A stretch of DNA of 64,000 bases from Rhodococcus sp. H36-A4 (GTDB lineage: Bacteria; Actinomycetota; Actinomycetes; Mycobacteriales; Mycobacteriaceae): contig NZ_JAPVLQ010000001.1 in NCBI RefSeq assembly GCF_027158005.1, positions 558,001 through 622,000 of the forward strand, given 5' to 3'. Both the position numbers and the translations under genes were made by a program. The notes under the pieces were generated by a model that did no database searches, was not told the DNA's origin, and saw only the letters and a program-made list of their open reading frames with translations. Positions 1 through 64,000 of this stretch are shown one piece after another (position 1 is the stretch's first letter; each line of letters begins with the position of its first letter).

Positions 1-1490
1 CGGTCTTTGTACTCCGGGTCGGTGTCGGCGATGATGGAATTGCCGCGTAGGAAGGTCGCGAGACTGGTACCGATGTTCGACGCCATCGACGGTATCGGCC
101 TGGGGAACGTAGCGCCGTCCTCGTGGTTGTCCACACTGATGATCGTTACGCGCTGGGTGACGTCGCCGCGCACCCAGGTGAAGACCAATTTCGTCCAGGT
201 CAACAACAGAGCGTCGCTGACCGAGGTGTACAGGGTTCCGGTGACTCCGTGCCCGAGTGGCACCTGCAGTGCAGCGCTGGTGCGGGTGTTGCTCAGCCGA
301 TACAGGGTGCTTTCCGGATAGATCGCCAAACTGGCTCGGTTCGTGGTGGAAAGCACGTCCACCACCACAGTCCGTGGTCGTGATTCGATGTCCCACTCAG
401 GATTTCCGTCTTCTGCCTTCATCGTCTGCCGGGTCAGCGTCGCTGCTTGCCCGAAGTACGAGCGCACCCAGTCGTACGATTGGATCGCTGTCCGGTTCCA
501 CCCGGTCGGCGGAGCCAACGGTACGGACGTCGATCCCGGAGGGCCGGCGGTATCCGGGATCACCGCTGTCTCGGGCAGCGGGAGGAAGAGCAGGATCACC
601 GCAGCAACGATCACCAGAATCGCCGAACTCGGCGACCGTTTCGCCGAAGACGAGGACATGCCCTTCGGCAACGGTTTCTTGCTCTCACCGCGCCTGGAGA
701 GCAGGTAGAACCCCAGCCCGATCATCATCGACGAACCGACCGTCGGGATGAGCTGCAACAGAACGATGTCGATTCGAGGCCAGAGGGCCAAGATGAACGC
801 CAGCACTGCGAACCCCGTTGCCACCGTGCATGCGAATCCGAGCCACGCTCTACGACGAGTACGCCCGACGGCTATCGCGCCCGCGACGCCGCCCAACACC
901 ACCAGTACTGCTCCGTAGGCGAATCGACTTCCACCGGCATTGACGGCGACCAGCCGATACATCAATGGGCTCAAAGCCAGCAGCAACAACCACACCGACC
1001 AGAACCGGCCGACCGGGCGAAGACCGAACAGCAGGATCGCGCCGCCGAAGAAGAAGACCAGCGCCGACAGAACGTCGAGGTGCGCGAGTGCGTACTGCTC
1101 GGCGTAACGCGGCAACCACAGGGCTTTGACGGCGATGGCTGCCAGCAACGCGAGACCGCCGACGATGACGTCGGTCTGTCGATCATGAATCGGCAACTCC
1201 CCGGCGCGACGGCGAGCCACTCCCTGCGCCGCTACGGCCGCCAGAAACGGAAGCACGAAAATGTACGCGGTGATGGCACCGTTCGACGCTTCCTCCAACA
1301 CCCGCTTCCAGGTAGGAAAGTATGCGACAACGACGCACGCCAAAAGCAGGAGCCACCGAAGAACGATCACCGTGGCCGGGTGCGCAGTCCATCCCGTCTT
1401 CTCCGGTACTGAATCGACCACTGCGACATCGTCGCTGCTCGAGTCCCCTTTCCCGGTGTGGTCGGGGCCGGCCTCGGCATCGGCGGTCAT
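1..1490 (-). CDS. Multi-pass membrane protein, partial (3' end outside window)
   Basis: The reading frame is open for about 496 codons from an ATG at 1490 to the window edge, so the C-terminus is missing. I count about nine hydrophobic segments in the first ~300 residues, then a polar, probably extracytoplasmic domain. The start overlaps the stop of the upstream BcsB-like gene by four bases (ATGA), which implies translational coupling. The topology (many helices, then an external domain) recalls exosortase/EpsI-type polysaccharide proteins, but I see no Cys/Arg/His active-site pattern and do not assign that function. By context it probably acts with the neighbour in export or assembly of a surface polymer. 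Gene reality is well supported; function is not. Confidence 0.75.
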   Translation of the reverse strand, partial: MTADAEAGPDHTGKGDSSSDDVAVVDSVPEKTGWTAHPATVIVLRWLLLLACVVVAYFPTWKRVLEEASNGAITAYIFVLPFLAAVAAQGVARRRAGELPIHDRQTDVIVGGLALLAAIAVKALWLPRYAEQYALAHLDVLSALVFFFGGAILLFGLRPVGRFWSVWLLLLALSPLMYRLVAVNAGGSRFAYGAVLVVLGGVAGAIAVGRTRRRAWLGFACTVATGFAVLAFILALWPRIDIVLLQLIPTVGSSMMIGLGFYLLSRRGESKKPLPKGMSSSSAKRSPSSAILVIVAAVILLFLPLPETAVIPDTAGPPGSTSVPLAPPTGWNRTAIQSYDWVRSYFGQAATLTRQTMKAEDGNPEWDIESRPRTVVVDVLSTTNRASLAIYPESTLYRLSNTRTSAALQVPLGHGVTGTLYTSVSDALLLTWTKLVFTWVRGDVTQRVTIISVDNHEDGATFPRPIPSMASNIGTSLATFLRGNSIIADTDPEYKD

Positions 1491-3547
1491 GACACCGGTG
1501 AATCGCCGCGGCGGTGGCGACGGTGCGTGGAGCGACGGGAGCGCACAACCAGTACGACCGCACCTACGAGGGCGACGAGGAATACCGCGCCGGCAATTCC
1601 GAGAAGCGTCACACTCATGCGATCGACGCCCGACCGGCTGGCCTCCGTCGACTCCGACACCTCCGATGAGTCCCCTGCCAGGTCTCCGCTCGACAACGAC
1701 ACCGGCTCGATTCCCGGTACAGCGAAGAGAATGTCGCCGCTGCGGCCGAACCAACGCGACGGATCGGCGTCGAGCCAACCCAGAAGTGCGTCGAGCCGGC
1801 CCCCTTTGCCTGTCGACGATGCCACCAACAATGCCGCGTTGTTCGCGGTCGTAGTCACCTGCAGGCTGGCGTAAGGCACCCCCGGATCGACGGTGAGCGA
1901 GGCGTCGGTGTCGGTGGATTCCGGCGTTGCGATCGAGAACGTCGTAGCTCCGGACGAGGACAGCGGCAATGAAAGCGAGTCCGGTAGAGCACCGTCTGCG
2001 GCAATCACGACGGCCGGGTCGGAGCTGGCGAGCGCGTCGTCGAGAGAAACGACCTGCGGCATGATCGGCCTGGAGGACAGGCGCTGCAGTCCGGTCACGA
2101 CCGAGACGGCACGGGCGGTATCGGCGAAGGTTTCCTGGGTCATCGCTACGTCGAATTGCGGCATCAAGGCTTGCGGCAGCGATCCGAATCCCAGCGGAGC
2201 CGGCGTCGAGGAAGGTCCGGATCGGACGACAGTGGAACCGTCGACGGTGATCGTCGACGCTGCCTGCGTGTTACATCCAGCGGCCGAATCCGTTGGGCGG
2301 GCCAAGCTCACATCGACGGTGGTAGCTTTCCGCAGCTCGGCGTTCGGGATCTCGACCCACTCATCCAACCGACCCGAATCGTCGGCGGACCACGATGCGA
2401 TCGTCTTACCGCCCACTCCGGCAGTGATCGATCCGACGCCCGGGGTGTAATTTCCGGTCAGATGCACCGACACATCCGAGACAGAGCGGCCGAGGCGTGC
2501 TTGATCGAGCGTGAGCGACGCAGTCGCGGTGGCGTCGCCTTTCCCTGTGACAGTTCCGATTCCGAGATCGTCGAGGGTCGTCGAATCGGGTGCGAGAACA
2601 GCTCGAGGAGCCGACGCCCCCGCGAGCGCTTTGGTGGTCACCGCCAAGTCGGCAATGTTGCTGGTGATCAATCGAGCCTGGTCGGTCAGTGCCGTACCGC
2701 TACCGGTGACGAACAACCGTGGAGGTGATTGATCGACCGGAAAGATCAGTTCTGCTGCGGCGTCCTTGTTCTCGGACACGACGACGGACCGTTCGAAGAT
2801 CTGGTCCGGTTGCGAACCCTGCAATTGGGTGTCCGGACGGACGACGACCCGAACGGGTTGCGCGCCGTAGTAGTCGATCACCGACGTCGTCAACGTCAAC
2901 ACTGCCGAGATCATGTCGCGGTTCGGCTGGGCAGGCATGAATACGGTGAGCTGTCGGAGTACCGGTGGCAGGAACTCGGAAATCGTTCGAGGGATCGACG
3001 GCGCCCCGGTGTAATCGACTCGGGCGTCGAGGAGTCGCAGCTGTGCGTCGGCGGCATCCGGGCAGAAGCCGGCGTCGGGAATCAGCGTCGACGCGAGGTC
3101 GAGGGTCACCGCTCCGTCGACAACGGGAACCGCTGCCAGCGGGATGGAGACGGGGATCGTCGGCGCGTCGCCCGCGAGCGCGATACGCGAGATCGGCCGG
3201 TTACCGGATTCGACGTCGATCCAACCTCGATCGAGCCAGGCCGGGACGGTGAGCACCGCGTTCAACGACGACGGCCCGGTCCCCGGTGGCACCGGCACGG
3301 TGACGCGAGTACGGCCGTCCAGCCCATTCAGCGCAATCGAAGCGCCCAGGCCGGTCTCGCTGAGGGACAACGAGATCGGGTTCGTCTCTTCTGGGTCTTC
3401 ATCCTGCGCTTGCGCGATTCCCGGCACGGAAGAAAGGACCATCATTGCAACAATCCCGCTGATCGCGGCCATTCGAGCAGTACAGCGAGAAGGCACACCA
3501 ATAGTCGACGACATCAAATAGTCCGGCCCTTTAAGTGGAAGTGACAT
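1487..3547 (-). CDS. Exported, membrane-anchored BcsB-like protein
   Basis: This 686-residue protein has an N-terminal signal peptide (basic start, hydrophobic core, small residues ending near GIAQAQ at residues ~43-48), a long beta-rich external region, and one C-terminal transmembrane helix followed by an Arg/His-rich cytoplasmic tail. That bitopic layout and the internal pattern (carbohydrate-binding-like beta segments, then repeated Pro/Leu-rich helical segments around residue 190) are like BcsB, the periplasmic partner of cellulose synthase. No glycosyltransferase is visible; it may lie beyond the left edge. The ATG at 3547 gives the longest product; an ATG at 3514 (MSSTIG) would also give a good signal peptide. 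The family call rests on layout and motif feel, so it is moderate. Confidence 0.6.
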   Translation of the reverse strand: MSLPLKGPDYLMSSTIGVPSRCTARMAAISGIVAMMVLSSVPGIAQAQDEDPEETNPISLSLSETGLGASIALNGLDGRTRVTVPVPPGTGPSSLNAVLTVPAWLDRGWIDVESGNRPISRIALAGDAPTIPVSIPLAAVPVVDGAVTLDLASTLIPDAGFCPDAADAQLRLLDARVDYTGAPSIPRTISEFLPPVLRQLTVFMPAQPNRDMISAVLTLTTSVIDYYGAQPVRVVVRPDTQLQGSQPDQIFERSVVVSENKDAAAELIFPVDQSPPRLFVTGSGTALTDQARLITSNIADLAVTTKALAGASAPRAVLAPDSTTLDDLGIGTVTGKGDATATASLTLDQARLGRSVSDVSVHLTGNYTPGVGSITAGVGGKTIASWSADDSGRLDEWVEIPNAELRKATTVDVSLARPTDSAAGCNTQAASTITVDGSTVVRSGPSSTPAPLGFGSLPQALMPQFDVAMTQETFADTARAVSVVTGLQRLSSRPIMPQVVSLDDALASSDPAVVIAADGALPDSLSLPLSSSGATTFSIATPESTDTDASLTVDPGVPYASLQVTTTANNAALLVASSTGKGGRLDALLGWLDADPSRWFGRSGDILFAVPGIEPVSLSSGDLAGDSSEVSESTEASRSGVDRMSVTLLGIAGAVFLVALVGAVVLVVRSRRSTHRRHRRGDSPVS

Positions 3548-3805
3548 CTTTCGAGATCATTATGACCGATAAGGAGTGAACAGTCTCGACGTGTGTCCGA
3601 TTTTATCTTCACCCCGGGTGACCAGGACATGAGACCCCGGAAGGTCGTGCGAATAAACAATATTACCGACCAGTACATCCATGAATTGCGGTATCGGAGG
3701 ATCCTTTTATGGGATTACCGGGCTCGAATGGGTTAATAGCGTTGATATGCCATTCACCGGGAGCAGAATTACCGACTGCAAATACACAGGCCTATCATCT
3801 GCTCT
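3548..3805. promoter_or_regulatory. Divergent intergenic region between the BcsB-like and GH5 genes
   Basis: About 258 bases separate the two divergent starts. The stretch is visibly more AT-rich than the genes around it (for example 3650-3670 and 3765-3795), as expected for two outward promoters. I looked for a cyclic-di-GMP or cyclic-di-AMP riboswitch fold and did not find one, and I see no strong inverted repeat. Confidence 0.35.
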
Positions 3806-4930
3806 ATGCACAGCCTGGTTCGTTTCTGTCGAGTCGCTGCCGTCCTGGCGTGCGCTGGCCTGCTCGTCGCCGTCACCGGTGCAGCACCGACAGACGCCGC
3901 TCCTGCGCCGGGTGCCCGCGTGAGCGCGAGCGCCGACGGTCTGGCACTGGACGGCGCACCCTGGTGGCCGACAGGTTTCAATGCCTACCAACTGGCTACG
4001 GATTGGTCCGTCAATGCCGGATGCGGAGCCATGGTCGATCTCGACAGCTACTTCGCGGCGCTGCCTGCACACTCGCTGACGCGCTTCGACGCGTTTCAAG
4101 CTCTCGCGATCAACCGCTTCACCGGCAACCTCGACTTCGGCCCCATGGACGCAGTCTTCGCCGCGGCCGAAGCGCACGACCAACTTCTCATCCCCGTCTT
4201 GTCACCTCAGGACGGCGCGTGCGAAGACAACGCCTTCAAGGACAGACAGTGGTACATCGACGGCTGGACTACGCCACCGCCTTCCCCCACCGCAACAGCG
4301 CTTCTGAGCTTCGAGCAGTGGGCCGACACCGCCGTCGCGCGCTGGAAGGACTCACCCGCACTTGCCGCGTGGGAGCTCGTCGGCGAACCGGAAACGAGCA
4401 CCTGCGTCGACGCGAGCTGTTCTTGGGAGACTCGAACCTGTGCCTCCGACGCCGATGACGTTCTGCGCAGCTTCTTCGATACCGCCGGCGCACGAGTGCG
4501 CACCCTCGACCCACGCACCTTGATCACTGCCGGGCTTACCGGCGGCGGCCAATGCGGAAGCCAGGGCGACCAATACCGCTATCTGGCACAGTCACCCGTC
4601 GTCGATGTTCTTCAGTACCACGACTACGGCGCCGACGGGGTCGCACTGCCCGGTGATCAGTGGAACGGACTCCAGCGTCGGATCACGCAGACGGCACAGG
4701 TCGGTAAGCCACTTCTGGTGGCCGAGATCGGCGAGCTCGCGGGATCCTGTTCGACTGTGGAAAATCGCGCCGCGCACATCGAGGCGAAAATCGACGGTCA
4801 GCGGGCGGCAGGTACCGCTGGTGCACTGCTGTGGGCGTTCGTTCCGGACCCGAGACCGACCGAGTGCACGTTCGACATCGGGCCAAGCGATCCGCTCTGG
4901 CAGGTCCTCGATCAGGGAACCTCGAACTAG
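3806..4930 (+). CDS. Secreted glycoside hydrolase, family 5-like
   Basis: The 374-residue protein starts with a Sec-type signal peptide (residues 1 to ~32, ending near TDAAPA). The mature part has the TIM-barrel landmarks of clan A glycosidases: ELVGEPE with the likely acid/base Glu194, a QYHDYG segment near residue 270, and LLVAEIGE with the likely nucleophile Glu307 near the end of the barrel. The first motif is the usual N-E-P with Gly in place of Asn, as seen in some mannanase-like and cellulase-like members. Several Cys residues could form disulphides, in line with export. It is transcribed away from the BcsB-like gene, so it may trim or process the surface polymer made there, as BcsZ does for cellulose. 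The substrate cannot be told from sequence. Confidence 0.8.
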   Translation: MHSLVRFCRVAAVLACAGLLVAVTGAAPTDAAPAPGARVSASADGLALDGAPWWPTGFNAYQLATDWSVNAGCGAMVDLDSYFAALPAHSLTRFDAFQALAINRFTGNLDFGPMDAVFAAAEAHDQLLIPVLSPQDGACEDNAFKDRQWYIDGWTTPPPSPTATALLSFEQWADTAVARWKDSPALAAWELVGEPETSTCVDASCSWETRTCASDADDVLRSFFDTAGARVRTLDPRTLITAGLTGGGQCGSQGDQYRYLAQSPVVDVLQYHDYGADGVALPGDQWNGLQRRITQTAQVGKPLLVAEIGELAGSCSTVENRAAHIEAKIDGQRAAGTAGALLWAFVPDPRPTECTFDIGPSDPLWQVLDQGTSN

Positions 4931-4949
4931 CCGCTTGCACAAGCATCAC

Positions 4950-4967
4950 TCGAGTATTCATACTCGA
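4950..4967. promoter_or_regulatory. Inverted repeat upstream of exporter (likely operator)
   Basis: Two perfect 8-base arms, TCGAGTAT and ATACTCGA, flank a 2-base spacer. The site lies 39 bases before the MFS start and has the size of a dimeric wHTH operator. The MarR gene at 6427 is the natural candidate to bind it, by inference. Confidence 0.5.
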
Positions 4968-4977
4968 ACTAACATTT

Positions 4978-4993
4978 ATAGGTGTACAACTAT
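4978..4993. promoter_or_regulatory. Second inverted repeat, ATAG-n-TGTACA-n-CTAT
   Basis: This 16-base imperfect palindrome (all pairs match except one symmetric pair) has a TGTACA core and lies 12 bases before the ATG at 5006. It differs in sequence from the repeat at 4950, so two regulators or two modes of binding are possible. MarR/PadR-type operators often have this form. Confidence 0.45.
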
Positions 4994-5005
4994 CGGGCGG
5001 TCCAT

Positions 5006-6430
5006 ATGACTGAGTCTTCGTCACAGCGCCGATACCTCGTGCTCGGCATCTGCTGCCTCAGCCTCTTCCTGGTCAGCATCGACAACACCATCGTCAACGT
5101 CGCACTCCCGTCGATTCGGGCCGAGCTGAACTCTTCGGTGTCGGGTCTCCAGTGGATCATCGACGCCTACACCCTCGTCCTGGCGTCGCTGTTGATGCTC
5201 GGCGGCTCTACCGCAGATCGTTTCGGGCGCAAGAAGATCTTCATGATCGGCACCGGATCCTTCATTCTCGGATCGCTACTGTGCAGTGTCGCGCCGTCGC
5301 TGGGCTGGCTGGTGGCATTCCGCATGGTTCAGGCCGTCGGCGGATCGATGATGAATCCGGTCGCGATGTCGATCATCACCAACACGTTCGACAACCCCAA
5401 GGAACGCGCAGGGGCGATCGGCATCTGGGGCGGCGTCGTCGGCGTGTCGATGGCTGCGGGACCGCTGCTGGGCGGGGTGCTGGTGACGTCTGCAGGGTGG
5501 CAATCGATCTTCTGGGTGAACGTCCCGATAGGACTTCTCGCGTTGGCATTGACGTGGAAGTACGTCCCGGAATCCAAAGCACTCCATGCGCGCAGGTTCG
5601 ATCCCGCGGGTCAGATACTCATGATCGCGTTGCTCGCCGGTCTGGTGTTCACGATCATCGAAGGCTCGGCAATGGGCTGGACCTCCCCACTCATCCTCAC
5701 GACGGGCGCGGTGACCCTCGCATCGCTCGTCGGGCTGATCCTGACGGAATCCAGACGCACAGAACCGCTCATCGAACTGTCGTTCTTTCGCAGCGTCCCG
5801 TTCAGCGGCGCCACGATCATCGCCGTGTGCTCGTTCGCGTCGCTGGGCGGCTTCCTGTTCCTCAACACTCTGTATCTGCAGGACGTCCGCGGTTACTCCC
5901 CACTGCACGCCGGGCTGTACACGTTGCCGATGGCCTTGATGACCCTCGTCTTCGCCCCGATCTCCGGTCGCATCACCGGATCCCGCGGGCCGCGGATCTC
6001 ACTGGTGGTCGCCGGGCTCGGCTTCATCGTCTCTGCCACGATGCTCACCCGTCTGACTGCGGACACGTCCTTCGGCTGGCTTGCGGTGTCGTACATCATT
6101 TTCGGTATCGGCTTCGGTGTGGTGAATGCCCCCATCACCAACACCGCGATATCGGGCATGCCGCGCAGTCAGGCCGGCGTCGCATCCGCAATCGCATCGA
6201 CGAGCCGGCAGGTCGGCCAATCACTCGGAGTCGCGGTTGTCGGATCGATTGTGACCGCAGGTCTGGTCGGCAGCTTCGAGGACGGTTTCATCGACGCTGC
6301 GAGACCCGCCTGGACTGTCATGTTGTGCGCCGGTGTCGTGGTTCTGATTCTGGCCGTCGTCACCACCGGAGGGTGGGCACGCAGCACCGCGCACGCCGTC
6401 GCCACCCGTTCGAAGGAGTTGGTCTCATGA
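5006..6430 (+). CDS. MFS drug exporter, DHA2 (EmrB/QacA) family
   Basis: The 474-residue protein has the length and hydrophobicity of 14-helix proton-driven multidrug exporters. The opening SIDNTIVNVALPSI (helix 1, motif D1) and GGSTADRFGRKK (motif A, loop 2-3) are diagnostic of the DHA2 group, and a motif C-like GVSMAAGPLLGG lies near residue 150. I chose the ATG at 5006 over a GTG at 4982 because the GTG falls inside the operator-like repeat. It overlaps the downstream MarR gene by four bases, so exporter and regulator form one transcript. It probably extrudes small toxic compounds; the substrate is unknown. Confidence 0.9.
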   Translation: MTESSSQRRYLVLGICCLSLFLVSIDNTIVNVALPSIRAELNSSVSGLQWIIDAYTLVLASLLMLGGSTADRFGRKKIFMIGTGSFILGSLLCSVAPSLGWLVAFRMVQAVGGSMMNPVAMSIITNTFDNPKERAGAIGIWGGVVGVSMAAGPLLGGVLVTSAGWQSIFWVNVPIGLLALALTWKYVPESKALHARRFDPAGQILMIALLAGLVFTIIEGSAMGWTSPLILTTGAVTLASLVGLILTESRRTEPLIELSFFRSVPFSGATIIAVCSFASLGGFLFLNTLYLQDVRGYSPLHAGLYTLPMALMTLVFAPISGRITGSRGPRISLVVAGLGFIVSATMLTRLTADTSFGWLAVSYIIFGIGFGVVNAPITNTAISGMPRSQAGVASAIASTSRQVGQSLGVAVVGSIVTAGLVGSFEDGFIDAARPAWTVMLCAGVVVLILAVVTTGGWARSTAHAVATRSKELVS

Positions 6431-6846
6431 GCGCCCCTGACGTCTGGGCCGACCTGCGCAGCCTCGTCCTCGAGGTGTCCGATCCACACCGCGCGGTCGT
6501 CGCCGCGACCGGAGAGAGCTTCTTCAGAACGAAAGTTCTCCGACGGCTCCTGCACGGACCGATCTCGGCGGGCGAACTCGCCGAACAACTCGGCTCCGAT
6601 CCGCCGTACCTGTCGATCACTCTTCGTGACCTCGAAGCCAGAGGCCACCTCAGACGCACGGAGGACCCTGTCGACCGACGTCGACGCGTCGTGGCCCTCA
6701 CCGACTCCGGGCGTGAACTCGCGCGCGTGGCGAACGATGTCCTTGGAACACCGCCTGCGGCCTTGACCGCTCTGGACGGGTCGGACCTCGCGACCCTGGC
6801 GCGCATTGTGTCTTCGCTACTCGGAGACTCGGCCACCTCTGCGTAG
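6427..6846 (+). CDS. MarR family transcriptional regulator
   Basis: This 139-residue protein has the MarR winged-helix layout: a recognition region ISAGELAEQLGSDPPYLSITLRDLEARG (residues ~48-75), then a wing RRTEDPVDRRRRVVALTDSGRELA (residues ~78-101). Flanking helices would form the dimer. Its ATG overlaps the stop of the exporter gene (ATGA), so the two are co-translated. MarR proteins usually repress their own operon until a ligand releases them; the two inverted repeats at 4950 and 4978 are the likely targets. It is probably a repressor of the efflux operon. Confidence 0.85.
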   Translation: MSAPDVWADLRSLVLEVSDPHRAVVAATGESFFRTKVLRRLLHGPISAGELAEQLGSDPPYLSITLRDLEARGHLRRTEDPVDRRRRVVALTDSGRELARVANDVLGTPPAALTALDGSDLATLARIVSSLLGDSATSA

Positions 6847-6861
6847 GCCTGCCTGCGTCCG

Positions 6862-7881
6862 CTAGTTTTCGTAGGTGACGACGATGTCCTGAAACCCCTT
6901 GTTCCGCTGCGCTTCTGCCTGGCCGGTGTAGGACTTCTTGTCACCCTCGGTGAGTTCGACGTTGTCGGTGAACGGCGTCAGCAGCGCACGAGGATGCAGT
7001 CGGTCGACTCGGACGGCATTGATCTCGATACAGAGAACGATGAGTACCGATGCGACATAAAGGAATCCGAGCAAGCCGAGAACGATCGCGAAGACTCCGT
7101 TGCTGGTGCTGACATTACCCACCACGTATCGGATGTAGATTCCGCCGAATGCTTGCAATGCCTGCCAGATCACCGCGGCGACGATCGCCCCGGGCAGTAC
7201 GTCCTGGATGGTCAACGCGCGGGGCGTTCCGATTCTGAACGCTACGGAGAATACTGCGGCGTTGACCACAACGGCGCCGATCAGGGCAAGCGTGCCACCT
7301 GCAAACCCGAAGATGCCGGACGACGCGACGGCATTGAGGACGGTCAACCCGATGATGGCGGTACCGACAGTGCTCAGCAACAGCAGACCGCGCAGTCGTG
7401 CTCGCAGCGGGTCCGGCTGTTCGTTGCGCGGAACGGACCATGCGGTGTTCATTGCGTATTGCGCCGCAAGCGAGATGCCGAGGCCGCCGTAGAGCGAGCC
7501 GACTATGCCGATCACAATCGCCGTCACACCGCCGCTGAGGCGGTCCGGTTCGCCTAGTTGATCTCCGATGACAGGTATCTGACTCATGGCGGAGTCGAGA
7601 ATGCTGGCCTGCAGGTCCGGATTACCGGCAAGCACGATTCCCAGCAGCGTGGTGAACAAGAGCAGCAGCGGAAACAGTGACAAGAACGCGTAGTACGCGA
7701 TCAGGGCGCCGAGATATCCGCCGCGGTCGTCGAGGAATTTGTACACCACTGCCAGCGGGAATCCCGCCGATGGATGCCTTCGTTGAAACTCGTCCATTCT
7801 TGCCAGCATCATCGGTCGAATCCAGCCATGCTTCTCACACTCCTTCGCCGCGCCACTCGCGACCGGATCACGCATACCCAC
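6862..7881 (-). CDS. YihY/BrkB family membrane protein
   Basis: The 339-residue protein has six or so transmembrane helices and family features: GGYLGALIAYYAFLSLFPLLLL (first helix), GSLYGGLGISLAAQYAMN, and the DVLPGAIVAAVIWQALQ segment before the last helices. The family was once called ribonuclease BN, wrongly; it is now treated as a membrane protein of uncertain role, possibly in envelope or transport functions. The start is unsure: GTG at 7881, ATG at 7875 and ATG at 7797 all fit, and none has a strong ribosome-binding site. It converges with the MarR gene with a 15-base gap and diverges from the small gene at 7982. Confidence 0.85.
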   Translation of the reverse strand: MGMRDPVASGAAKECEKHGWIRPMMLARMDEFQRRHPSAGFPLAVVYKFLDDRGGYLGALIAYYAFLSLFPLLLLFTTLLGIVLAGNPDLQASILDSAMSQIPVIGDQLGEPDRLSGGVTAIVIGIVGSLYGGLGISLAAQYAMNTAWSVPRNEQPDPLRARLRGLLLLSTVGTAIIGLTVLNAVASSGIFGFAGGTLALIGAVVVNAAVFSVAFRIGTPRALTIQDVLPGAIVAAVIWQALQAFGGIYIRYVVGNVSTSNGVFAIVLGLLGFLYVASVLIVLCIEINAVRVDRLHPRALLTPFTDNVELTEGDKKSYTGQAEAQRNKGFQDIVVTYEN

Positions 7882-7981
7882 TGCTCATCCATCCAACACC
7901 GCCACCGACCAGTACCGTCGGACTGCTCTGGCACCATCGAAGACATGAGAGCTGTGACTAGGGCTGGAGCTGGGAGGCAGG

Positions 7982-8269
7982 GTGAGTGAGGACCGCGAGT
8001 ACACCGAGGATGGACACTTCATCGTGATCGAGGGTCGGCGCTGGAGAGCGACCGACCCATCCATTCCCGAGGACCGCAACGCCGAACTACGGTCGATTCT
8101 CATGGCCTGGCGACGCGATGTTCGCTCCACCGGGGGCGCCGCCGCCTCCCGTGCGGGGGTGCAGGCTGCGAAAATCGCGCTGGGAGAACGAGGCACACCG
8201 TGGTGGCAGCAGTCGGAATCCGAGCGGCGCGCCCGGTGGGAGAAACACGTCCCGCGACCGGAAGCGTGA
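7982..8269 (+). CDS. Small conserved actinobacterial protein, unknown function
   Basis: The 95-residue acidic/basic soluble protein begins at a GTG preceded by GGAGGCAGG at good spacing. It contains FIVIEGRRWRATDPSIPED and a C-terminal ERRARWEKHVPRPEA. Proteins of this look are common in actinobacteria and often carry a misleading 'biopolymer transporter Tol' label; nothing in the sequence (no helix, no signal) supports transport. It may be co-transcribed with the LLM oxidoreductase gene 67 bases downstream. Function unknown. Confidence 0.65.
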   Translation: MSEDREYTEDGHFIVIEGRRWRATDPSIPEDRNAELRSILMAWRRDVRSTGGAAASRAGVQAAKIALGERGTPWWQQSESERRARWEKHVPRPEA

Positions 8270-8336
8270 TCAGCCAACCGTAAGGTCGCTGTGGAAAGCA
8301 TCGCGTGGCACGAGCGTCTGGAGCACCTGGATAGAC

Positions 8337-9341
8337 ATGGAACTAGTTTCTTCACTACCCGCCGATACCCCGCTCCACCAGGTTGCCGATCGCGTCAGGC
8401 GCATAGAGGATCTCGGTTTCGACACCGTGCACATTTCCGAAACCGTCAGGGATCCGTTCGCGGTAGCTGCTTTGGCCGTCGAGCACACCTCCACGCTCGT
8501 CGTCCGGACGTCGATGGTGGTGGCGTTTGCGCGTAGCCCGATGGTGACGGCGTTGGCGGCCTGGGATTTGGCGAGCTTCTCCGGTGGCAGGTTCCAGTTG
8601 GGGTTGGCGACTCAGGTGCGGGGGAACATCGTCGGCCGGTATTCGATGCCGTGGACGGACCCTGTTGCGCAACTACGTGATTACATCGGCGCTGTTCGGG
8701 CGATCTTCGTAGCATTTCGCGACGGAAACTCGTTGGATTACGAGGGCACGCACTACACGTTCGACCGCTTGCAGCCATATTTCAATCCGGGTCCGATCGA
8801 CGTCCCATCTCCAGAAATATGGACGGGCGGAGTCAATGCTCGGATGTGCAAGCTCGCAGGCGAGATTGCCGATGGCTTTGTCGCTCATCCCACGAGTTCG
8901 CATCCGAAGGTACTAGAACAGATCACCATTCCCCATCTCGAACAGGCCGGTCGAAGGCCTCGCATCATCGCGGTCCCGAAGACGATCACCGGCCGCGATG
9001 CGGCCACCGTCGTGTCGGCCCGGGAGCCTGCGCGAAAAGAACTTGCGTTTCTGTACTCCACCCCGGCATATCGCGTTGCTCTGGATGCTCTCGGACTGTC
9101 CGAGGTCGGCGAGAAGCTGACCGCTATGTCCCGCGCGGGTGACTGGGCTGATCTCGCCGGTGTAGTTACCGATGACGTCCTGGACGTGCTGGTCACCCAA
9201 TGCACGTACGCGGAGCTGCCTGCAGCGTTTGCATCGAGGTACGAAAATCTTTGTGACGGTATTGCTTTGACAGTCCCATCGGATCGCGCCGATGACGACG
9301 AGTTCCGCGACATGTGCGCGAAGCTTCGAGCCCTGAAGTAA
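8337..9341 (+). CDS. LLM-class F420/flavin-dependent oxidoreductase
   Basis: The 334-residue protein shows the luciferase-like monooxygenase TIM barrel: early RIEDLGFDTVHISETVRDPF, TSMVVAFARSPMVTALAAWDLASFSGGRFQLGL (the SGGRF-GLG phosphate/cofactor loop), and a later GGVNARMCKLAGEIADGF. It resembles the group that uses coenzyme F420 in mycobacteria and rhodococci. I chose the ATG at 8337 as the first start that gives a normal barrel N-terminus. Substrate is unknown; these enzymes reduce or oxidise diverse small molecules. It is convergent with the DUF389 gene with only 12 bases between. Confidence 0.85.
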   Translation: MELVSSLPADTPLHQVADRVRRIEDLGFDTVHISETVRDPFAVAALAVEHTSTLVVRTSMVVAFARSPMVTALAAWDLASFSGGRFQLGLATQVRGNIVGRYSMPWTDPVAQLRDYIGAVRAIFVAFRDGNSLDYEGTHYTFDRLQPYFNPGPIDVPSPEIWTGGVNARMCKLAGEIADGFVAHPTSSHPKVLEQITIPHLEQAGRRPRIIAVPKTITGRDAATVVSAREPARKELAFLYSTPAYRVALDALGLSEVGEKLTAMSRAGDWADLAGVVTDDVLDVLVTQCTYAELPAAFASRYENLCDGIALTVPSDRADDDEFRDMCAKLRALK

Positions 9342-9353
9342 TTCGTGGCGAGC

Positions 9354-10385
9354 TCAGCGACTCCGGAAGCGGTCGATGGCGGCGGCGCGACGAGCAGAAA
9401 GTCGTGCCCAGAGGCTCTGCTGAATTGCCAGAGTGGCCCAGCCTGCTACCGCCATACCGGTGATGTTGAGCAGCAATTGAAGAGTGCTGCCCCAAATTTC
9501 CGTACCAACACCGAACGCTATTCCGAGCGCGACGTTTCCGGCGGCAGGCACCGTAGTCACCGAGATGAACACCCCGGACAACCCACCCGTCTTCGCCGAG
9601 GTGATCGACAGAACCCCTGCTGCTGCCGCGATCACTGCCACGATGAACGACCATTTGTCCGGTGAGTAGATGAAAGCGGTGCTCGGTCGAGGTCCTGTGA
9701 CGTCATCGATGACCACCCAGCCCACCGCGCGCGCCACAAGTACGAAGAGAGTGGTCGTAGCGATCGAGAGAACGAATCCGACCACCAGGGTCCTGCTCGC
9801 GCGGACCAGCAGCGTAGGTCGTTTCCGCACCAGCGCGACACCGAGAGCTGCGATAGCCCCGAACTCCGGACCGAGAACCATTGCACCGATTATCAGGATC
9901 TGCGAATCGATGACGATCGCGATCGATGCGAGCAGCGTGGCCATGCCCATGAAACTCAGGTAAGTCCAATTCAGTTCTGTGTCGTCGTACGACCGCTGCG
10001 CCACATCCGCCCACACCACCGAGTCTGCGCTGCTGCCCGGAGTTCGCTTCTCTGCTTCGAATCCCGAGCGCGAGAGCCAACTACGAACCGGCTCGATATG
10101 AATGCTGCCATCCTGATGCACCCCGAGATCGCGTAGAAAGTCGATGATCTCGTTCGCTCCCTCCCGTGCGATATCGGCGACGACGAGGTCACCGACAGGT
10201 TCGACGGAAGCCTCGCGTGTCACCGCGATACCGCTGACAGCGGGACTGTCGACAAGACATGCGAGCACGTCCTGAGTCAGTACCGAGGGCGAGAGGATAC
10301 GCAGGTGCAGCATGCCCATATTCTGCGCACAGCCCGGACAGGCCCCGACATCGACTCCCTCTCGGTTCACCCGCGGTCGGCGCAT
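9354..10385 (-). CDS. DUF389 family membrane protein
   Basis: This 343-residue protein has a soluble N-terminal ferredoxin-like part (LHLRILSPSVLTQDVLACLVDSP and following, residues ~25-100) and then the DUF389 membrane region with ASIAIVIDSQILIIGAMVLGPEFGAIAALGVAL and several further helices. That order is typical of the family (TIGR00341-like), whose role is unknown. The ATG at 10385 has GAGAGG nine bases upstream. Longer reading from 10487 would translate the palindrome at 10417-10446, so I reject that start. An ATG at 10319 is the other option. A CPGC pair lies just after the start. Confidence 0.8.
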   Translation of the reverse strand: MRRPRVNREGVDVGACPGCAQNMGMLHLRILSPSVLTQDVLACLVDSPAVSGIAVTREASVEPVGDLVVADIAREGANEIIDFLRDLGVHQDGSIHIEPVRSWLSRSGFEAEKRTPGSSADSVVWADVAQRSYDDTELNWTYLSFMGMATLLASIAIVIDSQILIIGAMVLGPEFGAIAALGVALVRKRPTLLVRASRTLVVGFVLSIATTTLFVLVARAVGWVVIDDVTGPRPSTAFIYSPDKWSFIVAVIAAAAGVLSITSAKTGGLSGVFISVTTVPAAGNVALGIAFGVGTEIWGSTLQLLLNITGMAVAGWATLAIQQSLWARLSARRAAAIDRFRSR

Positions 10386-10416
10386 TCGGGCAGTCCTCTC
10401 GATCGCCCACAAGCCC

Positions 10417-10446
10417 TTCTTACTTGCATTATTGCGCAAGTAAGAA
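10417..10446. promoter_or_regulatory. Long inverted repeat in divergent promoter region
   Basis: Two perfect 11-base arms, TTCTTACTTGC and GCAAGTAAGAA, flank an 8-base spacer. It lies 32 bases before the DUF389 start and 58 bases before the gene at 10504, so it could serve both. It contains the motif TGCATTATTGCG (10425-10436), which recurs with one change at 10465. Confidence 0.55.
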
Positions 10447-10464
10447 TACCGTAAATCTACATAG

Positions 10465-10476
10465 TGCATTAATGCG
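10465..10476. promoter_or_regulatory. Second copy of TGCATTA(A/T)TGCG motif
   Basis: TGCATTAATGCG differs at one position from the motif at 10425-10436, 40 bases upstream (about four helical turns). It contains the perfect palindrome GCATTAATGC and lies 28 bases before the start of the malic-enzyme-like gene. The pair looks like a tandem operator. Confidence 0.45.
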
Positions 10477-10503
10477 ACATTTAACAATCAGTGGAGGTCC
10501 GCG

Positions 10504-11367
10504 ATGAGGTCTCGATACCGGCACGCAGAACACTCGGGTTCGGGTGTTACTGCGGCCGTGGCGGTGGTCGGAATACACCAATCGTCCCCGCGTCCGCTGT
10601 CTTCACGCGGTTCCGTTCACACCTGGGTTGCGATGGAGGAGTACACCGCCGTCGTACAAAGACTCACCTCGCTGCGTGCGGTACGGCTTCCACTGGCCGA
10701 TTGCACCGAGTCGGACATCGTCGATCGACTGTGCGCTGTGCACTCGGACATTATTGCCACACTGGTGGGCGGGTTGAGTTCGGCGGATTCCGAAGCGATT
10801 GCACATCGAATCGACGAGCGAGGCGGCCCGACCGTCGTCACCGAGATCGACCTGACGACCGCTGCGCTTGCAGCATCCGTCGTCTCCATTCTCGGCCACC
10901 GCGGCATATCAACTGGCCACGGACGGGTAATTATTGCGTGCTCAGAACGCGCACCGTTGCTCGGTCCCGTGCTCGTCGAATGCGGAGTCGGCAGCATCAC
11001 CAGCTGGAACCTCCATGATGCACAGGACTTTTCGCTGAGGCGCTTGATCTCACACAACGATGTTCTGGTCGACCTGTCCGACGCGGAAAACCGTATCGGC
11101 GACGAGATGGACTGCACGATCACCATCGACTCGGATCCTGTGCCGGCCGCCTCACTTGCGTTGCCTGGCTTGTTCGACGCCCTCTCTCGGCGAGCACCTA
11201 CCCGCGTCGACGCATCGGTCCTGGCGGCCTGCGCTCGGGCACTCGCATTGCTTGCGCCCCGCGGCAAACTCCTGCCCGACCTCGACCAACCACTCTTGAC
11301 CACGACGGTCGCCCGCTACGCCGACCGGGCACTCGATCTCGTCGAACGTCTTCAGTACAGCCGGTGA
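10504..11367 (+). CDS. Malic-enzyme-like protein lacking catalytic motifs (unknown)
   Basis: The 287-residue protein starts at an ATG with GGAGG six bases upstream. I do not recognise it with certainty. Its order of segments (early [10 protein letters not shown], then [30 protein letters not shown], then [20 protein letters not shown] followed by a beta-alpha-beta like [22 protein letters not shown]) runs parallel to small prokaryotic malic enzymes, where the same places hold the DDQHGTA and NAD-binding motifs. Those catalytic residues are absent here. It lies 46 bases upstream of pckG in the same direction and is probably co-transcribed. It may be a non-catalytic regulatory relative acting at the PEP-pyruvate-oxaloacetate node. 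The homology is inference. Confidence 0.5.
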
Positions 11368-11413
11368 CCACAACGAATCGCTGGAACTTCATGCCACGTC
11401 GGAGGGACACCCC

Positions 11414-13285
11414 ATGACCACATCGAGCACTGTTGATCTCGATCTCGGCTTCGCACCGACCTCCCATCCAGAGCTACTGATATGGGTGAGCGAGGTCGTC
11501 GAACTCACCACACCCGACCAGGTCGTATGGTGCGACGGCACCGCGGACGAATGGGACCGACTCACCGCAATCCTCGTAGATCGAGGCACGTTTTTCGCAC
11601 TGAGCGAGCCTGCGAACTCCTTCCGCGCCATCTCTGATCCCCGAGACGTTGCACGCGTCGAAGATCGCACTTTCATCTGTACGGAAAACGAATCGGACGC
11701 CGGCCCGACGAATAATTGGATGGATCCCGTCGACATGACAACGGTGTTGACCGAGGAGTTCCGTGGCGCAATGGCCGGTCGAACGATGTACGTCATCGGG
11801 TATTGCATGGGTTCCCTCGACTCCGCTGAGCCGAAATTCGGTGTCGAGATCACCGATTCCGAATACGTCACAGTATCGATGCGCGTGATGACCCGCACCG
11901 GAACACCTGTCTGGGAACGCATGGGCACCGAGGCGCCATTTGTCAAAGGCCTCCATTCGATGGGTGCTCCGCTGATGCCGGGTCGACAAGATGTCCCGTG
12001 GCCCTGTGACAACACGAAATACATCAGCCACTTCCCTCAGACCCGAACGATCTGGAGCTACGGATCCGGATACGGAGGGAATGCACTACTTGGGAAAAAG
12101 TCCTTTGCCCTGCGCATCGCTTCGGCCATGGCCCGTGACGAAGGATGGCTGGCTGAACACATGCTCATCTTGAAACTCACTTCCCCGGCCGACGACGTGC
12201 GCTACATCGCAGCGGCATTCCCCTCCTCGTGCGGCAAGACCAACCTCGCCATGCTCGAACCGACCCTCGACGGATGGACTGCAGAAACCATCGGCGACGA
12301 CATCGCCTGGATGCGATTCGGCGAGGATGGGCAGCTCTACGCCACCAACCCCGAAGCCGGGTTTTTCGGTGTGGCGCCCGGGACCGGGATGGCGACGAAC
12401 CCGAATGCCATGCGCACCATGGCTGGTGGCAACTCGATCTTCACCAACGTTGCGCTGACGGACGACGGTGGTGTGTGGTGGGAAGGAATGACCGAGCAGG
12501 CGCCGGACCATCTGATCGATTGGCGCGGCAACGACTGGACCCCGAACGCCGATACCGTCGCCGCGCACCCGAATTCGCGTTACTGCACGCCCATCGATCA
12601 GTGTCCTACTGCTGCAGCGGAGTGGAACGACCCGCGTGGAGTCCCTATCTCTGCCATCTTCTTCGGCGGCCGCCGTGCATCGACGATCCCGTTGGTCACC
12701 GAGGCATTCGACTGGCAGCACGGAGTGTTTCTGGCCTCGATACTGTCTTCGGAAACGACTGCAGCCTCGACGGGAAGCGTCGGGGTTGTCCGTCGCGACC
12801 CCATGGCGATGCTCCCCTTCATCGGCTACCACGTCGGTGACTACTTCCAGCATTGGCTCGATATCGGGGCCCGCGCTATCTCGCCCGGGGCGCTGCCGAA
12901 AATCTTCTACGTGAACTGGTTTCGTCGCGGTGATGACGGAACCTTCTTGTGGCCGGGCTTCGGTGAGAACCTCCGGGTGATCGACTGGGCGTTGCGCCGA
13001 ATCGACGGGCTGGTCGACGCGGTCCCTTCTCCCCTGGGTTACGTTCCCACCTCCGGCTCACTCGATCTCACCGGACTCGACATCGATCACGTCGATGTCG
13101 ACACTGCGATCACACCCGACACCGACGAACTACTCGCGGAACTCACTCTCATCGACCAGTGGTACGCGACGATAGGCGGCAATAAACTCCCCGATGCTCT
13201 ACGCCAAGAGCTGAACTGGCTCAAAGCGCGTCTGAGCGGCTACCCGAGCGAACTGACCGACTCCGATGGGAACCCGATTCGATGA
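11414..13285 (+). CDS. pckG: Phosphoenolpyruvate carboxykinase (GTP)
   Basis: The 623-residue protein matches the GTP-dependent PEP carboxykinase family in length (~600-620 residues). It shows [13 protein letters not shown], the family P-loop with the reactive Cys273, [31 protein letters not shown] (metal and substrate site), and [12 protein letters not shown]. It converts oxaloacetate and GTP to PEP, GDP and CO2, the first step of gluconeogenesis, which is needed for growth on lipids and sterols, the theme of much of the window. It overlaps DUF5313 by four bases. Upstream it follows the malic-enzyme-like gene, and the twin motifs at 10425 and 10465 may control the unit. Confidence 0.97.
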
Positions 13286-13662
13286 CCACCGCACCTCGAC
13301 CGAGCGTCCGGCAGATCGCCGCCTATATCGCAGGCCGACCACTACCCGAGAAGTTCAACGCGTGGGTCATCCATGACATCACCGGACCGGGTTCCACCCG
13401 GCACTACGCAACCCGGTGCATCGTCCCACTGGTCCCGATCTTGGCCGCATGCATGCTCGTACCGGGTCCGTTGGTCATCCGTGCAGGAATGGTACTGATC
13501 CTGTTACTCCCGTTCGTCTACTTCATGATCGTTCTCGAGCCGATCTATCAGCGTCATCGCCTGGTCACCCACGGGCTCGATCCCGCACTGTTGACCGCAC
13601 ACAAGCAGCGCACTATCGACGACGACGTAGCCCGCTATTCAGCGCGTTACCGGGGTTTCTGA
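13282..13662 (+). CDS. DUF5313 family small membrane protein
   Basis: This 126-residue protein has [40 protein letters not shown] at its N-terminus, two transmembrane helices (residues ~48-66 and ~70-86), and a cytoplasmic tail [30 protein letters not shown]. These are the features of DUF5313, common in mycolata. Its ATG overlaps the pckG stop (ATGA). Function is unknown. Its last 16 bases overlap the end of the convergent TetR gene. Confidence 0.75.
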
Positions 13663-14240
13663 TCGATCGCGCGCAGTAGAAGTTCTTCGATTCGACGGTG
13701 AACAGAGTCCGTATCATCCTCTGTTGCAATGATACTGAGAAATAGGGAGGCTCCCGCCGCCATCGCGATCAGTGCGCGAGCGTCGAGTACAGCATCTGCC
13801 GCGTCCAGTGAGGCACCTGCGGAGAACAATTCTGCAGGAGGTCCGCTGAAACTTTGCCACAGCTGACGACGAAGATCCTCGTTCCGCGTGAAGGTGCTGA
13901 TCAGACCCGGAACTGCTGCGCGCACTTCAGGTTTGGCGAACAGCTCGCGGCTACCTGTCGCCACCCATCGCACCCAACCATTCGGGTCCGTCCCGTCGAA
14001 CGGTTCGAGGTCGGGGGTTGCTCCGAGGATCGAGTGCAACACCAACTCTGCTTTGGACGACCATCTTCGATCGATCGTGCCGCGTCCGACGCCTGCACGG
14101 GCCGCGACGCCACGCATGCTCAGGTCTTCCCATCCGAGCTCCATCAGTAGCTCGCGGGTAGCCGACAACACTCGGTCGTCGACGCTGCTGTCGCGGGGGC
14201 GACCTGCCCGCCCCTTGCCGCTACTGCTGTCCGGATTCAT
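13647..14240 (-). CDS. TetR family transcriptional regulator
   Basis: The 197-residue protein has a TetR N-terminal HTH (DRVLSATRELLMELGWEDLSMRGVAARAGVGRGTIDRRWSSKAELVL, residues ~23-70) preceded by a GRAGRPRD basic lead, and a helical ligand domain. It is divergent from the cholesterol oxidase gene with 83 bases between, which makes it the likely local regulator of that operon. The spacer has repeated TCGTCTA heptamers that could be its binding site. The 3' end overlaps the DUF5313 gene on the other strand. Confidence 0.85.
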   Translation of the reverse strand: MNPDSSSGKGRAGRPRDSSVDDRVLSATRELLMELGWEDLSMRGVAARAGVGRGTIDRRWSSKAELVLHSILGATPDLEPFDGTDPNGWVRWVATGSRELFAKPEVRAAVPGLISTFTRNEDLRRQLWQSFSGPPAELFSAGASLDAADAVLDARALIAMAAGASLFLSIIATEDDTDSVHRRIEELLLRAIDQKPR

Positions 14241-14254
14241 GAAATTTCGTCACA

Positions 14255-14300
14255 CTCATCGTCAATCGTCTATCGTCTATTGTGGTGCCGCTGGCATCGT
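14255..14300. promoter_or_regulatory. Putative regulatory repeats between tetR and cholesterol oxidase
   Basis: The spacer contains a run of related heptamers (TCGTCAA, TCGTCTA, TCGTCTA) beginning about 14260, bounded by CAAT and ATTG. It is the only patterned stretch between the divergent genes, so it is a candidate operator. It shows no AACNNGTT core, so it is not a KstR box. Confidence 0.3.
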
Positions 14301-14323
14301 AATACTGCAATAGGGGTTACTGC

Positions 14324-16054
14324 ATGGTTGAACAAAACGTACACGGGTCGCTGTCACGGCGCCGCTTCTTCGGCGCTGCGGCCGCCACCGGGGTAGCAGC
14401 CGCAGTCGCGGGGTCCCAATGGACGCCCGCTGCTGCAGCGCCGGTCGGCGAGGCCTCGCTTACGGTGCCGCCCGAGTTCCCTGGGGGGATCGACCTCTAT
14501 CAGCAGAGCTACGTGAACTGGTCCAAAGAGATCGTCTTCGACCACGTCTGGACATGCGCACCGCGGGGTGAAGGCGAGGTAGTGACACTGGCCAACTGGG
14601 CCGCGAAGCACGGCTACACGTTGCGAGCGCGAGGATCCATGCACGGCTGGAGTCCGTTGACAGTGGTCCCCGGATACCCCGTCGACAAGGTAGTTCTTCT
14701 CGACACGACCGCGCACCTGATCGGCGTGAACGTAGATCCGACGGGGTCCCCTGCCACGGTGACCGCTCAGGGTGGCGCGAGCCTGCTGTCCATATTGACC
14801 GCACTCGAAGGCCACGGACTGGGTTGGTCGAGTATCCCGGCCATCGGCGACATCACCATCGGCGGCGCTCTCGCTATCGACGCGCACGGCGCCACCCCTC
14901 CAGCCGACGGAGAAAGTGCAGTCCCCGGAACCAGCTTCGGTACCGTCAGCAATCTTGTCACCGCCCTGACGGCTGTGGTCTGGGACGATTCCGTAGGAGA
15001 ATACGTCGCGCGGGCCTTCACCCGTTCCGACCCAGCCATTCGTCCACTGCTCACTCACCTGGGCCGCACCTTCATCTCCTCGGTGACGCTCCAAGCAGGC
15101 GCCGACAAACGCCTCAGATGTCACAGCACCTTCGATGTCGGCTGGCAGGAGCTGTTCGCGCCGGCAGGCTCACCGGGCCGGACTTTCGAGAAGTACCTCG
15201 CCGAGTCGGGAAGCGTCGAAGCCATCTGGTTCCCGTTCACCCAGGAGCCGTGGCTCAAAGTGTGGAGCGACGAACCGAATCGCCCGGCACAATCGCGGGA
15301 AGTGACCGGACCGTACAACTATGCGTTCTCCGATACGCTCCCCGAGCCACTCACCGACGGGTTGGGTGTGGTGGCGACACAGCTCGCGGCTGGGACACCC
15401 GCATTCGGTGCGTCGCAGCTCAATGCGGTAAAGGCCGGCATGGCACTCACCGGCACCGCCGACATCTGGGGCACGTCGAAGAACGTCCGCTTGTACCTTC
15501 GCGCGACCACACTGCGAGTGACTGCGGGAGGAGGCGTCGTGCTTGCACGCAGGTCCGATGTCGCCACGATCATCCACGACATGGCCAACTGGATCAACGA
15601 GCGGCTCACGCATTACAGCTCGCTGGGTCAGTATCCGGTGAACGGCCCGTTCGAGGTGCGTTTGTGCGGACTCGACCACGACACGGACGTGTCCGTGGAA
15701 AGCTCGGGCCCGCCGTCTCTTTCAGCGTTGTCCCCAGTTCCCGGCCATCCGGAATGGGACACGGCAATCTGGCTGAACGTGGTCTCTTTCCCCGGCACGC
15801 CAGGCATGCATGCATTCTTCCGCGAGATGGAACTGTGGATGCATGGACACTATTCAGGTTCACTCGGAACCATGCGGCCCGAATATTCGAAGGGCTGGGC
15901 GTTCACCGACGACCGGTCCCACGCTGACACCGAGTTCCTGACCCGAACACTCCCCTCCCGGTACCCCGAGTGGGAGTCCGCCTCCGCAGCATTCGACGAG
16001 TTCGACCCACGAAGAATCTTCCGAAACCCCTTCCTCGACAAGGTAATGCCATGA
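14324..16054 (+). CDS. Cholesterol oxidase, covalent-FAD (VAO) type, Tat-exported
   Basis: The 576-residue protein starts with a Tat signal (SRRRFFGAAAATGVAAAVAG, cleavage near PAAAAP). The FAD-binding domain shows RARGSMHGWSPL, where His107 is the expected covalent FAD attachment site as in the Brevibacterium sterolicum class II enzyme, then GDITIGGALAIDAHG. A central substrate-binding domain follows, with RLYLRATTLRV, where the family has a catalytic Arg. It oxidises 3-beta-hydroxysteroids to 3-keto-4-ene products with O2, outside the membrane. It heads a coupled operon with an OYE homologue and an SDR. The VAO-type fold distinguishes it from GMC-type ChoD. Confidence 0.88.
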   Translation: MVEQNVHGSLSRRRFFGAAAATGVAAAVAGSQWTPAAAAPVGEASLTVPPEFPGGIDLYQQSYVNWSKEIVFDHVWTCAPRGEGEVVTLANWAAKHGYTLRARGSMHGWSPLTVVPGYPVDKVVLLDTTAHLIGVNVDPTGSPATVTAQGGASLLSILTALEGHGLGWSSIPAIGDITIGGALAIDAHGATPPADGESAVPGTSFGTVSNLVTALTAVVWDDSVGEYVARAFTRSDPAIRPLLTHLGRTFISSVTLQAGADKRLRCHSTFDVGWQELFAPAGSPGRTFEKYLAESGSVEAIWFPFTQEPWLKVWSDEPNRPAQSREVTGPYNYAFSDTLPEPLTDGLGVVATQLAAGTPAFGASQLNAVKAGMALTGTADIWGTSKNVRLYLRATTLRVTAGGGVVLARRSDVATIIHDMANWINERLTHYSSLGQYPVNGPFEVRLCGLDHDTDVSVESSGPPSLSALSPVPGHPEWDTAIWLNVVSFPGTPGMHAFFREMELWMHGHYSGSLGTMRPEYSKGWAFTDDRSHADTEFLTRTLPSRYPEWESASAAFDEFDPRRIFRNPFLDKVMP

Positions 16055-17220
16055 AAATATTCGAAACTGCCGACCTCGGCCCCCTCACGCTACGTAACCG
16101 TGTCATCAAAGCCGCGACCTTCGAAGGACGCACCCCGGAAGCTCTGGTGACCGATGAGCTCATCGATTTCCACCGAGCCGTCGCTGCCGGCGGTGCCGCC
16201 ATGACCACCGTCGCCTACTGCGCATCCTCGCCCGAGGGCAGAACCGACCGCCATCAGATTTGGATGCGCCCGGAAGCTGTTGCAGGACTCAACCGTCTGA
16301 CCGAAGCTGTCCACGCCGAGGGCGCCGCCATCTCCGCTCAGATCGGGCACGCGGGACCGGTTGCGAACTCGCAATCCAACCGTGCGACGGCATTGGCCTC
16401 TTCGTGGCAGATCAGTCCACTGAGCATGCGGCTGACGAGGACGGCGAGCGCATCCGACCTCGATCGCATCGTCGCCGATCATGCCCGCGCAGCCAGAATC
16501 GCCGTGCAATCCGGATTCGATGCTGTCGAACTGCATTTCGGGCACAACTATCTCGTCAGCTCATTCCTCAGCCCAGCGCTCAACCGCAGATCCGACCAGT
16601 TCGGCGGAAGCCTCGAGAACCGGGCGCGCGTGGCACGGGCCGTAGCGTCGGCCGTGCGCACCGAGGTAGGCACCGAGATCGCCGTCACGGCGAAGTTGAA
16701 CATGGATGACGGAGTACCGGGCGGCTTTTGGCTCGACGAGAGCCTTCAGGTTGCCCAGTGGCTGGAAAGCGACGGCTCGCTCGATGCGCTCGAGTTGACC
16801 GCAGGTAGTTCGCTGAAGAACCCGATGTACCTCTTTCGCGGAGATGTACCGTTGCGCGACTTCGCGGCGTCGTTCCCACAGCCGCAGCGAGCGGGTATCC
16901 GCATGGTGGGCAGCAAGTTCTTGCGTGCCTACCCCTACAAAGAGGCTTACCTGCTCGAACAGGCACGCCAGTTCCGCAGTGCAGTGGACCTCCCGCTCAT
17001 CCTTCTCGGCGGTATATCCACGCGGGAAACGATGGACCTTGCCATGACCGAAGGATTCGAGTTCGTGGCGATGGCGCGCGCACTTCTGCGTGAACCGGAT
17101 TTGATCAACAGGATTCAGAAAGAGGAAGTCACTTCCTCTCTCTGCATACATTGCAATCGCTGTATGCCCACCATCTACAGCGGCACGCGCTGCGTTCTCG
17201 TAAACGAAGGAACTCGATGA
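16051..17220 (+). CDS. Old Yellow Enzyme-family NADH:flavin oxidoreductase
   Basis: This 389-residue FMN protein begins at an ATG that overlaps the cholesterol oxidase stop. It shows the OYE barrel pattern: TLRNRVIKAATFEGRTP, AQIGHAGP, DAVELHFGHNYLVSSFLSPALNRRSDQFGGSLENR (FMN and substrate site, with an HFGHNYL variant of the usual H-x-x-HGYL), and LILLGGISTRETMDLAMTEGFEFVAMARALLREPD. A Cys-rich tail, CIHCNRCMP, is like the iron-sulfur-binding part of the larger 2,4-dienoyl-CoA reductases, but no second flavin domain follows. With its neighbours it may reduce a conjugated steroid enone. Substrate is inferred from the operon only. Confidence 0.85.
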   Translation: MKIFETADLGPLTLRNRVIKAATFEGRTPEALVTDELIDFHRAVAAGGAAMTTVAYCASSPEGRTDRHQIWMRPEAVAGLNRLTEAVHAEGAAISAQIGHAGPVANSQSNRATALASSWQISPLSMRLTRTASASDLDRIVADHARAARIAVQSGFDAVELHFGHNYLVSSFLSPALNRRSDQFGGSLENRARVARAVASAVRTEVGTEIAVTAKLNMDDGVPGGFWLDESLQVAQWLESDGSLDALELTAGSSLKNPMYLFRGDVPLRDFAASFPQPQRAGIRMVGSKFLRAYPYKEAYLLEQARQFRSAVDLPLILLGGISTRETMDLAMTEGFEFVAMARALLREPDLINRIQKEEVTSSLCIHCNRCMPTIYSGTRCVLVNEGTR

Positions 17221-17960
17221 ATCGCTTGGCCGGACGCGTCGCATTGGTAAGCGGCGCTGCACGCGGAATGGGCCTGGCTCACTGCAAGGCGATGATCGCC
17301 GAGGGTGCACAAGTCGTCCTGGGCGACATCCTCGACGAGGAAGGCGCTTCGGCAGCAAGCGAATTGGGCGACGCCGCACACTACATGCATCTCGACGTCA
17401 CCTCGGAAGACAGCTGGGCCGAGGCCGTCGCAGCGACCACCGAGAAGTTCGGACCGGTCACAGTTCTGGTCAACAACGCCGGCATAGTAGGCGGCAACCT
17501 GATCACCGCCTACGAAACCACCGAGTGGCAGCGGATTCTCGACATCAACCTCACCGGAACGTTTCTCGGTATCCGTGCCTGCGCCCAATCGATGATCGAC
17601 GCAGGTGGCGGTTCGATCATCAACATCTCCTCCGTCGAAGGGTTCCGCGGTAGTCCTGGACTGCACGGTTACACCGCCACGAAGTTCGCAGTGCGCGGCC
17701 TGACGAAATCCGTTGCGCTCGAGCTGGCGCCGAAGAAGGTACGGGTCAACTCCATTCACCCCGGCTTCGTTCACAGCCCGATGACCGAAGGCATCCCCGA
17801 AGACTTCCTACAGATCCCACTCGGTCGTGGCGGCAATGCCTCCGAAGTGTCCTCGATGGTCGTCTTCCTGGCCAGCGAAGAGTCCTCCTACTCCACCGGA
17901 TCCGAGTTCATCGTCGACGGCGGCCTGATGGCAGGCGTTCCACACCGCACCTTCGACTGA
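17217..17960 (+). CDS. SDR, 3-alpha/20-beta-hydroxysteroid dehydrogenase-like
   Basis: The 247-residue classical short-chain dehydrogenase has the NAD-binding SGAARGMG, the NNAG motif, catalytic Ser in NISSVEG and YTATK as the YxxxK pair. Its overall sequence (LVSGAARGMGLAH, GDILDEEG, GRGGNASEVSSMVVFLASEESSY) is like the 3-alpha,20-beta-hydroxysteroid dehydrogenase group. The ATG overlaps the OYE gene stop (ATGA). The gene order oxidase-OYE-SDR supports a steroid role. A long hairpin follows its stop. Confidence 0.85.
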   Translation: MNRLAGRVALVSGAARGMGLAHCKAMIAEGAQVVLGDILDEEGASAASELGDAAHYMHLDVTSEDSWAEAVAATTEKFGPVTVLVNNAGIVGGNLITAYETTEWQRILDINLTGTFLGIRACAQSMIDAGGGSIINISSVEGFRGSPGLHGYTATKFAVRGLTKSVALELAPKKVRVNSIHPGFVHSPMTEGIPEDFLQIPLGRGGNASEVSSMVVFLASEESSYSTGSEFIVDGGLMAGVPHRTFD

Positions 17961-17970
17961 ATTGCCTCGT

Positions 17971-18003
17971 ACACCGGCGGGTGCATGGTGCGCCCGCCGG
18001 TGT
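17971..18003. terminator. Bidirectional hairpin terminator
   Basis: Perfect 11-base arms (ACACCGGCGGG and CCCGCCGGTGT) flank an 11-base loop between the convergent stops of the steroid-operon SDR and the next SDR. There is no clear T-run, so it is a stem-type terminator for both strands. Confidence 0.6.
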
Positions 18004-18027
18004 GCGACCTTCCGGAACAAGCGGCTC

Positions 18028-18816
18028 TCATGACCGCAGGTACGACGCACCGTTGATGTCGAGGACCGTGCCCGAGGACCACATGGCCTCGGGTGAGGCA
18101 AGGTAGAGGACACCGGCTGCGACGTCCTCGGGGGTTCCGACGCGGCCGAACGGGCTCTGGTCACGGATCGCATCTCCCGTCGGGCCTGCCAGCTTGGTGT
18201 GCTGTCGCTCGGTGGCGATGAAGCCAGGCGCTACCGAGGTCACGCTGATCCGATGCGGAGCCAACGCCAACGCCATCGACTGCCCGAACGCATGCAAGGC
18301 CGCTTTGCTCGCGCCGTACGCCGGATGCTCGGGCTCACCCACGAACGCACCCCGCGAGCCCACATTCACGATCGCTCCAGGCGCTTGTCGCTCTATCAGG
18401 TGATTCGCCACAGCCCAGGTCACGTTGGCCGCGCCCAGCAGGTTGACGTCGACCATGGTTCGCCAACTCGACACCCACTCGTCGTACGACGTCTCCGCCA
18501 CCGAGTGACGGTTGCGCTCCGACGGCGCCACAGCCGCGTTGCACACCAGAACATCCACCGCCCCACCCACATTCGCAATCGCCTCCGAGACGAGTACCAG
18601 CGCAGCCTGAGGGTCCGCCAGGTCGCCCTGCACGAGCGCATGCCCCTCCCCCGGAAGCTGCCGGAGTGTCTCCTCTGCCTCGTCGCGGCCGGTCCGATAA
18701 TGCACGGCGACGCGATCGCCACGCTCGGCGAACGCATGCGCGACGGCACGTCCGATGCCCCGCGAAGCGCCTGTCACCAACACGCCCCTGGCCGAATGGA
18801 ATGCAAGGTCTGTCAT
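18028..18816 (-). CDS. SDR family oxidoreductase (FabG-like)
   Basis: The 262-residue protein is a classical SDR: LVTGASRGIGRA for NAD(P) binding, CNAAVAPS in place of NNAG, catalytic Ser in NVGSRG, and YGASK as the YxxxK pair. The C-terminal PEDVAAGVLYLASPEAMWSSGTVLDINGASY is typical of 3-oxoacyl reductase-like members. The arginine in GDRVAVHYRT suggests NADPH. It stands alone between convergent and codirectional neighbours with ~160 bases upstream. Substrate unknown. Confidence 0.85.
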   Translation of the reverse strand: MTDLAFHSARGVLVTGASRGIGRAVAHAFAERGDRVAVHYRTGRDEAEETLRQLPGEGHALVQGDLADPQAALVLVSEAIANVGGAVDVLVCNAAVAPSERNRHSVAETSYDEWVSSWRTMVDVNLLGAANVTWAVANHLIERQAPGAIVNVGSRGAFVGEPEHPAYGASKAALHAFGQSMALALAPHRISVTSVAPGFIATERQHTKLAGPTGDAIRDQSPFGRVGTPEDVAAGVLYLASPEAMWSSGTVLDINGASYLRS

Positions 18817-18978
18817 GACTGACCAGATTGCCCCCGGCAGCTGCGTAATTCAAATTCGGCGGTGTTGGGCCTGCCCCGCTTTCGTTGCCATCTGATCTGT
18901 CAAGATCGCTCGTCACCGCATGAGGAGCCGAAGATGCTGCGCGGTGAGATGCAGCCACGGCTACCGCTGCCGTCGGTT

Positions 18979-20697
18979 TCAGTCTGCTGAGATCACCTGC
19001 TCGTTCAGGAAGTCGATCAACGAGTGGCTCACTACCTCAGGTCGGCCGTTGTTTTGATTCCACGCTGCTGTCACCAGGTCCAAGTGGTTGTAACCGGGCG
19101 CGTCCACTCTGGTGCCGGCTCCCACCGACGTAGTGCCGAGGGAATCCAGGCCGGCAGCGAAGCCAGTTTCGCCTGCATCGACATAGATCACCTTCGACTG
19201 GGGCGTCACGTCGTATCGCAGATTTACCAAATCGCCAGTGCGATCACCAGTATTGGAGGCGAGAGTTTCCGTCAGCAAGCGGGTCGGAAAATACCATTCC
19301 AATCCGTCTACGACAGCATTGGACCACGTTCTGGAAAATTGAGAGATATCGGTGACCTCACTCTCCTTCGTGGTGAACACATCACCGTCGACGGTTTCAC
19401 TGCCTGCACGTGGGACCTGGTCGTAGGTCGTCCAGCCGACTGCACTGTTGCCGGCTGCAGGCGCCACCGACTTGTTACCGCCGAGAATGCCTGCGAATGC
19501 AGCACCACTCCCGTAGGGAAGGGGAAACTGCTTGGGTGCAGTCGGAGAATCGAAGCTGCCGATGCTCACCCGCCCAAACCCGATCGGCATCGAATTGTCG
19601 TCCAGAACTAGACCCACAGCTGCAGAGTTCGAATAGGACCGAGTCCGCAAATCAGGCTGTCCGAGAAGGAAGTCGAGATAGTTCGGAGCCGACACCGCAC
19701 GAGCTCCGAGCCGAGCGACAAGATCCTGTTGAATATTGGGCAGGATGGTGCTTGCGGCTCCAGGGTCGATACTCGCTGCCGACAACATCGACGACAGCAT
19801 CGTGAAGGTGGCTTCGGACAACGGAATGTAGGGCAAGGCGTTGTTCAACGGTTGAACTGTTGCAGCCAAGTTCCCGGGTAGCGCACCGCCGACCAATCCG
19901 GACAGAGCGGCGAAGGTCGAATCGGCAACATCCATGCGGGAATCGAGAACGAAGTATCCGGCGCATTGGTCGTATCCGGGTGTGCCGTCGAAATCCCAGT
20001 TGGCGAACGCGCCTGTCGTCAAGCCGCCGAGTGAATGCCCACCACACATCGTCCGGGTTTTACGGTAGTTCGGAGACAACTGCTGCATGACCGTGAATTG
20101 ATCTTCGAGAGTCTGCTTCAATCCGACATTGCCGAGGAATGCAGTGTCGACCGAAGCCGCTGGGGAGTGCCGGACTCCGTCGATTTCCTGGCCACGACCG
20201 TAGTAGCCGAATGCAAGATTCGGATCTTGTCGGTCTGCGGCAGCGAAGAGTCCGCGATGATCTTCCAGACAATTAGCTCTCCGATCCAAGACCCACACCT
20301 CGACGTACTGTCCACGCTCTCCTGCTGCGCGTACGGTATTGCGTGCCAAAGGCTCGGCTGAGCCTGCACCCTCTAGATATCCAGGCATCGTGACGAACAC
20401 CGACGCCGACTCTTCCGAATTGCCTGGTCCATTTGCCGCACGGAAGCGTGTGTAGCCCAATCGATCACACTGCGGTGGCCGCGGCCCCGCAGCCGCAGGC
20501 AGGGGATCTTCGAAGCTGACGTAACTTGCTTGCACTCCCCCGTCGTCGGAATTGTCGGCGGGGAACGCAACCTCCGTACGGCCCGCGAATTGTTCGGGCA
20601 GTGGGACCGCGTGCGCAGGTGCAACAGGAAGCAACACCATGGCGCACAGTGCGGCGGCAAGCCCGACGCGTCGGGGCGCGGTGCGGTGCTCGATCAC
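18979..20697 (-). CDS. Secreted alpha/beta hydrolase
   Basis: The 572-residue protein has a signal peptide (residues 1 to ~30, ending APAHAVP). The mature part holds the nucleophile elbow CGGHSLGGLTTG near residue 219, and a late GYNHLDLVTAAW that may bring the catalytic His. Length and Cys content fit an exported esterase or lipase of the actinobacterial type. Its ATG overlaps the stop of fadD by four bases (ATGA), so hydrolase and acyl-CoA ligase are co-translated: it may release an acid from an external ester that FadD then activates. The exact family is not certain. Confidence 0.75.
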   Translation of the reverse strand: MIEHRTAPRRVGLAAALCAMVLLPVAPAHAVPLPEQFAGRTEVAFPADNSDDGGVQASYVSFEDPLPAAAGPRPPQCDRLGYTRFRAANGPGNSEESASVFVTMPGYLEGAGSAEPLARNTVRAAGERGQYVEVWVLDRRANCLEDHRGLFAAADRQDPNLAFGYYGRGQEIDGVRHSPAASVDTAFLGNVGLKQTLEDQFTVMQQLSPNYRKTRTMCGGHSLGGLTTGAFANWDFDGTPGYDQCAGYFVLDSRMDVADSTFAALSGLVGGALPGNLAATVQPLNNALPYIPLSEATFTMLSSMLSAASIDPGAASTILPNIQQDLVARLGARAVSAPNYLDFLLGQPDLRTRSYSNSAAVGLVLDDNSMPIGFGRVSIGSFDSPTAPKQFPLPYGSGAAFAGILGGNKSVAPAAGNSAVGWTTYDQVPRAGSETVDGDVFTTKESEVTDISQFSRTWSNAVVDGLEWYFPTRLLTETLASNTGDRTGDLVNLRYDVTPQSKVIYVDAGETGFAAGLDSLGTTSVGAGTRVDAPGYNHLDLVTAAWNQNNGRPEVVSHSLIDFLNEQVISAD

Positions 20698-22262
20698 GTC
20701 GACGGTGCCGATACCGGATCGCTCGTGAAGGTCTCGGTCAATCGGTCGCGCAGTTTGTGCTTGAGGATCTTCCCCGATGGGTTACGTGGGATCTCGGCGA
20801 TCACCAGTTCGCGTGGAAGTTTGTAATTCGAGATCAGCTTGCTTGCCCCCTCCCGAAGGTCATCCAGGGTAATTTCGCAGCCAGGCAAGGGGGTGACGAT
20901 TGCGACAATAGTCTCGCCGTACTCTTCGTTCTTCCGGCCCACAACCGCGCAGTCCGCTACGCCGGCGAGTCCTGCGAGTGCGCTCTCGACCTCGACGGAG
21001 TAAACATTGCGACCGCCCGTGATGATCATGTCTTTCATGCGGTCGACCAGCGTGATGTAGCCGTCGCTGTCGACGTTGGCGAGGTCTCCGGTGTGCAGCC
21101 ATCCGTCACGAATTGCGTCTGCGGTCTCCGCAGGCTTGTTCCAGTAACCCTTCATGATCGTTTCGCCCTGCATGATCAGCTCGCCGGTGGAGCCTGCAGG
21201 AACGTCGTTTCCTTCTGGATCCACTACGCGCACAACGGTAACCAGTAAACTCGACCGCCCACTCGCCGAAGGCTTGGCCCTTACTTCTGCCGGCCGGCTG
21301 TAGATTCCGCTCGGACCAGCCTCGGTCTGCCCACATGCTTGATACAGCTCGACCTGGGGTAATGCTTCCAGCAGGCCTTCGACCGCCGCTGCGGGCATCG
21401 GTGCCGCACCGAAGATGCCTGTGCGCCAAGATGACAAGTCGCGTTTGCCAAGATCAGGATGTCGAAGCAGAAGCTGGTACATCGTCGGGACGCCGAAGAA
21501 GCCGGTGATCCGTTCGGATTCGAACACCTCCAGTACCGCGGCGGGGTCGAATGCAGGAAGGATGACGTGAGTAGCCCCCACCATCGTCCCTGGAATCAAC
21601 ATCATCGTCAGCTCCGCGGCGTGGTAGAGCGGTGCGACGTGCAGCAACCTATCCCCGTCCGTGATCCCGAACAAGCTCGTGATGCTCACACCGACCCACA
21701 CGGTCCGATGATGATCGAAGAGTGCACCCTTCGGCTTACCTGTCGTGCCCGAGGTGTAGAGGATAAGCGAATCGTCGGTCTCCAGAACCTGCACCTCAGG
21801 GTGCTCAGCGGTTTCCTTCTCGGCCAGCTCGGCGAGGCTCGGATAGCCCTCGACCGCACCGAGCGCCAGGAGCAAGACCGGTGCGTCGTCGTTGGACGCT
21901 GCTTCCGTCGCCTCGTGCACCACAGCGGCAACCGTCGAGTCGAAGGCAAGAATCGTGGCACCGGAGTCCTCGAGCAAATACCGCAGCTCGGGAGGAGCCG
22001 ACCTGGGATTGATCGGCACCACGACAGCACCGAGCTTCACTGCAGCGTAGAACGCGATCACGAACCGATCAGAATTTCCTGCCATCAAGGCGAATCGGTC
22101 ACCCTTGGTCAACCCAACTTTCGCGAGTGCGTGCGCAGCCCGATTCACCTCGGCGTCGAGCTCACCGTAGGTGCGCCTGGTGTCGCCGTAGACCAGAGCG
22201 GTCCGGTCCGGGCACCGCTGTGCACTTGTCGTGAGGGCACTCCCTATTGTCGGCATGTCCAT
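20694..22262 (-). CDS. FadD-type acyl-CoA synthetase
   Basis: The 522-residue adenylate-forming enzyme has the AMP-binding motif LILYTSGTTGKPKGALFDH (residues ~165-183), YQACGQTEAGPSGIY (the A5-like motif), GWLHTGDLANVDSDGYI and DRMKDMIITGGRNVYSVEVE, and the C-terminal catalytic lysine in NPSGKILKHKLR. It activates a carboxylic acid to its CoA thioester with ATP. It leads a two-gene operon with the secreted hydrolase and is divergent from the tandem TetR gene. By context the acid may be a sterol side chain or branched fatty acid; substrate is unproven. Confidence 0.92.
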   Translation of the reverse strand: MDMPTIGSALTTSAQRCPDRTALVYGDTRRTYGELDAEVNRAAHALAKVGLTKGDRFALMAGNSDRFVIAFYAAVKLGAVVVPINPRSAPPELRYLLEDSGATILAFDSTVAAVVHEATEAASNDDAPVLLLALGAVEGYPSLAELAEKETAEHPEVQVLETDDSLILYTSGTTGKPKGALFDHHRTVWVGVSITSLFGITDGDRLLHVAPLYHAAELTMMLIPGTMVGATHVILPAFDPAAVLEVFESERITGFFGVPTMYQLLLRHPDLGKRDLSSWRTGIFGAAPMPAAAVEGLLEALPQVELYQACGQTEAGPSGIYSRPAEVRAKPSASGRSSLLVTVVRVVDPEGNDVPAGSTGELIMQGETIMKGYWNKPAETADAIRDGWLHTGDLANVDSDGYITLVDRMKDMIITGGRNVYSVEVESALAGLAGVADCAVVGRKNEEYGETIVAIVTPLPGCEITLDDLREGASKLISNYKLPRELVIAEIPRNPSGKILKHKLRDRLTETFTSDPVSAPST

Positions 22263-22516
22263 CTCCCAGTAACGTAGATCACACGTGAATTTGTAATCAC
22301 GACCATAGCGTTGAAAAACCGGTCATGCAATGGCTATCTGTAAGATAAGTAAATTATAATTAGTTTCAATGATCTGCTCCGCATGACACCCCCGATAGCA
22401 GATCGAGCACATCTTCGGATCGGGACCCAAAAGGATCACCTACCCTTCGGTGATCCGCTTCAGTGACCATGGCAACCGAACTTAGAATCAACGCGTCACG
22501 AACGGATAGGTGGGAA
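22263..22516. promoter_or_regulatory. Divergent control region of fadD and the tandem TetR gene
   Basis: This 254-base region holds an AT-rich promoter-like stretch (about 22338-22370, with palindrome AATTATAATT) and two hyphenated inverted repeats. GATCTGCT (22371-22378) pairs with AGCAGATC (22397-22404). GGATCACC (22433-22440) pairs with GGTGATCC (22449-22456). Two separate dyads fit a regulator with two DNA-binding domains, which is what the adjacent gene encodes, but this link is inference. Confidence 0.45.
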
Positions 22517-23722
22517 ATGAGCACAGCCCGGGCCGGTGCCGCAAGCGTGGGTACCCGTCGCCCTCGTGACCGCAAGGCGCAGATACTCGGCGTCGCTGCG
22601 GACCAATTCGGCAACGTCGGCTACAACAACGCAAGCATCGCCGCAATCGCCGATGCAGTCGGCATCACCCCGGGAGCGCTGTACCGCCACTTCCGAAACA
22701 AGGAGGCCATGCTCATCGAGCTGACCTTCGAAGGATCCGACCGGTTCGTCGAGGCACTCAGCGACGACAGCCTCGACTTCGCAGCCACGATGACACGGCT
22801 TGTCGCGTTGGCCGTGTCTCGTCGCGGAATCGGTATTCTATGGGAGCGCGAAGCCCGCAATCTTCCCCGAGTCGAACGCGCGGAGTTGAGACGGCGACTG
22901 CGCTACTGCCACCAGAAGGTCAGCACTGTGATCGCTGCCCACCGGGAAACCCTCGATCCCGAGAGCTGCAATCTTCTCGCGCGCGCGGTACTGACGGTTC
23001 TTCTCAGTCCCTCCTATCACCGTGCACAGGTCCCCGACGATCGGTTTACCGATGCGCTGGAAGGCATGGTCAGCAGGATTGCCGACACTCGCCTGGAGTC
23101 CGATGAATCCGCCGGGTCGCCCCCCCGGGACGGACTGTCGCCGCAGCACACGCGACGGTCACGGCGGGAACTCCTACTCGTCGAAGCGGCCGGACTGTTC
23201 GCCGAGCACGGGTTCCACGCCGTCACGATGGACGACATAGGGCAAGCGGCCGGGATGACCGGCCCGAGTATCTACAACCATTTCGCCAAAAAGGACGAGA
23301 TATTGCTCGCGGCACTCAATCGCGGCGCAGACCTACTCGACGCTGGCCTCAACAGTGCTCTCACGCAGGCACATTCGGCGCCCGACGCCCTGCATCTCGC
23401 CCTACTCTCGTACATCGACGTCATGACCAACCACCCTGCTCTGATCACCATCGTGGTCAACGAGACCTCGAGTCTCGCCGACCCCCTCCGCCACCGACTG
23501 CGTTCCCGTCAACGCGAGTACGTCGATGAATGGGTTCACCTCCTCGGGACCATGAACCCCGGCGTGGACGGCGAAGAACTACGGGCGATTGCTCTCGCTG
23601 CGATCACTACGGTCAATATTCTGGTGAACAGCCCTGAAGTATCCGAGAGGCCCCACCTCGTGGAAGAGCTATCCATCATCGGTGACCGGATCATGGACAT
23701 CAGTCCACCCATGAGTGCCTGA
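22517..23722 (+). CDS. Tandem TetR regulator (two TetR units in one chain)
   Basis: The 401-residue protein holds two full TetR-like halves. The first HTH is KAQILGVAADQFGNVGYNNASIAAIADAVGITPGALYRHFRNKEAML (residues ~25-70). The second is RRELLLVEAAGLFAEHGFHAVTMDDIGQAAGMTGPSIYNHFAKKDEILL (residues ~215-262). Each is followed by a helical domain of ~140 residues. A single chain would act as an internal pseudo-dimer. The ATG at 22517 follows AGGTGGG at good spacing; an upstream ATG at 22463 overlaps the dyad region less plausibly. It is divergent from fadD and convergent with the racemase operon, which it probably represses. Confidence 0.88.
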   Translation: MSTARAGAASVGTRRPRDRKAQILGVAADQFGNVGYNNASIAAIADAVGITPGALYRHFRNKEAMLIELTFEGSDRFVEALSDDSLDFAATMTRLVALAVSRRGIGILWEREARNLPRVERAELRRRLRYCHQKVSTVIAAHRETLDPESCNLLARAVLTVLLSPSYHRAQVPDDRFTDALEGMVSRIADTRLESDESAGSPPRDGLSPQHTRRSRRELLLVEAAGLFAEHGFHAVTMDDIGQAAGMTGPSIYNHFAKKDEILLAALNRGADLLDAGLNSALTQAHSAPDALHLALLSYIDVMTNHPALITIVVNETSSLADPLRHRLRSRQREYVDEWVHLLGTMNPGVDGEELRAIALAAITTVNILVNSPEVSERPHLVEELSIIGDRIMDISPPMSA

Positions 23723-23728
23723 CTCAGT

Positions 23729-24904
23729 TCAGGACACGGCTTTCGAAGATGTCAACGCCGCTACCGTCTCCTCGTCGAGACCCCAACCCGCGAGCGTCCC
23801 GGCCACATCACGGCCTCCGGCATCCATCGGGACCGGATGCGCACTCGCGGTTCGACTGAACCGCGGGGCGGGCGCGGGCTGGATCAGGCCGTCGACCTCG
23901 ATGAAAGCTCCCCTGGCTTCATGGTGAGGATGCTCGTGAGCTTCCCAGGGCGAGAGCACCGGTGTGACACACGCATCGGAGTCCGCGAAAATCTCGGTCC
24001 ATTCTGCGCGGGTCTTCTCCCTGAACACCCCTGAGATTGCATTCTTCACCTCGGGCCACGTGGCCACGTCCAATTGAACTGGGAGTTCGGCGTCGGTCAA
24101 ACCCAGCTTGTCGAGCAAAAGAGCGTAGAACTGTGGTTCGACGGAACCGACTGCCATGAACTTGCCGTCGGATGTTTCGTACGTGTCATAAAACGGGGCG
24201 GCGCCGTCGAGCGCGTTGGTACCCCGCTCGCCGTCCCACATCCCGCTTGCGTGCATACCGTGCATGAACGTGGTCAACAACGCTGCCCCGTCGACCATTG
24301 CAGCATCGACCACTTGCCCCTGCCCGGATTGCTGCCGCTCGAACAGTGCGGAGACAATTCCGAGGGCCAACATCAAGCCGCCACCGCCGAAGTCACCGAG
24401 CAGATTCATCGGCGCGTGCGGGCGCTCCCCGGCACGGCCGATCGGCTCCAGCGCACCCGCGATGGCGATGTAGTTGATGTCGTGACCCGCGCGTGCTGCG
24501 AGCGGGCCATCCTGACCCCAACCGGTCATTCGTCCGTAGACCAACTTCGGGTTGATCCGCAACAGCGCGTCCGGGCCGATCCCGAGACGTTCAGCTACTC
24601 CGGGCCGGAAGCCTTCGACGAAGACATCGGCGCTGTCGATCAGCTTCTGAACAACTGCGACTCCGGCGGGATCCTTCAGATCCACTGCGATGCTGCGTCG
24701 TCCGCGGTCCAGAGGTCCGGCGGGGGGCGTGAGCCCCACTCCCCTTGCGCCGCCTGCACGCTCGATTCTGATCACCTCGGCCCCCATGTCCGCGAGGATC
24801 ATGCATCCGAAGGGTGCCGGTGCCAGGCTTGCGATCTCGACCACGCGTACGCCATTCAAAGGGCCCACGGGACTCTCACTTCCAGTTTCGCGTTGCGCGG
24901 TCAC
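23729..24904 (-). CDS. mcr: Alpha-methylacyl-CoA racemase (CaiB/BaiF family)
   Basis: The 391-residue protein belongs to class III CoA-transferase-fold enzymes. It opens with LNGVRVVEIASLAPAPFGCMILADMGAEVIRIER and carries GHDINYIAIAGALEPIGRAG and LGDFGGGGLMLALGI, which match the His and Asp active-site segments of mycobacterial MCR. It interconverts (2R)- and (2S)-methyl-branched acyl-CoAs so that dehydrogenases specific for the S form can act, as in cholesterol side-chain and pristanate oxidation. The GTG start at 24904 overlaps the ACAD stop (GTGA) and gives the normal N-terminus; longer versions would run into the ACAD gene. Symbol by family similarity. Confidence 0.85.
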   Translation of the reverse strand: MTAQRETGSESPVGPLNGVRVVEIASLAPAPFGCMILADMGAEVIRIERAGGARGVGLTPPAGPLDRGRRSIAVDLKDPAGVAVVQKLIDSADVFVEGFRPGVAERLGIGPDALLRINPKLVYGRMTGWGQDGPLAARAGHDINYIAIAGALEPIGRAGERPHAPMNLLGDFGGGGLMLALGIVSALFERQQSGQGQVVDAAMVDGAALLTTFMHGMHASGMWDGERGTNALDGAAPFYDTYETSDGKFMAVGSVEPQFYALLLDKLGLTDAELPVQLDVATWPEVKNAISGVFREKTRAEWTEIFADSDACVTPVLSPWEAHEHPHHEARGAFIEVDGLIQPAPAPRFSRTASAHPVPMDAGGRDVAGTLAGWGLDEETVAALTSSKAVS

Positions 24905-26052
24905 AGTGAACGGGCGATCAGATCTTTCATTACTTCGTTCGAGCCGCCATAAATACGTTGAACCCGAGCATCCGCGTACATGCGAGCGATCTGGTACTCG
25001 GCCATGTACCCGTATCCACCGAATAATTGAAGACATGTGTCGACGACTCGGCCTTGAACATCGGTCGTGTACGCCTTTGCCATCGACGCTGTGGTGCTGT
25101 CGAGTTCACCACGCAGATGGCGTTCGATGCAGTTGTCGACGAACACTCGCGACACTCTGGCCAGGGTTGCGCACTCCGCCAGCTGGAAGCGCGTGTTCTG
25201 CATATCGAACAGTGGTCCACCGAACGCCGAACGATCCTTGGTGTACTGCACCGTGATCGCGACGGCAGCCTCGGTGGCAGCTGCGGCACACACTCCGATG
25301 ACCAGTCGCTCGTGTGGGAGTTGCTTCATCAGATAGCCGAAACCTGCGCCCTCGTCGCCGAGCAGATTCTCGGCCGGGACCCTGACGTCCTCGAAGAAAA
25401 GCTCGGCCGTGTCCTGTCCCTTCATACCGATCTTGTCGAGTACGCGGCCCACTCGGTAACCGTCGACGTCAGCTGTCTCCACCACTATCAGCGAGACCCC
25501 CTTGGCGCCGGCAGACTGATCTGTCTTGGCTGCGACGATGACCAGATCAGCGTGTTTTCCGTTGGAGATGAACGTTTTGGCTCCGTTGATCACGTACTCG
25601 TCGCCGTCGCGAACAGCATTGGTACGCAACATTTTCAGATCGGATCCTGCGCCCGGCTCGCTCATCGCGATGGCACCGACGAGCTCGCCTGATGCCATCT
25701 TGGGCAACCATCGTTGCTTCTGTTCCTCGCTTCCGTAAGCGAGGATGTAATGCGCGACGATGCCACTGTGGACCATGTTGCCGAAGCTGGTGTCGCCCAG
25801 ACGGTACTGCGCGTCGAAAATAGCGAAATCGTGTGCGTAGGTGCCGCCCCCTCCGCCGTATTCCTCCGGAATCGATGCACACAGCAGACCGAGATTGCCG
25901 GCTTTGTTCCACACGTCGCGGTCGACAGATTTCTGATCTGCGAACCGCTCCTGGTTCGGTAGGAGTTCGGCTTCGAAAAACTTTGTGGCCATGTCCTTCA
26001 AGGCGACTATGTCGTCGTCGATCCACGATGATCGGTATTCTGCTGTGCCCAT
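24901..26052 (-). CDS. Acyl-CoA dehydrogenase (long-chain/isovaleryl type)
   Basis: The 383-residue flavoenzyme has PEEYGGGGG, AMSEPGAGSDL, the FAD motif CLQLFGGYGYM, and RIYGGSNEVMKDLIARSL at the C-terminus. The usual C-terminal catalytic Glu (YEGT) is Gly here, and a Glu sits instead in LPHERLVIG, as in isovaleryl- and long-chain acyl-CoA dehydrogenases. It would make the alpha,beta-double bond in an acyl-CoA that has passed the racemase. It is a paralogue of the ACAD at 42991. The ATG at 26052 is 11 bases below the SDR stop in one operon. Confidence 0.92.
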   Translation of the reverse strand: MGTAEYRSSWIDDDIVALKDMATKFFEAELLPNQERFADQKSVDRDVWNKAGNLGLLCASIPEEYGGGGGTYAHDFAIFDAQYRLGDTSFGNMVHSGIVAHYILAYGSEEQKQRWLPKMASGELVGAIAMSEPGAGSDLKMLRTNAVRDGDEYVINGAKTFISNGKHADLVIVAAKTDQSAGAKGVSLIVVETADVDGYRVGRVLDKIGMKGQDTAELFFEDVRVPAENLLGDEGAGFGYLMKQLPHERLVIGVCAAAATEAAVAITVQYTKDRSAFGGPLFDMQNTRFQLAECATLARVSRVFVDNCIERHLRGELDSTTASMAKAYTTDVQGRVVDTCLQLFGGYGYMAEYQIARMYADARVQRIYGGSNEVMKDLIARSL

Positions 26053-26063
26053 GTTCTCGACTC

Positions 26064-26894
26064 CTAGAAGTTGAAGCCGCCGCCACAGACCAGGGTCTGC
26101 GCGCTGACGTAATCGGATTCGGGGGTGCAGAACAAATAGACCGCCCCTGCAGCTTCGCTCGGTGCGCCGGCGCGACCGAGTGGGATCATCTGTTCCATCG
26201 CGGTCATCAGGTCGGGGTTGACCCCGACCTTGATCTCTTTGCCTTGAACATCGATCGTGGCTTGGCCATCTGCCGACGCTTCGGTGAGGCGGGTCTTGAT
26301 GAAGCCGAATGCAACAGTGTTGACGGTGACGTTGTACCGGCCCCATTCCTTCGCCAACGTCTTGGTCAGCCCAGTGACACCGGCCTTCGCCGAGGAGTAG
26401 TTTGCCTGGCCTGGGTTGCCGCCGGTTCCGGCAAGAGACGAGATATTGACGACCTTGCGGCATGGGATAGGTTCACCCGCAGCTTTGGCCTTCTTGACTG
26501 CGGCCGCGATGACGGGCTGCGCGGCGCGCAGAATACGAAAAGGAGCCTTGAGGTGTACGTCGAGAATCGCATCCCACTGCTCGTCGGTCATCTTCTGGAT
26601 CACCGAATCCCAGGTGTAACCCGCATTGTTGACCATGATGTCGAGTCCGCCGAAAGAATCGACGGCGGTCTGTACGAAACGCTCGGCAAAACCGTCTTCG
26701 GTGACGCTTCCGGCGCACGCAACGGCGAGGCCGCCGGCGTCCTCGATCGCAGCAACGGTCTCGTCGGCCGGTTCCGCATCGAGGTCGTTGACGACCACCT
26801 TCGCACCCTCTCGGGCAAGTTTGAGTGCGATCTCCCGACCGATCCCACGGCCGGAGCCAGAGACGATCGCGACCTTGTTCTCTAGAGTTCCCAT
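26064..26894 (-). CDS. SDR, 3-hydroxyacyl-CoA dehydrogenase-like
   Basis: The 276-residue protein has SGSGRGIGREIA (NAD binding), NDLD (acidic residue favouring NAD), NNAGYTWD, catalytic Ser in NISSLAG and YSSAK. An insert around residues 205-225 (EASADGQATIDVQGKEIKVGVNP) is shared with the SDR at 41356; the two are about 70% identical by eye. Set between an ACAD and a dehydratase pair, it fits the third step of a beta-oxidation cycle, taking (3R)-hydroxyacyl-CoA from MaoC-type hydratases to 3-ketoacyl-CoA, as peroxisomal HSD17B4 does. It is codirectional with the MaoC gene (15-base gap). Confidence 0.85.
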   Translation of the reverse strand: MGTLENKVAIVSGSGRGIGREIALKLAREGAKVVVNDLDAEPADETVAAIEDAGGLAVACAGSVTEDGFAERFVQTAVDSFGGLDIMVNNAGYTWDSVIQKMTDEQWDAILDVHLKAPFRILRAAQPVIAAAVKKAKAAGEPIPCRKVVNISSLAGTGGNPGQANYSSAKAGVTGLTKTLAKEWGRYNVTVNTVAFGFIKTRLTEASADGQATIDVQGKEIKVGVNPDLMTAMEQMIPLGRAGAPSEAAGAVYLFCTPESDYVSAQTLVCGGGFNF

Positions 26895-26909
26895 GGTGTG
26901 CAGTCTCTT

Positions 26910-27323
26910 TCAGTTGATGGCGACGACTGCGTCGCCGGTCAGTGCGACGGTGCCGTCGGCGAGGATGACAGCGAGTTCGACGGTGGCACGACGCTCACCG
27001 TCGACCTGATCGATCGAGACAACTTTGCCGGTGGCAGTGGGCTTGGCCAACACGGGCGTGATGGAAGCAAACCTCACCTGGTACGAGCGAATATCCTGCT
27101 GCGGAATCCAATTGGTCAACAAACGACCCAGGTATGCCATCGAAAGCATGCCGTGCGCGAAGACGTCCTCGAGTCCTGCCGACTTGGCAACGTCGATGTC
27201 GATGTGCATGGGGTTGTGATCGCCCGAGGCGCCGCCGAACAGTGCCAACGTCGTTCTCGTGATCTTGTCGATCTCCAACGTGGGGAGCTCGGTGCCGAGC
27301 TCGATGTGTTCGGTAGATATCAT
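26910..27323 (-). CDS. MaoC-type dehydratase, HadB-like subunit
   Basis: The 137-residue single hot-dog domain has FGGASGDHNPMHIDIDVAKSAG followed by FAHGMLSMAYLGRLL, the R-specific hydratase motif with the Asp and His of the active site. It closely follows the pattern of HadB. Its ATG overlaps the stop of the HadA-like gene (ATGA), so the two subunits are co-translated and very likely form a heterodimer that hydrates a 2-enoyl-CoA to (3R)-hydroxyacyl-CoA for the adjoining SDR. Confidence 0.85.
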   Translation of the reverse strand: MISTEHIELGTELPTLEIDKITRTTLALFGGASGDHNPMHIDIDVAKSAGLEDVFAHGMLSMAYLGRLLTNWIPQQDIRSYQVRFASITPVLAKPTATGKVVSIDQVDGERRATVELAVILADGTVALTGDAVVAIN

Positions 27324-27778
27324 TTGCCCACTCCTGGGTTTCGAACGACGAGTACAGATTTCAGGTCCGCCACTGCGGATCCATCAGCGCGGGTGACGGC
27401 GGTGTCTTTCACGAAAAATTCCAGTGCACCGCCCTTTTTCGAGTACACATCGGCGATCGTCGACTTCGCAGTCAACGTGTCACCCGGGTAGGCGATCGAG
27501 TGGTAGGTGAATGCTTGTTCCCCGTGTAGGACGAAGCGCAGATCGACGCCGAGGTCCGACAACCAAGCGAATGGGTCGGGACTGTCGAGCTCGATGGAGA
27601 ACAGGAAAGTCGGCGGGACAGGCAGGTCCTTGTGCCCGGCTGCCTTGGCTGCCTCGACGTCGGTGTAGACGGGGTTAGTCTCACCGATGGCCTTGGCGAA
27701 GAATCGCAACCTCGCTGCATCGACAGTGATGTCGACGGGCTCGAACTCGGTTCCGATCACTGCGGTATCGACGGCCAT
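27320..27778 (-). CDS. FAS1-like dehydratase domain, HadA-like subunit
   Basis: The 152-residue hot-dog protein has FFAKAIGETNPVYTDVEAAKAAGHKDLPVPPTFLFSIEL, which lines up with the non-catalytic HadA subunit of mycobacterial dehydratases: the Asp/His of the MaoC motif are replaced. It probably provides the acyl-chain tunnel while the downstream HadB-like subunit supplies catalysis. The ATG at 27778 is two bases after the thiolase stop, and the 3' end overlaps the HadB-like start. Confidence 0.8.
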   Translation of the reverse strand: MAVDTAVIGTEFEPVDITVDAARLRFFAKAIGETNPVYTDVEAAKAAGHKDLPVPPTFLFSIELDSPDPFAWLSDLGVDLRFVLHGEQAFTYHSIAYPGDTLTAKSTIADVYSKKGGALEFFVKDTAVTRADGSAVADLKSVLVVRNPGVGK

Positions 27779-27780
27779 GC

Positions 27781-28968
27781 TCAGCTCACCTTCTCGTAGA
27801 GGGTGACCACGGCGGCGCCGCCGAGACCGATGTTGTGCTGCAAGGCCACTTTGAGATCTCCCTCGACCTGACGGGCCTGTGCCTGGCCGCGCAACTGCCA
27901 CACCAGCTCCGCACACTGCGCGAGACCCGTCGCACCGAGCGGGTGTCCCTTGGACAGCAGGCCACCGGAGGGGTTGGTGACAACCTGGCCGCCGTAGGTG
28001 TTATTGCCGTCGTTGATGAACTTTTCGGCTGTTCCCTCGGGTGTGAGGCCGATTGCCTCGTAGGTGAGCAGCTCATTGGCTGTGAAACAGTCGTGCAATT
28101 CGACGACGCGGATATCTTCGGGCCCGACGCCGGACATTTCGTAAACCTGTTGCGCCGCAGCCTTCGACATGTCGTAGCCGACGACCTTGGTCATGTCGTT
28201 TTCATCGAATGTCGAGGAAAAGTCGGTCGTCATCGCTTGGGCTTTGATCACAATGGACGCGTCGAGACCGTTCTTCTTGGCGTATTCCTCGCTGACGATG
28301 ACTGCCGCCGCCGCGCCGCAGGTGGGCGGGCAGCATTGCAGTCGAGTGAGCGTGCCGTAGATGTGCGGCGAGGCGAGTACTTCTTCGACGCTGGTCGGCG
28401 TCTTGAACACCGCATACGGATTGTTCGCGGCGTGCAGGCGGGACTTGACGGAAATCTTCGCAAACGTTTCGGGTGCGGTGCCGTACTTCTCGGCGTATTG
28501 ACGACCTGCACCACCGAACATCTGAGCAGCGAAAGGTGACTCGTCCCGTTCCTGGACCTGATCCATCACCTCGTCGAACCGCACGAACGGCGACGGCCGA
28601 TCGGTGAATCCCATAGCCAGCGCACCCCGCTGCATCTGCTCGAAGCCGACCGCGAGAGCGACGTCGACCGCACCCGACTCGACAGCCTGCCGGGCGAGGA
28701 ACAGGGCCGATGAACCGGTCGAGCAGTTGTTGTTGACGTTGATGACTGGGATTCCAGTCAGACCGAGGCCGTATACGACGGCCTGTCCGCATGTGGAATC
28801 GCCGTAGACATAGCCCGCGTAGGCCTGCTGAATTGCGCTGTACTCCACACCCGCGTCGGTGAGGGCGGCACGCGCTGCCGTCGTTCCCATCACGTCGTAC
28901 GTCTCGGACCGGCTCGGCGTCGCGAAGGGGATCATTCCTACGCCTGCAACCACTGCTCTTCGCGTCAT
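27781..28968 (-). CDS. Thiolase / lipid-transfer (Ltp, SCP2-thiolase) family protein
   Basis: The 395-residue protein shows thiolase features in SCP2-type form: NVNNNCSTGSSALFLARQAVESG with the acyl-accepting Cys, VELHDCFTANELLTYEAIGL, and SGGLLSKGHPLGATGLAQCAELVWQLRG with the catalytic His. It would split a 3-ketoacyl-CoA to a shortened acyl-CoA and acetyl- or propionyl-CoA. No DUF35 partner is next to it, so it is more like Ltp1-type thiolases than the Ltp2 aldolases of sterol side chains. It is the first gene of the operon thiolase-HadA-HadB-SDR-ACAD-racemase, a near-complete beta-oxidation set. Confidence 0.88.
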   Translation of the reverse strand: MTRRAVVAGVGMIPFATPSRSETYDVMGTTAARAALTDAGVEYSAIQQAYAGYVYGDSTCGQAVVYGLGLTGIPVINVNNNCSTGSSALFLARQAVESGAVDVALAVGFEQMQRGALAMGFTDRPSPFVRFDEVMDQVQERDESPFAAQMFGGAGRQYAEKYGTAPETFAKISVKSRLHAANNPYAVFKTPTSVEEVLASPHIYGTLTRLQCCPPTCGAAAAVIVSEEYAKKNGLDASIVIKAQAMTTDFSSTFDENDMTKVVGYDMSKAAAQQVYEMSGVGPEDIRVVELHDCFTANELLTYEAIGLTPEGTAEKFINDGNNTYGGQVVTNPSGGLLSKGHPLGATGLAQCAELVWQLRGQAQARQVEGDLKVALQHNIGLGGAAVVTLYEKVS

Positions 28969-29067
28969 CCCAAACTCCTGAAGTTGACTAATTCTGATTT
29001 ACTTACTGAAGCAGAAGCGCTGTTGGAATGCAATAGGTAGATCGGTACGACATTAACTTCGGTGACA

Positions 29068-29079
29068 CGAGAGCTCTCG
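29068..29079. promoter_or_regulatory. Perfect 12-base palindrome in divergent promoter
   Basis: CGAGAGCTCTCG lies in the 273-base spacer between the thiolase operon (leftward) and the crotonase gene (rightward). An AT-rich stretch at 28985-29050 holds the likely promoters. The palindrome is a candidate operator only. Confidence 0.25.
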
Positions 29080-29241
29080 GGGCCGTCAGACGAACGGGCT
29101 CCACCGCCGTGCCGTGGTCCAAGCACCCACGTCGATCTCGACGAAAATATCTTTCGACCGATCCGACCCCTCCGCGGCACGTACGCTTGCACGACCTCAC
29201 TCTGCGCGACGTCCGCCGTCTCACCACAAGGAGCGATTCTC

Positions 29242-30030
29242 ATGTCACAGGATTCGTCCGCTGCAGCCGTCACGACCTCCGTCGAAAACGCCATCGGTTA
29301 CGTGACATTGACCGAGCCGGAGCGTCGAAATCCGCTCTCGGTGGCAACTATGCGCTCGTTCCAACAGGCACTGCTCTATCTATCAACGACTCCCGCCGTA
29401 CGCGTGATCGTCGTTCGCGCCGAAGGACCCGCATTCTCGGCCGGCCACGACCTGACCGAAGTTGTCGGACGGTCCCTGGAAGAGGAACGCGAGATCTTCG
29501 CCGTCTGCACGGAGATGATGCTGACCATTCACCGCGTTCGCCAGCCCGTGATCGCTGCGGTGCAGGGCATGGCCCTGGCTGCCGGTTGCCAACTCGTCGC
29601 CTCCTGCGACCTCGCGATTGCCTCCTCCACCGCTCGTTTCAGCACCCCTGGTGTGAAGATCGGGTTGTTCTGCTCGACGCCGATGGTGGCCTTGACTCGA
29701 GCAATCGGGCGCAAACAGGCGATGCGAATGCTGCTGACCGGAGAAATGATCGATGCGGCGACCGCCCTGCAGTGGGGGCTTGTCAACGAGGTAGTTGCCC
29801 CCGAATCCCTCGACACCGTCACCCGGTCGATGGCCGAGACCATCGCAAGCTCGAGTGCCATGACCATCGGTATCGGCAAAGAGGCGTTCTACCAACAGAT
29901 CGATCTATCCGAGAGCGACGCCTACGCTGCGATGCAGGAGGTCATGGCGAACAATGCTACGACCTGCGATGCCCAGGAAGGCATTTCCGCGTTTCTCGGC
30001 AAACGCACACCACACTGGCAGGATCGCTGA
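29242..30030 (+). CDS. Crotonase-family protein (ECHDC3-like)
   Basis: The 262-residue protein starts at an ATG with AAGGAG eight bases upstream. It has the crotonase oxyanion-hole segment GPAFSAGHDLTEV and AVQGMALAAGCQLVASCDLAIAS. The two Glu residues used by standard enoyl-CoA hydratases are missing (AAGCQL and KIGLFCSTP stand in their places), as in ECHDC3-like members. It may catalyse a different reaction or serve an accessory role. It is divergent from the thiolase operon. Confidence 0.85.
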   Translation: MSQDSSAAAVTTSVENAIGYVTLTEPERRNPLSVATMRSFQQALLYLSTTPAVRVIVVRAEGPAFSAGHDLTEVVGRSLEEEREIFAVCTEMMLTIHRVRQPVIAAVQGMALAAGCQLVASCDLAIASSTARFSTPGVKIGLFCSTPMVALTRAIGRKQAMRMLLTGEMIDAATALQWGLVNEVVAPESLDTVTRSMAETIASSSAMTIGIGKEAFYQQIDLSESDAYAAMQEVMANNATTCDAQEGISAFLGKRTPHWQDR

Positions 30031-30092
30031 TCAGATCAGCGCACCGGGCGGCGTCCTAGGGGCCTCCGGCCCGACTGACCGGCCCGGTCGGC

Positions 30093-31073
30093 TCAGCTGC
30101 GGCGGCCGACCACCGGGTTGAGCTCCGAGGCCGCAAGGCCGCCGGGCTCGACGCCTGGGAGGAACTCGCGCCAGGTACCGCTGATCAGAGTCGGTGAAGA
30201 CGTCACTCGTGCGCCGTCGGCGAAGTAGGTGGTGGCCAGCGCCCGACGCGGCTGCGTGGTCAGGTTGGGGCCCGCGGTGTGGAAGCACAGAGCCGAGTGG
30301 AAAGACACCTCGCCCACCGCGAACGGCCCGGACTCCACCGCGACGTCGCGCTCGGTGAAGCGCTGAGTGACAGCCTCGTCGTACGACGTGCCGACCTTGT
30401 CGAACTCCAAGTCGGCCACCTCGCCCAGCACCTCGCGGCCGCGGGCGAACGACAGCGGACCCATCCGGCCGGGGATCGCCGACATCGGCATCCATGCGGT
30501 AACTGCCTGGGTGGTCTGCAGCGGGAAGTGCTCGGCGTCGTGGTGCCAGGGCGTGCGGCCGCAGCCGGGCTCCTTGGACAGCGCGTTGTCGTGGTAGAGC
30601 CGAACGCCGGGTTCGTCGAGCAGGGTCGCAGCCAGGCCGCCGATTCGGGGCGACAGCGCCACTGCGCGCATCAGATCATCGTGGAGCCACATCTGCTCCA
30701 GCGCGGTGAATCGGCCGGCGACGTCGTCGCCGTGCTCGGCGCGCAGCAGCCCCTCGAGGTGCTCGGCGAGGCGGCGCACGACCGGCGGCGACAGCACGCC
30801 GGGCAGCCGAACGAAAGCCTCCCGCGCGAAAGCCTCGACCGATGCTGGGTCGAGGTCATAGGGCTCGGCCAGCTCGCGCTCGACCTGCTCGTCGGTGGCC
30901 GCCGGGACGCCGGGCAGGCCTGGGCCGTCGACCAGTTCGGTGGGCACCTGGTCATTGGCGGCCAGCGTGACGTACCAGTCCCACCAATCCTGGTCGTCGC
31001 CCGCCCAGTCCTGTTCGATGCCGCCGTCCCGGTTCTGCTCGGGGAGCCGGTCGTTGGTCTTGTTCAAAGCCAC
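30093..31073 (-). CDS. Phytanoyl-CoA dioxygenase (PhyH) family Fe(II)/2OG oxygenase
   Basis: The 326-residue protein has the iron facial triad of PhyH enzymes: TPWHHDAEHFP (HxD) and the distal His in SALCFHTAGPN, with RRAL giving the 2-oxoglutarate-binding Arg. It would hydroxylate a small substrate using O2 and 2-oxoglutarate. It overlaps the methyltransferase gene upstream by 10 bases. Base composition jumps: lines I counted here are near 70-75% GC, against about 50-65% in genes to the left. With the two methyltransferases it looks like a small acquired biosynthetic unit. Substrate is unknown. Confidence 0.85.
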   Translation of the reverse strand: MALNKTNDRLPEQNRDGGIEQDWAGDDQDWWDWYVTLAANDQVPTELVDGPGLPGVPAATDEQVERELAEPYDLDPASVEAFAREAFVRLPGVLSPPVVRRLAEHLEGLLRAEHGDDVAGRFTALEQMWLHDDLMRAVALSPRIGGLAATLLDEPGVRLYHDNALSKEPGCGRTPWHHDAEHFPLQTTQAVTAWMPMSAIPGRMGPLSFARGREVLGEVADLEFDKVGTSYDEAVTQRFTERDVAVESGPFAVGEVSFHSALCFHTAGPNLTTQPRRALATTYFADGARVTSSPTLISGTWREFLPGVEPGGLAASELNPVVGRRS

Positions 31074-31876
31074 AGCAGGGCCGCCTCGTGGGAGAAGGTA
31101 TAGGCGCCGGAGGCGCCGCGGCAGGAGGCTAGGTAGTCGCCCAGCACGGGCGCCGCCTCCATCTCCTCCAGCGACACAGAGTCGTCGAAGGCGCAGCGCT
31201 GCAGGAAGCCCTCGACGACGGCGCGATCGGACGTGCCGGTGGTGTAGGTGACGCGCTGGTCGCGCACGTCCGCACCGGCTCGCACCAGCGAGTCACGCAC
31301 CTGTTCGGCGCTCGTGTACGGCGTTGCCTCGCGTACGCCGGCACGGAAGGCGTCGTAGAAGGCGAGGTAGTGGGAGGCCGCCGTGGCCTGTGCGACCAGG
31401 CCGAGGCCACCGGGGGCCAATGCAGCCACGAATCGCTCGGCCGCAGCGTCCAGCTCGGTCGGCGGCAGGGCGTAGAGCGCATGGGTGGCCCACACGACGT
31501 CGTAACCGGTCTGGTCGGCGGGAAGATCCTGCAATGTCATCACCAGGTCTTCTCTGGCCGAAAACGGCGGGCCCAGCGCGGCGCGCGCCTCGGCCACCGA
31601 GAACGCCGACGGGTCGAGCAGGTCGTAGGCCAGCTCGGGCAGCGCAGAGAGGTCGGTGTAATGCCGCAGCGCGGTGGGAAACTTGCCGCTGCCGCAGGCC
31701 ACGTCGAGCAGCGACCAGCCCTCGTGCGCGCGTTCGGCGAGCAGGCCGGGCCAGTCGGCGGCCAGCGCCAGCTGGCGGTAATCCTCGGTGGCAAGGGCGT
31801 AGAACGCCTCCATGCCCGTACGACCTGCCTCGCTCCAGTGCTCGAGACTCCGGTCGGCTGTATCTCCGCTACTCAC
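31064..31876 (-). CDS. SAM-dependent methyltransferase
   Basis: The 270-residue class I methyltransferase has LLDVACGSGKFPTAL (SAM-binding motif I), YDLLDPSAFSV (motif II region), YDVVWATHALYALPPTEL and LAPGGLGLVAQA (motif after beta 5). I chose the GTG at 31876 because GAGG stands six bases upstream and the ATG at 31981 would overlap the divergent gene. It is co-directional and overlapping with the PhyH gene and 70 bases from the divergent second methyltransferase. The PS and Y-A-L features recall the same broad group as its neighbour. Substrate unknown. Confidence 0.82.
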   Translation of the reverse strand: MSSGDTADRSLEHWSEAGRTGMEAFYALATEDYRQLALAADWPGLLAERAHEGWSLLDVACGSGKFPTALRHYTDLSALPELAYDLLDPSAFSVAEARAALGPPFSAREDLVMTLQDLPADQTGYDVVWATHALYALPPTELDAAAERFVAALAPGGLGLVAQATAASHYLAFYDAFRAGVREATPYTSAEQVRDSLVRAGADVRDQRVTYTTGTSDRAVVEGFLQRCAFDDSVSLEEMEAAPVLGDYLASCRGASGAYTFSHEAALLWL

Positions 31877-31946
31877 ACGAGTCCTCGTCTCTCTCAGAAA
31901 GCCGACCTCGATGCACCGGGCGGGGCGTCGTGGTTGACTCGTTGTG

Positions 31947-32807
31947 ATGTCCAACGTAGCTCCGAACCCGTCGATCGGCACCGCAGCCGTGCTACTCGAC
32001 GACTTACGCGCCCTACGGCGTGGTGCTGCGGCCCTGGCCGGCCTCGAGCCCGAGTCCTACGCTCGCGACCACGCCGCGTTCGAGCAGCTCTCCGACCAGC
32101 GCGGCCTCATCGCCGAGCACCTCGCAGGCCGGCTGGCCACGATGGGCGACGGACCGGTCTCGGTGCTTTCGGTGGGCTGCGGTGACGGCTCGCTCGACGT
32201 CCAGCTCGCCAAGGGCCTGGTGAATGCGGTGCCGGGCCGACCGGTGCGCTACGTCGGCATCGAACCCTGGTCCGGGAGCGCGCGGCTTTTCACCGCCAAC
32301 ATGGCTGCGCTGGGGTCCGACGAGCTCAGCGTCGACGTGCACGTCGCGTCGTTCAGCGACGCCCCGGTGGACGAGACCTTCGACGTCGTGTTGTTCGTGC
32401 ACTCGATGTACTACGTCGCCGACGTGGGAGAGACCCTGAGTGGCGCCCTCGACCTGCTGCGACCCGGTGGCGAGCTGTGGGTGCTCAACGCGCCCCGAGG
32501 CGCGCTCAACGCCCTGGTCGACGTGCTCGCCCCACCGCTCGAGGGACACCGGCAGTGGTTCAGCGCCGACGTCGAGAAGGCCTTCGTCGACGCCGGCATC
32601 GCCCTCGACGAGGTGGTCACCCTGGACGCGCTGGTCGATCTCGCCTCCGCGAGCGAGCGGGTGCTCGACTTCGCGGTGCAGGCCCGGCTGACCCCCGAAC
32701 TGCGCGGACCAGTGCGGGCCTATCTCGACGCCGTCTCGGTACCCGGCGCCGACGGCAGGCCCCGGGTACCGCACCCGGTCGACGTGTTCGCCGCGGCCCG
32801 CCGCTGA
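31947..32807 (+). CDS. SAM methyltransferase, histamine N-methyltransferase-like
   Basis: The 286-residue protein has VLSVGCGDGSLDVQLAKGL (motif I), YVGIEPWSGSARLF, and FDVVLFVHSMYYVADVGETLSGALDLLRPGGELWVL. This run, with the MYYV after the beta-4 Asp and a GGG-like loop carrying an acidic residue, follows vertebrate histamine N-methyltransferase more closely than ordinary bacterial MTases. It has no clear Shine-Dalgarno site at the ATG, and a GTG lies three bases earlier. With the divergent MTase and PhyH oxygenase it may methylate an imidazole or amine metabolite. That is inference. Confidence 0.8.
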   Translation: MSNVAPNPSIGTAAVLLDDLRALRRGAAALAGLEPESYARDHAAFEQLSDQRGLIAEHLAGRLATMGDGPVSVLSVGCGDGSLDVQLAKGLVNAVPGRPVRYVGIEPWSGSARLFTANMAALGSDELSVDVHVASFSDAPVDETFDVVLFVHSMYYVADVGETLSGALDLLRPGGELWVLNAPRGALNALVDVLAPPLEGHRQWFSADVEKAFVDAGIALDEVVTLDALVDLASASERVLDFAVQARLTPELRGPVRAYLDAVSVPGADGRPRVPHPVDVFAAARR

Positions 32808-32840
32808 CCGTCACTCGAAGGATCTGCGCGGCGCGGACAC

Positions 32841-33239
32841 TCACGCAGGCGGGGCGAAGAATTCGAGTGCGATATTGTCCACGTCTCGGAACGAGATGCC
32901 CGAACCGTATCCTGCGTGTTTGATACCGGAGTGTTCGATCTTCAACTCGTCCAGCCTGTCTCGCCACTGGACCAGTTCTTCCTGGGAGCAACCGAACGCG
33001 ATGTGATCCAGGCCCGCGCGACGTTCGTCGAACGGCCCCTCAGCCGTCGAACCGTGGTGTGAATGTAGCCCGAACAGCATCCCGTTCGCGAGCGCAAAGA
33101 CCGAATGATGGAAGGTTCCCGACTCTTCGTCCTCGTCCAGAACCGGGCGGGAATCGAACAACTTCGAATACCATTCGACGCTCTTCTCGAGGTCTGTCAC
33201 CGTTATTGCAACATGGGCCAAGCCTGGAAAACTGGACAT
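32841..33239 (-). CDS. VOC-superfamily (glyoxalase-like) protein
   Basis: The 132-residue protein has two beta-alpha-beta-beta-beta modules of the vicinal oxygen chelate fold: LAHVAITVTDLEKSVEWYSKLF at the start and GLDHIAFGCSQEELVQWRDRL in the middle, ending DPD-like RDVDNIALEFFAPP. His8, His70s and the Glu near the C-terminus are placed to bind a metal. Function may be in isomerisation, lyase or resistance reactions; no substrate can be named. It is convergent with the methyltransferase and marks a return to ordinary base composition. Confidence 0.8.
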   Translation of the reverse strand: MSSFPGLAHVAITVTDLEKSVEWYSKLFDSRPVLDEDEESGTFHHSVFALANGMLFGLHSHHGSTAEGPFDERRAGLDHIAFGCSQEELVQWRDRLDELKIEHSGIKHAGYGSGISFRDVDNIALEFFAPPA

Positions 33240-33427
33240 TTTCGGTCGACCTTTCGGATGGGCGCTCGCACTACCGTGAACCTAATCGAGACTGTTGCAC
33301 GGCGAGACGTCATGGACGAAAGCTGCCCGTTCGGGTAGGTGCGAAAAAGCCCATGCCTTTGTACCCGGATGGCGCTTCGGATTCAGTTGCAGCACAACAA
33401 CGCAAGACCGAAATGAGCTGGTGTGAT

Positions 33428-33850
33428 CTATTTTTCAGCGAGACCCATTGCCGCTGCGAGATATTCACGCGAGTCTCGAAACGTCTGCGCCACGCCGCGT
33501 CCCGCGACGGCTCGGTACCGACTGATCTGATCGTCATCGAGAAGATCGAGCGCCGTGGTGGAATCCGCGTGCATCCAACCGCCGTCTCGCACCAGTTTGT
33601 GGGCGCGTTTGCCCTGCAGGGCAGAAATTCCCTCGACTCTGATTCCCTTCGGATCGGTCGACGCTGCGATGTAGTAAGCCTTCTTCCCGGGGTAACCGGC
33701 CTTGACCTTCGCGCGCAACCGCAAGACGGCATCGGCCGCGTCATCGATGGCCGACAACTGCTCGTCGGAACCCGATTCGGCAGCAGAGACTCGCGCAATC
33801 TCCGCATCCAGTCCAGCAAGCAAAGTGGCGAGGTACTCAAGGTCGCTCAT
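33428..33850 (-). CDS. Hypothetical protein, unknown family
   Basis: I do not recognise this 140-residue protein. The N-terminal half is helical and acidic (LLAGLDAEIARVSAAESGSDEQL). A basic central part, RAKVKAGYPGKKAYYIAASTDPKGIRVEGISALQGKRAHKL, could bind nucleic acid or an anionic ligand. The C-terminal part is again helical. An ATG at 33850 gives a compact protein; a longer frame goes up to 34102 but the extra residues look non-coding. It has 188 bases of untranslated sequence on its 3' side before the VOC gene start. Confidence 0.5.
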   Translation of the reverse strand: MSDLEYLATLLAGLDAEIARVSAAESGSDEQLSAIDDAADAVLRLRAKVKAGYPGKKAYYIAASTDPKGIRVEGISALQGKRAHKLVRDGGWMHADSTTALDLLDDDQISRYRAVAGRGVAQTFRDSREYLAAAMGLAEK

Positions 33851-34190
33851 CAACTCATGATGCCTTACGGCAGTGCTCTCCGGAACCAGCACCCGACTAC
33901 CCTCATGATCCAGCTCCATACATAGGTTCGCCCTCGAGCAGCAAAGCCGAGAACGGCTCCAATGCACTCGCCCCGTCCATGCATCCCTGCGACCCGCTGT
34001 GGATACACATGCACGAACTTCCTGAAATGGAATTGACTGCCACAGCCTGAGTCGAACGGGCCCTACCCGAACTACGTTGTACCACATTACCTTTCGATTC
34101 AAGCACGGGCCGAATTCGGCATCGATGTGGGAATAGTGACCAGCGGACTCACCTCACCCTGGAACGAGGGACGTCTTCGAAACCGGTGGC

Positions 34191-34273
34191 TGACTGCACA
34201 CTATCGGCGGTTATCGGCGGGATCCCGTCAATAGCCATCGATAGTGTGCACTGAGCGTCGGGCGACCACACGA
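34191..34273. repeat. Palindromic repeat, copy 1
   Basis: This 83-base unit begins TGACTGCACACTATCGG. Its core (34195-34250) is a 56-base near-palindrome with perfect outer arms TGCACACTATCG and CGATAGTGTGCA, an imperfect middle, and CGGGATCCCG at the centre. It recurs at 34712 with few changes. Confidence 0.75.
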
Positions 34274-34354
34274 TCTGGGTTTGATCTGCGCCGGTAGCCC
34301 ATACGCAACCACCCGCATCCACGGCCGTCACTACCGACATGCGACACGCAGGGC

Positions 34355-34623
34355 TTACGTCGGAGCGTCGCAAAGTGGAGACAAATGCGGGCTGCTCGCC
34401 AGTCGCCTTCCAGCAGCCTCCAAGCCCGGCATCCAACGCATCCCGACACGATCGTCAGGCACCGCCACCAGAAACCCGTTGCCACCCGATGCAGTAGACC
34501 CAACTCCGTCAGGCGCACGAGATCGGCAGCCGTCGCGGCCCGCACCATCCGCATAGGCAGGCGAGCAAACTCTGGCGGTAGGACGCTTTGACGGCGTCGA
34601 ACATCTCTCTTAGCTTTACCCAA
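34355..34623 (-). pseudogene. Frameshifted remnant, possibly AbiEi-like antitoxin gene
   Basis: The frame from 34623 reads ARLPMRMVRAATAADLVRLTELGLLHRVATGFWWR and then loses sense. A one-base shift near 34462 continues VPDDRVGMRWMPGLEAAGRRLASS to a stop at 34355. Joined, the two pieces look like the N-terminal winged-helix part of AbiEi-type antitoxin proteins, which are common in rhodococci, but the rest of that protein is absent. It lies between the two palindromic repeats. Assignment is tentative. Confidence 0.35.
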
Positions 34624-34711
34624 ATAGTGAGTATCGGATGTCGCTTACCGAACTTCGTGAATTCGACCACATTCACACGGCTCTGAATTACCGTCGTCGT
34701 TGCCCCGCACC

Positions 34712-34795
34712 TGACTGCACACTATCGGCCGTTATCGGCGGGATCCCGTCGATAACCGTCAATAGTGTGCACTGAGGCACCGGGCGATCACACGA
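34712..34795. repeat. Palindromic repeat, copy 2
   Basis: This 84-base copy matches copy 1 over its full length with about nine changes and one single-base indel. Several changes in the stem are paired or compensating (for example GTTATCG with CGATAAC is perfect here and imperfect in copy 1). It ends at the tRNA terminator. Confidence 0.75.
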
Positions 34796-34830
34796 AAAAG
34801 GCTCCGACCACACCATCTGGTCGGAGCCTT
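34795..34830 (-). terminator. Rho-independent terminator of tRNA-Thr
   Basis: Perfect 13-base arms (AAGGCTCCGACCA, TGGTCGGAGCCTT) with a 7-base loop are followed on the minus strand by a T-run. It lies five bases downstream of the tRNA 3' end. Confidence 0.9.
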
Positions 34831-34835
34831 GTCGC

Positions 34836-34910
34836 TGGAGCCTCCTAACGGGATTGAACCGTTGACCGCTCGCTTACAAGGCGAGTGCTCTACCGCTGAG
34901 CTAAGGAGGC
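34836..34910 (-). tRNA. tRNA-Thr (anticodon TGT)
   Basis: The minus strand folds as a full cloverleaf: acceptor GCCTCCT/AGGAGGC, D-arm GCTC-AGCGGTA-GAGC, anticodon stem CTCGC/GCGAG with loop CTTGTAA, variable CGGTC, T-arm AACGG-TTCAATC-CCGTT, discriminator T and encoded CCA. Anticodon TGT reads ACA and ACG threonine codons. It is followed by a strong terminator. Confidence 0.96.
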
Positions 34911-34970
34911 GTTGGTGCTGAGCCAGCATATCCACTCACTCCTCGCTCAGTAACAGCAGGTACCTTGTGC

Positions 34971-36509
34971 GTGGATCACCCCAGCTATGTAAAGACGGTC
35001 ATGACTTTCCTGCAAGACGTGACGGCCTCGCTCAGCCGTCTCACCGGCGAGCGTCGCGCCACCATCGACACCCCTACGGCCGCACCTTCACCACTGCGGC
35101 CGATCGACCTCACCGACGATGCTGTGGTGGCAGAAGTGCTGGATCTGGCGGTACGCGTCGGTGAGGTGCTTCTTGCGTCGGGGACTTCCGCGATGGATAC
35201 GGCATCCCAGGTGCAGTACATCGCGGCCACCTACGGCCTCGCTCGCTGCGATGTCGATGTCACCTACAACTCCATCACCATCAGCGCTCACCGCGGTCCG
35301 ACGCGGCCGCCGGCGTCGACGATGCGGATCGTGGAATACCGGTCGATGGACTTCACGCGTCTGGCTGCCGTGGACAACTTGATCCGGGATGTCCGCGTGA
35401 AGATGGTGTCGCCTGCGGTTGCGCGCGAGACGTTGGACGCCATCACCAAGGCGCCGCACCCGTACAACCGTTGGATCGCGACACTTGCCTGGTCTGGCAT
35501 GGCTGCGGCGATCAGCGTGTTGGTCGGTGGTGACGCGCTCGTGGCGGTGGTGAGCTTCTTGACGACGATGGTCATCGACCGGATCGGGCGAGTCCTGAAC
35601 CGGGTGGGTCTGCCGTTCTTTTTCCAGCAGGTGGTCGGCGGATTCGTCGCGGCGACCCCTGCCATCACGTTGTACAACTTTCAGGAGCAGCTGAATATCA
35701 CGATTTCGCCGTCGTTGGTCATTGCGGCGGGAGTGACGGTTTTGCTGTCGGGACTGTCGTTGGTGGGCTCGGTGCAGGACGCCATTACCGGGGCACCGAT
35801 CACTGCGTCGGCGCGTTTCTTCGAGGTTCTGATGATGACGGGCGGGATCATCGCTGGTGTTGCGACGTCGTTGAAGATCGCCGCGATCGTCGGAAGCGAT
35901 CTGCCGCTGATCACCAACAACCCGCCCCCCGGCATCGACGAGTTGCCGACGAAGGTGCTGGCGGGTGCTGCAGCCTCGTTGTTCTATGCACTGGCCTGCT
36001 ACGCGGAGCGGCGTGCGTTGACGGCGGCGTTCCTCGGCGGCTTCGCGGGCGCTCTGGTGTACCTGCTCATTCAGACATTGTCCACCGGGCCAATCATCGC
36101 GTCTGCGTTCGCGGCGACCGTCGTCGGGTTCGCCGGTGGTCTCATGGCTCGTCGCGCGCTGATTCCGCCGCTGATCGTCGCGGTCGCCGGCATCACGCCG
36201 CTGTTGCCGGGTCTGTCGCTGTACCGAGGCCTCTACGCGTTGCTCAACGACCAACTGCTGCTCGGCATCAGTGCGTTGCTCGCAGCGTTCGGTATCGGTT
36301 GCGGCCTCGCAGCTGGGGTCACGCTCGGCGAGTGGGGAGCGCGTACGTTGCGTCGTCCACGCATCTTGGCTCGCACCGAAGAGTTGCTACGTCCTACTCT
36401 TCGACGCAGAGAAGAACCGCGCCGTCCGGTTGTTCGCCGGCGACGCGGTCCAGTCGAGCTCAAGAAGAAGAAGAAAATTCAGGCCTCGGGGGTTCCCTCT
36501 GCGGACTGA
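34971..36509 (+). CDS. thrE: Threonine/serine exporter, ThrE family
   Basis: The 512-residue protein has an N-terminal soluble domain with [26 protein letters not shown] and the VTYNSITIS segment, where the family holds its hydrolase-like motif, then ten or so membrane helices in two blocks (ThrE and ThrE_2 parts fused, as in Corynebacterium). The end is an Arg/Lys-rich tail ([14 protein letters not shown]). It exports threonine and serine using the proton gradient. The GTG at 34971 has AGCAGG ten bases upstream; a TTG at 34965 and an ATG at 35001 are possible. It is beside tRNA-Thr on the opposite strand. Its 3' end overlaps the MbtH gene by 31 bases. Confidence 0.9.
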
Positions 36510-36733
36510 CGTGCAGCTGCGTCGGCCTCCATTGCTTCACGGAGGCTGCGGGGGCGCATGTCCGTCCAGTTCTTCTCCACGTACTCCAAGCATGCTGCGC
36601 GGGTGTCTTCACCGAAGACGACCTTCCAGCCCTGGGGGACATCGGAGAATGTGGGCCACAACGAGTGCTGGTCTTCGTCGTTGACCAGCACGAAGAAGCG
36701 TCCGTCTTCGTCATCGAATGGATTGGTACTCAT
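36479..36733 (-). CDS. MbtH family protein
   Basis: The 84-residue protein opens [24 protein letters not shown] and continues with VPQGW and [15 protein letters not shown], the full MbtH signature with its conserved Trp residues. MbtH proteins bind and activate adenylation domains of nonribosomal peptide synthetases, often for siderophores. No NRPS lies in the window, so it either serves one elsewhere or is a left-over of a cluster. Its 3' end overlaps thrE. The hydrolase gene 104 bases upstream points the same way. Confidence 0.92.
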
Positions 36734-36837
36734 CTCGCCTCACTCGTCGCAAACGTATTGTTATCGGCAGTCTTCTGTGTGAAGTGCCCCCGACCCTAGC
36801 AACGCACAGTATCGCACTCGAGTGCCGACGCTGGAGG

Positions 36838-37647
36838 TCAGCTTCGGAGAAACTCCAGTACGGCGCTGTTGATCGCCTCGGGCCGCTCCAGATACCCGAA
36901 GTGCCCGACGTCGGGAATCTCGACGTATTGGGCGTCGGGGATCACCTTCGCCAGCTCGGCGCTCAGGTACGGGGGGATCATCCGGTCGTGCTCGAATCCG
37001 ACCGACAAGCAGGGCACCGAGATCTTTCCGTACGCTGCACCTCTGTCGAAGTTCTCGTCCATCCCCAGCTGAGCCCGCACGCCGGGTGATGTGGGAGCCG
37101 TCGAGAATTCGAACAGGTCGAGCCAGTCACGCGCCGATCGGGAGTCGGCGAGTGTGGTCGGGGACAGGTTCATCACGGCCGTGATCGCTGCGGCGTACTT
37201 CGGTGGTAAGACGGTCTTGGCGTCGGCGAGTTCGCGTTCACCTTCGCCGAGTGTCTTCTGAAACTCGTCGAGACGGGCATGTCCGGCGAGGAATACAGCT
37301 TTGCGGACCAGTTCGGGTCGAGTCAGCGCCAGTTCCTGCGCGACGCGTGAGCCCATCGAGGTACCGACGACGTATGCCTTCTCATCGCCCTCACGAATCA
37401 GTTCGATGAGTCCGGCGGTATCGGCTACGAGATCGTCGATTTTCATGCCCTGTGCGCTCTCCGACGAGGGCGCTATCCCACGATTGTCGAAATAGCAGAC
37501 GCGGTAGCCGGCTTCGACGAGTTCGGGGACCTGATGCAGGTCCCATACTCGTCCCGGGCTTCCTGTGCCCATGATGAGAACGACCAAATCGCCAGAACCT
37601 TTGACCTGGTAATTCAGCGAAATCCCGTTCACGGTTGCGATCGGCAT
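36838..37647 (-). CDS. Alpha/beta hydrolase
   Basis: The 269-residue protein has an alpha/beta hydrolase fold: LVVLIMGTGSPGRVWDLH (oxyanion region), FDNRGIAPS, nucleophile elbow VVGTSMGSRVAQ (Ser about residue 98), VGFEHDRMIPP (Asp) and IPDVGHFGYLERPE (His). AAGGAG lies six bases before the ATG at 37647. It has the pattern of peroxidase-like or enol-ester hydrolases with broad range. It could be an accessory to NRPS chemistry with the next-door MbtH, but no other link supports this. Confidence 0.85.
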   Translation of the reverse strand: MPIATVNGISLNYQVKGSGDLVVLIMGTGSPGRVWDLHQVPELVEAGYRVCYFDNRGIAPSSESAQGMKIDDLVADTAGLIELIREGDEKAYVVGTSMGSRVAQELALTRPELVRKAVFLAGHARLDEFQKTLGEGERELADAKTVLPPKYAAAITAVMNLSPTTLADSRSARDWLDLFEFSTAPTSPGVRAQLGMDENFDRGAAYGKISVPCLSVGFEHDRMIPPYLSAELAKVIPDAQYVEIPDVGHFGYLERPEAINSAVLEFLRS

Positions 37648-37820
37648 GTAACTCCTTTGCTCGTCTGCGGCTGGAGGAAAGCTTACGACCGAGCGCACAG
37701 GGTGGTCGACCGGCGGGTTTCCGGCTTGACTCGGTCGGGTAGTCCACCATGGTTGCGAGCTCGGCATGTAGGACGCTGTCGAGCGAATTCCACCGGGGAG
37801 TAGAAGCGAGGGTCACTGCA

Positions 37821-38375
37821 GTGAGCAATGAGAACGCATCCGAAGAAGCCCGCAAAGGCCTGTTCGACGCGGTCAAGGGCAAAGCCAAGGAGGTTGTCGG
37901 GGCAGTAACCGGCAACGATTCCCTCACCACCGAGGGGCAACTTCAAAGCGCACAGGCCCGTGAACGCGCAGAGGCGAACGCCACCGAGATGGCAGCCCAA
38001 GCGCAATCAGAGGAGGCTGCCGAGGATCTCGCTGCCGTGCGAAATACCGCCGAGCAACAGCGCGATGCGGTCAGCGCGAGCGCCGAGTCCTCGGCAGAGA
38101 GCGCTCGTAGAGTCCAGCAAGCACAGCACGTCGCGGCCGAGAAGAAAAAGCATCAGACCGTCCGGGACGAGGTTGCCGACGCCGAGGTCGACGCACGCGC
38201 CGAACAGATCGAGGCGCTCGCAGAGGGCCAGGCCGACGCCGCAGCCGCGACGCAGGACGAGCTGAAGGCCGTGCAGGAGCATGGCGAAGAAGTGGCCGAG
38301 GCCGATGCAGCCCGGGCCGCAGCAGATCGTGCTCGACGCAACGCCGAATCATTGCGCGAAGACATCAACCCGTGA
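37821..38375 (+). CDS. CsbD-like protein with long Ala/Glu coiled coil
   Basis: The 184-residue protein begins at a GTG. Its N-terminus (GLFDAVKGKAKEVVGAVTGNDSLTTEGQLQSAQ) matches the CsbD stress-protein motif; the rest is a low-complexity Ala/Glu/Gln-rich helix likely to form a coiled coil. No signal or membrane helix is seen. CsbD proteins are induced by general stress in Bacillus; their role is unknown. It is followed directly by a second coiled-coil gene, with a GTG overlap possible at 38372. Confidence 0.75.
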   Translation: MSNENASEEARKGLFDAVKGKAKEVVGAVTGNDSLTTEGQLQSAQARERAEANATEMAAQAQSEEAAEDLAAVRNTAEQQRDAVSASAESSAESARRVQQAQHVAAEKKKHQTVRDEVADAEVDARAEQIEALAEGQADAAAATQDELKAVQEHGEEVAEADAARAAADRARRNAESLREDINP

Positions 38376-38392
38376 ACAGGAGCAGTCCTTCC

Positions 38393-39043
38393 ATGAACGT
38401 ACTCAGTATTCCGCTGTCCATTCTCCGATTTCAGTACAAGATAATCCGAATCCCATTGCACCTGTTCGAAACATCCGTCGTGCAGACGTGGAGCACCGAC
38501 GCACCCGCTCGCATTGCGTACGAGCGCACTGTCGGATCGCTCGACAAGGCCGTCGGCAGCGTGCTCGGCGACAAAGATGTCGAGCAACGTGGCGAAGCTC
38601 AGGTCCACCTCAGCGAAGAGTTGGCCAAGGCCCGCAAGCTCGAAGCCGACGCCGACGCGACCCAGGCGGTCGCAGACCAGAAGCTGAGGGCCTCTCGCGA
38701 AGCAGCCGAGAAGGAACGTAAGGCTGCCGCCTTAGCCGCAGACGACGCTGCACGTAAGGCACGTGAGCAGGCCGAACAGCGCAAGCAGCAGGCCGCTCAG
38801 GAAGCCGAAGCGAAGGCTGCCGCGGAGAAGAAGCAGGCCGACGAGGTGGCCGAATCACGGGCAGCGCAAGCCCGCGCCGCGGAGAAGAAGCAGCACGAGC
38901 AGATCGCCAAGTCCGAGAAAGCCGCGGCCGCGCCCGCAGAATCCGAGCTGGCGGACGCCGCTGAAAGCAAAGAAGAGGCCGAGGACAAGAAAGCCGAAGC
39001 AGCGCGTATCGAAAAGCTGTTCCTGGCAGAAAAGAACAGCTGA
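38393..39043 (+). CDS. Ala/Lys/Glu-rich coiled-coil protein with amphipathic N-terminus
   Basis: The 216-residue protein starts MNVLSIPLSILRFQYKIIRIPLHLFE, a membrane-binding amphipathic stretch, then a short CsbD-like segment (ERTVGSLDKAVGSVLGDKDVEQRGEAQ) and ~150 residues of charged Ala-rich helix. AGGAG stands ten bases before the ATG at 38393; a GTG at 38372 overlaps the previous gene. It is probably a partner of that gene: one soluble and one membrane-linked coiled-coil protein. A hairpin terminator follows. Family unknown beyond this. Confidence 0.7.
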   Translation: MNVLSIPLSILRFQYKIIRIPLHLFETSVVQTWSTDAPARIAYERTVGSLDKAVGSVLGDKDVEQRGEAQVHLSEELAKARKLEADADATQAVADQKLRASREAAEKERKAAALAADDAARKAREQAEQRKQQAAQEAEAKAAAEKKQADEVAESRAAQARAAEKKQHEQIAKSEKAAAAPAESELADAAESKEEAEDKKAEAARIEKLFLAEKNS

Positions 39044-39059
39044 ACAAGCAATCGAAAAG

Positions 39060-39089
39060 CCGAAAGCGTCCCTCCGGGGGCGCTTTCGG
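39060..39089. terminator. Hairpin terminator between convergent genes
   Basis: CCGAAAGCG (39060-39068) pairs perfectly with CGCTTTCGG (39081-39089), with extra G:C pairs inside. It closes the coiled-coil operon and the convergent glxA-type gene. Confidence 0.65.
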
Positions 39090-39093
39090 TGTT

Positions 39094-40041
39094 TCAGCGC
39101 CCTCGGAACGTCGATCGATAGACGCTGGGCGAAACACCTATCTCCGCCATCAACTGTTGACGCATCGAGGTCGCCGTCCCGAATCCAGACTCGGCCGCGA
39201 CCCTGTCAATGCTGTGGTCGGTGTTTTCCAGTAGCTCACGTGCGCGGTGAATGCGTTGCTGAGCAATCCATTTGGCCGGTGATATTCCGACTTCAGCCGT
39301 GAAACGGCGGGTGAAGGTCCGCACACTCATGGACAGTTTCGCCGCGAGAACCTCGAGACTCAAAGGTGCGTCGAGGTTCGCGACCGCCCAAGCTTGCGCC
39401 GCCGCCGTGGACGTTGTGGTCGAGCGCGGTATCGGCATTTCGATGTATTGTGCCTGGCCGCCGCTGCGGTGCGGTGGCACCACGGTCCCCCGCGCAACGC
39501 GGTTGGCCACGGATGAGCCGAAGTCCTCACGAATCATGTAGAGACACAGATCGATTCCCGACGCTTCCCCTGCGGAAGTCAAGATGTTGCCGTCGTGAGT
39601 GTAAAGAACGTCAGGCTCGAGCTTCACCTGCGGATAGCGCGCGCGGAACTGCTCTGCAGACTTCCAGTGGGTGGTCGCGCGGCGCCCATCGAGCAATCCC
39701 AGTGCGGCAAGAACGAACGAGCCGGTGCAGATCGACGCAATCCGGGCATCTGCAGGAACTCTGTCAAACATGATCATGTTCGCCGATGAGCGTTCGCCGT
39801 AGTCCAGATCGGAGGCTGGAACGATCACGGTGTCGGCGTGTTCGAGCGCTTCGACGCCGTGCCGAACGTATATCTCGGCGTCGGTGTCGGTTCGCACCGG
39901 ACCCGGCACCGACGTGCATGTCACGACGTCGTACAACGCCGTTCCGTCTTCTGATCGCGCCTGTCCGAACAATCGATGCACGGTGCCGAATTCCATCGCG
40001 AGCAGTCCGTCGCGGACGAAAACGACGACTCTGTGAGTCAT
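39094..40041 (-). CDS. GlxA-type AraC regulator with DJ-1/PfpI domain
   Basis: The 315-residue protein has an N-terminal DJ-1/PfpI-like domain (HRVVVFVRDGLLAMEFGTVHRLFG; ASICTGSFVLAALGLLDGRRATTHW with the nucleophile-elbow Cys) and a C-terminal AraC double HTH (SLEVLAAKLSMSVRTFTRRFTAEVGISPAKWIAQQRIHRARELLENTDHSIDRVAAESGFGTATSMRQQL). The N-terminal domain probably senses a small ligand. Its first 16 codons and promoter are repeated, in truncated form, at 51017-51066, next to an intact oxidoreductase. So it was once the divergent partner of that gene and probably its regulator. Confidence 0.9.
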   Translation of the reverse strand: MTHRVVVFVRDGLLAMEFGTVHRLFGQARSEDGTALYDVVTCTSVPGPVRTDTDAEIYVRHGVEALEHADTVIVPASDLDYGERSSANMIMFDRVPADARIASICTGSFVLAALGLLDGRRATTHWKSAEQFRARYPQVKLEPDVLYTHDGNILTSAGEASGIDLCLYMIREDFGSSVANRVARGTVVPPHRSGGQAQYIEMPIPRSTTTSTAAAQAWAVANLDAPLSLEVLAAKLSMSVRTFTRRFTAEVGISPAKWIAQQRIHRARELLENTDHSIDRVAAESGFGTATSMRQQLMAEIGVSPSVYRSTFRGR

Positions 40042-40132
40042 GGCCTGATTCTTTCACATATTGTCTTCTCGGCCAGTTTCCGATTGCGGACAGAGGCGAG
40101 AGGCTCAGTGCATGAACATTCTGTGGGTCTTC
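39992..40132 (+). repeat. Left copy of 141-bp imperfect direct repeat
   Basis: This stretch matches 51017-51157 base for base in length with about 18 differences (roughly 87% identity by hand). It covers the first ~16 codons of the glxA-like gene, the intergenic promoter and the first seven codons of the oxidoreductase. It marks the left end of an 11-kb gene insert. Confidence 0.85.
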
Positions 40133-40201
40133 TGTCAGTTTCAGAAGACGACTGCACGATGTCAGAAGTGGTGTGCATTCGTTCGTCGACTTGGTGAGTG
40201 A
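40112..40201 (+). pseudogene. Truncated 5' end of NAD(P)H-quinone oxidoreductase-like gene
   Basis: The frame MNILWVF at 40112 is identical to the start of the intact gene at 51137, then switches at 40133 to unrelated sequence and stops at 40201. It is a seven-codon stub left by rearrangement. Confidence 0.75.
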
Positions 40202-40220
40202 GGCCCGTTGGGTTCCTGGT

Positions 40221-40241
40221 GAGACAATAGATGTTTGTCTC
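40221..40241. promoter_or_regulatory. Inverted repeat before tetR (likely autoregulatory operator)
   Basis: GAGACAA and TTGTCTC form perfect 7-base arms around a 7-base spacer, 24 bases before the TetR ATG at 40265. Size and place fit autoregulation by that TetR protein. Confidence 0.5.
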
Positions 40242-40264
40242 GCTTGAGAGTAGGAGCTGTTGCG

Positions 40265-40864
40265 ATGTCGACGCGGAAGATAGATCCGGAGGCGGTGCGT
40301 CGGCGGGTTGTCGAAGCTACTGTCGGGTGCTTGGTCGAGCACGGGTATGCGGGGACGACGACGCAGCGGGTGCAGGTTCAGGCCGGTGTGTCCCGTGGCG
40401 CACTGCTACACCATTTCCCGAGCAAGCCGGTGATGTTTCTGGCTGCGGTGCAGCACGTGGGGGAACAACAGGATGTAGCTATCCGAGCGGCGGCCGAACG
40501 TCGCGTCAGCGGATCCGACCGATTGGAGTTCGCATTCGATGTGTTGCACGATGCGATGTCGGGACCCTTGTATCTGGCCGGCTACGAATTGTGGATGGCG
40601 GCGCGCACGGACGACGATCTACGTTCGGTCCTCACTCCGTACGAGCGGAAGGTCGGTCAGAACCTGCGAGAGCTGGGCGTCTTGATTTTCGGGCCCGAAT
40701 TCTCCACGCAGCCGGGGTTTCCGACTGCATTCGACGCGCTGGTTCAAGTCTTTCGCGGTCTGGCACTGACCGGAGTACTCCGCGAGAACCTTGATCGGGA
40801 GAACGAGTTGATGGCCGCATGGCGCTCGGTTTTCCCCGCAATGTGCAGCTTGACGCAGCCGTAG
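40265..40864 (+). CDS. TetR family transcriptional regulator
   Basis: The 199-residue protein has a TetR HTH (RRRVVEATVGCLVEHGYAGTTTQRVQVQAGVSRGALLHHFPSKPVMF, residues ~11-58) and a helical ligand domain. AGGAG lies eight bases before the ATG at 40265. It is the first gene inside the insert and converges with the MaoC-SDR-crotonase-ACAD operon; it may control that operon through the dyad at 44156. The repeat at 40221 suggests it also controls itself. Confidence 0.85.
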   Translation: MSTRKIDPEAVRRRVVEATVGCLVEHGYAGTTTQRVQVQAGVSRGALLHHFPSKPVMFLAAVQHVGEQQDVAIRAAAERRVSGSDRLEFAFDVLHDAMSGPLYLAGYELWMAARTDDDLRSVLTPYERKVGQNLRELGVLIFGPEFSTQPGFPTAFDALVQVFRGLALTGVLRENLDRENELMAAWRSVFPAMCSLTQP

Positions 40865-40900
40865 CCCGCTGGCCGTTGACGACGCGGTGTTCGACGCCCG

Positions 40901-41356
40901 TCATCGGTAGAGACGAATGACAGCCTCTGCCACGCACGCCGGCTTGATGGTGTCGGCAACCTCGATCGTCGCCGTCAGTGTCAGCTGCACGCAGTTGGTT
41001 GCCACTGGTTCCACGGCACTCACGACCGCACTCGCACGGATGCGCGCTCCGCTCGGGACCGGCGCGGGGAAGCGGACTTTGTTCGATCCGTAGTTCACCG
41101 CCATCGAAATTCCGCGGACTTCGAACAGTTCCGGTAGCAATCGAGCCAATATCGACACAGTGAGATATCCGTGTGCGACGGTGGTCCCGAACGGTCCGCT
41201 GCGCGCTCGTTCCGGGTCGGTGTGAATCCACTGATGATCACCGGTGGCGTCTGCGAACTGTTCGATCGTGTTTTGGTGCAACAGAATCCAGTCGGTCACA
41301 CCCAGGCTCTGACCGACTGCGCCGCCGAGTGAATCGATCGAATCGAAGGTACGCAT
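40901..41356 (-). CDS. MaoC-type R-specific enoyl-CoA hydratase
   Basis: The 151-residue single hot-dog protein has FADATGDHQWIHTDPERARSGPFGTTVAHGYLTVSIL, the hydratase-2 motif with catalytic Asp and His, and is close in form to the mycobacterial Rv0130 (HtdZ) type. It acts alone rather than as a HadAB pair. Its ATG shares one base with the SDR stop (TGATG). It would hydrate a 2-enoyl-CoA to the (3R)-hydroxy product for the SDR upstream. Confidence 0.85.
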   Translation of the reverse strand: MRTFDSIDSLGGAVGQSLGVTDWILLHQNTIEQFADATGDHQWIHTDPERARSGPFGTTVAHGYLTVSILARLLPELFEVRGISMAVNYGSNKVRFPAPVPSGARIRASAVVSAVEPVATNCVQLTLTATIEVADTIKPACVAEAVIRLYR

Positions 41357-42183
41357 CAGCCGATCAGCCCACCACTACACGCGAGAACCTCACCGGTGAT
41401 GTAGTCGGACTCGGGTAGGCACAACAGGTACACGGCACCTGCTGCTTCCTCCGGAGTGCCGAGACGACCCAGCGGTGCGATGTGTTGCGCTGCTTGCAGG
41501 ATCATCGGATTGACTCCTACTTTGATCTCGCGCCCCTCGATCTCGACAGTGGCGTCACCGTCGGCGCTGGCTTCGGTGAGCCTGGTCTTGATCAAACCGA
41601 ACGCCACTGCATTGACGGTGACCTGATAGCGGCCCCATTCCTTGGCCATGGCCTTGGTCATTCCAAGGATGCCTGCTTTGGCTGAGGAGTAGTTGATTTG
41701 GCCGGCATTTCCGTAGAGACCGGCGAGCGAGGAGATATTGACCACCTTGCGGGTACTACGTTGTCCTGTAGCTGCTTCACGCTTCGCGGCGGCGCTGATG
41801 ACAGGTTGGGCTGCCCGCAGGATCCGATACGGCGCTGTGAGGTGGACGGCGATAATTGCGTCCCACTGTTCGTCGCTCGTCTTCTGTATGACGCCGTCCC
41901 AGGTGTATCCGGCGTTGTTGACGATGATGTCGAGTCCGCCGAACGAGCCCACCGCGGTCTCGACGAATCGTTCAGCGAATCCTTCTGTCGTCACGTTTCC
42001 TGAGCAGGCGACGGCGGTGCCGCCAGCGCTTTCGATGTCGGCAACCACAGCTGCTGCGGCGGTAGGGTCCAGATCGTTGACGACCACGTTGGCACCATGA
42101 GCAGCCAGTTTGTGTGCGATGGCAGCCCCGATGCCGCGCCCGCTACCACTGACCAGCGCGGTTTTGCCAGTGAGAGTGTTCAT
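41356..42183 (-). CDS. SDR, 3-hydroxyacyl-CoA dehydrogenase-like (paralogue of 26064 gene)
   Basis: The 275-residue SDR has SGSGRGIGAAIA, NDLD, NNAGYTWDGVIQK, catalytic Ser in NISSLAG and YSSAK. It is about 70% identical by eye to the SDR at 26064, including the insert TEASADGDATVEIEGREIKVGVNP. It overlaps the crotonase gene (four bases) and the MaoC gene (one base), so the operon is tightly coupled. It should oxidise (3R)-hydroxyacyl-CoA with NAD. Confidence 0.85.
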   Translation of the reverse strand: MNTLTGKTALVSGSGRGIGAAIAHKLAAHGANVVVNDLDPTAAAAVVADIESAGGTAVACSGNVTTEGFAERFVETAVGSFGGLDIIVNNAGYTWDGVIQKTSDEQWDAIIAVHLTAPYRILRAAQPVISAAAKREAATGQRSTRKVVNISSLAGLYGNAGQINYSSAKAGILGMTKAMAKEWGRYQVTVNAVAFGLIKTRLTEASADGDATVEIEGREIKVGVNPMILQAAQHIAPLGRLGTPEEAAGAVYLLCLPESDYITGEVLACSGGLIG

Positions 42184-42974
42184 TGCCCAATAATCCCTTC
42201 TGGTGAATCGAACGATCCGTGACGTCCGGCACCGTCGGCGAAGCGGCCGGCACCTGCGATGGCATCGCTGCCGATCGAGACGAGCCCATGACGGTATTCG
42301 TTTGCAGCAGCGTCTGTTTCGGACAAGCCATGCTGTTCCAGCAAAGACATGCGGTCGCGGCGCATGCAGGTCTGCGGGAATGCACTGAGCTGGTGGGCCA
42401 GTTCGACAGCCGCACGAACCGCCTCACCAGCAGGCACCACTCGATGAACCAGACCGATCCGCAGTGCCTCGTCCGCATCGACCGGACGACCGGTGAGAAT
42501 CAGATCCATTGCACGACTCGTACCGATCAACCGCGAAAGACGGTAGGTACCGCCGTCGATGAGGGGTACACCCCATCGGCGGCAGAAGACCCCGAAAATC
42601 GAGTCCTGTGCTGCAACACGTAGATCCGCCCAAGCCGCAACTTCGAGGCCACCGGCGACAGCGTGTCCTTCGATCGCCGCGATCACCGGTTTCGACAGAC
42701 GCATGCGGGTCATACCCATCGGAGCGTCACCATCTGGCGCAAACCGATTCGCATCGCCTGCCGCCACTGCCTTCAGATCGGCTCCCGCGCAGAACGAGTC
42801 ACCGCGACCGTGCAGTACGGCTACAGACGCAGCAGGATCAGCATCGAATGCGCGAAACGCATCCGCCAACGCTTCCGCCGTGACTCGGTCGACAGCATTG
42901 CGAACGTGTGTGCGGTTGATGGCAATGAGCGTGACGGGTCCGTCACGTTCGATGAGCACAGTGGCTTCGGTCAT
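42180..42974 (-). CDS. Enoyl-CoA hydratase/isomerase (crotonase) family protein
   Basis: The 264-residue protein has the oxyanion-hole segment GRGDSFCAGADLKAV and EGHAVAGGLEVAAWADLRVAA, which keeps the first catalytic Glu (GGLEV); the second is replaced (RRWGVPLIDGG). That pattern is common in EchA-type members with hydratase or isomerase activity. It lies between the ACAD and SDR genes and would act on the enoyl-CoA made by the dehydrogenase, perhaps on a different chain or stereoisomer from the MaoC enzyme. Confidence 0.87.
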   Translation of the reverse strand: MTEATVLIERDGPVTLIAINRTHVRNAVDRVTAEALADAFRAFDADPAASVAVLHGRGDSFCAGADLKAVAAGDANRFAPDGDAPMGMTRMRLSKPVIAAIEGHAVAGGLEVAAWADLRVAAQDSIFGVFCRRWGVPLIDGGTYRLSRLIGTSRAMDLILTGRPVDADEALRIGLVHRVVPAGEAVRAAVELAHQLSAFPQTCMRRDRMSLLEQHGLSETDAAANEYRHGLVSIGSDAIAGAGRFADGAGRHGSFDSPEGIIGQ

Positions 42975-42990
42975 GTTTCACCTTTTCCGG

Positions 42991-44154
42991 TTACAACGAG
43001 CGAGCGATGAGTTCTTTCATAATTTCGTTCGCCCCTCCGTAGATACGTTGGGCGCGCGCGTTGGCGTACATCTCAGCGATGGGATACTCGCGCATGTAGC
43101 CGTTGCCGCCGAAGAGCTGCAGACAACGGTCGACGACCTGACACTGAACGTCGGTTGTCCAATACTTGGCCATCGACGCGGTCGCTGCGTCGAGGGTGCC
43201 GTCCAGGTGTTTGGTGACGCAATCGTCGACGAAGACTTTCGCCACGCGGGCGAGTGTTGCGCACTCCGCGAGCTCGAATTTCACGTGCTGCTTCGCGAAC
43301 AGCGGCTTCCCGAAAGCGTGGCGATTCTTGGTGTAATCCACCGCGAGATCGACCGCACGCTGTGCGCTCACCGCTGCTGCGACCGCGAGGAGCAGACGCT
43401 CCTGCGGCAGCTGCGTCATCAGCTGAACGAATCCCTGGCCCTCGACTTCACCGAGAAGGCAATCAGCGGGCACCGAGGCCCCGTCGAAGAACAGTTCCGC
43501 GGTGTCTCCGCTGTGTTGGCCGAGCTTGTCCAGCACCCGGCCACGTTGAAATCCGGGACAGTCGTTCGCATCGACCAGGAACAGGGATATACCGTGCGCT
43601 CCACCAGCGGGGTCGGTCTTGGCGGCGAGCAGGATCAAGTCGGCGGAACCGCCGTTGGTGATGAACGTCTTCGCACCGTCGATCAGATACTCGTCGCCCC
43701 GTCGGAGTGCCCGAGTCGACATGCTCGCCAGGTCCGATCCCGCCCCCGGCTCGGTCATCGCGATCGCGGCCACGACCTCACCCAACGCCATGCCAGGAAG
43801 CCAGCGATGACGCTGCTCCTCGGTACCGTACGCAAGCAAATATGGTGCCACGATGCCGCTATGGACATGGTTGCCGAACCCTGGCTCTTCGATGCGACTT
43901 TGCTCCTCCAGTACCACCATGTCATGTGCGAAGGAGCCTCCACCACCGCCGTACTCCTCTGGTACCGCCAGACACAGAAGACCGAGCTTTCCCGCCTCGA
44001 GCCAGAAGTCCCGATCAATGCATCGTTGCTCGGCCCAGCGCTTTTGGTTAGGAACGGCGACGGTCTCGAAGAATTGCCGGGCGGTGGCCCGCAATGCCAA
44101 TGCTTCGTCGTCCGATGCCCAAGAAGGCGCGGTAACTGCCATATTCATCGTCAC
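42991..44154 (-). CDS. Acyl-CoA dehydrogenase (paralogue of 24901 gene)
   Basis: The 387-residue flavoenzyme matches the ACAD at 24901 along its length: PEEYGGGGGSFAHD, AMTEPGAGSDLA, LPQERLLLAVA (with the probable catalytic Glu), CLQLFGGNGYM and RIYGGANEIMKELIARSL. It introduces the first double bond in an acyl-CoA. The start may be the GTG at 44154 or the ATGs at 44148 or 44142; none has a good ribosome-binding site, so a leaderless message is possible. A perfect 14-base-arm dyad begins two bases upstream. Confidence 0.9.
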   Translation of the reverse strand: MTMNMAVTAPSWASDDEALALRATARQFFETVAVPNQKRWAEQRCIDRDFWLEAGKLGLLCLAVPEEYGGGGGSFAHDMVVLEEQSRIEEPGFGNHVHSGIVAPYLLAYGTEEQRHRWLPGMALGEVVAAIAMTEPGAGSDLASMSTRALRRGDEYLIDGAKTFITNGGSADLILLAAKTDPAGGAHGISLFLVDANDCPGFQRGRVLDKLGQHSGDTAELFFDGASVPADCLLGEVEGQGFVQLMTQLPQERLLLAVAAAVSAQRAVDLAVDYTKNRHAFGKPLFAKQHVKFELAECATLARVAKVFVDDCVTKHLDGTLDAATASMAKYWTTDVQCQVVDRCLQLFGGNGYMREYPIAEMYANARAQRIYGGANEIMKELIARSL

Positions 44155-44155
44155 A

Positions 44156-44187
44156 CCGTAACAGTCCGTTTGGACGGACTGTTACGG
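44156..44187. promoter_or_regulatory. Perfect 14-base-arm operator between ACAD and PaaX genes
   Basis: CCGTAACAGTCCGT and ACGGACTGTTACGG flank a 4-base spacer. It lies at the start of the ACAD operon and 52 bases before the PaaX gene, so it can control both. Length and symmetry fit a TetR dimer better than PaaX. The half-site ACTGTTACCG recurs at 45058. Confidence 0.65.
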
Positions 44188-44238
44188 CTTGCGGGGAGCG
44201 GTGGACCCTGACCCTCCGCCCGTCGCTATCATCTGCCG

Positions 44239-44982
44239 ATGACCTCGGGCGGGACACGCGTGCGCAAGCTGACGGCGCGATCTGCAGTCCTCAGCGCGCT
44301 GCTGGGCGCACATCCAGCAGAAGCGTCGGCGGCCGGAATTCTGGCCATGGCGACCAAACTAGGTTTCCAGCATTCAGCGGTTCGAGTGGCGCTCACCCGA
44401 TTGGTGGCCGCCGGCGACCTCGACCGAAGCGAAGGAATGTACAGGCTTTCGCCACGCCTGATCCGCCGACAACGCCGACAGGATTTTGCGTTGCAGCACG
44501 AAGCGAGCACTTGGGACGGCAGTTGGCGTCTTGCGATCGTTACCACCGGTGCAGAAGATTCCACGGACCGCGCTGCATTGCGAACAGCTTTGCGCGCAGC
44601 CAAATTCGGCGAGGTGCGCGAGGGCGTATGGGGGCGTCCGAACAACATTCCGACCACCGTGCGGGCCGACGCGAGCGAACGATTGAGTCTGTTCACTGCC
44701 GTTCCCGACGGCGACCCCGCCGAACTGGTGGAGCACGCGTTCGCACCGCAGGGTTGGGCCGCGGTCGCCGAGGAGTTGATCCGAATGCTGCGTGACGCGC
44801 CCGCCCTGGTCGAACGTTTCGAGATCGCGGCGGCCATCGTCCGGCACATCCTCGATGATCCACTCCTACCTGCCGAAGTCCTTCCGGCCGACTGGCCAGG
44901 GCATGACATCCGAGAGACCTACGAGGCGTTTCGGTCCGAGTTGACGGCACTGGCCGGAGGAATTCTGACAGCTACCAAGTAG
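44239..44982 (+). CDS. PaaX family transcriptional regulator
   Basis: The 247-residue protein has the PaaX layout: N-terminal winged helix (TARSAVLSALLGAHPAEASAAGILAMATKLGFQHSAVRVALTRLVAAGDLDRSEGMYRLSPRL), central domain from TWDGSWRLAIVTTG, and a C-terminal domain with PLLPAEVLPADWPG. PaaX represses phenylacetate genes until phenylacetyl-CoA binds; relatives answer to other acyl-CoAs. Here it stands between an ACAD operon and the AurF-like operon and may sense an aryl- or acyl-CoA of the insert's pathway. No paa genes are present in the window. Confidence 0.87.
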   Translation: MTSGGTRVRKLTARSAVLSALLGAHPAEASAAGILAMATKLGFQHSAVRVALTRLVAAGDLDRSEGMYRLSPRLIRRQRRQDFALQHEASTWDGSWRLAIVTTGAEDSTDRAALRTALRAAKFGEVREGVWGRPNNIPTTVRADASERLSLFTAVPDGDPAELVEHAFAPQGWAAVAEELIRMLRDAPALVERFEIAAAIVRHILDDPLLPAEVLPADWPGHDIRETYEAFRSELTALAGGILTATK

Positions 44983-45044
44983 TGGTCAGCGGTCGATTTT
45001 TCGACAACCATGCCCTTAAATTTACAAATCTCTAGCGCTTGTCG

Positions 45045-45086
45045 TCCAAGATGTAATACTGTTACCGCAAGTCACATCATCTTGGA
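45045..45086. promoter_or_regulatory. Inverted repeat upstream of the diiron oxygenase gene
   Basis: TCCAAGATG (45045-45053) pairs with CATCTTGGA (45078-45086) across 24 bases, which include GTAA-5-TTAC and ACTGTTACCG, the half-site of the dyad at 44156. It lies just before the ribosome-binding site of the gene at 45107 and may be an operator or a leader hairpin. Confidence 0.45.
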
Positions 45087-45106
45087 TCCAACGGCAGGAG
45101 CTTGGC

Positions 45107-45994
45107 ATGGCGTTACACGCAGGCGACATGGAAGAGACCGCAGAACGGCTCGTACGTAGCGCAGGGTTGATGTCGTTCGACGTCGACAAAGATATCGACT
45201 GGTCCGCAGGGTTCGATCCGGACCTGGCTTACTTCTCGGAGCACCGCTGTTCTCTGTACGGAACACCGACGTGGGACGCCTGGTCGCGCGACCAGAGGGT
45301 CGAATTCACGAAACATCAGCTGGCCTCGATGCACGCGATCGAAGCGTGGGTCGAAACCCTGCTGATGCAGATGTTGATCCGTCAGGTGTACAGCGCGGAC
45401 AGTGCAAGCGCCTATGCATGGCACTTGTACACCGAGATCGCCGACGAATGCCGACACTCGACGATGTTCGGCCGGATGGTGGCGGCCACCGAAGCACCCA
45501 CCTATCGTGCGCCTTGGTGGGCCCGCCAGGGAGGGAAAGTCTTCGCTGCGACCGCTCCTCCAGCTGTCGCGATGGCGCTGGCGATGTTCTTCGAGGAATA
45601 CGGAGACGCACTGCAGCGTGAGTCCGCCGGAGACGAAGCCCTACAGCCGCTGGTTCGACGGATCAGCCACATCCATGTGATCGAAGAATCACGTCACCTC
45701 AAGTTCGCGCGCGCAGAACTGATCGAGCGACTGCCGAACTCGCCCGTGCAGAAGGCGTTGGTGTCGGCCTTGTACGGGCCCATCGCACTATTGGTGACGC
45801 GCTTCATGGTCTCGCCGCAGGTGTACGAGAACTGCGGTTTGGACAAGCGTGCAGCCACACGTGCAGCGCGGAAGAACAAGCATTGGCGGCAGACGCAGAA
45901 GTGGGCCTCCGAGCACGCGATGCGCACTTTCGCCGAACTCGGCATTCGAAACCGTTTCGGCGACGCGCTGTGCCGCGTCGGCGGCGTCCTCTGA
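45107..45994 (+). CDS. AurF-like diiron oxygenase
   Basis: The 295-residue helical protein shows two carboxylate/His pairs for a diiron site: HLYTEIADECRHSTMFGRM (Glu110, Glu114, His117) and HVIEESRHLKFARAEL (Glu193, Glu194, His197), with a likely further Glu at 84. This is the pattern of AurF-type oxygenases, which oxidise arylamines to nitro compounds or hydroxylate other substrates. AGGAG lies six bases before the ATG. It is seven bases upstream of the ferredoxin-reductase gene that could feed it electrons. Substrate unknown. Confidence 0.85.
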   Translation: MALHAGDMEETAERLVRSAGLMSFDVDKDIDWSAGFDPDLAYFSEHRCSLYGTPTWDAWSRDQRVEFTKHQLASMHAIEAWVETLLMQMLIRQVYSADSASAYAWHLYTEIADECRHSTMFGRMVAATEAPTYRAPWWARQGGKVFAATAPPAVAMALAMFFEEYGDALQRESAGDEALQPLVRRISHIHVIEESRHLKFARAELIERLPNSPVQKALVSALYGPIALLVTRFMVSPQVYENCGLDKRAATRAARKNKHWRQTQKWASEHAMRTFAELGIRNRFGDALCRVGGVL

Positions 45995-46001
45995 GCCCGC
46001 G

Positions 46002-47618
46002 GTGGTCCACGTCATCACGGGTGCCTGTTGCAGCGACGCGCGATGCGTCACTGCTTGCCCTCTCGATGTCATCCATCCCCGCCCCGACGAACCCGAGTTC
46101 GCGACCGCGGAAATGCTGCACATCGATCCGAAGACCTGTATAGATTGCGGCGCGTGCGCCGATGCGTGTCCCGTCGATGCGATCGTTCCGATCGACAAGC
46201 TTCTCCCGTCACAGCAGCACTTCGTGGAGGTGAACGCCGACTACTTCGTCGACCGCCCTGTCGCACCGTTCTCGATCGGGCCTACTCGCGCCATCCCCGT
46301 GCTACCACCCGAACTCGGAGGTGTGCGGGTAGCAATCGTCGGATCCGGCCCAGCAGGGATGTATGCGGCCGAAGAACTGTTGCGGCACAACGACATCGAC
46401 GTCGATGTGTTCGAGCGACTCCTCACCCCGTGGGGGCTCGTACGCTCCGGCGTGGCACCGGATCATCCTGAGACGAAAGCAGTTGCGGCCACGTTCGAAA
46501 CGATTGCGCGCGAGAAAAATCTGCGCCTACGACTCGGTGTCGAGATCGGTACCGACGTCTCGATCGACAACCTACGCAAGCACTACCACGCCGTCATCGT
46601 CGCCACTGGCGCACCGATCGGCCGCGCACTGGACATCCCGGGAACGACCCTTCCGGGGAGCCTGTCCGCGCACGAGTTCGCCGGGTGGTACAACGGCCAT
46701 CCCGATGCAGCGGACAAGCAATTCGATCTCTCGAGCGCTCGAGCGATCGTAGTCGGGAACGGCAACGTCGCCCTCGATATCGTACGCATCCTGCTCGCCG
46801 ATCCGGCCGATCTCGCTGACACAGACATCGCTCCGCACGCGCTGGAAGCACTGCGACGAAGCCGCGTCGAGGAAGTCCAGATCCTCGGGCGTCGGGGGCC
46901 CCGAGACGCGGCATTCAGTGAGTCGGAACTGACCGCGCTCGCAACGATTCCCGGCCTCGGCATCGACGTTGAACCACACCCCGAACTGGAGGACATGCGC
47001 GAGCTCCATCCCAGCGAAGGTGCGCTGCGTCGCAAACTGCGCTTCCTGCGGACACGCTCAGTTGATGGAAGTCGGGGCGACAAGCGAATCGTATTTCGGT
47101 TCGACACCCGCGTGACGGCAATCCACGACGCGGCTCCTGCGCTGTCGGTACAGATATCCACGGGCACCACCACCGAGATGGTCCCTGCCGCACTGGTGAT
47201 CCATGCGATCGGACACGATTCTCAGCCGATACCAGGAATCCCCACACACCCTTCGATCGCGAGGACACCGAACGCGAAGGGACGCATCACCGACGATGTC
47301 GACGGCACCCCGATCACCGGCCTCTACACCGTCGGCTGGCACAAACGCGGCGCAACCGGCGTGATCGGAACCAATCGCAATTGTTCCCAGGAAACCGTCG
47401 GAGCTCTCCTTGCAGACCTGGCCGACGGTCGGCTCACACAGCCGACCTCCGCAGTCGCCACGCTGGACTCGATGCTCGCCGCACGGGGGATTGAGACCAC
47501 AGACCTTCGAGGGTGGCACCGGATCGATACCGAAGAACGACGTAGAGGCCAGGCGGCATCGCGTCCACGCAGCAAGATCGTGCGCTACAGCGAACTGAGC
47601 AATACCGCACATCCCTGA
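46002..47618 (+). CDS. Ferredoxin-NADP reductase with N-terminal ferredoxin domain (FprB-like)
   Basis: The 538-residue protein joins a 7Fe/8Fe-type ferredoxin (CCSDARCVTACPLD and CIDCGACADACPVDA, residues ~8-55) to an adrenodoxin-reductase-like flavoprotein: VRVAIVGSGPAGMYAAEELL (FAD), AIVVGNGNVALDIVRILL (NADP), and GWHKRGATGVIGTNRNCSQETV near the end. The order and length are those of mycobacterial FprB. It starts at a GTG at 46002, seven bases after the oxygenase stop, so it is very probably the electron donor of that diiron enzyme. It carries electrons from NADPH via FAD to the iron-sulfur centres. Confidence 0.92.
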   Translation: MVHVITGACCSDARCVTACPLDVIHPRPDEPEFATAEMLHIDPKTCIDCGACADACPVDAIVPIDKLLPSQQHFVEVNADYFVDRPVAPFSIGPTRAIPVLPPELGGVRVAIVGSGPAGMYAAEELLRHNDIDVDVFERLLTPWGLVRSGVAPDHPETKAVAATFETIAREKNLRLRLGVEIGTDVSIDNLRKHYHAVIVATGAPIGRALDIPGTTLPGSLSAHEFAGWYNGHPDAADKQFDLSSARAIVVGNGNVALDIVRILLADPADLADTDIAPHALEALRRSRVEEVQILGRRGPRDAAFSESELTALATIPGLGIDVEPHPELEDMRELHPSEGALRRKLRFLRTRSVDGSRGDKRIVFRFDTRVTAIHDAAPALSVQISTGTTTEMVPAALVIHAIGHDSQPIPGIPTHPSIARTPNAKGRITDDVDGTPITGLYTVGWHKRGATGVIGTNRNCSQETVGALLADLADGRLTQPTSAVATLDSMLAARGIETTDLRGWHRIDTEERRRGQAASRPRSKIVRYSELSNTAHP

Positions 47619-47642
47619 CCGAAAACCGAAGGAATCGAACAC

Positions 47643-49295
47643 ATGGCACGCCACGAAGTCACCAACCAGGTCCCCGAGCTCGTCGACTACGACGCATCAG
47701 ATCAACCCTCGGTTCTCGAAGCGATGCATCGTGCCGGTGCCGATCACGCACTCGACGAGCTGCACCGCGTCGGACGCCTGGCCGGCAGCGCCGAGGCGAT
47801 CGGATGGGGTGACGCGGCCGAGGCCAACCGACCGGTGTTGAGGACCCACGATCGCTACGGCAACCGCGTCGACGAGGTTGTCTACGACCCGAGTTATCAC
47901 CGACTGATGGGTCGGTCAGTCGAACTCGGGCTGGCCGGAACTGCCTGGACGAACCCCACCCCGAACCCACATCTGGTGCGCGCCGCGAAGTTCAGTGTGT
48001 GGGGGCAGGTCGACGCCGGTCACGGTTGCCCGATCTCGATGACCTACGGCGTCGTCCCGGCGTTGCGCGCCAACGCCGAGCTCTCTGCGCAGTACGAGCC
48101 ACTACTGACCTCCACCGAATACGACCCCGGCCTACGAGACCCGTTGTCGAAGAACGGACTCATTGCAGGAATGTCCATGACGGAGAAGCAAGGTGGATCG
48201 GATGTTCGCGCGAACACCTCTGCGGCGAAACCGATGTCCGACGGCACGTACCGCATCACCGGGCACAAGTGGTTCACCTCCGCGCCCATGTCCGACGTAT
48301 TCCTGGTACTCGCTCAAGCGCCGGGCGGCCTCTCGTGCTTCTTCGTTCCACGGGTGTTGCCGGACGGCACCCGAAACACGTTTGCGCTACAGCGATTAAA
48401 GGACAAGCTGGGCAATCACTCGAACGCCAGTAGTGAAGTCGAGTATGACAACACCGTCGGCTGGCTGGTCGGCGAGGAGGGCCGTGGTGTTCCGACCATC
48501 GTCGAGATGGTCAACATGACTCGTCTGGATTGCACGATCGGTTCGGCGACGGGCATGCGCGTCGGCGTGACTCAGGCGGCGCATCACGCCGCACACCGCC
48601 GCGCTTTCGGTGCCACGCTGGCCGACCAACCGCTGATGCGCAATGTTCTCGCCGACCTCGCGGTCGAAGCCGAGGCTGCGACGACGGTTGCACTGTGGCT
48701 GGCCGACATCACCGACAAAGCAGTATCAGGAGACACGCAGGCCGATGCTCTGCGCCGAATCTCGTTGGCTGTGAGCAAATACTATGTGTGCAAACGGGCA
48801 CCGATGCATGCCGCCGAAGCACTGGAGTGCCTGGGCGGAAACGGTTACGTCGAAGAGTCCCGGATGCCGCGGCTCTACCGCGAGGCACCGCTGATGTCGA
48901 TCTGGGAAGGATCGGGCAACGTCGCCGCACTCGACGCGCTCCGCGCGATGGCCAAACAACCGCACACCCTCACCGCCTTCTTCGACGAGGTGAAGCTGGC
49001 CAAAGGCGCTGATTCACATCTGGATTCGGCAATCTCAGAGCTCGAAACGCAATTCGCCGACTTCGCCACGATTCAGTATCGCGCACGACGCGTCGTGGGA
49101 AAGATGGCGCAGGTTCTGCAGGGTTCGCTGCTGGTTCGGCACGGGCACCCCGCCGTCGCCGATGCGTTTACGGTGAGCAGGCTCGGCAACGATCACGGTG
49201 ATGTGTTCGGCACACTCCCCCACGGCACGGACACCGCAGCCATCATCGAACGTGCGACACCGAAACTCGGTATGGCAGAGACGGCCGCGAGATGA
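47643..49295 (+). CDS. AidB-like acyl-CoA dehydrogenase
   Basis: The 550-residue protein has the long form of the ACAD family: MSMTEKQGGSDVRANT (FAD/substrate loop), ITGHKWFTSAPMSDVFLVLAQAPGG, CLGGNGYVEESRMPRLYREAPLMSIWEGSGN (C-terminal active-site part), and a C-terminal helical extension. Those features define AidB-like enzymes, whose E. coli member binds DNA and is induced by alkylation; catabolic relatives also exist. It is codirectional with FprB-like (24-base gap) and overlaps the crotonase gene by four bases, so a catabolic role in this operon is more likely than DNA protection. Confidence 0.88.
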   Translation: MARHEVTNQVPELVDYDASDQPSVLEAMHRAGADHALDELHRVGRLAGSAEAIGWGDAAEANRPVLRTHDRYGNRVDEVVYDPSYHRLMGRSVELGLAGTAWTNPTPNPHLVRAAKFSVWGQVDAGHGCPISMTYGVVPALRANAELSAQYEPLLTSTEYDPGLRDPLSKNGLIAGMSMTEKQGGSDVRANTSAAKPMSDGTYRITGHKWFTSAPMSDVFLVLAQAPGGLSCFFVPRVLPDGTRNTFALQRLKDKLGNHSNASSEVEYDNTVGWLVGEEGRGVPTIVEMVNMTRLDCTIGSATGMRVGVTQAAHHAAHRRAFGATLADQPLMRNVLADLAVEAEAATTVALWLADITDKAVSGDTQADALRRISLAVSKYYVCKRAPMHAAEALECLGGNGYVEESRMPRLYREAPLMSIWEGSGNVAALDALRAMAKQPHTLTAFFDEVKLAKGADSHLDSAISELETQFADFATIQYRARRVVGKMAQVLQGSLLVRHGHPAVADAFTVSRLGNDHGDVFGTLPHGTDTAAIIERATPKLGMAETAAR

Positions 49296-50311
49296 CCGAC
49301 GATGCGAACCATTCCGGTAGCCACACCGCAAGGTGGTACGAGAACTGGACCGAAGCTCCGGACTCACCCTGGCAGAACCGTCCCGAACCCGACTACGACT
49401 ATCACTACCCGACCCTGACCTACGAGCGAGACGGACGGATCGCCCGAATCACGTTCAACCGTCCGGAGAATGGCAACTCCATCACTCCCGATACCCCGCG
49501 TGACCTCACGCACGCGGTCGAGCGAGCCGATCTGGACCCGCGTGTACACGTGATTCTGGTCTCGGGCCGCGGCAAAGGTTTTTGCGGCGGCTATGACTTG
49601 GACATGTTCGCGGAGAAGCGCTTCGAGACCGGGGACAGTGTCGATAAGGTGACCGGAACCGTGTTGGATCCTGTGGTGAACGCGGTCAATCACGATCCGT
49701 CGGGTACGTGGGACCCGATGATCGACTACGCGATGATGAGCCGATGCAACAAGGGCTTTTCCAGTCTGTTGCATGCAAACAAGCCGACCGTGGCGAAACT
49801 GCACGGTTTCGCCATTGCTGGCGGCACCGACATCGCGTTGTTCAGCGACCAGATCATCTGCGCCGATGACACCAAGATCGGCTACCCTCCCACCCGCACC
49901 TGGGGTATCCCCGCGGCCGGGATGTGGGCGCACCGCCTCGGCGACGCACGCGCCAAACGTCTCCTGTTCACCGGCGACAGCATCAGCGGCAAGCAGGCAG
50001 CCGAGTGGGGACTGGCGGTAGAGTCGTGCCCAGCCACCGAACTCGACGATCGCACCGAGGCACTGGTCGAGCGGATCGCCCGGATGCCGGTCAATCAGTT
50101 GATGATGGCCAAATTGGCGCTGAACTCAGCGCTGCTGTCCCAGGGTGTGGCCAACTCCGGCATGATCAGCACCGTTTTCGACGGCATATCACGTCACACC
50201 AGGGAGGGCTACGCCTTTCAGCTACGCGCCGCCACAGTCGGTTTCCGGGAGGCAGTCCGTGAGCGCGACGAGCCATACGGCGACCACAAGCGCGCCCAGT
50301 TCGAGCGCTGA
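49292..50311 (+). CDS. Crotonase-family protein
   Basis: The 339-residue protein is longer than ordinary crotonases (about 260) owing to a Tyr/Trp-rich N-terminal lead (RWYENWTEAPDSPWQNRPEPDYDYHYPTL) and an insert around residues 105-145. The core has GRGKGFCGGYDLDMF and HGFAIAGGTDIALFSDQIICADDTKIGYPPTRTWG, with Asp in place of the first catalytic Glu. The start overlaps the AidB-like stop (ATGA). It is the last gene of the AurF-like operon. Reaction is uncertain. Confidence 0.87.
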   Translation: MTDDANHSGSHTARWYENWTEAPDSPWQNRPEPDYDYHYPTLTYERDGRIARITFNRPENGNSITPDTPRDLTHAVERADLDPRVHVILVSGRGKGFCGGYDLDMFAEKRFETGDSVDKVTGTVLDPVVNAVNHDPSGTWDPMIDYAMMSRCNKGFSSLLHANKPTVAKLHGFAIAGGTDIALFSDQIICADDTKIGYPPTRTWGIPAAGMWAHRLGDARAKRLLFTGDSISGKQAAEWGLAVESCPATELDDRTEALVERIARMPVNQLMMAKLALNSALLSQGVANSGMISTVFDGISRHTREGYAFQLRAATVGFREAVRERDEPYGDHKRAQFER

Positions 50312-51016
50312 CTTCAATCCTGGAGTCCGGACGAATCCGCAGCACACCATAGTCTTTGTGAGGAAGAGAAGTGCTGCACCGTCGCGTGAGGATGAATCAA
50401 CGCCGGTCACTATCGGGAGCGGTGACCGGCCCCCTGATGCTGAGATGTAGGTCCGGCACGTGGGCTGCATGTCACTCGACTCCGTCGATTGATCCTTCGT
50501 CCGTTTCTGATTCGAGGACCTCGAAAAGGTCCTGCAGCAATTTGTCTGCACGGGCTTCGACGTCAGCGAGAGCGGAATCGACGCCACCGAGAAGGTCGTG
50601 GGCGTCTCTGCGTGCTCGTGTTCCGTGTTCGTAGTAACCGGAGTCGAGTTCCACCGTAGACACGGGCTCGCGTGCGAGTTCGCGTTCTGGGAGTTCTTCC
50701 CGAACACGCACCAGCAGGTGGACGGGCGCTTGCCCGTTCAGGTGCATTCGAGCGATGTCGGCTACTGCCCGCGAGGTGAGAGGGGGTCAGATACGGGCGA
50801 CCGATCGGTTGACGCTCGTTCTCGTCGACGATCATCACGTCGACAACGGTGTGATCGATCTGAACCTGATCGAGAATCCCCGACACCAGAGGTGGAATAT
50901 CGCCGGCGGACTGACGTGGGCGAGCGGGATCCGGTCCACCACGAGATCGAGCCACCGCCCACCGCTCCCCCGACGCCGTCAGCACACCGGCCTCCACGAC
51001 GTGGAGCTTGTCTGGG
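50312..51016. other. Degenerate 0.7-kb right end of the insert
   Basis: No intact gene is seen. The minus strand holds an unrecognised 91-codon frame (50472-50747) and a transposase fragment (50785-51018) that appear to be scraps joined out of frame. The remaining part, 50312-50471, has no coding signal. Confidence 0.5.
50472..50747 (-). CDS. Short acidic frame, unknown, possibly a gene fragment
   Basis: The 91-codon frame encodes an acidic helical product (RVREELPERELAREPVSTVELDSGYY, then DSALADVEARADKLLQDLFEVLESETDEG). Codon use is plausible for the genome, and the frame is open upstream of the ATG to about 50780, next to the transposase fragment in another frame. It may be the end of a larger gene cut by rearrangement. 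I do not recognise it. Confidence 0.3.
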   Translation of the reverse strand: MHLNGQAPVHLLVRVREELPERELAREPVSTVELDSGYYEHGTRARRDAHDLLGGVDSALADVEARADKLLQDLFEVLESETDEGSIDGVE

Positions 51017-51018
51017 TC
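50785..51018 (-). mobile_element. Transposase (rve integrase core) fragment
   Basis: About 78 codons encode ASGERWAVARSRGG...GILDQVQIDHTVVDVMIVDE and then NERQPIGRPYLT. The run QIDHT followed by a V-D-x-x-x-V-D strand and IGRPYLT is the first-Asp region of DDE integrases of the Mu/TnsB/IS481 kind. The rest of the catalytic core is absent. It is fused in frame to the first 16 codons of the truncated glxA copy and abuts the right direct repeat. Confidence 0.6.
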
Positions 51019-51157
51019 CATCGCAAGCAGTCCGTCGCGGACAAAAACGACGACACTGTGAGTCATGGCCTGATTCTTTCACATGTTGTCTTCTCAGCCA
51101 GTGTCCGAATCTGAGCATGAGCGAAAGACTCAGCGCATGAACATTTTGTGGGTCTTC
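51017..51157 (+). repeat. Right copy of 141-bp imperfect direct repeat
   Basis: Same length and orientation as 39992-40132, about 87% identical by hand. It contains the first 16 codons of a truncated glxA copy (reading leftward from 51066: THSVVVFVRDGLLAM), the promoter, and the start of the intact oxidoreductase gene. It ends within codon seven of that gene. Confidence 0.85.
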
Positions 51158-51901
51158 GCTCATCCCGACACTCGATCGCTCAACGGGGCGCTCCGAGATG
51201 CGGCGCTTGCCGAACTAGGGAAGGCAGGCCACCGCGTCGAGCAGTCCGATCTGTATCGAATGAACTGGAATCCTGTGGTCAGGGCGGACGACTACGGCCA
51301 CGATCCAACTGGCCGCCTGCATGTCGCGACGGCGTCGAGCACTGCCCTTCGACGCGGATCTCTGGCGGAGGACATCGTCACCGAGCAAGCGAAACTGCGC
51401 CGGGCGGACGCCGTCGTATTGCAGTTTCCGTTGTGGTGGTTCTCGATGCCTGCGATTCTGAAAGGCTGGGTGGACCGCGTTTTCGTCGAAGGGTTCGGGT
51501 ATGGAATCAGATCCGAAGGTGGTTCGACTCGGCGCTACGGCGACGGCCTGATGTCCGGCAAGCGTGCACTCGTCGTGACGAGCATGGGCGGCAGCGAATA
51601 TACGGTGTCCACGCGCGGAATCAACGGGTCTCTGGAGGAACTATTGTTCCCCATTCATCATGGAATCTTTTGGTATACAGGCATGTCCGTACTGCCGCCC
51701 GTCCTCGTCGCCAGTGCGGATCGGATGACGCCGAAGGATTACCGAGCGGCAGTGGACGGGCTCGCGGATCGCTTGTCGACCCTGTTCACCGATTCGCCCA
51801 TTGCTTACCGCAGCCAGAGCGGCGGCAACTACGACGAAAACTTCGTGCTGCGTTCCGATCTGGCGCCGGACGAGTTCGGTGTCCGGGTCCACGTGGGCTG
51901 A
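51137..51901 (+). CDS. NAD(P)H-quinone oxidoreductase-like flavodoxin-fold protein
   Basis: The 254-residue protein has the flavodoxin-fold features of the NQO/KefF/MdaB group: NILWVFAHPDTRSLNGALRDAAL (FMN/FAD phosphate loop), VLQFPLWWFSMPAILKGWVDRVF (isoalloxazine-binding turn) and VVTSMGGSEYTVS. It would reduce quinones or related electrophiles by two electrons with NAD(P)H. The start ATG lies inside the direct repeat. Its expected divergent regulator (GlxA type) is only a 16-codon stub here; the full regulator lies 11 kb to the left. Confidence 0.87.
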   Translation: MNILWVFAHPDTRSLNGALRDAALAELGKAGHRVEQSDLYRMNWNPVVRADDYGHDPTGRLHVATASSTALRRGSLAEDIVTEQAKLRRADAVVLQFPLWWFSMPAILKGWVDRVFVEGFGYGIRSEGGSTRRYGDGLMSGKRALVVTSMGGSEYTVSTRGINGSLEELLFPIHHGIFWYTGMSVLPPVLVASADRMTPKDYRAAVDGLADRLSTLFTDSPIAYRSQSGGNYDENFVLRSDLAPDEFGVRVHVG

Positions 51902-51908
51902 CCCACAA

Positions 51909-53657
51909 CTATCGCCCCTGCCAGGCCGACCACAGTTCCGCGTAACGCCCACCCTCCGCGACGAGTTCGACGTGTGGCCCTTGTTCGAGGATTTTGCCGT
52001 GTTCGAGGACGACGACGCGGTCGGCGGCGGCGGCTTGGGTAAGCCGGTGTGCCACAACGAGTGTGCTGCGTCCGCGGGTTGCCGCTGCCGCTGCCGCCTC
52101 CAGGTCTCGGGCGCCGGCGCTCCCGGCTTCGGCGGTCGCTTCGTCGAGTACGGCGACGGCGGGGTCGGCGAGGACGAGTCGCGCAAGTGCCAGCTGTTGT
52201 GATTGGGCGGAGGTCAACTCGTGTCCGCCTTCTCCGACAACGGTATCCACGCCGCTGCCCAGGGTGTCGACCCACCGGCCGGCGCCGACGGTGTCGAGTG
52301 CTGCGCGGACGTCCGCTCGGCTCGCATCCGGTGCCGCAAGTAGTAGATCCTCGATCAGCGGGCCCGCGAAGACGTGTACTTCCTGGCTGACGATCGCGAT
52401 ATGTCTGCGCAGCCCTTTCTCGCCCAGTTCGGCGAGCGTCGCACCGCCGATCCGTACGGTGCCGGAGGTCGAATCGATGGAGCCCGCTGCGATTGCTGCG
52501 ATTGTCGACTTGCCCGCACCGGTGGATCCGACGAGTGCGACGGTCTCCCCCGCACCGACGGTCAGGTCGATTCCGTGCAGAACTTCGTGGCCGGTGTCGT
52601 ACGAGTGTCGGAGATCGGTGATCTGCAGCGTTCCGTCGACCGGGACCGCACCTGTCCCAGGGGATCGCTCATCGGGTACGTCGATGACGCCGACCAGTCG
52701 CGCGAGGCTGGCGCCCGCCGATTGCACGTCGTCGAAGGAGAACATGAGCATGCCGATCGGGTTGAACAGCCGGTGAAACAGCAGCGCAGCTGCGGTTACC
52801 TGGCCGACGGTCACGTGATCATCCTGAACCAGCAGGAATCCGGCGGCCAGAATTACTGACAGTCCGACGCATTCGGCACGGTTGCTGCGCGCACCGAAGC
52901 GTGTGAAGAGTCGGAACACGTCGATGCCGATGTCTCGAGCCTTGCCCGACGCCTTGTCGATTTCGGCCAGGTGTGTGTCTTCGAGTCCGTAGGCGCGAAC
53001 GGTGCGTGCGCCCTGCATGCTGCTGATGAGTGCCTGGGATCGCTCGCCCATGGCGACGCGCTCGGCGGCGTAGAGAGGTGCCGATTTCGGTAGGTACCAG
53101 CGCAGGGCCAGCACGTACATCGGGATGGCGACCATGCCTGCGAGCCCGAGACGCCAGTCCAGGCTCAGCATCGCGACCACGCTCAACGATACGAGGAGAA
53201 TCGCGGAGACGATGTTGGGGATGACCTCACCGATCGACTTCGCCATGACTGCGACGTCGTCGCCGACGCGGGAAAGTAAGTCTCCCTTGCCGACTCGTTC
53301 GAGTGTGCCGATCGGCAGATGCAGTGCGCGCCGAAGTACCCGTTCGCGCAGCGTCGCGAGAGTCCGCTCGCCGAGCGTGCTGATCATGTAGGTGCTCAGC
53401 GCCGTGAAGATGCCTCCGATGACGGCGGCGGTGGTGATGACGACCACCACGCTCACGATCGTCGACGTCGGGGCACCTTCGGTGACGCGGTCGACGAGGA
53501 CGCCGAAGACGTAGACGGGGATGAGTGACATGGCCGCCGAGACGGCACTGATCGCGAGGGTGAGGAGAGCAAGTCCCCGTTGGGCGCGTATTTCGCCCGA
53601 CAGGTAGGCCCACGACCGCTTACCCGTCGCGATGGGGAGAAGTTCCGGTGTGGTCAT
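51909..53657 (-). CDS. ABC exporter half-transporter with intact Walker A/B, degenerate signature
   Basis: The 582-residue protein has six membrane helices (residues ~25-305) and an ATPase domain with Walker A ALVGSTGAGKST, Walker B VAVLDEAT (catalytic Glu present) and a weak signature LTSAQSQQLALARL in place of LSGGQ. It overlaps its partner gene by four bases. In a heterodimer its Walker motifs would face the good LSGGQ of the partner and form the one working ATP site. Substrates of such exporters include drugs, lipids and peptides; none can be named. Confidence 0.9.
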   Translation of the reverse strand: MTTPELLPIATGKRSWAYLSGEIRAQRGLALLTLAISAVSAAMSLIPVYVFGVLVDRVTEGAPTSTIVSVVVVITTAAVIGGIFTALSTYMISTLGERTLATLRERVLRRALHLPIGTLERVGKGDLLSRVGDDVAVMAKSIGEVIPNIVSAILLVSLSVVAMLSLDWRLGLAGMVAIPMYVLALRWYLPKSAPLYAAERVAMGERSQALISSMQGARTVRAYGLEDTHLAEIDKASGKARDIGIDVFRLFTRFGARSNRAECVGLSVILAAGFLLVQDDHVTVGQVTAAALLFHRLFNPIGMLMFSFDDVQSAGASLARLVGVIDVPDERSPGTGAVPVDGTLQITDLRHSYDTGHEVLHGIDLTVGAGETVALVGSTGAGKSTIAAIAAGSIDSTSGTVRIGGATLAELGEKGLRRHIAIVSQEVHVFAGPLIEDLLLAAPDASRADVRAALDTVGAGRWVDTLGSGVDTVVGEGGHELTSAQSQQLALARLVLADPAVAVLDEATAEAGSAGARDLEAAAAAATRGRSTLVVAHRLTQAAAADRVVVLEHGKILEQGPHVELVAEGGRYAELWSAWQGR

Positions 53658-55375
53658 CGCAGGACCGCCCCCTTGTAGCGTTCATCGGTGACTGCGAGGT
53701 GGTGATGCGTTCCCTCGGCGACGACACGTCCGTCGTCGACGAGTACGACTCGATCGGTCACTGCGAGGAGGGCGGGACTGGTGGTGATGAGGATGGTGGT
53801 CTGGGCACGATCGCCGCTATGGCGCAGTTCCTTGATCCCGGCGGCAATGGAGTGTTCGGTGACAGCGTCCACCGCCGTTGTCGGGTCGTGCAGGACGAGC
53901 ACCGGAGCCGACACCGACAATGCCCGGGCCAAGGCGACACGTTGACGCTGACCACCCGACAGGCTGGCCCCGCGGTCGGTGACTGCGTGGTCGAGGCCAC
54001 GCTCGTGCATTGCGACGACGTCGGTAGCGGCGGACGCGGCGAGTATTCGGTCGAGTTCGTGATCCTCGCGGGCGCGCCCGGCGGAGACGTTCGTTCGCAC
54101 AGTGCCCGCGAACAGGTCGGTGTTGTGCGGTTCCACCAGAACTGTTCGACGCGCGTCGGCCAGCCCGAGTTCACCGAATCCGAGGCCACCGATGGTCACT
54201 GTGCCGAGATAGTCGTCCTCGCAGATCTGCCCGGACATCACCGCGGCCAATGCCTCGCCGTCCTGAGGCCGCAATGCCACCACACCGAGGAGTTCCCCAG
54301 GAGCGGCCGTAAGGTCGAAGCCGTCGAGAGACCGGTATGCGATGCCCGTGGCGGCGATATCAGTAGCCGGCGGTGCCACCGAACCACCTTCTGCCAGAAC
54401 GTGATCCGCGCCGAGCACCAAGGCCAGGCGATCGGCCGAACCTCGCACGACTGCAGCGACACCCGGTAGGCGCGACATCGTGGTCAGCGGTTCGATGATG
54501 AACTGCGACAGTCCGACCACCGTAATGAGCTCACCTACCGAGATTCGCCCCTGTAGGGCGAACAGTCCTGCTGCACCGGCAATTCCGACCGACAGCAGCG
54601 CACTGACCGTCGTCGAGAATCCGAGGTAGATACTGTTGGCTTTGGCCATCTTCATCGTCGCGCTCAATGCGGTGCGGCTCGAGGCGAAGAATCGGGCCGA
54701 CGCTGCGTCCTCGGCACCGATACCGCGTAGTGGACGCACCCCGCCGACCAGGTCGGTCGCCATGCCGGACACTCGCGCAATCTCTGCTTGTTGCGCCGTC
54801 GCGGCCTTGGTCAGCAACGGAGCCGCACGCTGCAGCCCGAACATGATGACCGGGGTGGCGATGACGACCGCCAACCCCAACGGAATGTCGATGATCAGCA
54901 ACGCAACTGCGCTGACGAGGGTGGCTGTGATCGCCGCGGCCGTACGCGCGATGACATCGAGAATCCACGAGGTCTTCTCGGCGTCGGAGGTGGAAACGGA
55001 CAGCAGTTCGCCAGACACGAGGTCGGTGCGCACGCCTCGGGGATGGAGCACCCGGCCTGCGATCTCGACGCGCATCATGTGCGCCTCACGTTCGATCGCC
55101 ACCACGATGATGCGCGCGCCGAAACGAAACGCATACGACAGAACCACGAACAGCCCAGCGAGAGCCAGCAGCGAGATGACCATCGCGGTTCCGTCACCGG
55201 TGTCGATGGCTCGGCCGACGATCAGACCGATCGCGACCGGAACCATCGTCTCGCAAAACTGATGCAAGCAGAGGAACACGGTGGAGATGATCATCCGGGT
55301 GCGCTGGCGTCGCACACTCCGGCGAAGAATCGCTGTACCGGTCAAAGGGGGGGTCGTGGTCGTCGACGCAGCCAT
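53654..55375 (-). CDS. ABC exporter half-transporter with degenerate Walker motifs, intact signature
   Basis: The 573-residue partner has six helices and an ATPase domain where Walker A is lost (LLGVVALRPQDGEALA instead of GxxGxGKST), Walker B ends VLVLHDPTTAVD (catalytic Glu replaced by Pro), but the signature ASLSGGQRQRVALARAL is intact. The pattern is exactly complementary to the downstream gene. The start ATG at 55375 gives a normal N-terminus; an upstream ATG at 55453 adds residues that look non-coding. The pair is an obligate heterodimer by inference. Confidence 0.9.
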   Translation of the reverse strand: MAASTTTTPPLTGTAILRRSVRRQRTRMIISTVFLCLHQFCETMVPVAIGLIVGRAIDTGDGTAMVISLLALAGLFVVLSYAFRFGARIIVVAIEREAHMMRVEIAGRVLHPRGVRTDLVSGELLSVSTSDAEKTSWILDVIARTAAAITATLVSAVALLIIDIPLGLAVVIATPVIMFGLQRAAPLLTKAATAQQAEIARVSGMATDLVGGVRPLRGIGAEDAASARFFASSRTALSATMKMAKANSIYLGFSTTVSALLSVGIAGAAGLFALQGRISVGELITVVGLSQFIIEPLTTMSRLPGVAAVVRGSADRLALVLGADHVLAEGGSVAPPATDIAATGIAYRSLDGFDLTAAPGELLGVVALRPQDGEALAAVMSGQICEDDYLGTVTIGGLGFGELGLADARRTVLVEPHNTDLFAGTVRTNVSAGRAREDHELDRILAASAATDVVAMHERGLDHAVTDRGASLSGGQRQRVALARALSVSAPVLVLHDPTTAVDAVTEHSIAAGIKELRHSGDRAQTTILITTSPALLAVTDRVVLVDDGRVVAEGTHHHLAVTDERYKGAVLR

Positions 55376-55573
55376 CACGTCACCGAGAAACAAAAGTGCA
55401 TTGATCGACCCTAATCCATGCCCCGATAGGGCCCAGGTCACTTCGGCGAGCATTGCGCTCGTTCAGGGGAAGTGGCGAGAGGGCGACCAGTTCTCATAGA
55501 GTTGGTGCCGACGCGAAAGAAACTCTCGCGAGCACCACCTATCGAGTACGCCAGCAACCAAACGGAGACGATC

Positions 55574-55747
55574 ATGGCCGCCAATACGACCACGGACAAA
55601 GACATCGCCGACGACGAGATCGTCGCATTGGCCGACGAGACCGCCAGCCAGGCGCAGCGCGTCGTCGCTGCATACGCGATCGACGCAGAAGAGTGCCGCA
55701 TGCTGTTTGCGATGCTGGGCATCGAACCGGCGGCACGACCAGAGTGA
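55574..55747 (+). CDS. Small conserved protein upstream of otsA (Rv3489-like)
   Basis: The 57-residue protein, AANTTTDKDIADDEIVALADET and then QRVVAAYAIDAEECRMLFAMLGIEP, starts at an ATG with GGAG seven bases upstream and ends 51 bases before otsA. Mycobacterium tuberculosis has a small gene of about this size, Rv3489, in the same place before otsA (Rv3490). Function unknown. It is too acidic and short to predict a role. Its conserved position suggests it belongs to the otsA transcript. Confidence 0.6.
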   Translation: MAANTTTDKDIADDEIVALADETASQAQRVVAAYAIDAEECRMLFAMLGIEPAARPE

Positions 55748-55798
55748 CCCCACGCACCAGCAATTGCACTTTCTGAACGATGAGCCGATAGGACAGTA

Positions 55799-57253
55799 GT
55801 GGCTGACGCCTCGCAGGGTTCCAATTTCGTCGTCGTGGCCAACAGGTTGCCCGTGGACTTGGAGACGCTTCCCGACGGGAGTACGCGATGGAAGCGAAGC
55901 CCCGGCGGGCTGGTGACGGCACTCGAGCCGATCCTTCGAGCCAACAACGGCGCCTGGGTGGGCTGGCCAGGGGTCCCCGATGTAGAGGTCGAGCCGTTCG
56001 TCGAGGACGAGCTCGAACTGTGTCCCGTCACGTTGAGCGAGCGTGAGGTAGCGGACTACTACGAGGGCTTCTCCAACGGCACCCTGTGGCCGCTCTATCA
56101 CGACGTCATCGTCAAACCGATCTACGACCGTTCCTGGTGGAATGCCTACGTAGAGGTCAACCGTCGGTTCGCCGAGACGACCTCTGCTGCGGCAGCCCAG
56201 GGCGCGACGGTGTGGATTCAGGACTACCAGCTCCAGCTGGTCCCGAAGATGCTGCGGATGCTGCGCCCGGATCTGACAATCGGGTTCTTTCTGCACATAC
56301 CTTTCCCGCCGGTCGAGTTGTTCATGCAGATGCCGTGGCGGACCGAAATCGTCGAAGGCCTACTCGGCGCCGACCTCATCGGATTCCATCTCGCGGGCGG
56401 CGCCCAGAACTTCCTGTACCTCGCCCGCAGACTCGCCGGTCAGGTCACCTCCCGCGGATCCGTCGGGGTGCGGTCCAAGCTCGGATCCGTCCAGGTCGGC
56501 TTCCGGACGGTACGCGTCGGCGCGTTCCCGATCTCCATCGATTCGGGGGATCTCGACGAGAAGTCACGCCGCAAGGCGGTCCGCGATCGCGCCAAGCAGA
56601 TCCGTAAGGATTTGGGTAACCCGAAGCGCATCATGCTCGGGGTCGACCGTCTGGACTACACCAAAGGAATAGACGTCCGGCTCAACGCATTCCGCGAGCT
56701 TCTCGAGGAGGACCGGGTCGATCCGGCCGAGAACATCATCGTCCAGCTTGCAACACCGAGCCGCGAACGCGTCGAAAGTTACAAGGCGATGCGCGGTGAG
56801 ATCGAACAGCAGGTCGGCCGCATCAACGGCGAGTACGGCCAGGTCGGCCACCCCGTCGTGCACTATCTGCATCGGCCGATCCCGCGCGACGATCTCATCG
56901 CTTACTTCGTCGCAGCAGACGTCATGCTGGTCACTCCCCTGCGCGACGGGATGAATCTCGTCGCCAAGGAGTACGTCGCGTGCCGCAGCGATCTCGGTGG
57001 TTCGCTCGTGTTGAGCGAGTTCACCGGTGCCGCTGCCGAACTCCGTCAGGCATACCTGTGCAACCCGCACGATCTCGACAGCGTCAAGGACGCCATCATC
57101 CATGCGCTCGAGCAGTCGCCCGAGGACGGCCGACGGCATATGCGCGCCATGCGTAGGCAGGTGCTCGCACACGACGTCGACCGATGGGCAAGGTCATTCC
57201 TCGACGCGCTGTCGAATCCGCCGCAGGACGGCCCAGCGATAACTCAGCGCTGA
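55799..57253 (+). CDS. otsA: Alpha,alpha-trehalose-phosphate synthase
   Basis: The 484-residue GT20 enzyme starts at a GTG. It has [26 protein letters not shown] (glucose-6-phosphate loop), [25 protein letters not shown] (nucleotide-sugar site) and [18 protein letters not shown]. It joins UDP- (or GDP/ADP-) glucose to glucose 6-phosphate, giving trehalose 6-phosphate. In mycolic-acid bacteria trehalose is needed for cord-factor lipids and stress. The otsB gene is not in view. It is convergent with the Mce-associated genes, with a strong hairpin between. Confidence 0.96.
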
Positions 57254-57268
57254 TTCGAATCCGATGGC

Positions 57269-57295
57269 CCACTGGAGGCACCTGGCCTCCAGTGG
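57269..57295. terminator. Hairpin terminator between otsA and mce-associated genes
   Basis: CCACTGGAGG and CCTCCAGTGG form perfect 10-base arms around a 7-base loop between convergent stops. It would stop both transcripts. Confidence 0.7.
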
Positions 57296-57302
57296 ACTGT
57301 GC

Positions 57303-57788
57303 TCAGATCGGAGCCAACTCGCTTGCGAGCCAACGCCCGTCGACTTTTTCCATCTGCATCCGTACCCGACTTCCGCTACTGGCAGCGTCAGGAGCCTCGG
57401 TGCTGGTGGTGATCTGATTGAGGAACAGCAATATCGTTGCCTCGTCCGGATCGGCCGAAACGACGGCGGTGCCCTGCACGGTGACCTGAACGGTGAGCGA
57501 CTTTTCCTTGGCACTGGGAGCGATCACTTCGGTCACCAACTTGGTGTATTCGTCTTTGAAGTCTCCGGTCAAACCGTCTGCAGCAGAGCCCAATTGCTGA
57601 TCCACATTGTCGAAGTCGTAGGCCAGCATCGAGGTAGCCTGCGTCGACGCTGCTGCTACGGCGTCGGTACGTGCCTGCTCGGTCTGCTCGTTCTGCCGAT
57701 ACTGATAGAACAGCACCCCGACAGCTCCGGCGAGCACCAACACGATGACGACAGCCAAGCTGCGCACAAGAATTCCAGATTTCATCAC
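57303..57788 (-). CDS. Mce-associated membrane protein (second)
   Basis: The 161-residue protein has an N-terminal membrane helix (LAVVIVLVLAGAVGVLFYQY, residues ~11-30) followed by a small external domain of the NTF2/Mce-associated type: ASTQATSMLAYDFDNVDQQLGSAADGLTGDFKDEYTKL, and ending KVDGRWLASELAPI. Such proteins follow mce operons and are thought to stabilise the lipid importer. It matches the position of Rv3492c/Rv3493c. It overlaps the first Mce-associated gene by four bases. Confidence 0.85.
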   Translation of the reverse strand: MMKSGILVRSLAVVIVLVLAGAVGVLFYQYRQNEQTEQARTDAVAAASTQATSMLAYDFDNVDQQLGSAADGLTGDFKDEYTKLVTEVIAPSAKEKSLTVQVTVQGTAVVSADPDEATILLFLNQITTSTEAPDAASSGSRVRMQMEKVDGRWLASELAPI

Positions 57789-58546
57789 GGCACGAACTCC
57801 ACTCTCGACGCGGTCATCACGTCACCGTCGTCAGCGACTGTTACGCGCAACCGGAAGTCGCGCGGCTGGGGTTCTTCGGCATCGGAGTTCTTCACCATTG
57901 CCCGTGCAGCCACCAGGACATCCGCTGCATCGTCGCTGATGTTCTCGATTCCAGCTTCGATGATCTCACCGTTCGAGTCGACACGAGCCTGCTTGACGAC
58001 GTCGACGAACGGCCCTTCACGGCCCTCGAACTCGGCCTTGAAATCACCACTGGCGCCGGCCAGCAACCGATCCACGTCCTCTTGCGCCGAATCGGGATGA
58101 ATCGTCGTCAGATTCAACACGGTCTGTCGGGCGGTCTGTACGAATCGCTCGGCTTGCGCGTCTTCGGCGTTCGTCGCTCGATTGGCCAGAAACAGGTAGA
58201 CGCCTCCAGCGAGCAACGCGAGAACCACGACGACGAACAACGACGTCAGCACTACGCCGCGGCGGTTCGTTGTCGACTGCGGGGAATTCTCGTCCTGCTC
58301 GGGCTTTTCTTCTTCCGGCCGAGAGTCTTCCGTCGTCGGCGTTGTCGGCTTCTTCTCGGCGTCAGCCTCGGCGAGGGAGGATTTCGGTTCCTCTTTCTTC
58401 AGGTCCGGCGTGTCGACGGGTGAGTCCTGTGCGGTTGCCGGTGCTTCGACGGTGTCTTTCGACGTCGTCTCGCCCGCGATAGGCCCTGCCGGTCGTACTG
58501 CCCGACGGCGTGGGCGCCTCGGCGCCGTGCCCTCGTCGTCTGCCAT
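57785..58546 (-). CDS. Mce-associated membrane protein (first)
   Basis: The 253-residue protein has a long charged, Pro/Glu-rich cytoplasmic N-terminus (~95 residues), one membrane helix (VVLTSLFVVVVLALLAGGVYLF) and a C-terminal NTF2-like external domain (AERFVQTARQTVLNLTTIHPDSAQEDVDRLLAGASGDFKAEFEG). It overlaps the next gene (ATGA). In Mtb a pair of such proteins follows mce4F. Here a divergent esterase gene separates it from mce4F. It probably helps assemble or hold the Mce4 complex. Confidence 0.85.
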   Translation of the reverse strand: MADDEGTAPRRPRRRAVRPAGPIAGETTSKDTVEAPATAQDSPVDTPDLKKEEPKSSLAEADAEKKPTTPTTEDSRPEEEKPEQDENSPQSTTNRRGVVLTSLFVVVVLALLAGGVYLFLANRATNAEDAQAERFVQTARQTVLNLTTIHPDSAQEDVDRLLAGASGDFKAEFEGREGPFVDVVKQARVDSNGEIIEAGIENISDDAADVLVAARAMVKNSDAEEPQPRDFRLRVTVADDGDVMTASRVEFVP

Positions 58547-58650
58547 AAAAACCTTCCTCGTTGCGTCCAGTGGTCGTGCCGACTAGAACCGGTGTCGACC
58601 TACATCTCATTCACATTGTGCACGCTGTGGGTAACAGATAGGTCTATAAC

Positions 58651-58664
58651 TAGAACTGGTTCAC
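58651..58664. promoter_or_regulatory. KstR-like operator upstream of the esterase gene
   Basis: TAGAACTGGTTCAC fits the published KstR consensus TNNAACNNGTTNNA at all but its last base; the core AAC-TG-GTT is intact and the left half extends as ACTAGAAC. KstR represses cholesterol-catabolic genes in mycobacteria and rhodococci until a cholesterol-CoA metabolite binds. It lies about 50 bases before the ATG at 58713. Confidence 0.6.
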
Positions 58665-58712
58665 CAGGCTGATACTCTCACTCGTCGGGTCGACTCGAGA
58701 GGACCACTCCCT

Positions 58713-59654
58713 ATGGCTCACACGCTCACATGGCACGACGACATCAGCCACCAGGCACGAGTACTGTCTTATGCCATGCGGATGACGCTGAAACCGGCGT
58801 TCAGTCTCTGGCCACTCACCGACAACGGTATCCGAGCGATCGGTCACCTCGACCGTGCCGTCGACCGACTTCCGAAACCCAAGCGCGTGACGATCGAGCA
58901 GGTTTCCCTCGGCGGGGTGCCATGCGAGAAGACGACACACCCGCGGGTCGCGACGGGATCTCTTGCCGATGCAACCATCCTCTACTTCCACGGCGGAGGT
59001 TTCGTCTTCTGCGGTTTGGCCACCCACCGGAGTGCCTGCGCCACAATGTCTGCTCGCGCAGGTGTGCCGGTGTACTCCGTCGAGTACCGACAGATCCCCG
59101 ACGGCGGAATCGGTACGTCCATCGCCGACGCGATGCGCTCCTACCGCGCCGCGCTGGACACCGTCGCAGATCCGTCCAAGATCGTCGTTGCAGGTGATTC
59201 TGCCGGTGGATATCTCGCGATGAAGGTAGCCGAACTTGCTGTGCTGGAGGGACTCACTCCGCCCGCCGCGGTGTTGGGGTTCTCCCCTTTGCTCAATCTG
59301 GATTTGAAGAGTCATCCGCGGAAGTTCATGAAGAAGGATGCGTACCTTCCGATGAAGCAGGTTCTTGCACTCGAAGATCGCTGGCTCGCCGGACCCGACA
59401 CCATTCCCGGTGCTTCTTCGCCCGTCAATGCCGACCCGTCGATCTTTCCACCGGTATTCCTCTCGACTGCGGAGAACGAAATCATGCGACCCGACGTCGA
59501 ATCGATGACCCGGAAGCTCGGCGTCGCAGGCCGAACCGTCGAAACGCATGTGTGGAGGGGGCAGGTGCACGCGTTCCCCGTGATGGCCACCGCACTGCCG
59601 GAAGGCAAGGCGGTCCTGGACCTCGCTGTGGCGTTCGCTGCCCGCAACCTCTGA
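58713..59654 (+). CDS. HSL-family alpha/beta hydrolase (esterase/lipase)
   Basis: The 313-residue protein has the hormone-sensitive-lipase family signature: YFHGGGFVFCG (oxyanion hole, residues ~91-101) and VAGDSAGGYLAMKVAEL (nucleophile Ser), with the Asp in RPDVESM and His in GQVHAFPVMA. It is about the size and type of the Mtb Lip enzymes (LipF is near this locus in Mtb, though not shown to be the same). A KstR-like box and the mce4 neighbours suggest it works in sterol-ester or lipid use. Converges with mce4F. Confidence 0.87.
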   Translation: MAHTLTWHDDISHQARVLSYAMRMTLKPAFSLWPLTDNGIRAIGHLDRAVDRLPKPKRVTIEQVSLGGVPCEKTTHPRVATGSLADATILYFHGGGFVFCGLATHRSACATMSARAGVPVYSVEYRQIPDGGIGTSIADAMRSYRAALDTVADPSKIVVAGDSAGGYLAMKVAELAVLEGLTPPAAVLGFSPLLNLDLKSHPRKFMKKDAYLPMKQVLALEDRWLAGPDTIPGASSPVNADPSIFPPVFLSTAENEIMRPDVESMTRKLGVAGRTVETHVWRGQVHAFPVMATALPEGKAVLDLAVAFAARNL

Positions 59655-59669
59655 AGCCGACTCCCTACC

Positions 59670-59705
59670 GAGTCCACTCCGCCGCATCTGCGCTGGAGTG
59701 GACTC
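59670..59705. terminator. Hairpin terminator between esterase and mce4F
   Basis: GAGTCCACTCC and GGAGTGGACTC form perfect 11-base arms around a 14-base loop between convergent genes, serving as a bidirectional terminator. Confidence 0.65.
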
Positions 59706-59718
59706 GAAGGGAAATCTG

Positions 59719-61122
59719 CTAACCAGTACCCTGCTGGACCGACATGAGGCCCTGCAGATCATTGACACCGCCATTGAGTCCGGGTTGGGCGTAGGCGACG
59801 CCGCCGGGTGCGACATACATTCCGGTCTGCGGATCGTACGGACGCGCTGCTACTGCCGGAGTGAGACTGCTTTCGCCACTGGGAATCTCGGTGTACGACG
59901 GCTCGCCCTGCTCGACGGGGCCCCACGGCGGGTTGTTTCCGAGCGGCACATAGCCAGCCTCGCTGCGACAGACTTCCGGAGTGGGTCCGCGCCGACCAGG
60001 AAACTCCATGCACGGCAGGTTCCGCGAGCCACGGACTGCCGCGCTGTCGGACTGATCGGTCTTGCAGAACAGGTCGGCCGGTGTGTCCGGAACGGACATT
60101 TCGCTGGGGTCACGTCGCTGATCGGCAGGAAGGAATCCCGTAGTACACGCGGGCGGGTCGTTGACTTCGAGTTGAAAGTCGACGATGGCACCTTCGTCGG
60201 CCGGCCCGGAGCCTGCCGCAGTCATCAGCGCTGCAGTGATCGGCGGATACAGCACCAGGATCTGCTCGATGCCTGCGTTGTAGATGACACCGACTTCACC
60301 GATGCTGACCAGATTGGCGAGCAGAATCGGCAGCGTCGGTTGCAGATCCTGGAACAGCTTGTTGGCTGTTGCTGCCGCGTTCGGGCCCTTCTCGAGGATG
60401 GCACGAAGATCCGGATCGCTGGTACGAAGCTGGTCGGTAAAGGTCGCCAAATTGCTTGTCCAGGAACGAATCGCATCGCTACTGACGACCTGCCCATCCA
60501 GCAGTGGCCCGAGCTGATCCAACAATTGGATGGTTTCCCCGGAGTTGTCATTCGCTTCCTGTACGAACAGTCGAGTCGAGTCGATGAGCTTCTGCAAGTC
60601 CGGTCCGGCTCCGTTGAACGCCTTGAAGGACTCGTCGACCACGGTCCGCAGCCGAGTATCGGAAATGCTCTTCAGGAGCGTGTCCGCCTGGTCCAACATC
60701 GGTCCGACATCCTGCGGCACCGACGAGCGGTCCACCGGAACGACATCGCCGTTCGACAGGGCGGGGCCGTCCGAGCTGCGCGGGATCAGATCGACGTACT
60801 GCTCTCCGACGGCAGAGACACTTTTCACCTCGGCATCGACGTCCTCGGGAATCGAATAGTCGCTGTCGATCGACATCTTGGCGTCCACGCCATCCGGTGT
60901 GAGTTCGACAGTCTGTACCTCACCGACCGTGGTGCCCCGATACGTCACGTTCGCGTAGGGGTACAGACCTCCGGTTGTCGGCAGTTGAACCGTGACGGTA
61001 TAGCGACCGATCCCGACAAGCGCTGGCGCCCCGACGTATTGAGTCGCCATGGCGACGAGTCCGATGACGGTGAGGATCGAGAAGATGATCAGCTGCACGC
61101 GAACAAATCTGGTGAGCATCAT
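59719..61122 (-). CDS. mce4F: Mce family protein MceF (mce4-type)
   Basis: The 467-residue protein has an N-terminal membrane helix, the Mce/MlaD domain (YTVTVQLPTTGGLYPYANVTYRGTTVGEVQTVELTPDG, residues ~40-120), a helical needle region with LLDQLGPLLDGQ, and a long Pro-rich C-terminal tail. It is the last Mce gene in the order C-D-E-F. Its start overlaps mceE by four bases. Mce proteins form a hexameric tunnel that takes lipids from the outer layers to the YrbE permease; Mce4 imports cholesterol. The mce4 call rests on neighbourhood with otsA and Mce-associated genes. Confidence 0.85.
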   Translation of the reverse strand: MMLTRFVRVQLIIFSILTVIGLVAMATQYVGAPALVGIGRYTVTVQLPTTGGLYPYANVTYRGTTVGEVQTVELTPDGVDAKMSIDSDYSIPEDVDAEVKSVSAVGEQYVDLIPRSSDGPALSNGDVVPVDRSSVPQDVGPMLDQADTLLKSISDTRLRTVVDESFKAFNGAGPDLQKLIDSTRLFVQEANDNSGETIQLLDQLGPLLDGQVVSSDAIRSWTSNLATFTDQLRTSDPDLRAILEKGPNAAATANKLFQDLQPTLPILLANLVSIGEVGVIYNAGIEQILVLYPPITAALMTAAGSGPADEGAIVDFQLEVNDPPACTTGFLPADQRRDPSEMSVPDTPADLFCKTDQSDSAAVRGSRNLPCMEFPGRRGPTPEVCRSEAGYVPLGNNPPWGPVEQGEPSYTEIPSGESSLTPAVAARPYDPQTGMYVAPGGVAYAQPGLNGGVNDLQGLMSVQQGTG

Positions 61123-62306
61123 GGCGCAGGCACCCCGAGTCCAGGAATGGTGGGCAGTGGAATTGCAGGCAGCCCTGGAATTTGCAGGGTCGGTGCGCTG
61201 ATGGGTCCACGCAGCGGGTCGCCCGCCGATGCTGCCGTCGGTGCGGCCTGTTGCCCGAGAGCGCCTTCGAGGCCTGCGATGCGGCCTGCGAGAGGAGTGC
61301 CGGTGAGGAAGTTGGCGTCGAGCCGTGGAAGTGACAGGTCGATCGTCATCCCCAGGTTTGCGTAGTCTCCGCGGATCACGTTGTCGATGCCCTCCTGTGG
61401 GAACGGGTAGGTCAGCAGGACCGACAACACTTCGGTCAACGCGCTTCCGGAATCAGCCAATGCGTTGAGAACTGGCGTGATGCTTTCGATATTGGTCTGC
61501 AGGTCTGCGCCACTGGTTTCGACCAACTGCGATACGACGTTGCTGAGCTTGCCCAGCGACACGAAGGCTCCGGTGATGTTCGGCCGTTGCTGGATCAATA
61601 CGTCGAGCGCCGGTGGCAGTTGGTTCAATGCCTTTGTCAGCGTGGCGCTCTGATTCTCGACGTTGACGGCGAGACGATCGACCCCATCCAATGCCGCAAT
61701 GATGTCACCCCGCTGATTGTCGAGACTGCCGACCAATTCGTCCAGCCGCGGCAACAGGTCTCGGACCGAATCTTCGCGGCCACCGATGGCATTGTTCAGT
61801 TCGGTGGTGATGTCCTGAATTTGAGCCAGGCCACCACCGTTGAGCACGACGGACAGCGAAGACAGAGTCTGCTCGGTCGTCGGGTATGCCCCGGCTCGAT
61901 CCATAGGGATAAGGTCGCCGTTCTGCAGCCTTCCCTCGGGGTCGGGCGGTGGCACCAGCGCGAGGTGCTGTGACCCGAGGAGCGAAGTCTGACCGATCTT
62001 GGCCGTCACGTTCTCCGGCAGCTCGACGCCCTCGTTCAGGGACACGGTGACCAGGGCGTGCCAGTTCTGAACCTCGATACCCTCGACGGCGCCGATAGTG
62101 ACGTCGTCGACGGTCACCGGTGAGTTCTGCGACAGCGTAGTCACGTTGGGCATTTCGATCTGCACCTGATAGGCCCCGTCGCCTCGCCCCTGAGTGCCGG
62201 GCAATGGCAGGGAGTTCAAACCGCCCCATTCACAGCCTGCCAGCGTCACCGACATGGCGCAGGCGAGAATGCCCACCTTTACAACGGAACGTGTGCGAGT
62301 TTTCAT
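61119..62306 (-). CDS. mce4E: Mce family lipoprotein MceE (mce4-type)
   Basis: The 395-residue protein has a lipoprotein signal (ACAMSVTLAGC with the lipobox Cys at residue ~25), the Mce domain (YQVQIEMPNVTTLSQNSPVTVDDVTIGAVEGIEV), a helical region, and a Pro-rich tail. MceE being the lipoprotein (LprN in the mce4 operon of Mtb) is a hallmark of mce operons. It overlaps both neighbours by four bases. Confidence 0.9.
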   Translation of the reverse strand: MKTRTRSVVKVGILACAMSVTLAGCEWGGLNSLPLPGTQGRGDGAYQVQIEMPNVTTLSQNSPVTVDDVTIGAVEGIEVQNWHALVTVSLNEGVELPENVTAKIGQTSLLGSQHLALVPPPDPEGRLQNGDLIPMDRAGAYPTTEQTLSSLSVVLNGGGLAQIQDITTELNNAIGGREDSVRDLLPRLDELVGSLDNQRGDIIAALDGVDRLAVNVENQSATLTKALNQLPPALDVLIQQRPNITGAFVSLGKLSNVVSQLVETSGADLQTNIESITPVLNALADSGSALTEVLSVLLTYPFPQEGIDNVIRGDYANLGMTIDLSLPRLDANFLTGTPLAGRIAGLEGALGQQAAPTAASAGDPLRGPISAPTLQIPGLPAIPLPTIPGLGVPAP

Positions 62307-63544
62307 CGTCCGCCTCCCAGCAGGTCACCGAGGCTCGGAATCTGGACGGTCGGCATGCCGGCAAGCGGCTCGGATACAGGGGCAGGCGTCGGTGCCTGTT
62401 CGAGGCCAGGCTCGGTATAGATGATCTGATCCGGATTCGCCGCCGCCCCCTTGATCGGATTGGTAAGAAATGCAGGGTAATTGAAGACCAGCGAACTGAG
62501 AACGGGACCGAGGTATTGCTTGCACAGATCGGCGCTGCGTTCGGACGTGGAGTTCCCCACACCCGCCACCGCACCGCAGATGAAGTTGATCGGGTTGCCG
62601 AAGTTGTTCAGCGCGATGGCACCGGTCAGCGAACCCTGCGCCGGTTGGTAGATGTTGTTGAAGTTGGCGAGTGCATTCGGTCCGGAATGCAGGATGCGCT
62701 CGATTTCCGGGCGCTTGTCGGTCAGGACGCGGGTCGCATCAGCCAACCGGCCGACTCCCTCGACCAATCCGGCCTGATTATCGGCGATGAACCGCTGGAC
62801 TTCACCGAGGGCGACATTGAGATCGGTCATGGCAGTACCGAATTCGTCTGAACTCTGTGCGAGCATCTCCGACACCGACGCCAGTCGGCCGCCGAACTGC
62901 ACGATTTGATCGTTGCTGTTGGACAGTGCGCCGACGAACACCTGCAGATTGCGGATGGTCGAAAAAAGATCAGTTCGACCATCGGATAGAACTCGCATTG
63001 TGTCGGACAGTTCGCGCAGGGTCGAGCGCAACGCGTCACCGTTCCCGTCGAGATTGTCGGCGGCGGTGTCGATGAACCGGCCTACCGGTCCTTGCTCGTC
63101 GACTCCCTCCGGGCCCAAAGACGTCGACAGTTTGGTCAGTTCGGTCTTGATCTGGTCCCACTCGACGGGTACCGCGGTGCGGTCGAGGGGAATTGTTTCC
63201 CCGTCGGCCAATTCGGGTCCGCCGGCGAACACGGGAGTGAGTTGCACGAACCGCGCGGACACCAGGCTCTGCGCGATGATGACGGCCTTGGCATCAGCAG
63301 GGATAGCGACGTTCGATGAAACCTGCATGCTTACGCGGGCGTCGTCACCTTGGGGTTCGATCTTCTTGACCTTGCCCACGGTCACGCCGAGTACCCGCAC
63401 ATCGTCGCCTTCGTACAGCCCTGTCGTAGAGGAGAACTGAGCGACCACGGATTTTTGGGTGAGGCCGATGATCACCTTGTAACCGACCACGACCAACACG
63501 ATCGCCAGCACGGCGGCACCGAGATACAGCAGTTTCTTCTTCAT
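62303..63544 (-). CDS. mce4D: Mce family protein MceD (mce4-type)
   Basis: The 413-residue protein has an N-terminal helix (LLYLGAAVLAIVLVVVGYKVI), the Mce domain (SVVAQFSSTTGLYEGDDVRVLGVTVGKVKKIEPQGDDA), a long helical region and a Pro-rich tail. The ATG at 63544 is one base beyond the mceC stop. It forms part of the hexameric lipid tunnel. Confidence 0.9.
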   Translation of the reverse strand: MKKKLLYLGAAVLAIVLVVVGYKVIIGLTQKSVVAQFSSTTGLYEGDDVRVLGVTVGKVKKIEPQGDDARVSMQVSSNVAIPADAKAVIIAQSLVSARFVQLTPVFAGGPELADGETIPLDRTAVPVEWDQIKTELTKLSTSLGPEGVDEQGPVGRFIDTAADNLDGNGDALRSTLRELSDTMRVLSDGRTDLFSTIRNLQVFVGALSNSNDQIVQFGGRLASVSEMLAQSSDEFGTAMTDLNVALGEVQRFIADNQAGLVEGVGRLADATRVLTDKRPEIERILHSGPNALANFNNIYQPAQGSLTGAIALNNFGNPINFICGAVAGVGNSTSERSADLCKQYLGPVLSSLVFNYPAFLTNPIKGAAANPDQIIYTEPGLEQAPTPAPVSEPLAGMPTVQIPSLGDLLGGGR

Positions 63545-63545
63545 G

Positions 63546-64000
63546 TCATTGCCCCGGAGGTTTCAGGATGGGTGGCGAATTCTTTGGGAGCAGATCCTGC
63601 AAAGTGCCAGGCAACTGTTCCGGAGCGACGACGCTGTCCACGACCGTCTTCCACCACGAGCTCGGGAGGATGTTCTGGATGTAGGCGTTGAAGAACGGCC
63701 CGCTCGCCACCGCTTCACCGAGGGCGCTGATATACGGCCCGAGGCCATCGAGCGCGCCGGCAATGTTGTCGTTGTTCTTCTGTAGTACTGCCACCACCGA
63801 ATTGAGCTTCTCGAGTGTCGGACCCATCTGAGCCGAATTCTCCTGGACCAAACCAGTGAGCTGGCGAGACACCGAGGAAATATTGGTGATCAACTGGCTG
63901 ATCGCGGTGCGCCTGCGATCGAGTTCGCCGAACAGGTCGTTGCCGTCGAGAATCAACTGGTTGATCTGATCGCTGCGGGTAGCGAGGATTCCGGTCACGC
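63546..64000 (-). CDS. mce4C: Mce family protein MceC, C-terminal part (5' end outside window)
   Basis: The last ~151 residues of a Mce protein are in view: helical region QINQLILDGNDLFGELDRRRTAISQLITNISSVSRQLTGLVQENSAQMGPTLEKL followed by FFNAYIQNILPSSWWKTVVDSVVAPEQLPGTLQDLL and a short Pro-rich end. The start, helix and Mce domain lie beyond the right edge. Position before mceD makes it mceC. Confidence 0.85.
   Translation of the reverse strand, partial: VTGILATRSDQINQLILDGNDLFGELDRRRTAISQLITNISSVSRQLTGLVQENSAQMGPTLEKLNSVVAVLQKNNDNIAGALDGLGPYISALGEAVASGPFFNAYIQNILPSSWWKTVVDSVVAPEQLPGTLQDLLPKNSPPILKPPGQ

Follow-up and report, generated by a model that had tools for sequence, protein, structure and literature searches.

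In Rhodococcus sp. H36-A4, a regulator gene and an oxidoreductase gene whose first codons lie side by side in each of two copies of a direct repeat are themselves 11 kb apart, with ten further genes between them. This arrangement raises the question of what the intervening DNA is, how it came to lie there, and why the 141-bp repeat stands on both sides of it. We analysed it within a window of 64,000 nucleotides (positions 558,001 to 622,000 of contig NZ_JAPVLQ010000001.1, assembly GCF_027158005.1), to which all coordinates refer unless another contig is named.

The two repeat copies (39992-40132 and 51017-51157) have the same orientation, are separated by 11025 bp from start to start, and agree at 123 of 141 positions, with 18 differing; the length, orientation, roughly 87% identity and gene stubs described in an earlier sequence-only reading are all borne out. 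Within the window, the match of one copy to the other (BLAST E 7e-45) is far above chance level. Both copies, read on the plus strand, comprise glxA codons 1-16, a 70-bp intergenic region and oxidoreductase codons 1-7. The left copy holds the start of the whole glxA-type gene (39094..40041, minus strand), encoding an intact GlxA/FtrA-type regulator with DJ-1/PfpI and AraC-type helix-turn-helix domains, together with an oxidoreductase stub of seven codons (MNILWVF). The right copy holds a glxA stub of 16 codons (MTHSVVVFVRDGLLAM) and the start of the whole gene for an intact flavodoxin-fold NAD(P)H oxidoreductase (51137..51901, plus strand). The intergenic region (40042-40111 and 51067-51136, 70 bp each) contains a box of approximately ATTCTTTCACATGTTG, which recurs, slightly altered, in the 10 other genus pairs that were aligned and is a candidate promoter or operator, now present twice. 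Both glxA and the oxidoreductase gene keep their coding sequence and all 70 bp of intergenic DNA, so the duplication seems to have left the two genes, along with their likely control region, unharmed. A repeat family common across the genome, which would have told against the insertion model of the earlier reading, can be ruled out: with the left copy as query, just two places in the organism's own genome are returned at E <= 0.001. Elsewhere in the window, an 85-bp partly palindromic repeat occurs in two copies that are 89% identical (34183-34273 and 34704-34795) and flank a stretch beside a tRNA-Thr gene (34836-34910); an Rfam search of that region returned no family besides tRNA.

An empty site was sought in close genomes, the check that had been suggested for an insertion into one divergent pair, and it is present in the sister genome G029. 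There, the flanks of the insert (38001-40132 at 93.0% identity and 51017-53700 at 94.3%) overlap on one stretch, in which a single 141-bp unit joins the glxA/oxidoreductase pair with nothing between. The oxidoreductase gene is adjacent and divergent to glxA in all 20 other genus genomes in which both were located; 36 were searched, 20 giving a locus that covers most of glxA and the other 16 giving short, weak or no matches. Among those 16, the outer flanks join directly in three close relatives, G030, G021 and G020 (L114, L115 and L116, respectively), with the whole pair absent, so the glxA/oxidoreductase pair is itself a variable unit in the group. These comparisons indicate that the insert entered a pre-existing pair, as had been proposed. 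A second proposal, recombination between two paralogous glxA/oxidoreductase pairs, would fit the 13% divergence of the repeats, but searches of the genome at the DNA level gave no second pair, and the left boundary of the insert is an exact transposon end. We regard this origin as very improbable, the data fitting two alleles of one locus.

The transposon end begins exactly at 40133, the first base past the left repeat copy, whose final base it abuts. It is a 25-bp terminal inverted repeat of the Tn402/Tn5053 type, resembling the tniA-distal kind (40133..40157, plus strand); a subterminal repeat comes next and extends to about 40178. The window has a single match to the 25-base pattern, 100 shuffles gave none, and no second terminal repeat was found in the window within 3 mismatches. 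A published terminal repeat of a class 1 integron differs from that of the window by one base (PMC8248536), and the Tn402/Tn5053 family is characterized by 25-bp terminal repeats and 5-bp target duplications (PMC7765201). The right edge consists of three fragments on the minus strand: a remnant of an accessory gene found in related tni elements, coding for its C-terminal part and with no Pfam family (50505..50785), tniA residues about 150-208 at 86% identity (50786..50957), and tniA residues 1-21 including the ATG (50959..51021). The right-edge stretch is thus the start of the transposase gene, tniA, with its own terminal repeat lost. An open reading frame at 50563-51066 was considered as a gene and rejected; it has no Pfam family and is glxA codons 1-16 run on into the tniA pieces. 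From the set of tniA, tniB and tniQ, the window contains fragments of tniA only. Short high-identity matches to the terminal stretch at 40133 occur in many of 37 genus genomes, as do matches to the right-edge stretch.

Intact relatives in the genus supply the comparison. One of them (L065) encodes a complete TniA that has rve and Mu-transpos_C domains, with TniB and TniQ after it; across its whole length, this TniA shares 60.6% identity with the TniA of proteobacterial plasmids. Of 37 genus genomes, 20 have TniB matches at E <= 1e-50, only strong matches being counted because Pfam TniB matches occur in 13 of 14 control genomes. Among 10 related elements, chosen since their two ends face each other, three (in G007, G014 and G028) have perfect 5-bp target duplications, which are absent from the other seven; two kinds of end occur among the ten, and the left end in the window resembles the tniA-distal one. 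The tni elements of about 18 kb on L112 (G023) and L113 (G028) have further conserved open reading frames beyond tniQ. Accessory genes of this sort were suspected by eye to be tyrosine recombinases, and the two that were searched against Pfam (in L066) gave no family. In the organism's own genome, the other TniA match is a single broken one on contig C22, where 79040-80461 (G000:C22:79040-80461) appears as a second Tn402-like relic with a tniA fragment interrupted by three stops and a terminal-repeat match; TniB matches in this genome reach a weak level only, as in most control genomes.

We therefore identify the insert, on the evidence of its terminus and gene remnants, as a decayed Tn402/Tn5053-like transposon, a relic without the means to move by itself. 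It shares with the family the 25-bp terminal repeat beginning TGTCA, the tniA, tniB and tniQ genes of its intact relatives, and the 5-bp target duplications seen in 3 of 10 of them. It differs in retaining one terminal repeat and fragments of tniA, in carrying catabolic genes rather than mercury or integron cargo, and in its target; Tn402/Tn5053 elements prefer res sites, whereas the site here is codon 7 of an oxidoreductase gene, which is not a res site as far as could be seen. The earlier reading was right that the DNA is an insertion, and it missed the transposon terminus (40133), the pieces of tniA (50786-51021), the microhomology at the right junction and the horizontal transfer of the cargo.

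All ten cargo genes fall, by Pfam, into the families that had been named from the sequence. They encode a TetR regulator (40268..40864, plus strand); on the minus strand, a MaoC-like dehydratase (40901..41356), a short-chain dehydrogenase (41356..42183), an enoyl-CoA hydratase (42180..42974) and an acyl-CoA dehydrogenase (42991..44154); and, again on the plus strand, a PaaX-like regulator (44239..44982), an AurF-like diiron oxygenase (45107..45994), a protein with ferredoxin and pyridine-nucleotide reductase domains whose true start lies inside the open reading frame (45849..47618) and which we take to be FprB-like, an AidB-like acyl-CoA dehydrogenase (47643..49295) and a second enoyl-CoA hydratase (49292..50311). 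With two acyl-CoA dehydrogenases, two enoyl-CoA hydratases, MaoC, a short-chain dehydrogenase and a diiron oxygenase with ferredoxin/reductase, the set points to a CoA-ester pathway. Paralogues of the short-chain dehydrogenase and acyl-CoA dehydrogenase genes at 41570-43878 (71-74% DNA identity) lie elsewhere in the window at 24898-26739, surrounded by cholesterol-oxidase-like, AMP-ligase, CoA-transferase, thiolase and enoyl-CoA hydratase genes. An open reading frame of 419 amino acids at 22463-23722 has TetR_N matches in two stretches and is perhaps a double TetR regulator.

The cargo is nearly identical to DNA of a distant congener. Positions 40133-50518 align at 97.1% identity over 10387 columns with the 18.3-kb contig NZ_JASISW010000039.1 of Rhodococcus sp. 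G-MC3 (G034), in a match that starts at the same terminal base and has other DNA outside it. Between the same two genomes, chromosomal identity is 73% for glxA and 77% for ABC genes, a contrast which shows horizontal transfer of the cargo between Rhodococcus species. At four-fold sites, counted over nine of the ten cargo genes with the gapped acyl-CoA dehydrogenase left out, the two versions differ at 102 of 1648. The AurF region is rare, being present at E <= 1e-60 in 2 of 401 family genomes including this one, and G-MC3 was the sole return of an AurF scan of named genome contigs. Beyond the shared cargo, the far side of the G-MC3 contig carries TetR, HpaB-like and AidB-like genes, and transposase fragments resembling those of insertion sequences, presumably IS1380-like by eye, lie near both of its ends (L063, about 16000-16600 and 200-830). 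Full texts searched for G-MC3 by strain name yielded no paper. Known plasmids were considered as carriers of the cargo and set aside: megablast of the insert gave two Variovorax records at about 75% identity over 6% of the query, and all 14 AurF relatives on plasmids are below 60% identity.

While the left boundary is a transposon end, the right one is not. Had transposition made the right edge, it should carry a terminal repeat followed by a 5-bp duplication; what lies there is the start of tniA, passing directly into glxA codon 16, which shows, in keeping with the earlier reading, that the 141-bp repeat is not a simple target-site duplication. Long target duplications exist for some elements, such as the IS1549/IS1634 group. 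As an origin of the present repeat, such a duplication, whether by an insertion sequence or a transposon, is nevertheless extremely improbable, as the right copy abuts the start of tniA rather than a transposon end, and the duplications seen in three complete relatives are of 5 bp. The junction itself carries a microhomology between the tniA start and glxA codons 13-16 (51017..51028, minus strand), where 11 of 12 bases agree between the parent sequences, with an exact run of 6. At random junctions, such frequencies are 8e-5 for 11 of 12 and 0.0022 for the 6-base exact run, so that this is microhomology of the kind looked for at an illegitimate junction. The genome also encodes Ku, a protein that could act in end joining.

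A join of tniA to glxA requires a second copy of the locus, and the repeats themselves bear on where it came from. In a three-way comparison, private changes number 5 in the left copy, 13 in the right and 2 in G029. Along the repeat, their order suggests a switch between positions 79 and 86 (permutation P 0.025, from 18 sites, a weak test in which unequal constraint along the repeat can explain part of the signal), and 11 of the 18 differences fall within a spacer of 26 bases, which is free to vary across the aligned pairs. Four-fold divergence from G029 is 37/181 in glxA, compared with 20/168, 48/387 and 50/394 in neighbouring genes, and 12/49 at the start of the oxidoreductase gene, compared with 10/84 in its remainder; with both glxA and the oxidoreductase start more divergent than their neighbours, no one imported side can be named. 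The simplest reading of 18 differences in 141 bp, 11 of them in the spacer, against 102 in 1648 four-fold sites of the cargo, is that the repeats were already different alleles of one locus when they were joined. Dating the repeats by their divergence, as had been suggested, yields an inequality only, because the direction of transfer is not fixed.

Unequal recombination at the tniA/glxA microhomology, between a chromosome bearing the transposon and an identical, untouched sister, would produce the same structure in one step at the same microhomology and make a donor allele unnecessary, the 141-bp copies diverging later by mutation. The same comparison of repeat and cargo divergence makes this origin unlikely in our judgement, although the objection would lose its force had G-MC3 acquired the cargo from the present lineage well after the insertion took place.

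The account that we favour, and hold with considerable confidence as a whole, is that of a decayed Tn402/Tn5053-like transposon with horizontally acquired cargo, whose 141-bp repeat stems from a join to a second allele. In this account the element inserted after oxidoreductase codon 7 in some strain, an event recorded by the exact terminus at 40133, and its transposition genes then, in the order that we reconstruct, decayed to fragments. The right terminus disappeared as the start of tniA became fused, at the 12-base microhomology, to glxA codon 16 of another copy of the locus; this join brought in a whole intergenic region together with an intact oxidoreductase gene and so created the direct repeat. 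The second allele was probably joined by recombination, either by single-crossover integration of a circle or by homology-facilitated illegitimate recombination (HFIR). Along the most likely route, a donor fragment from the glxA start to the tniA start would have circularised at the microhomology and then integrated into an intact pair by one homologous crossover; a switch at repeat positions 79-86 is as expected from a single crossover inside the 141 bp. Against the account as a whole counts the fact that 7 of the 10 end pairs in relatives have no 5-bp duplication and that the right end in the window is lost. Against the crossover route count the failure to find a donor strain and the weakness of the mosaic signal, which comes from 18 sites and is partly explicable by the less constrained spacer.

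HFIR of a linear donor fragment, with homologous recombination in glxA or the oxidoreductase gene at one end and an illegitimate join to glxA at the tniA microhomology at the other, is a close alternative to circle integration. PMC3240628 describes HFIR junctions as mostly having 3-10 bp of microhomology, and the more divergent oxidoreductase start looks as if imported; the same paper describes typical HFIR products as having deletions of recipient DNA, not duplications, and the allele switch within the repeat better suits a crossover inside it. We consider the linear route possible, if rather doubtful. In Escherichia coli, circularised fragments that entered by a single crossover left duplications of 109-950 bp (PMC3240628), and the present locus resembles such products in the partial duplication of a homologous locus, here 141 bp, and in its junction microhomology. 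The difference is that those were laboratory experiments, whereas here a natural scar is read and the route is reconstructed from it. Tn7706 of Rhodococcus erythropolis NI86/21 is likewise a Rhodococcus transposon with tniB/tniQ and passenger genes; it is set apart by its description as Tn7-like with tnsA and tnsB (PMC12915292).

The processes at work are known ones, of which the insert is a further case, of an ordinary type and with details that are unusually easy to read. Tn402-like transposons are best known for spreading class 1 integrons; here, a catabolic gene set has crossed between Rhodococcus species on such an element. Tentatively, and with the odds against it, dead Tn402-like elements of Rhodococcus may still spread catabolic cargo as free circles, with microhomology end-joining closing the circle and a single crossover within some 140 bp of common promoter sequence returning it to the chromosome, so that the control region is duplicated and no neighbour is lost. 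The locus preserves a readable scar of how the cargo of a dead transposon settles in a chromosome without the genes that it hit being destroyed: the divergent control region was duplicated whole, and the regulator and the oxidoreductase are therefore both intact, 11 kb apart.
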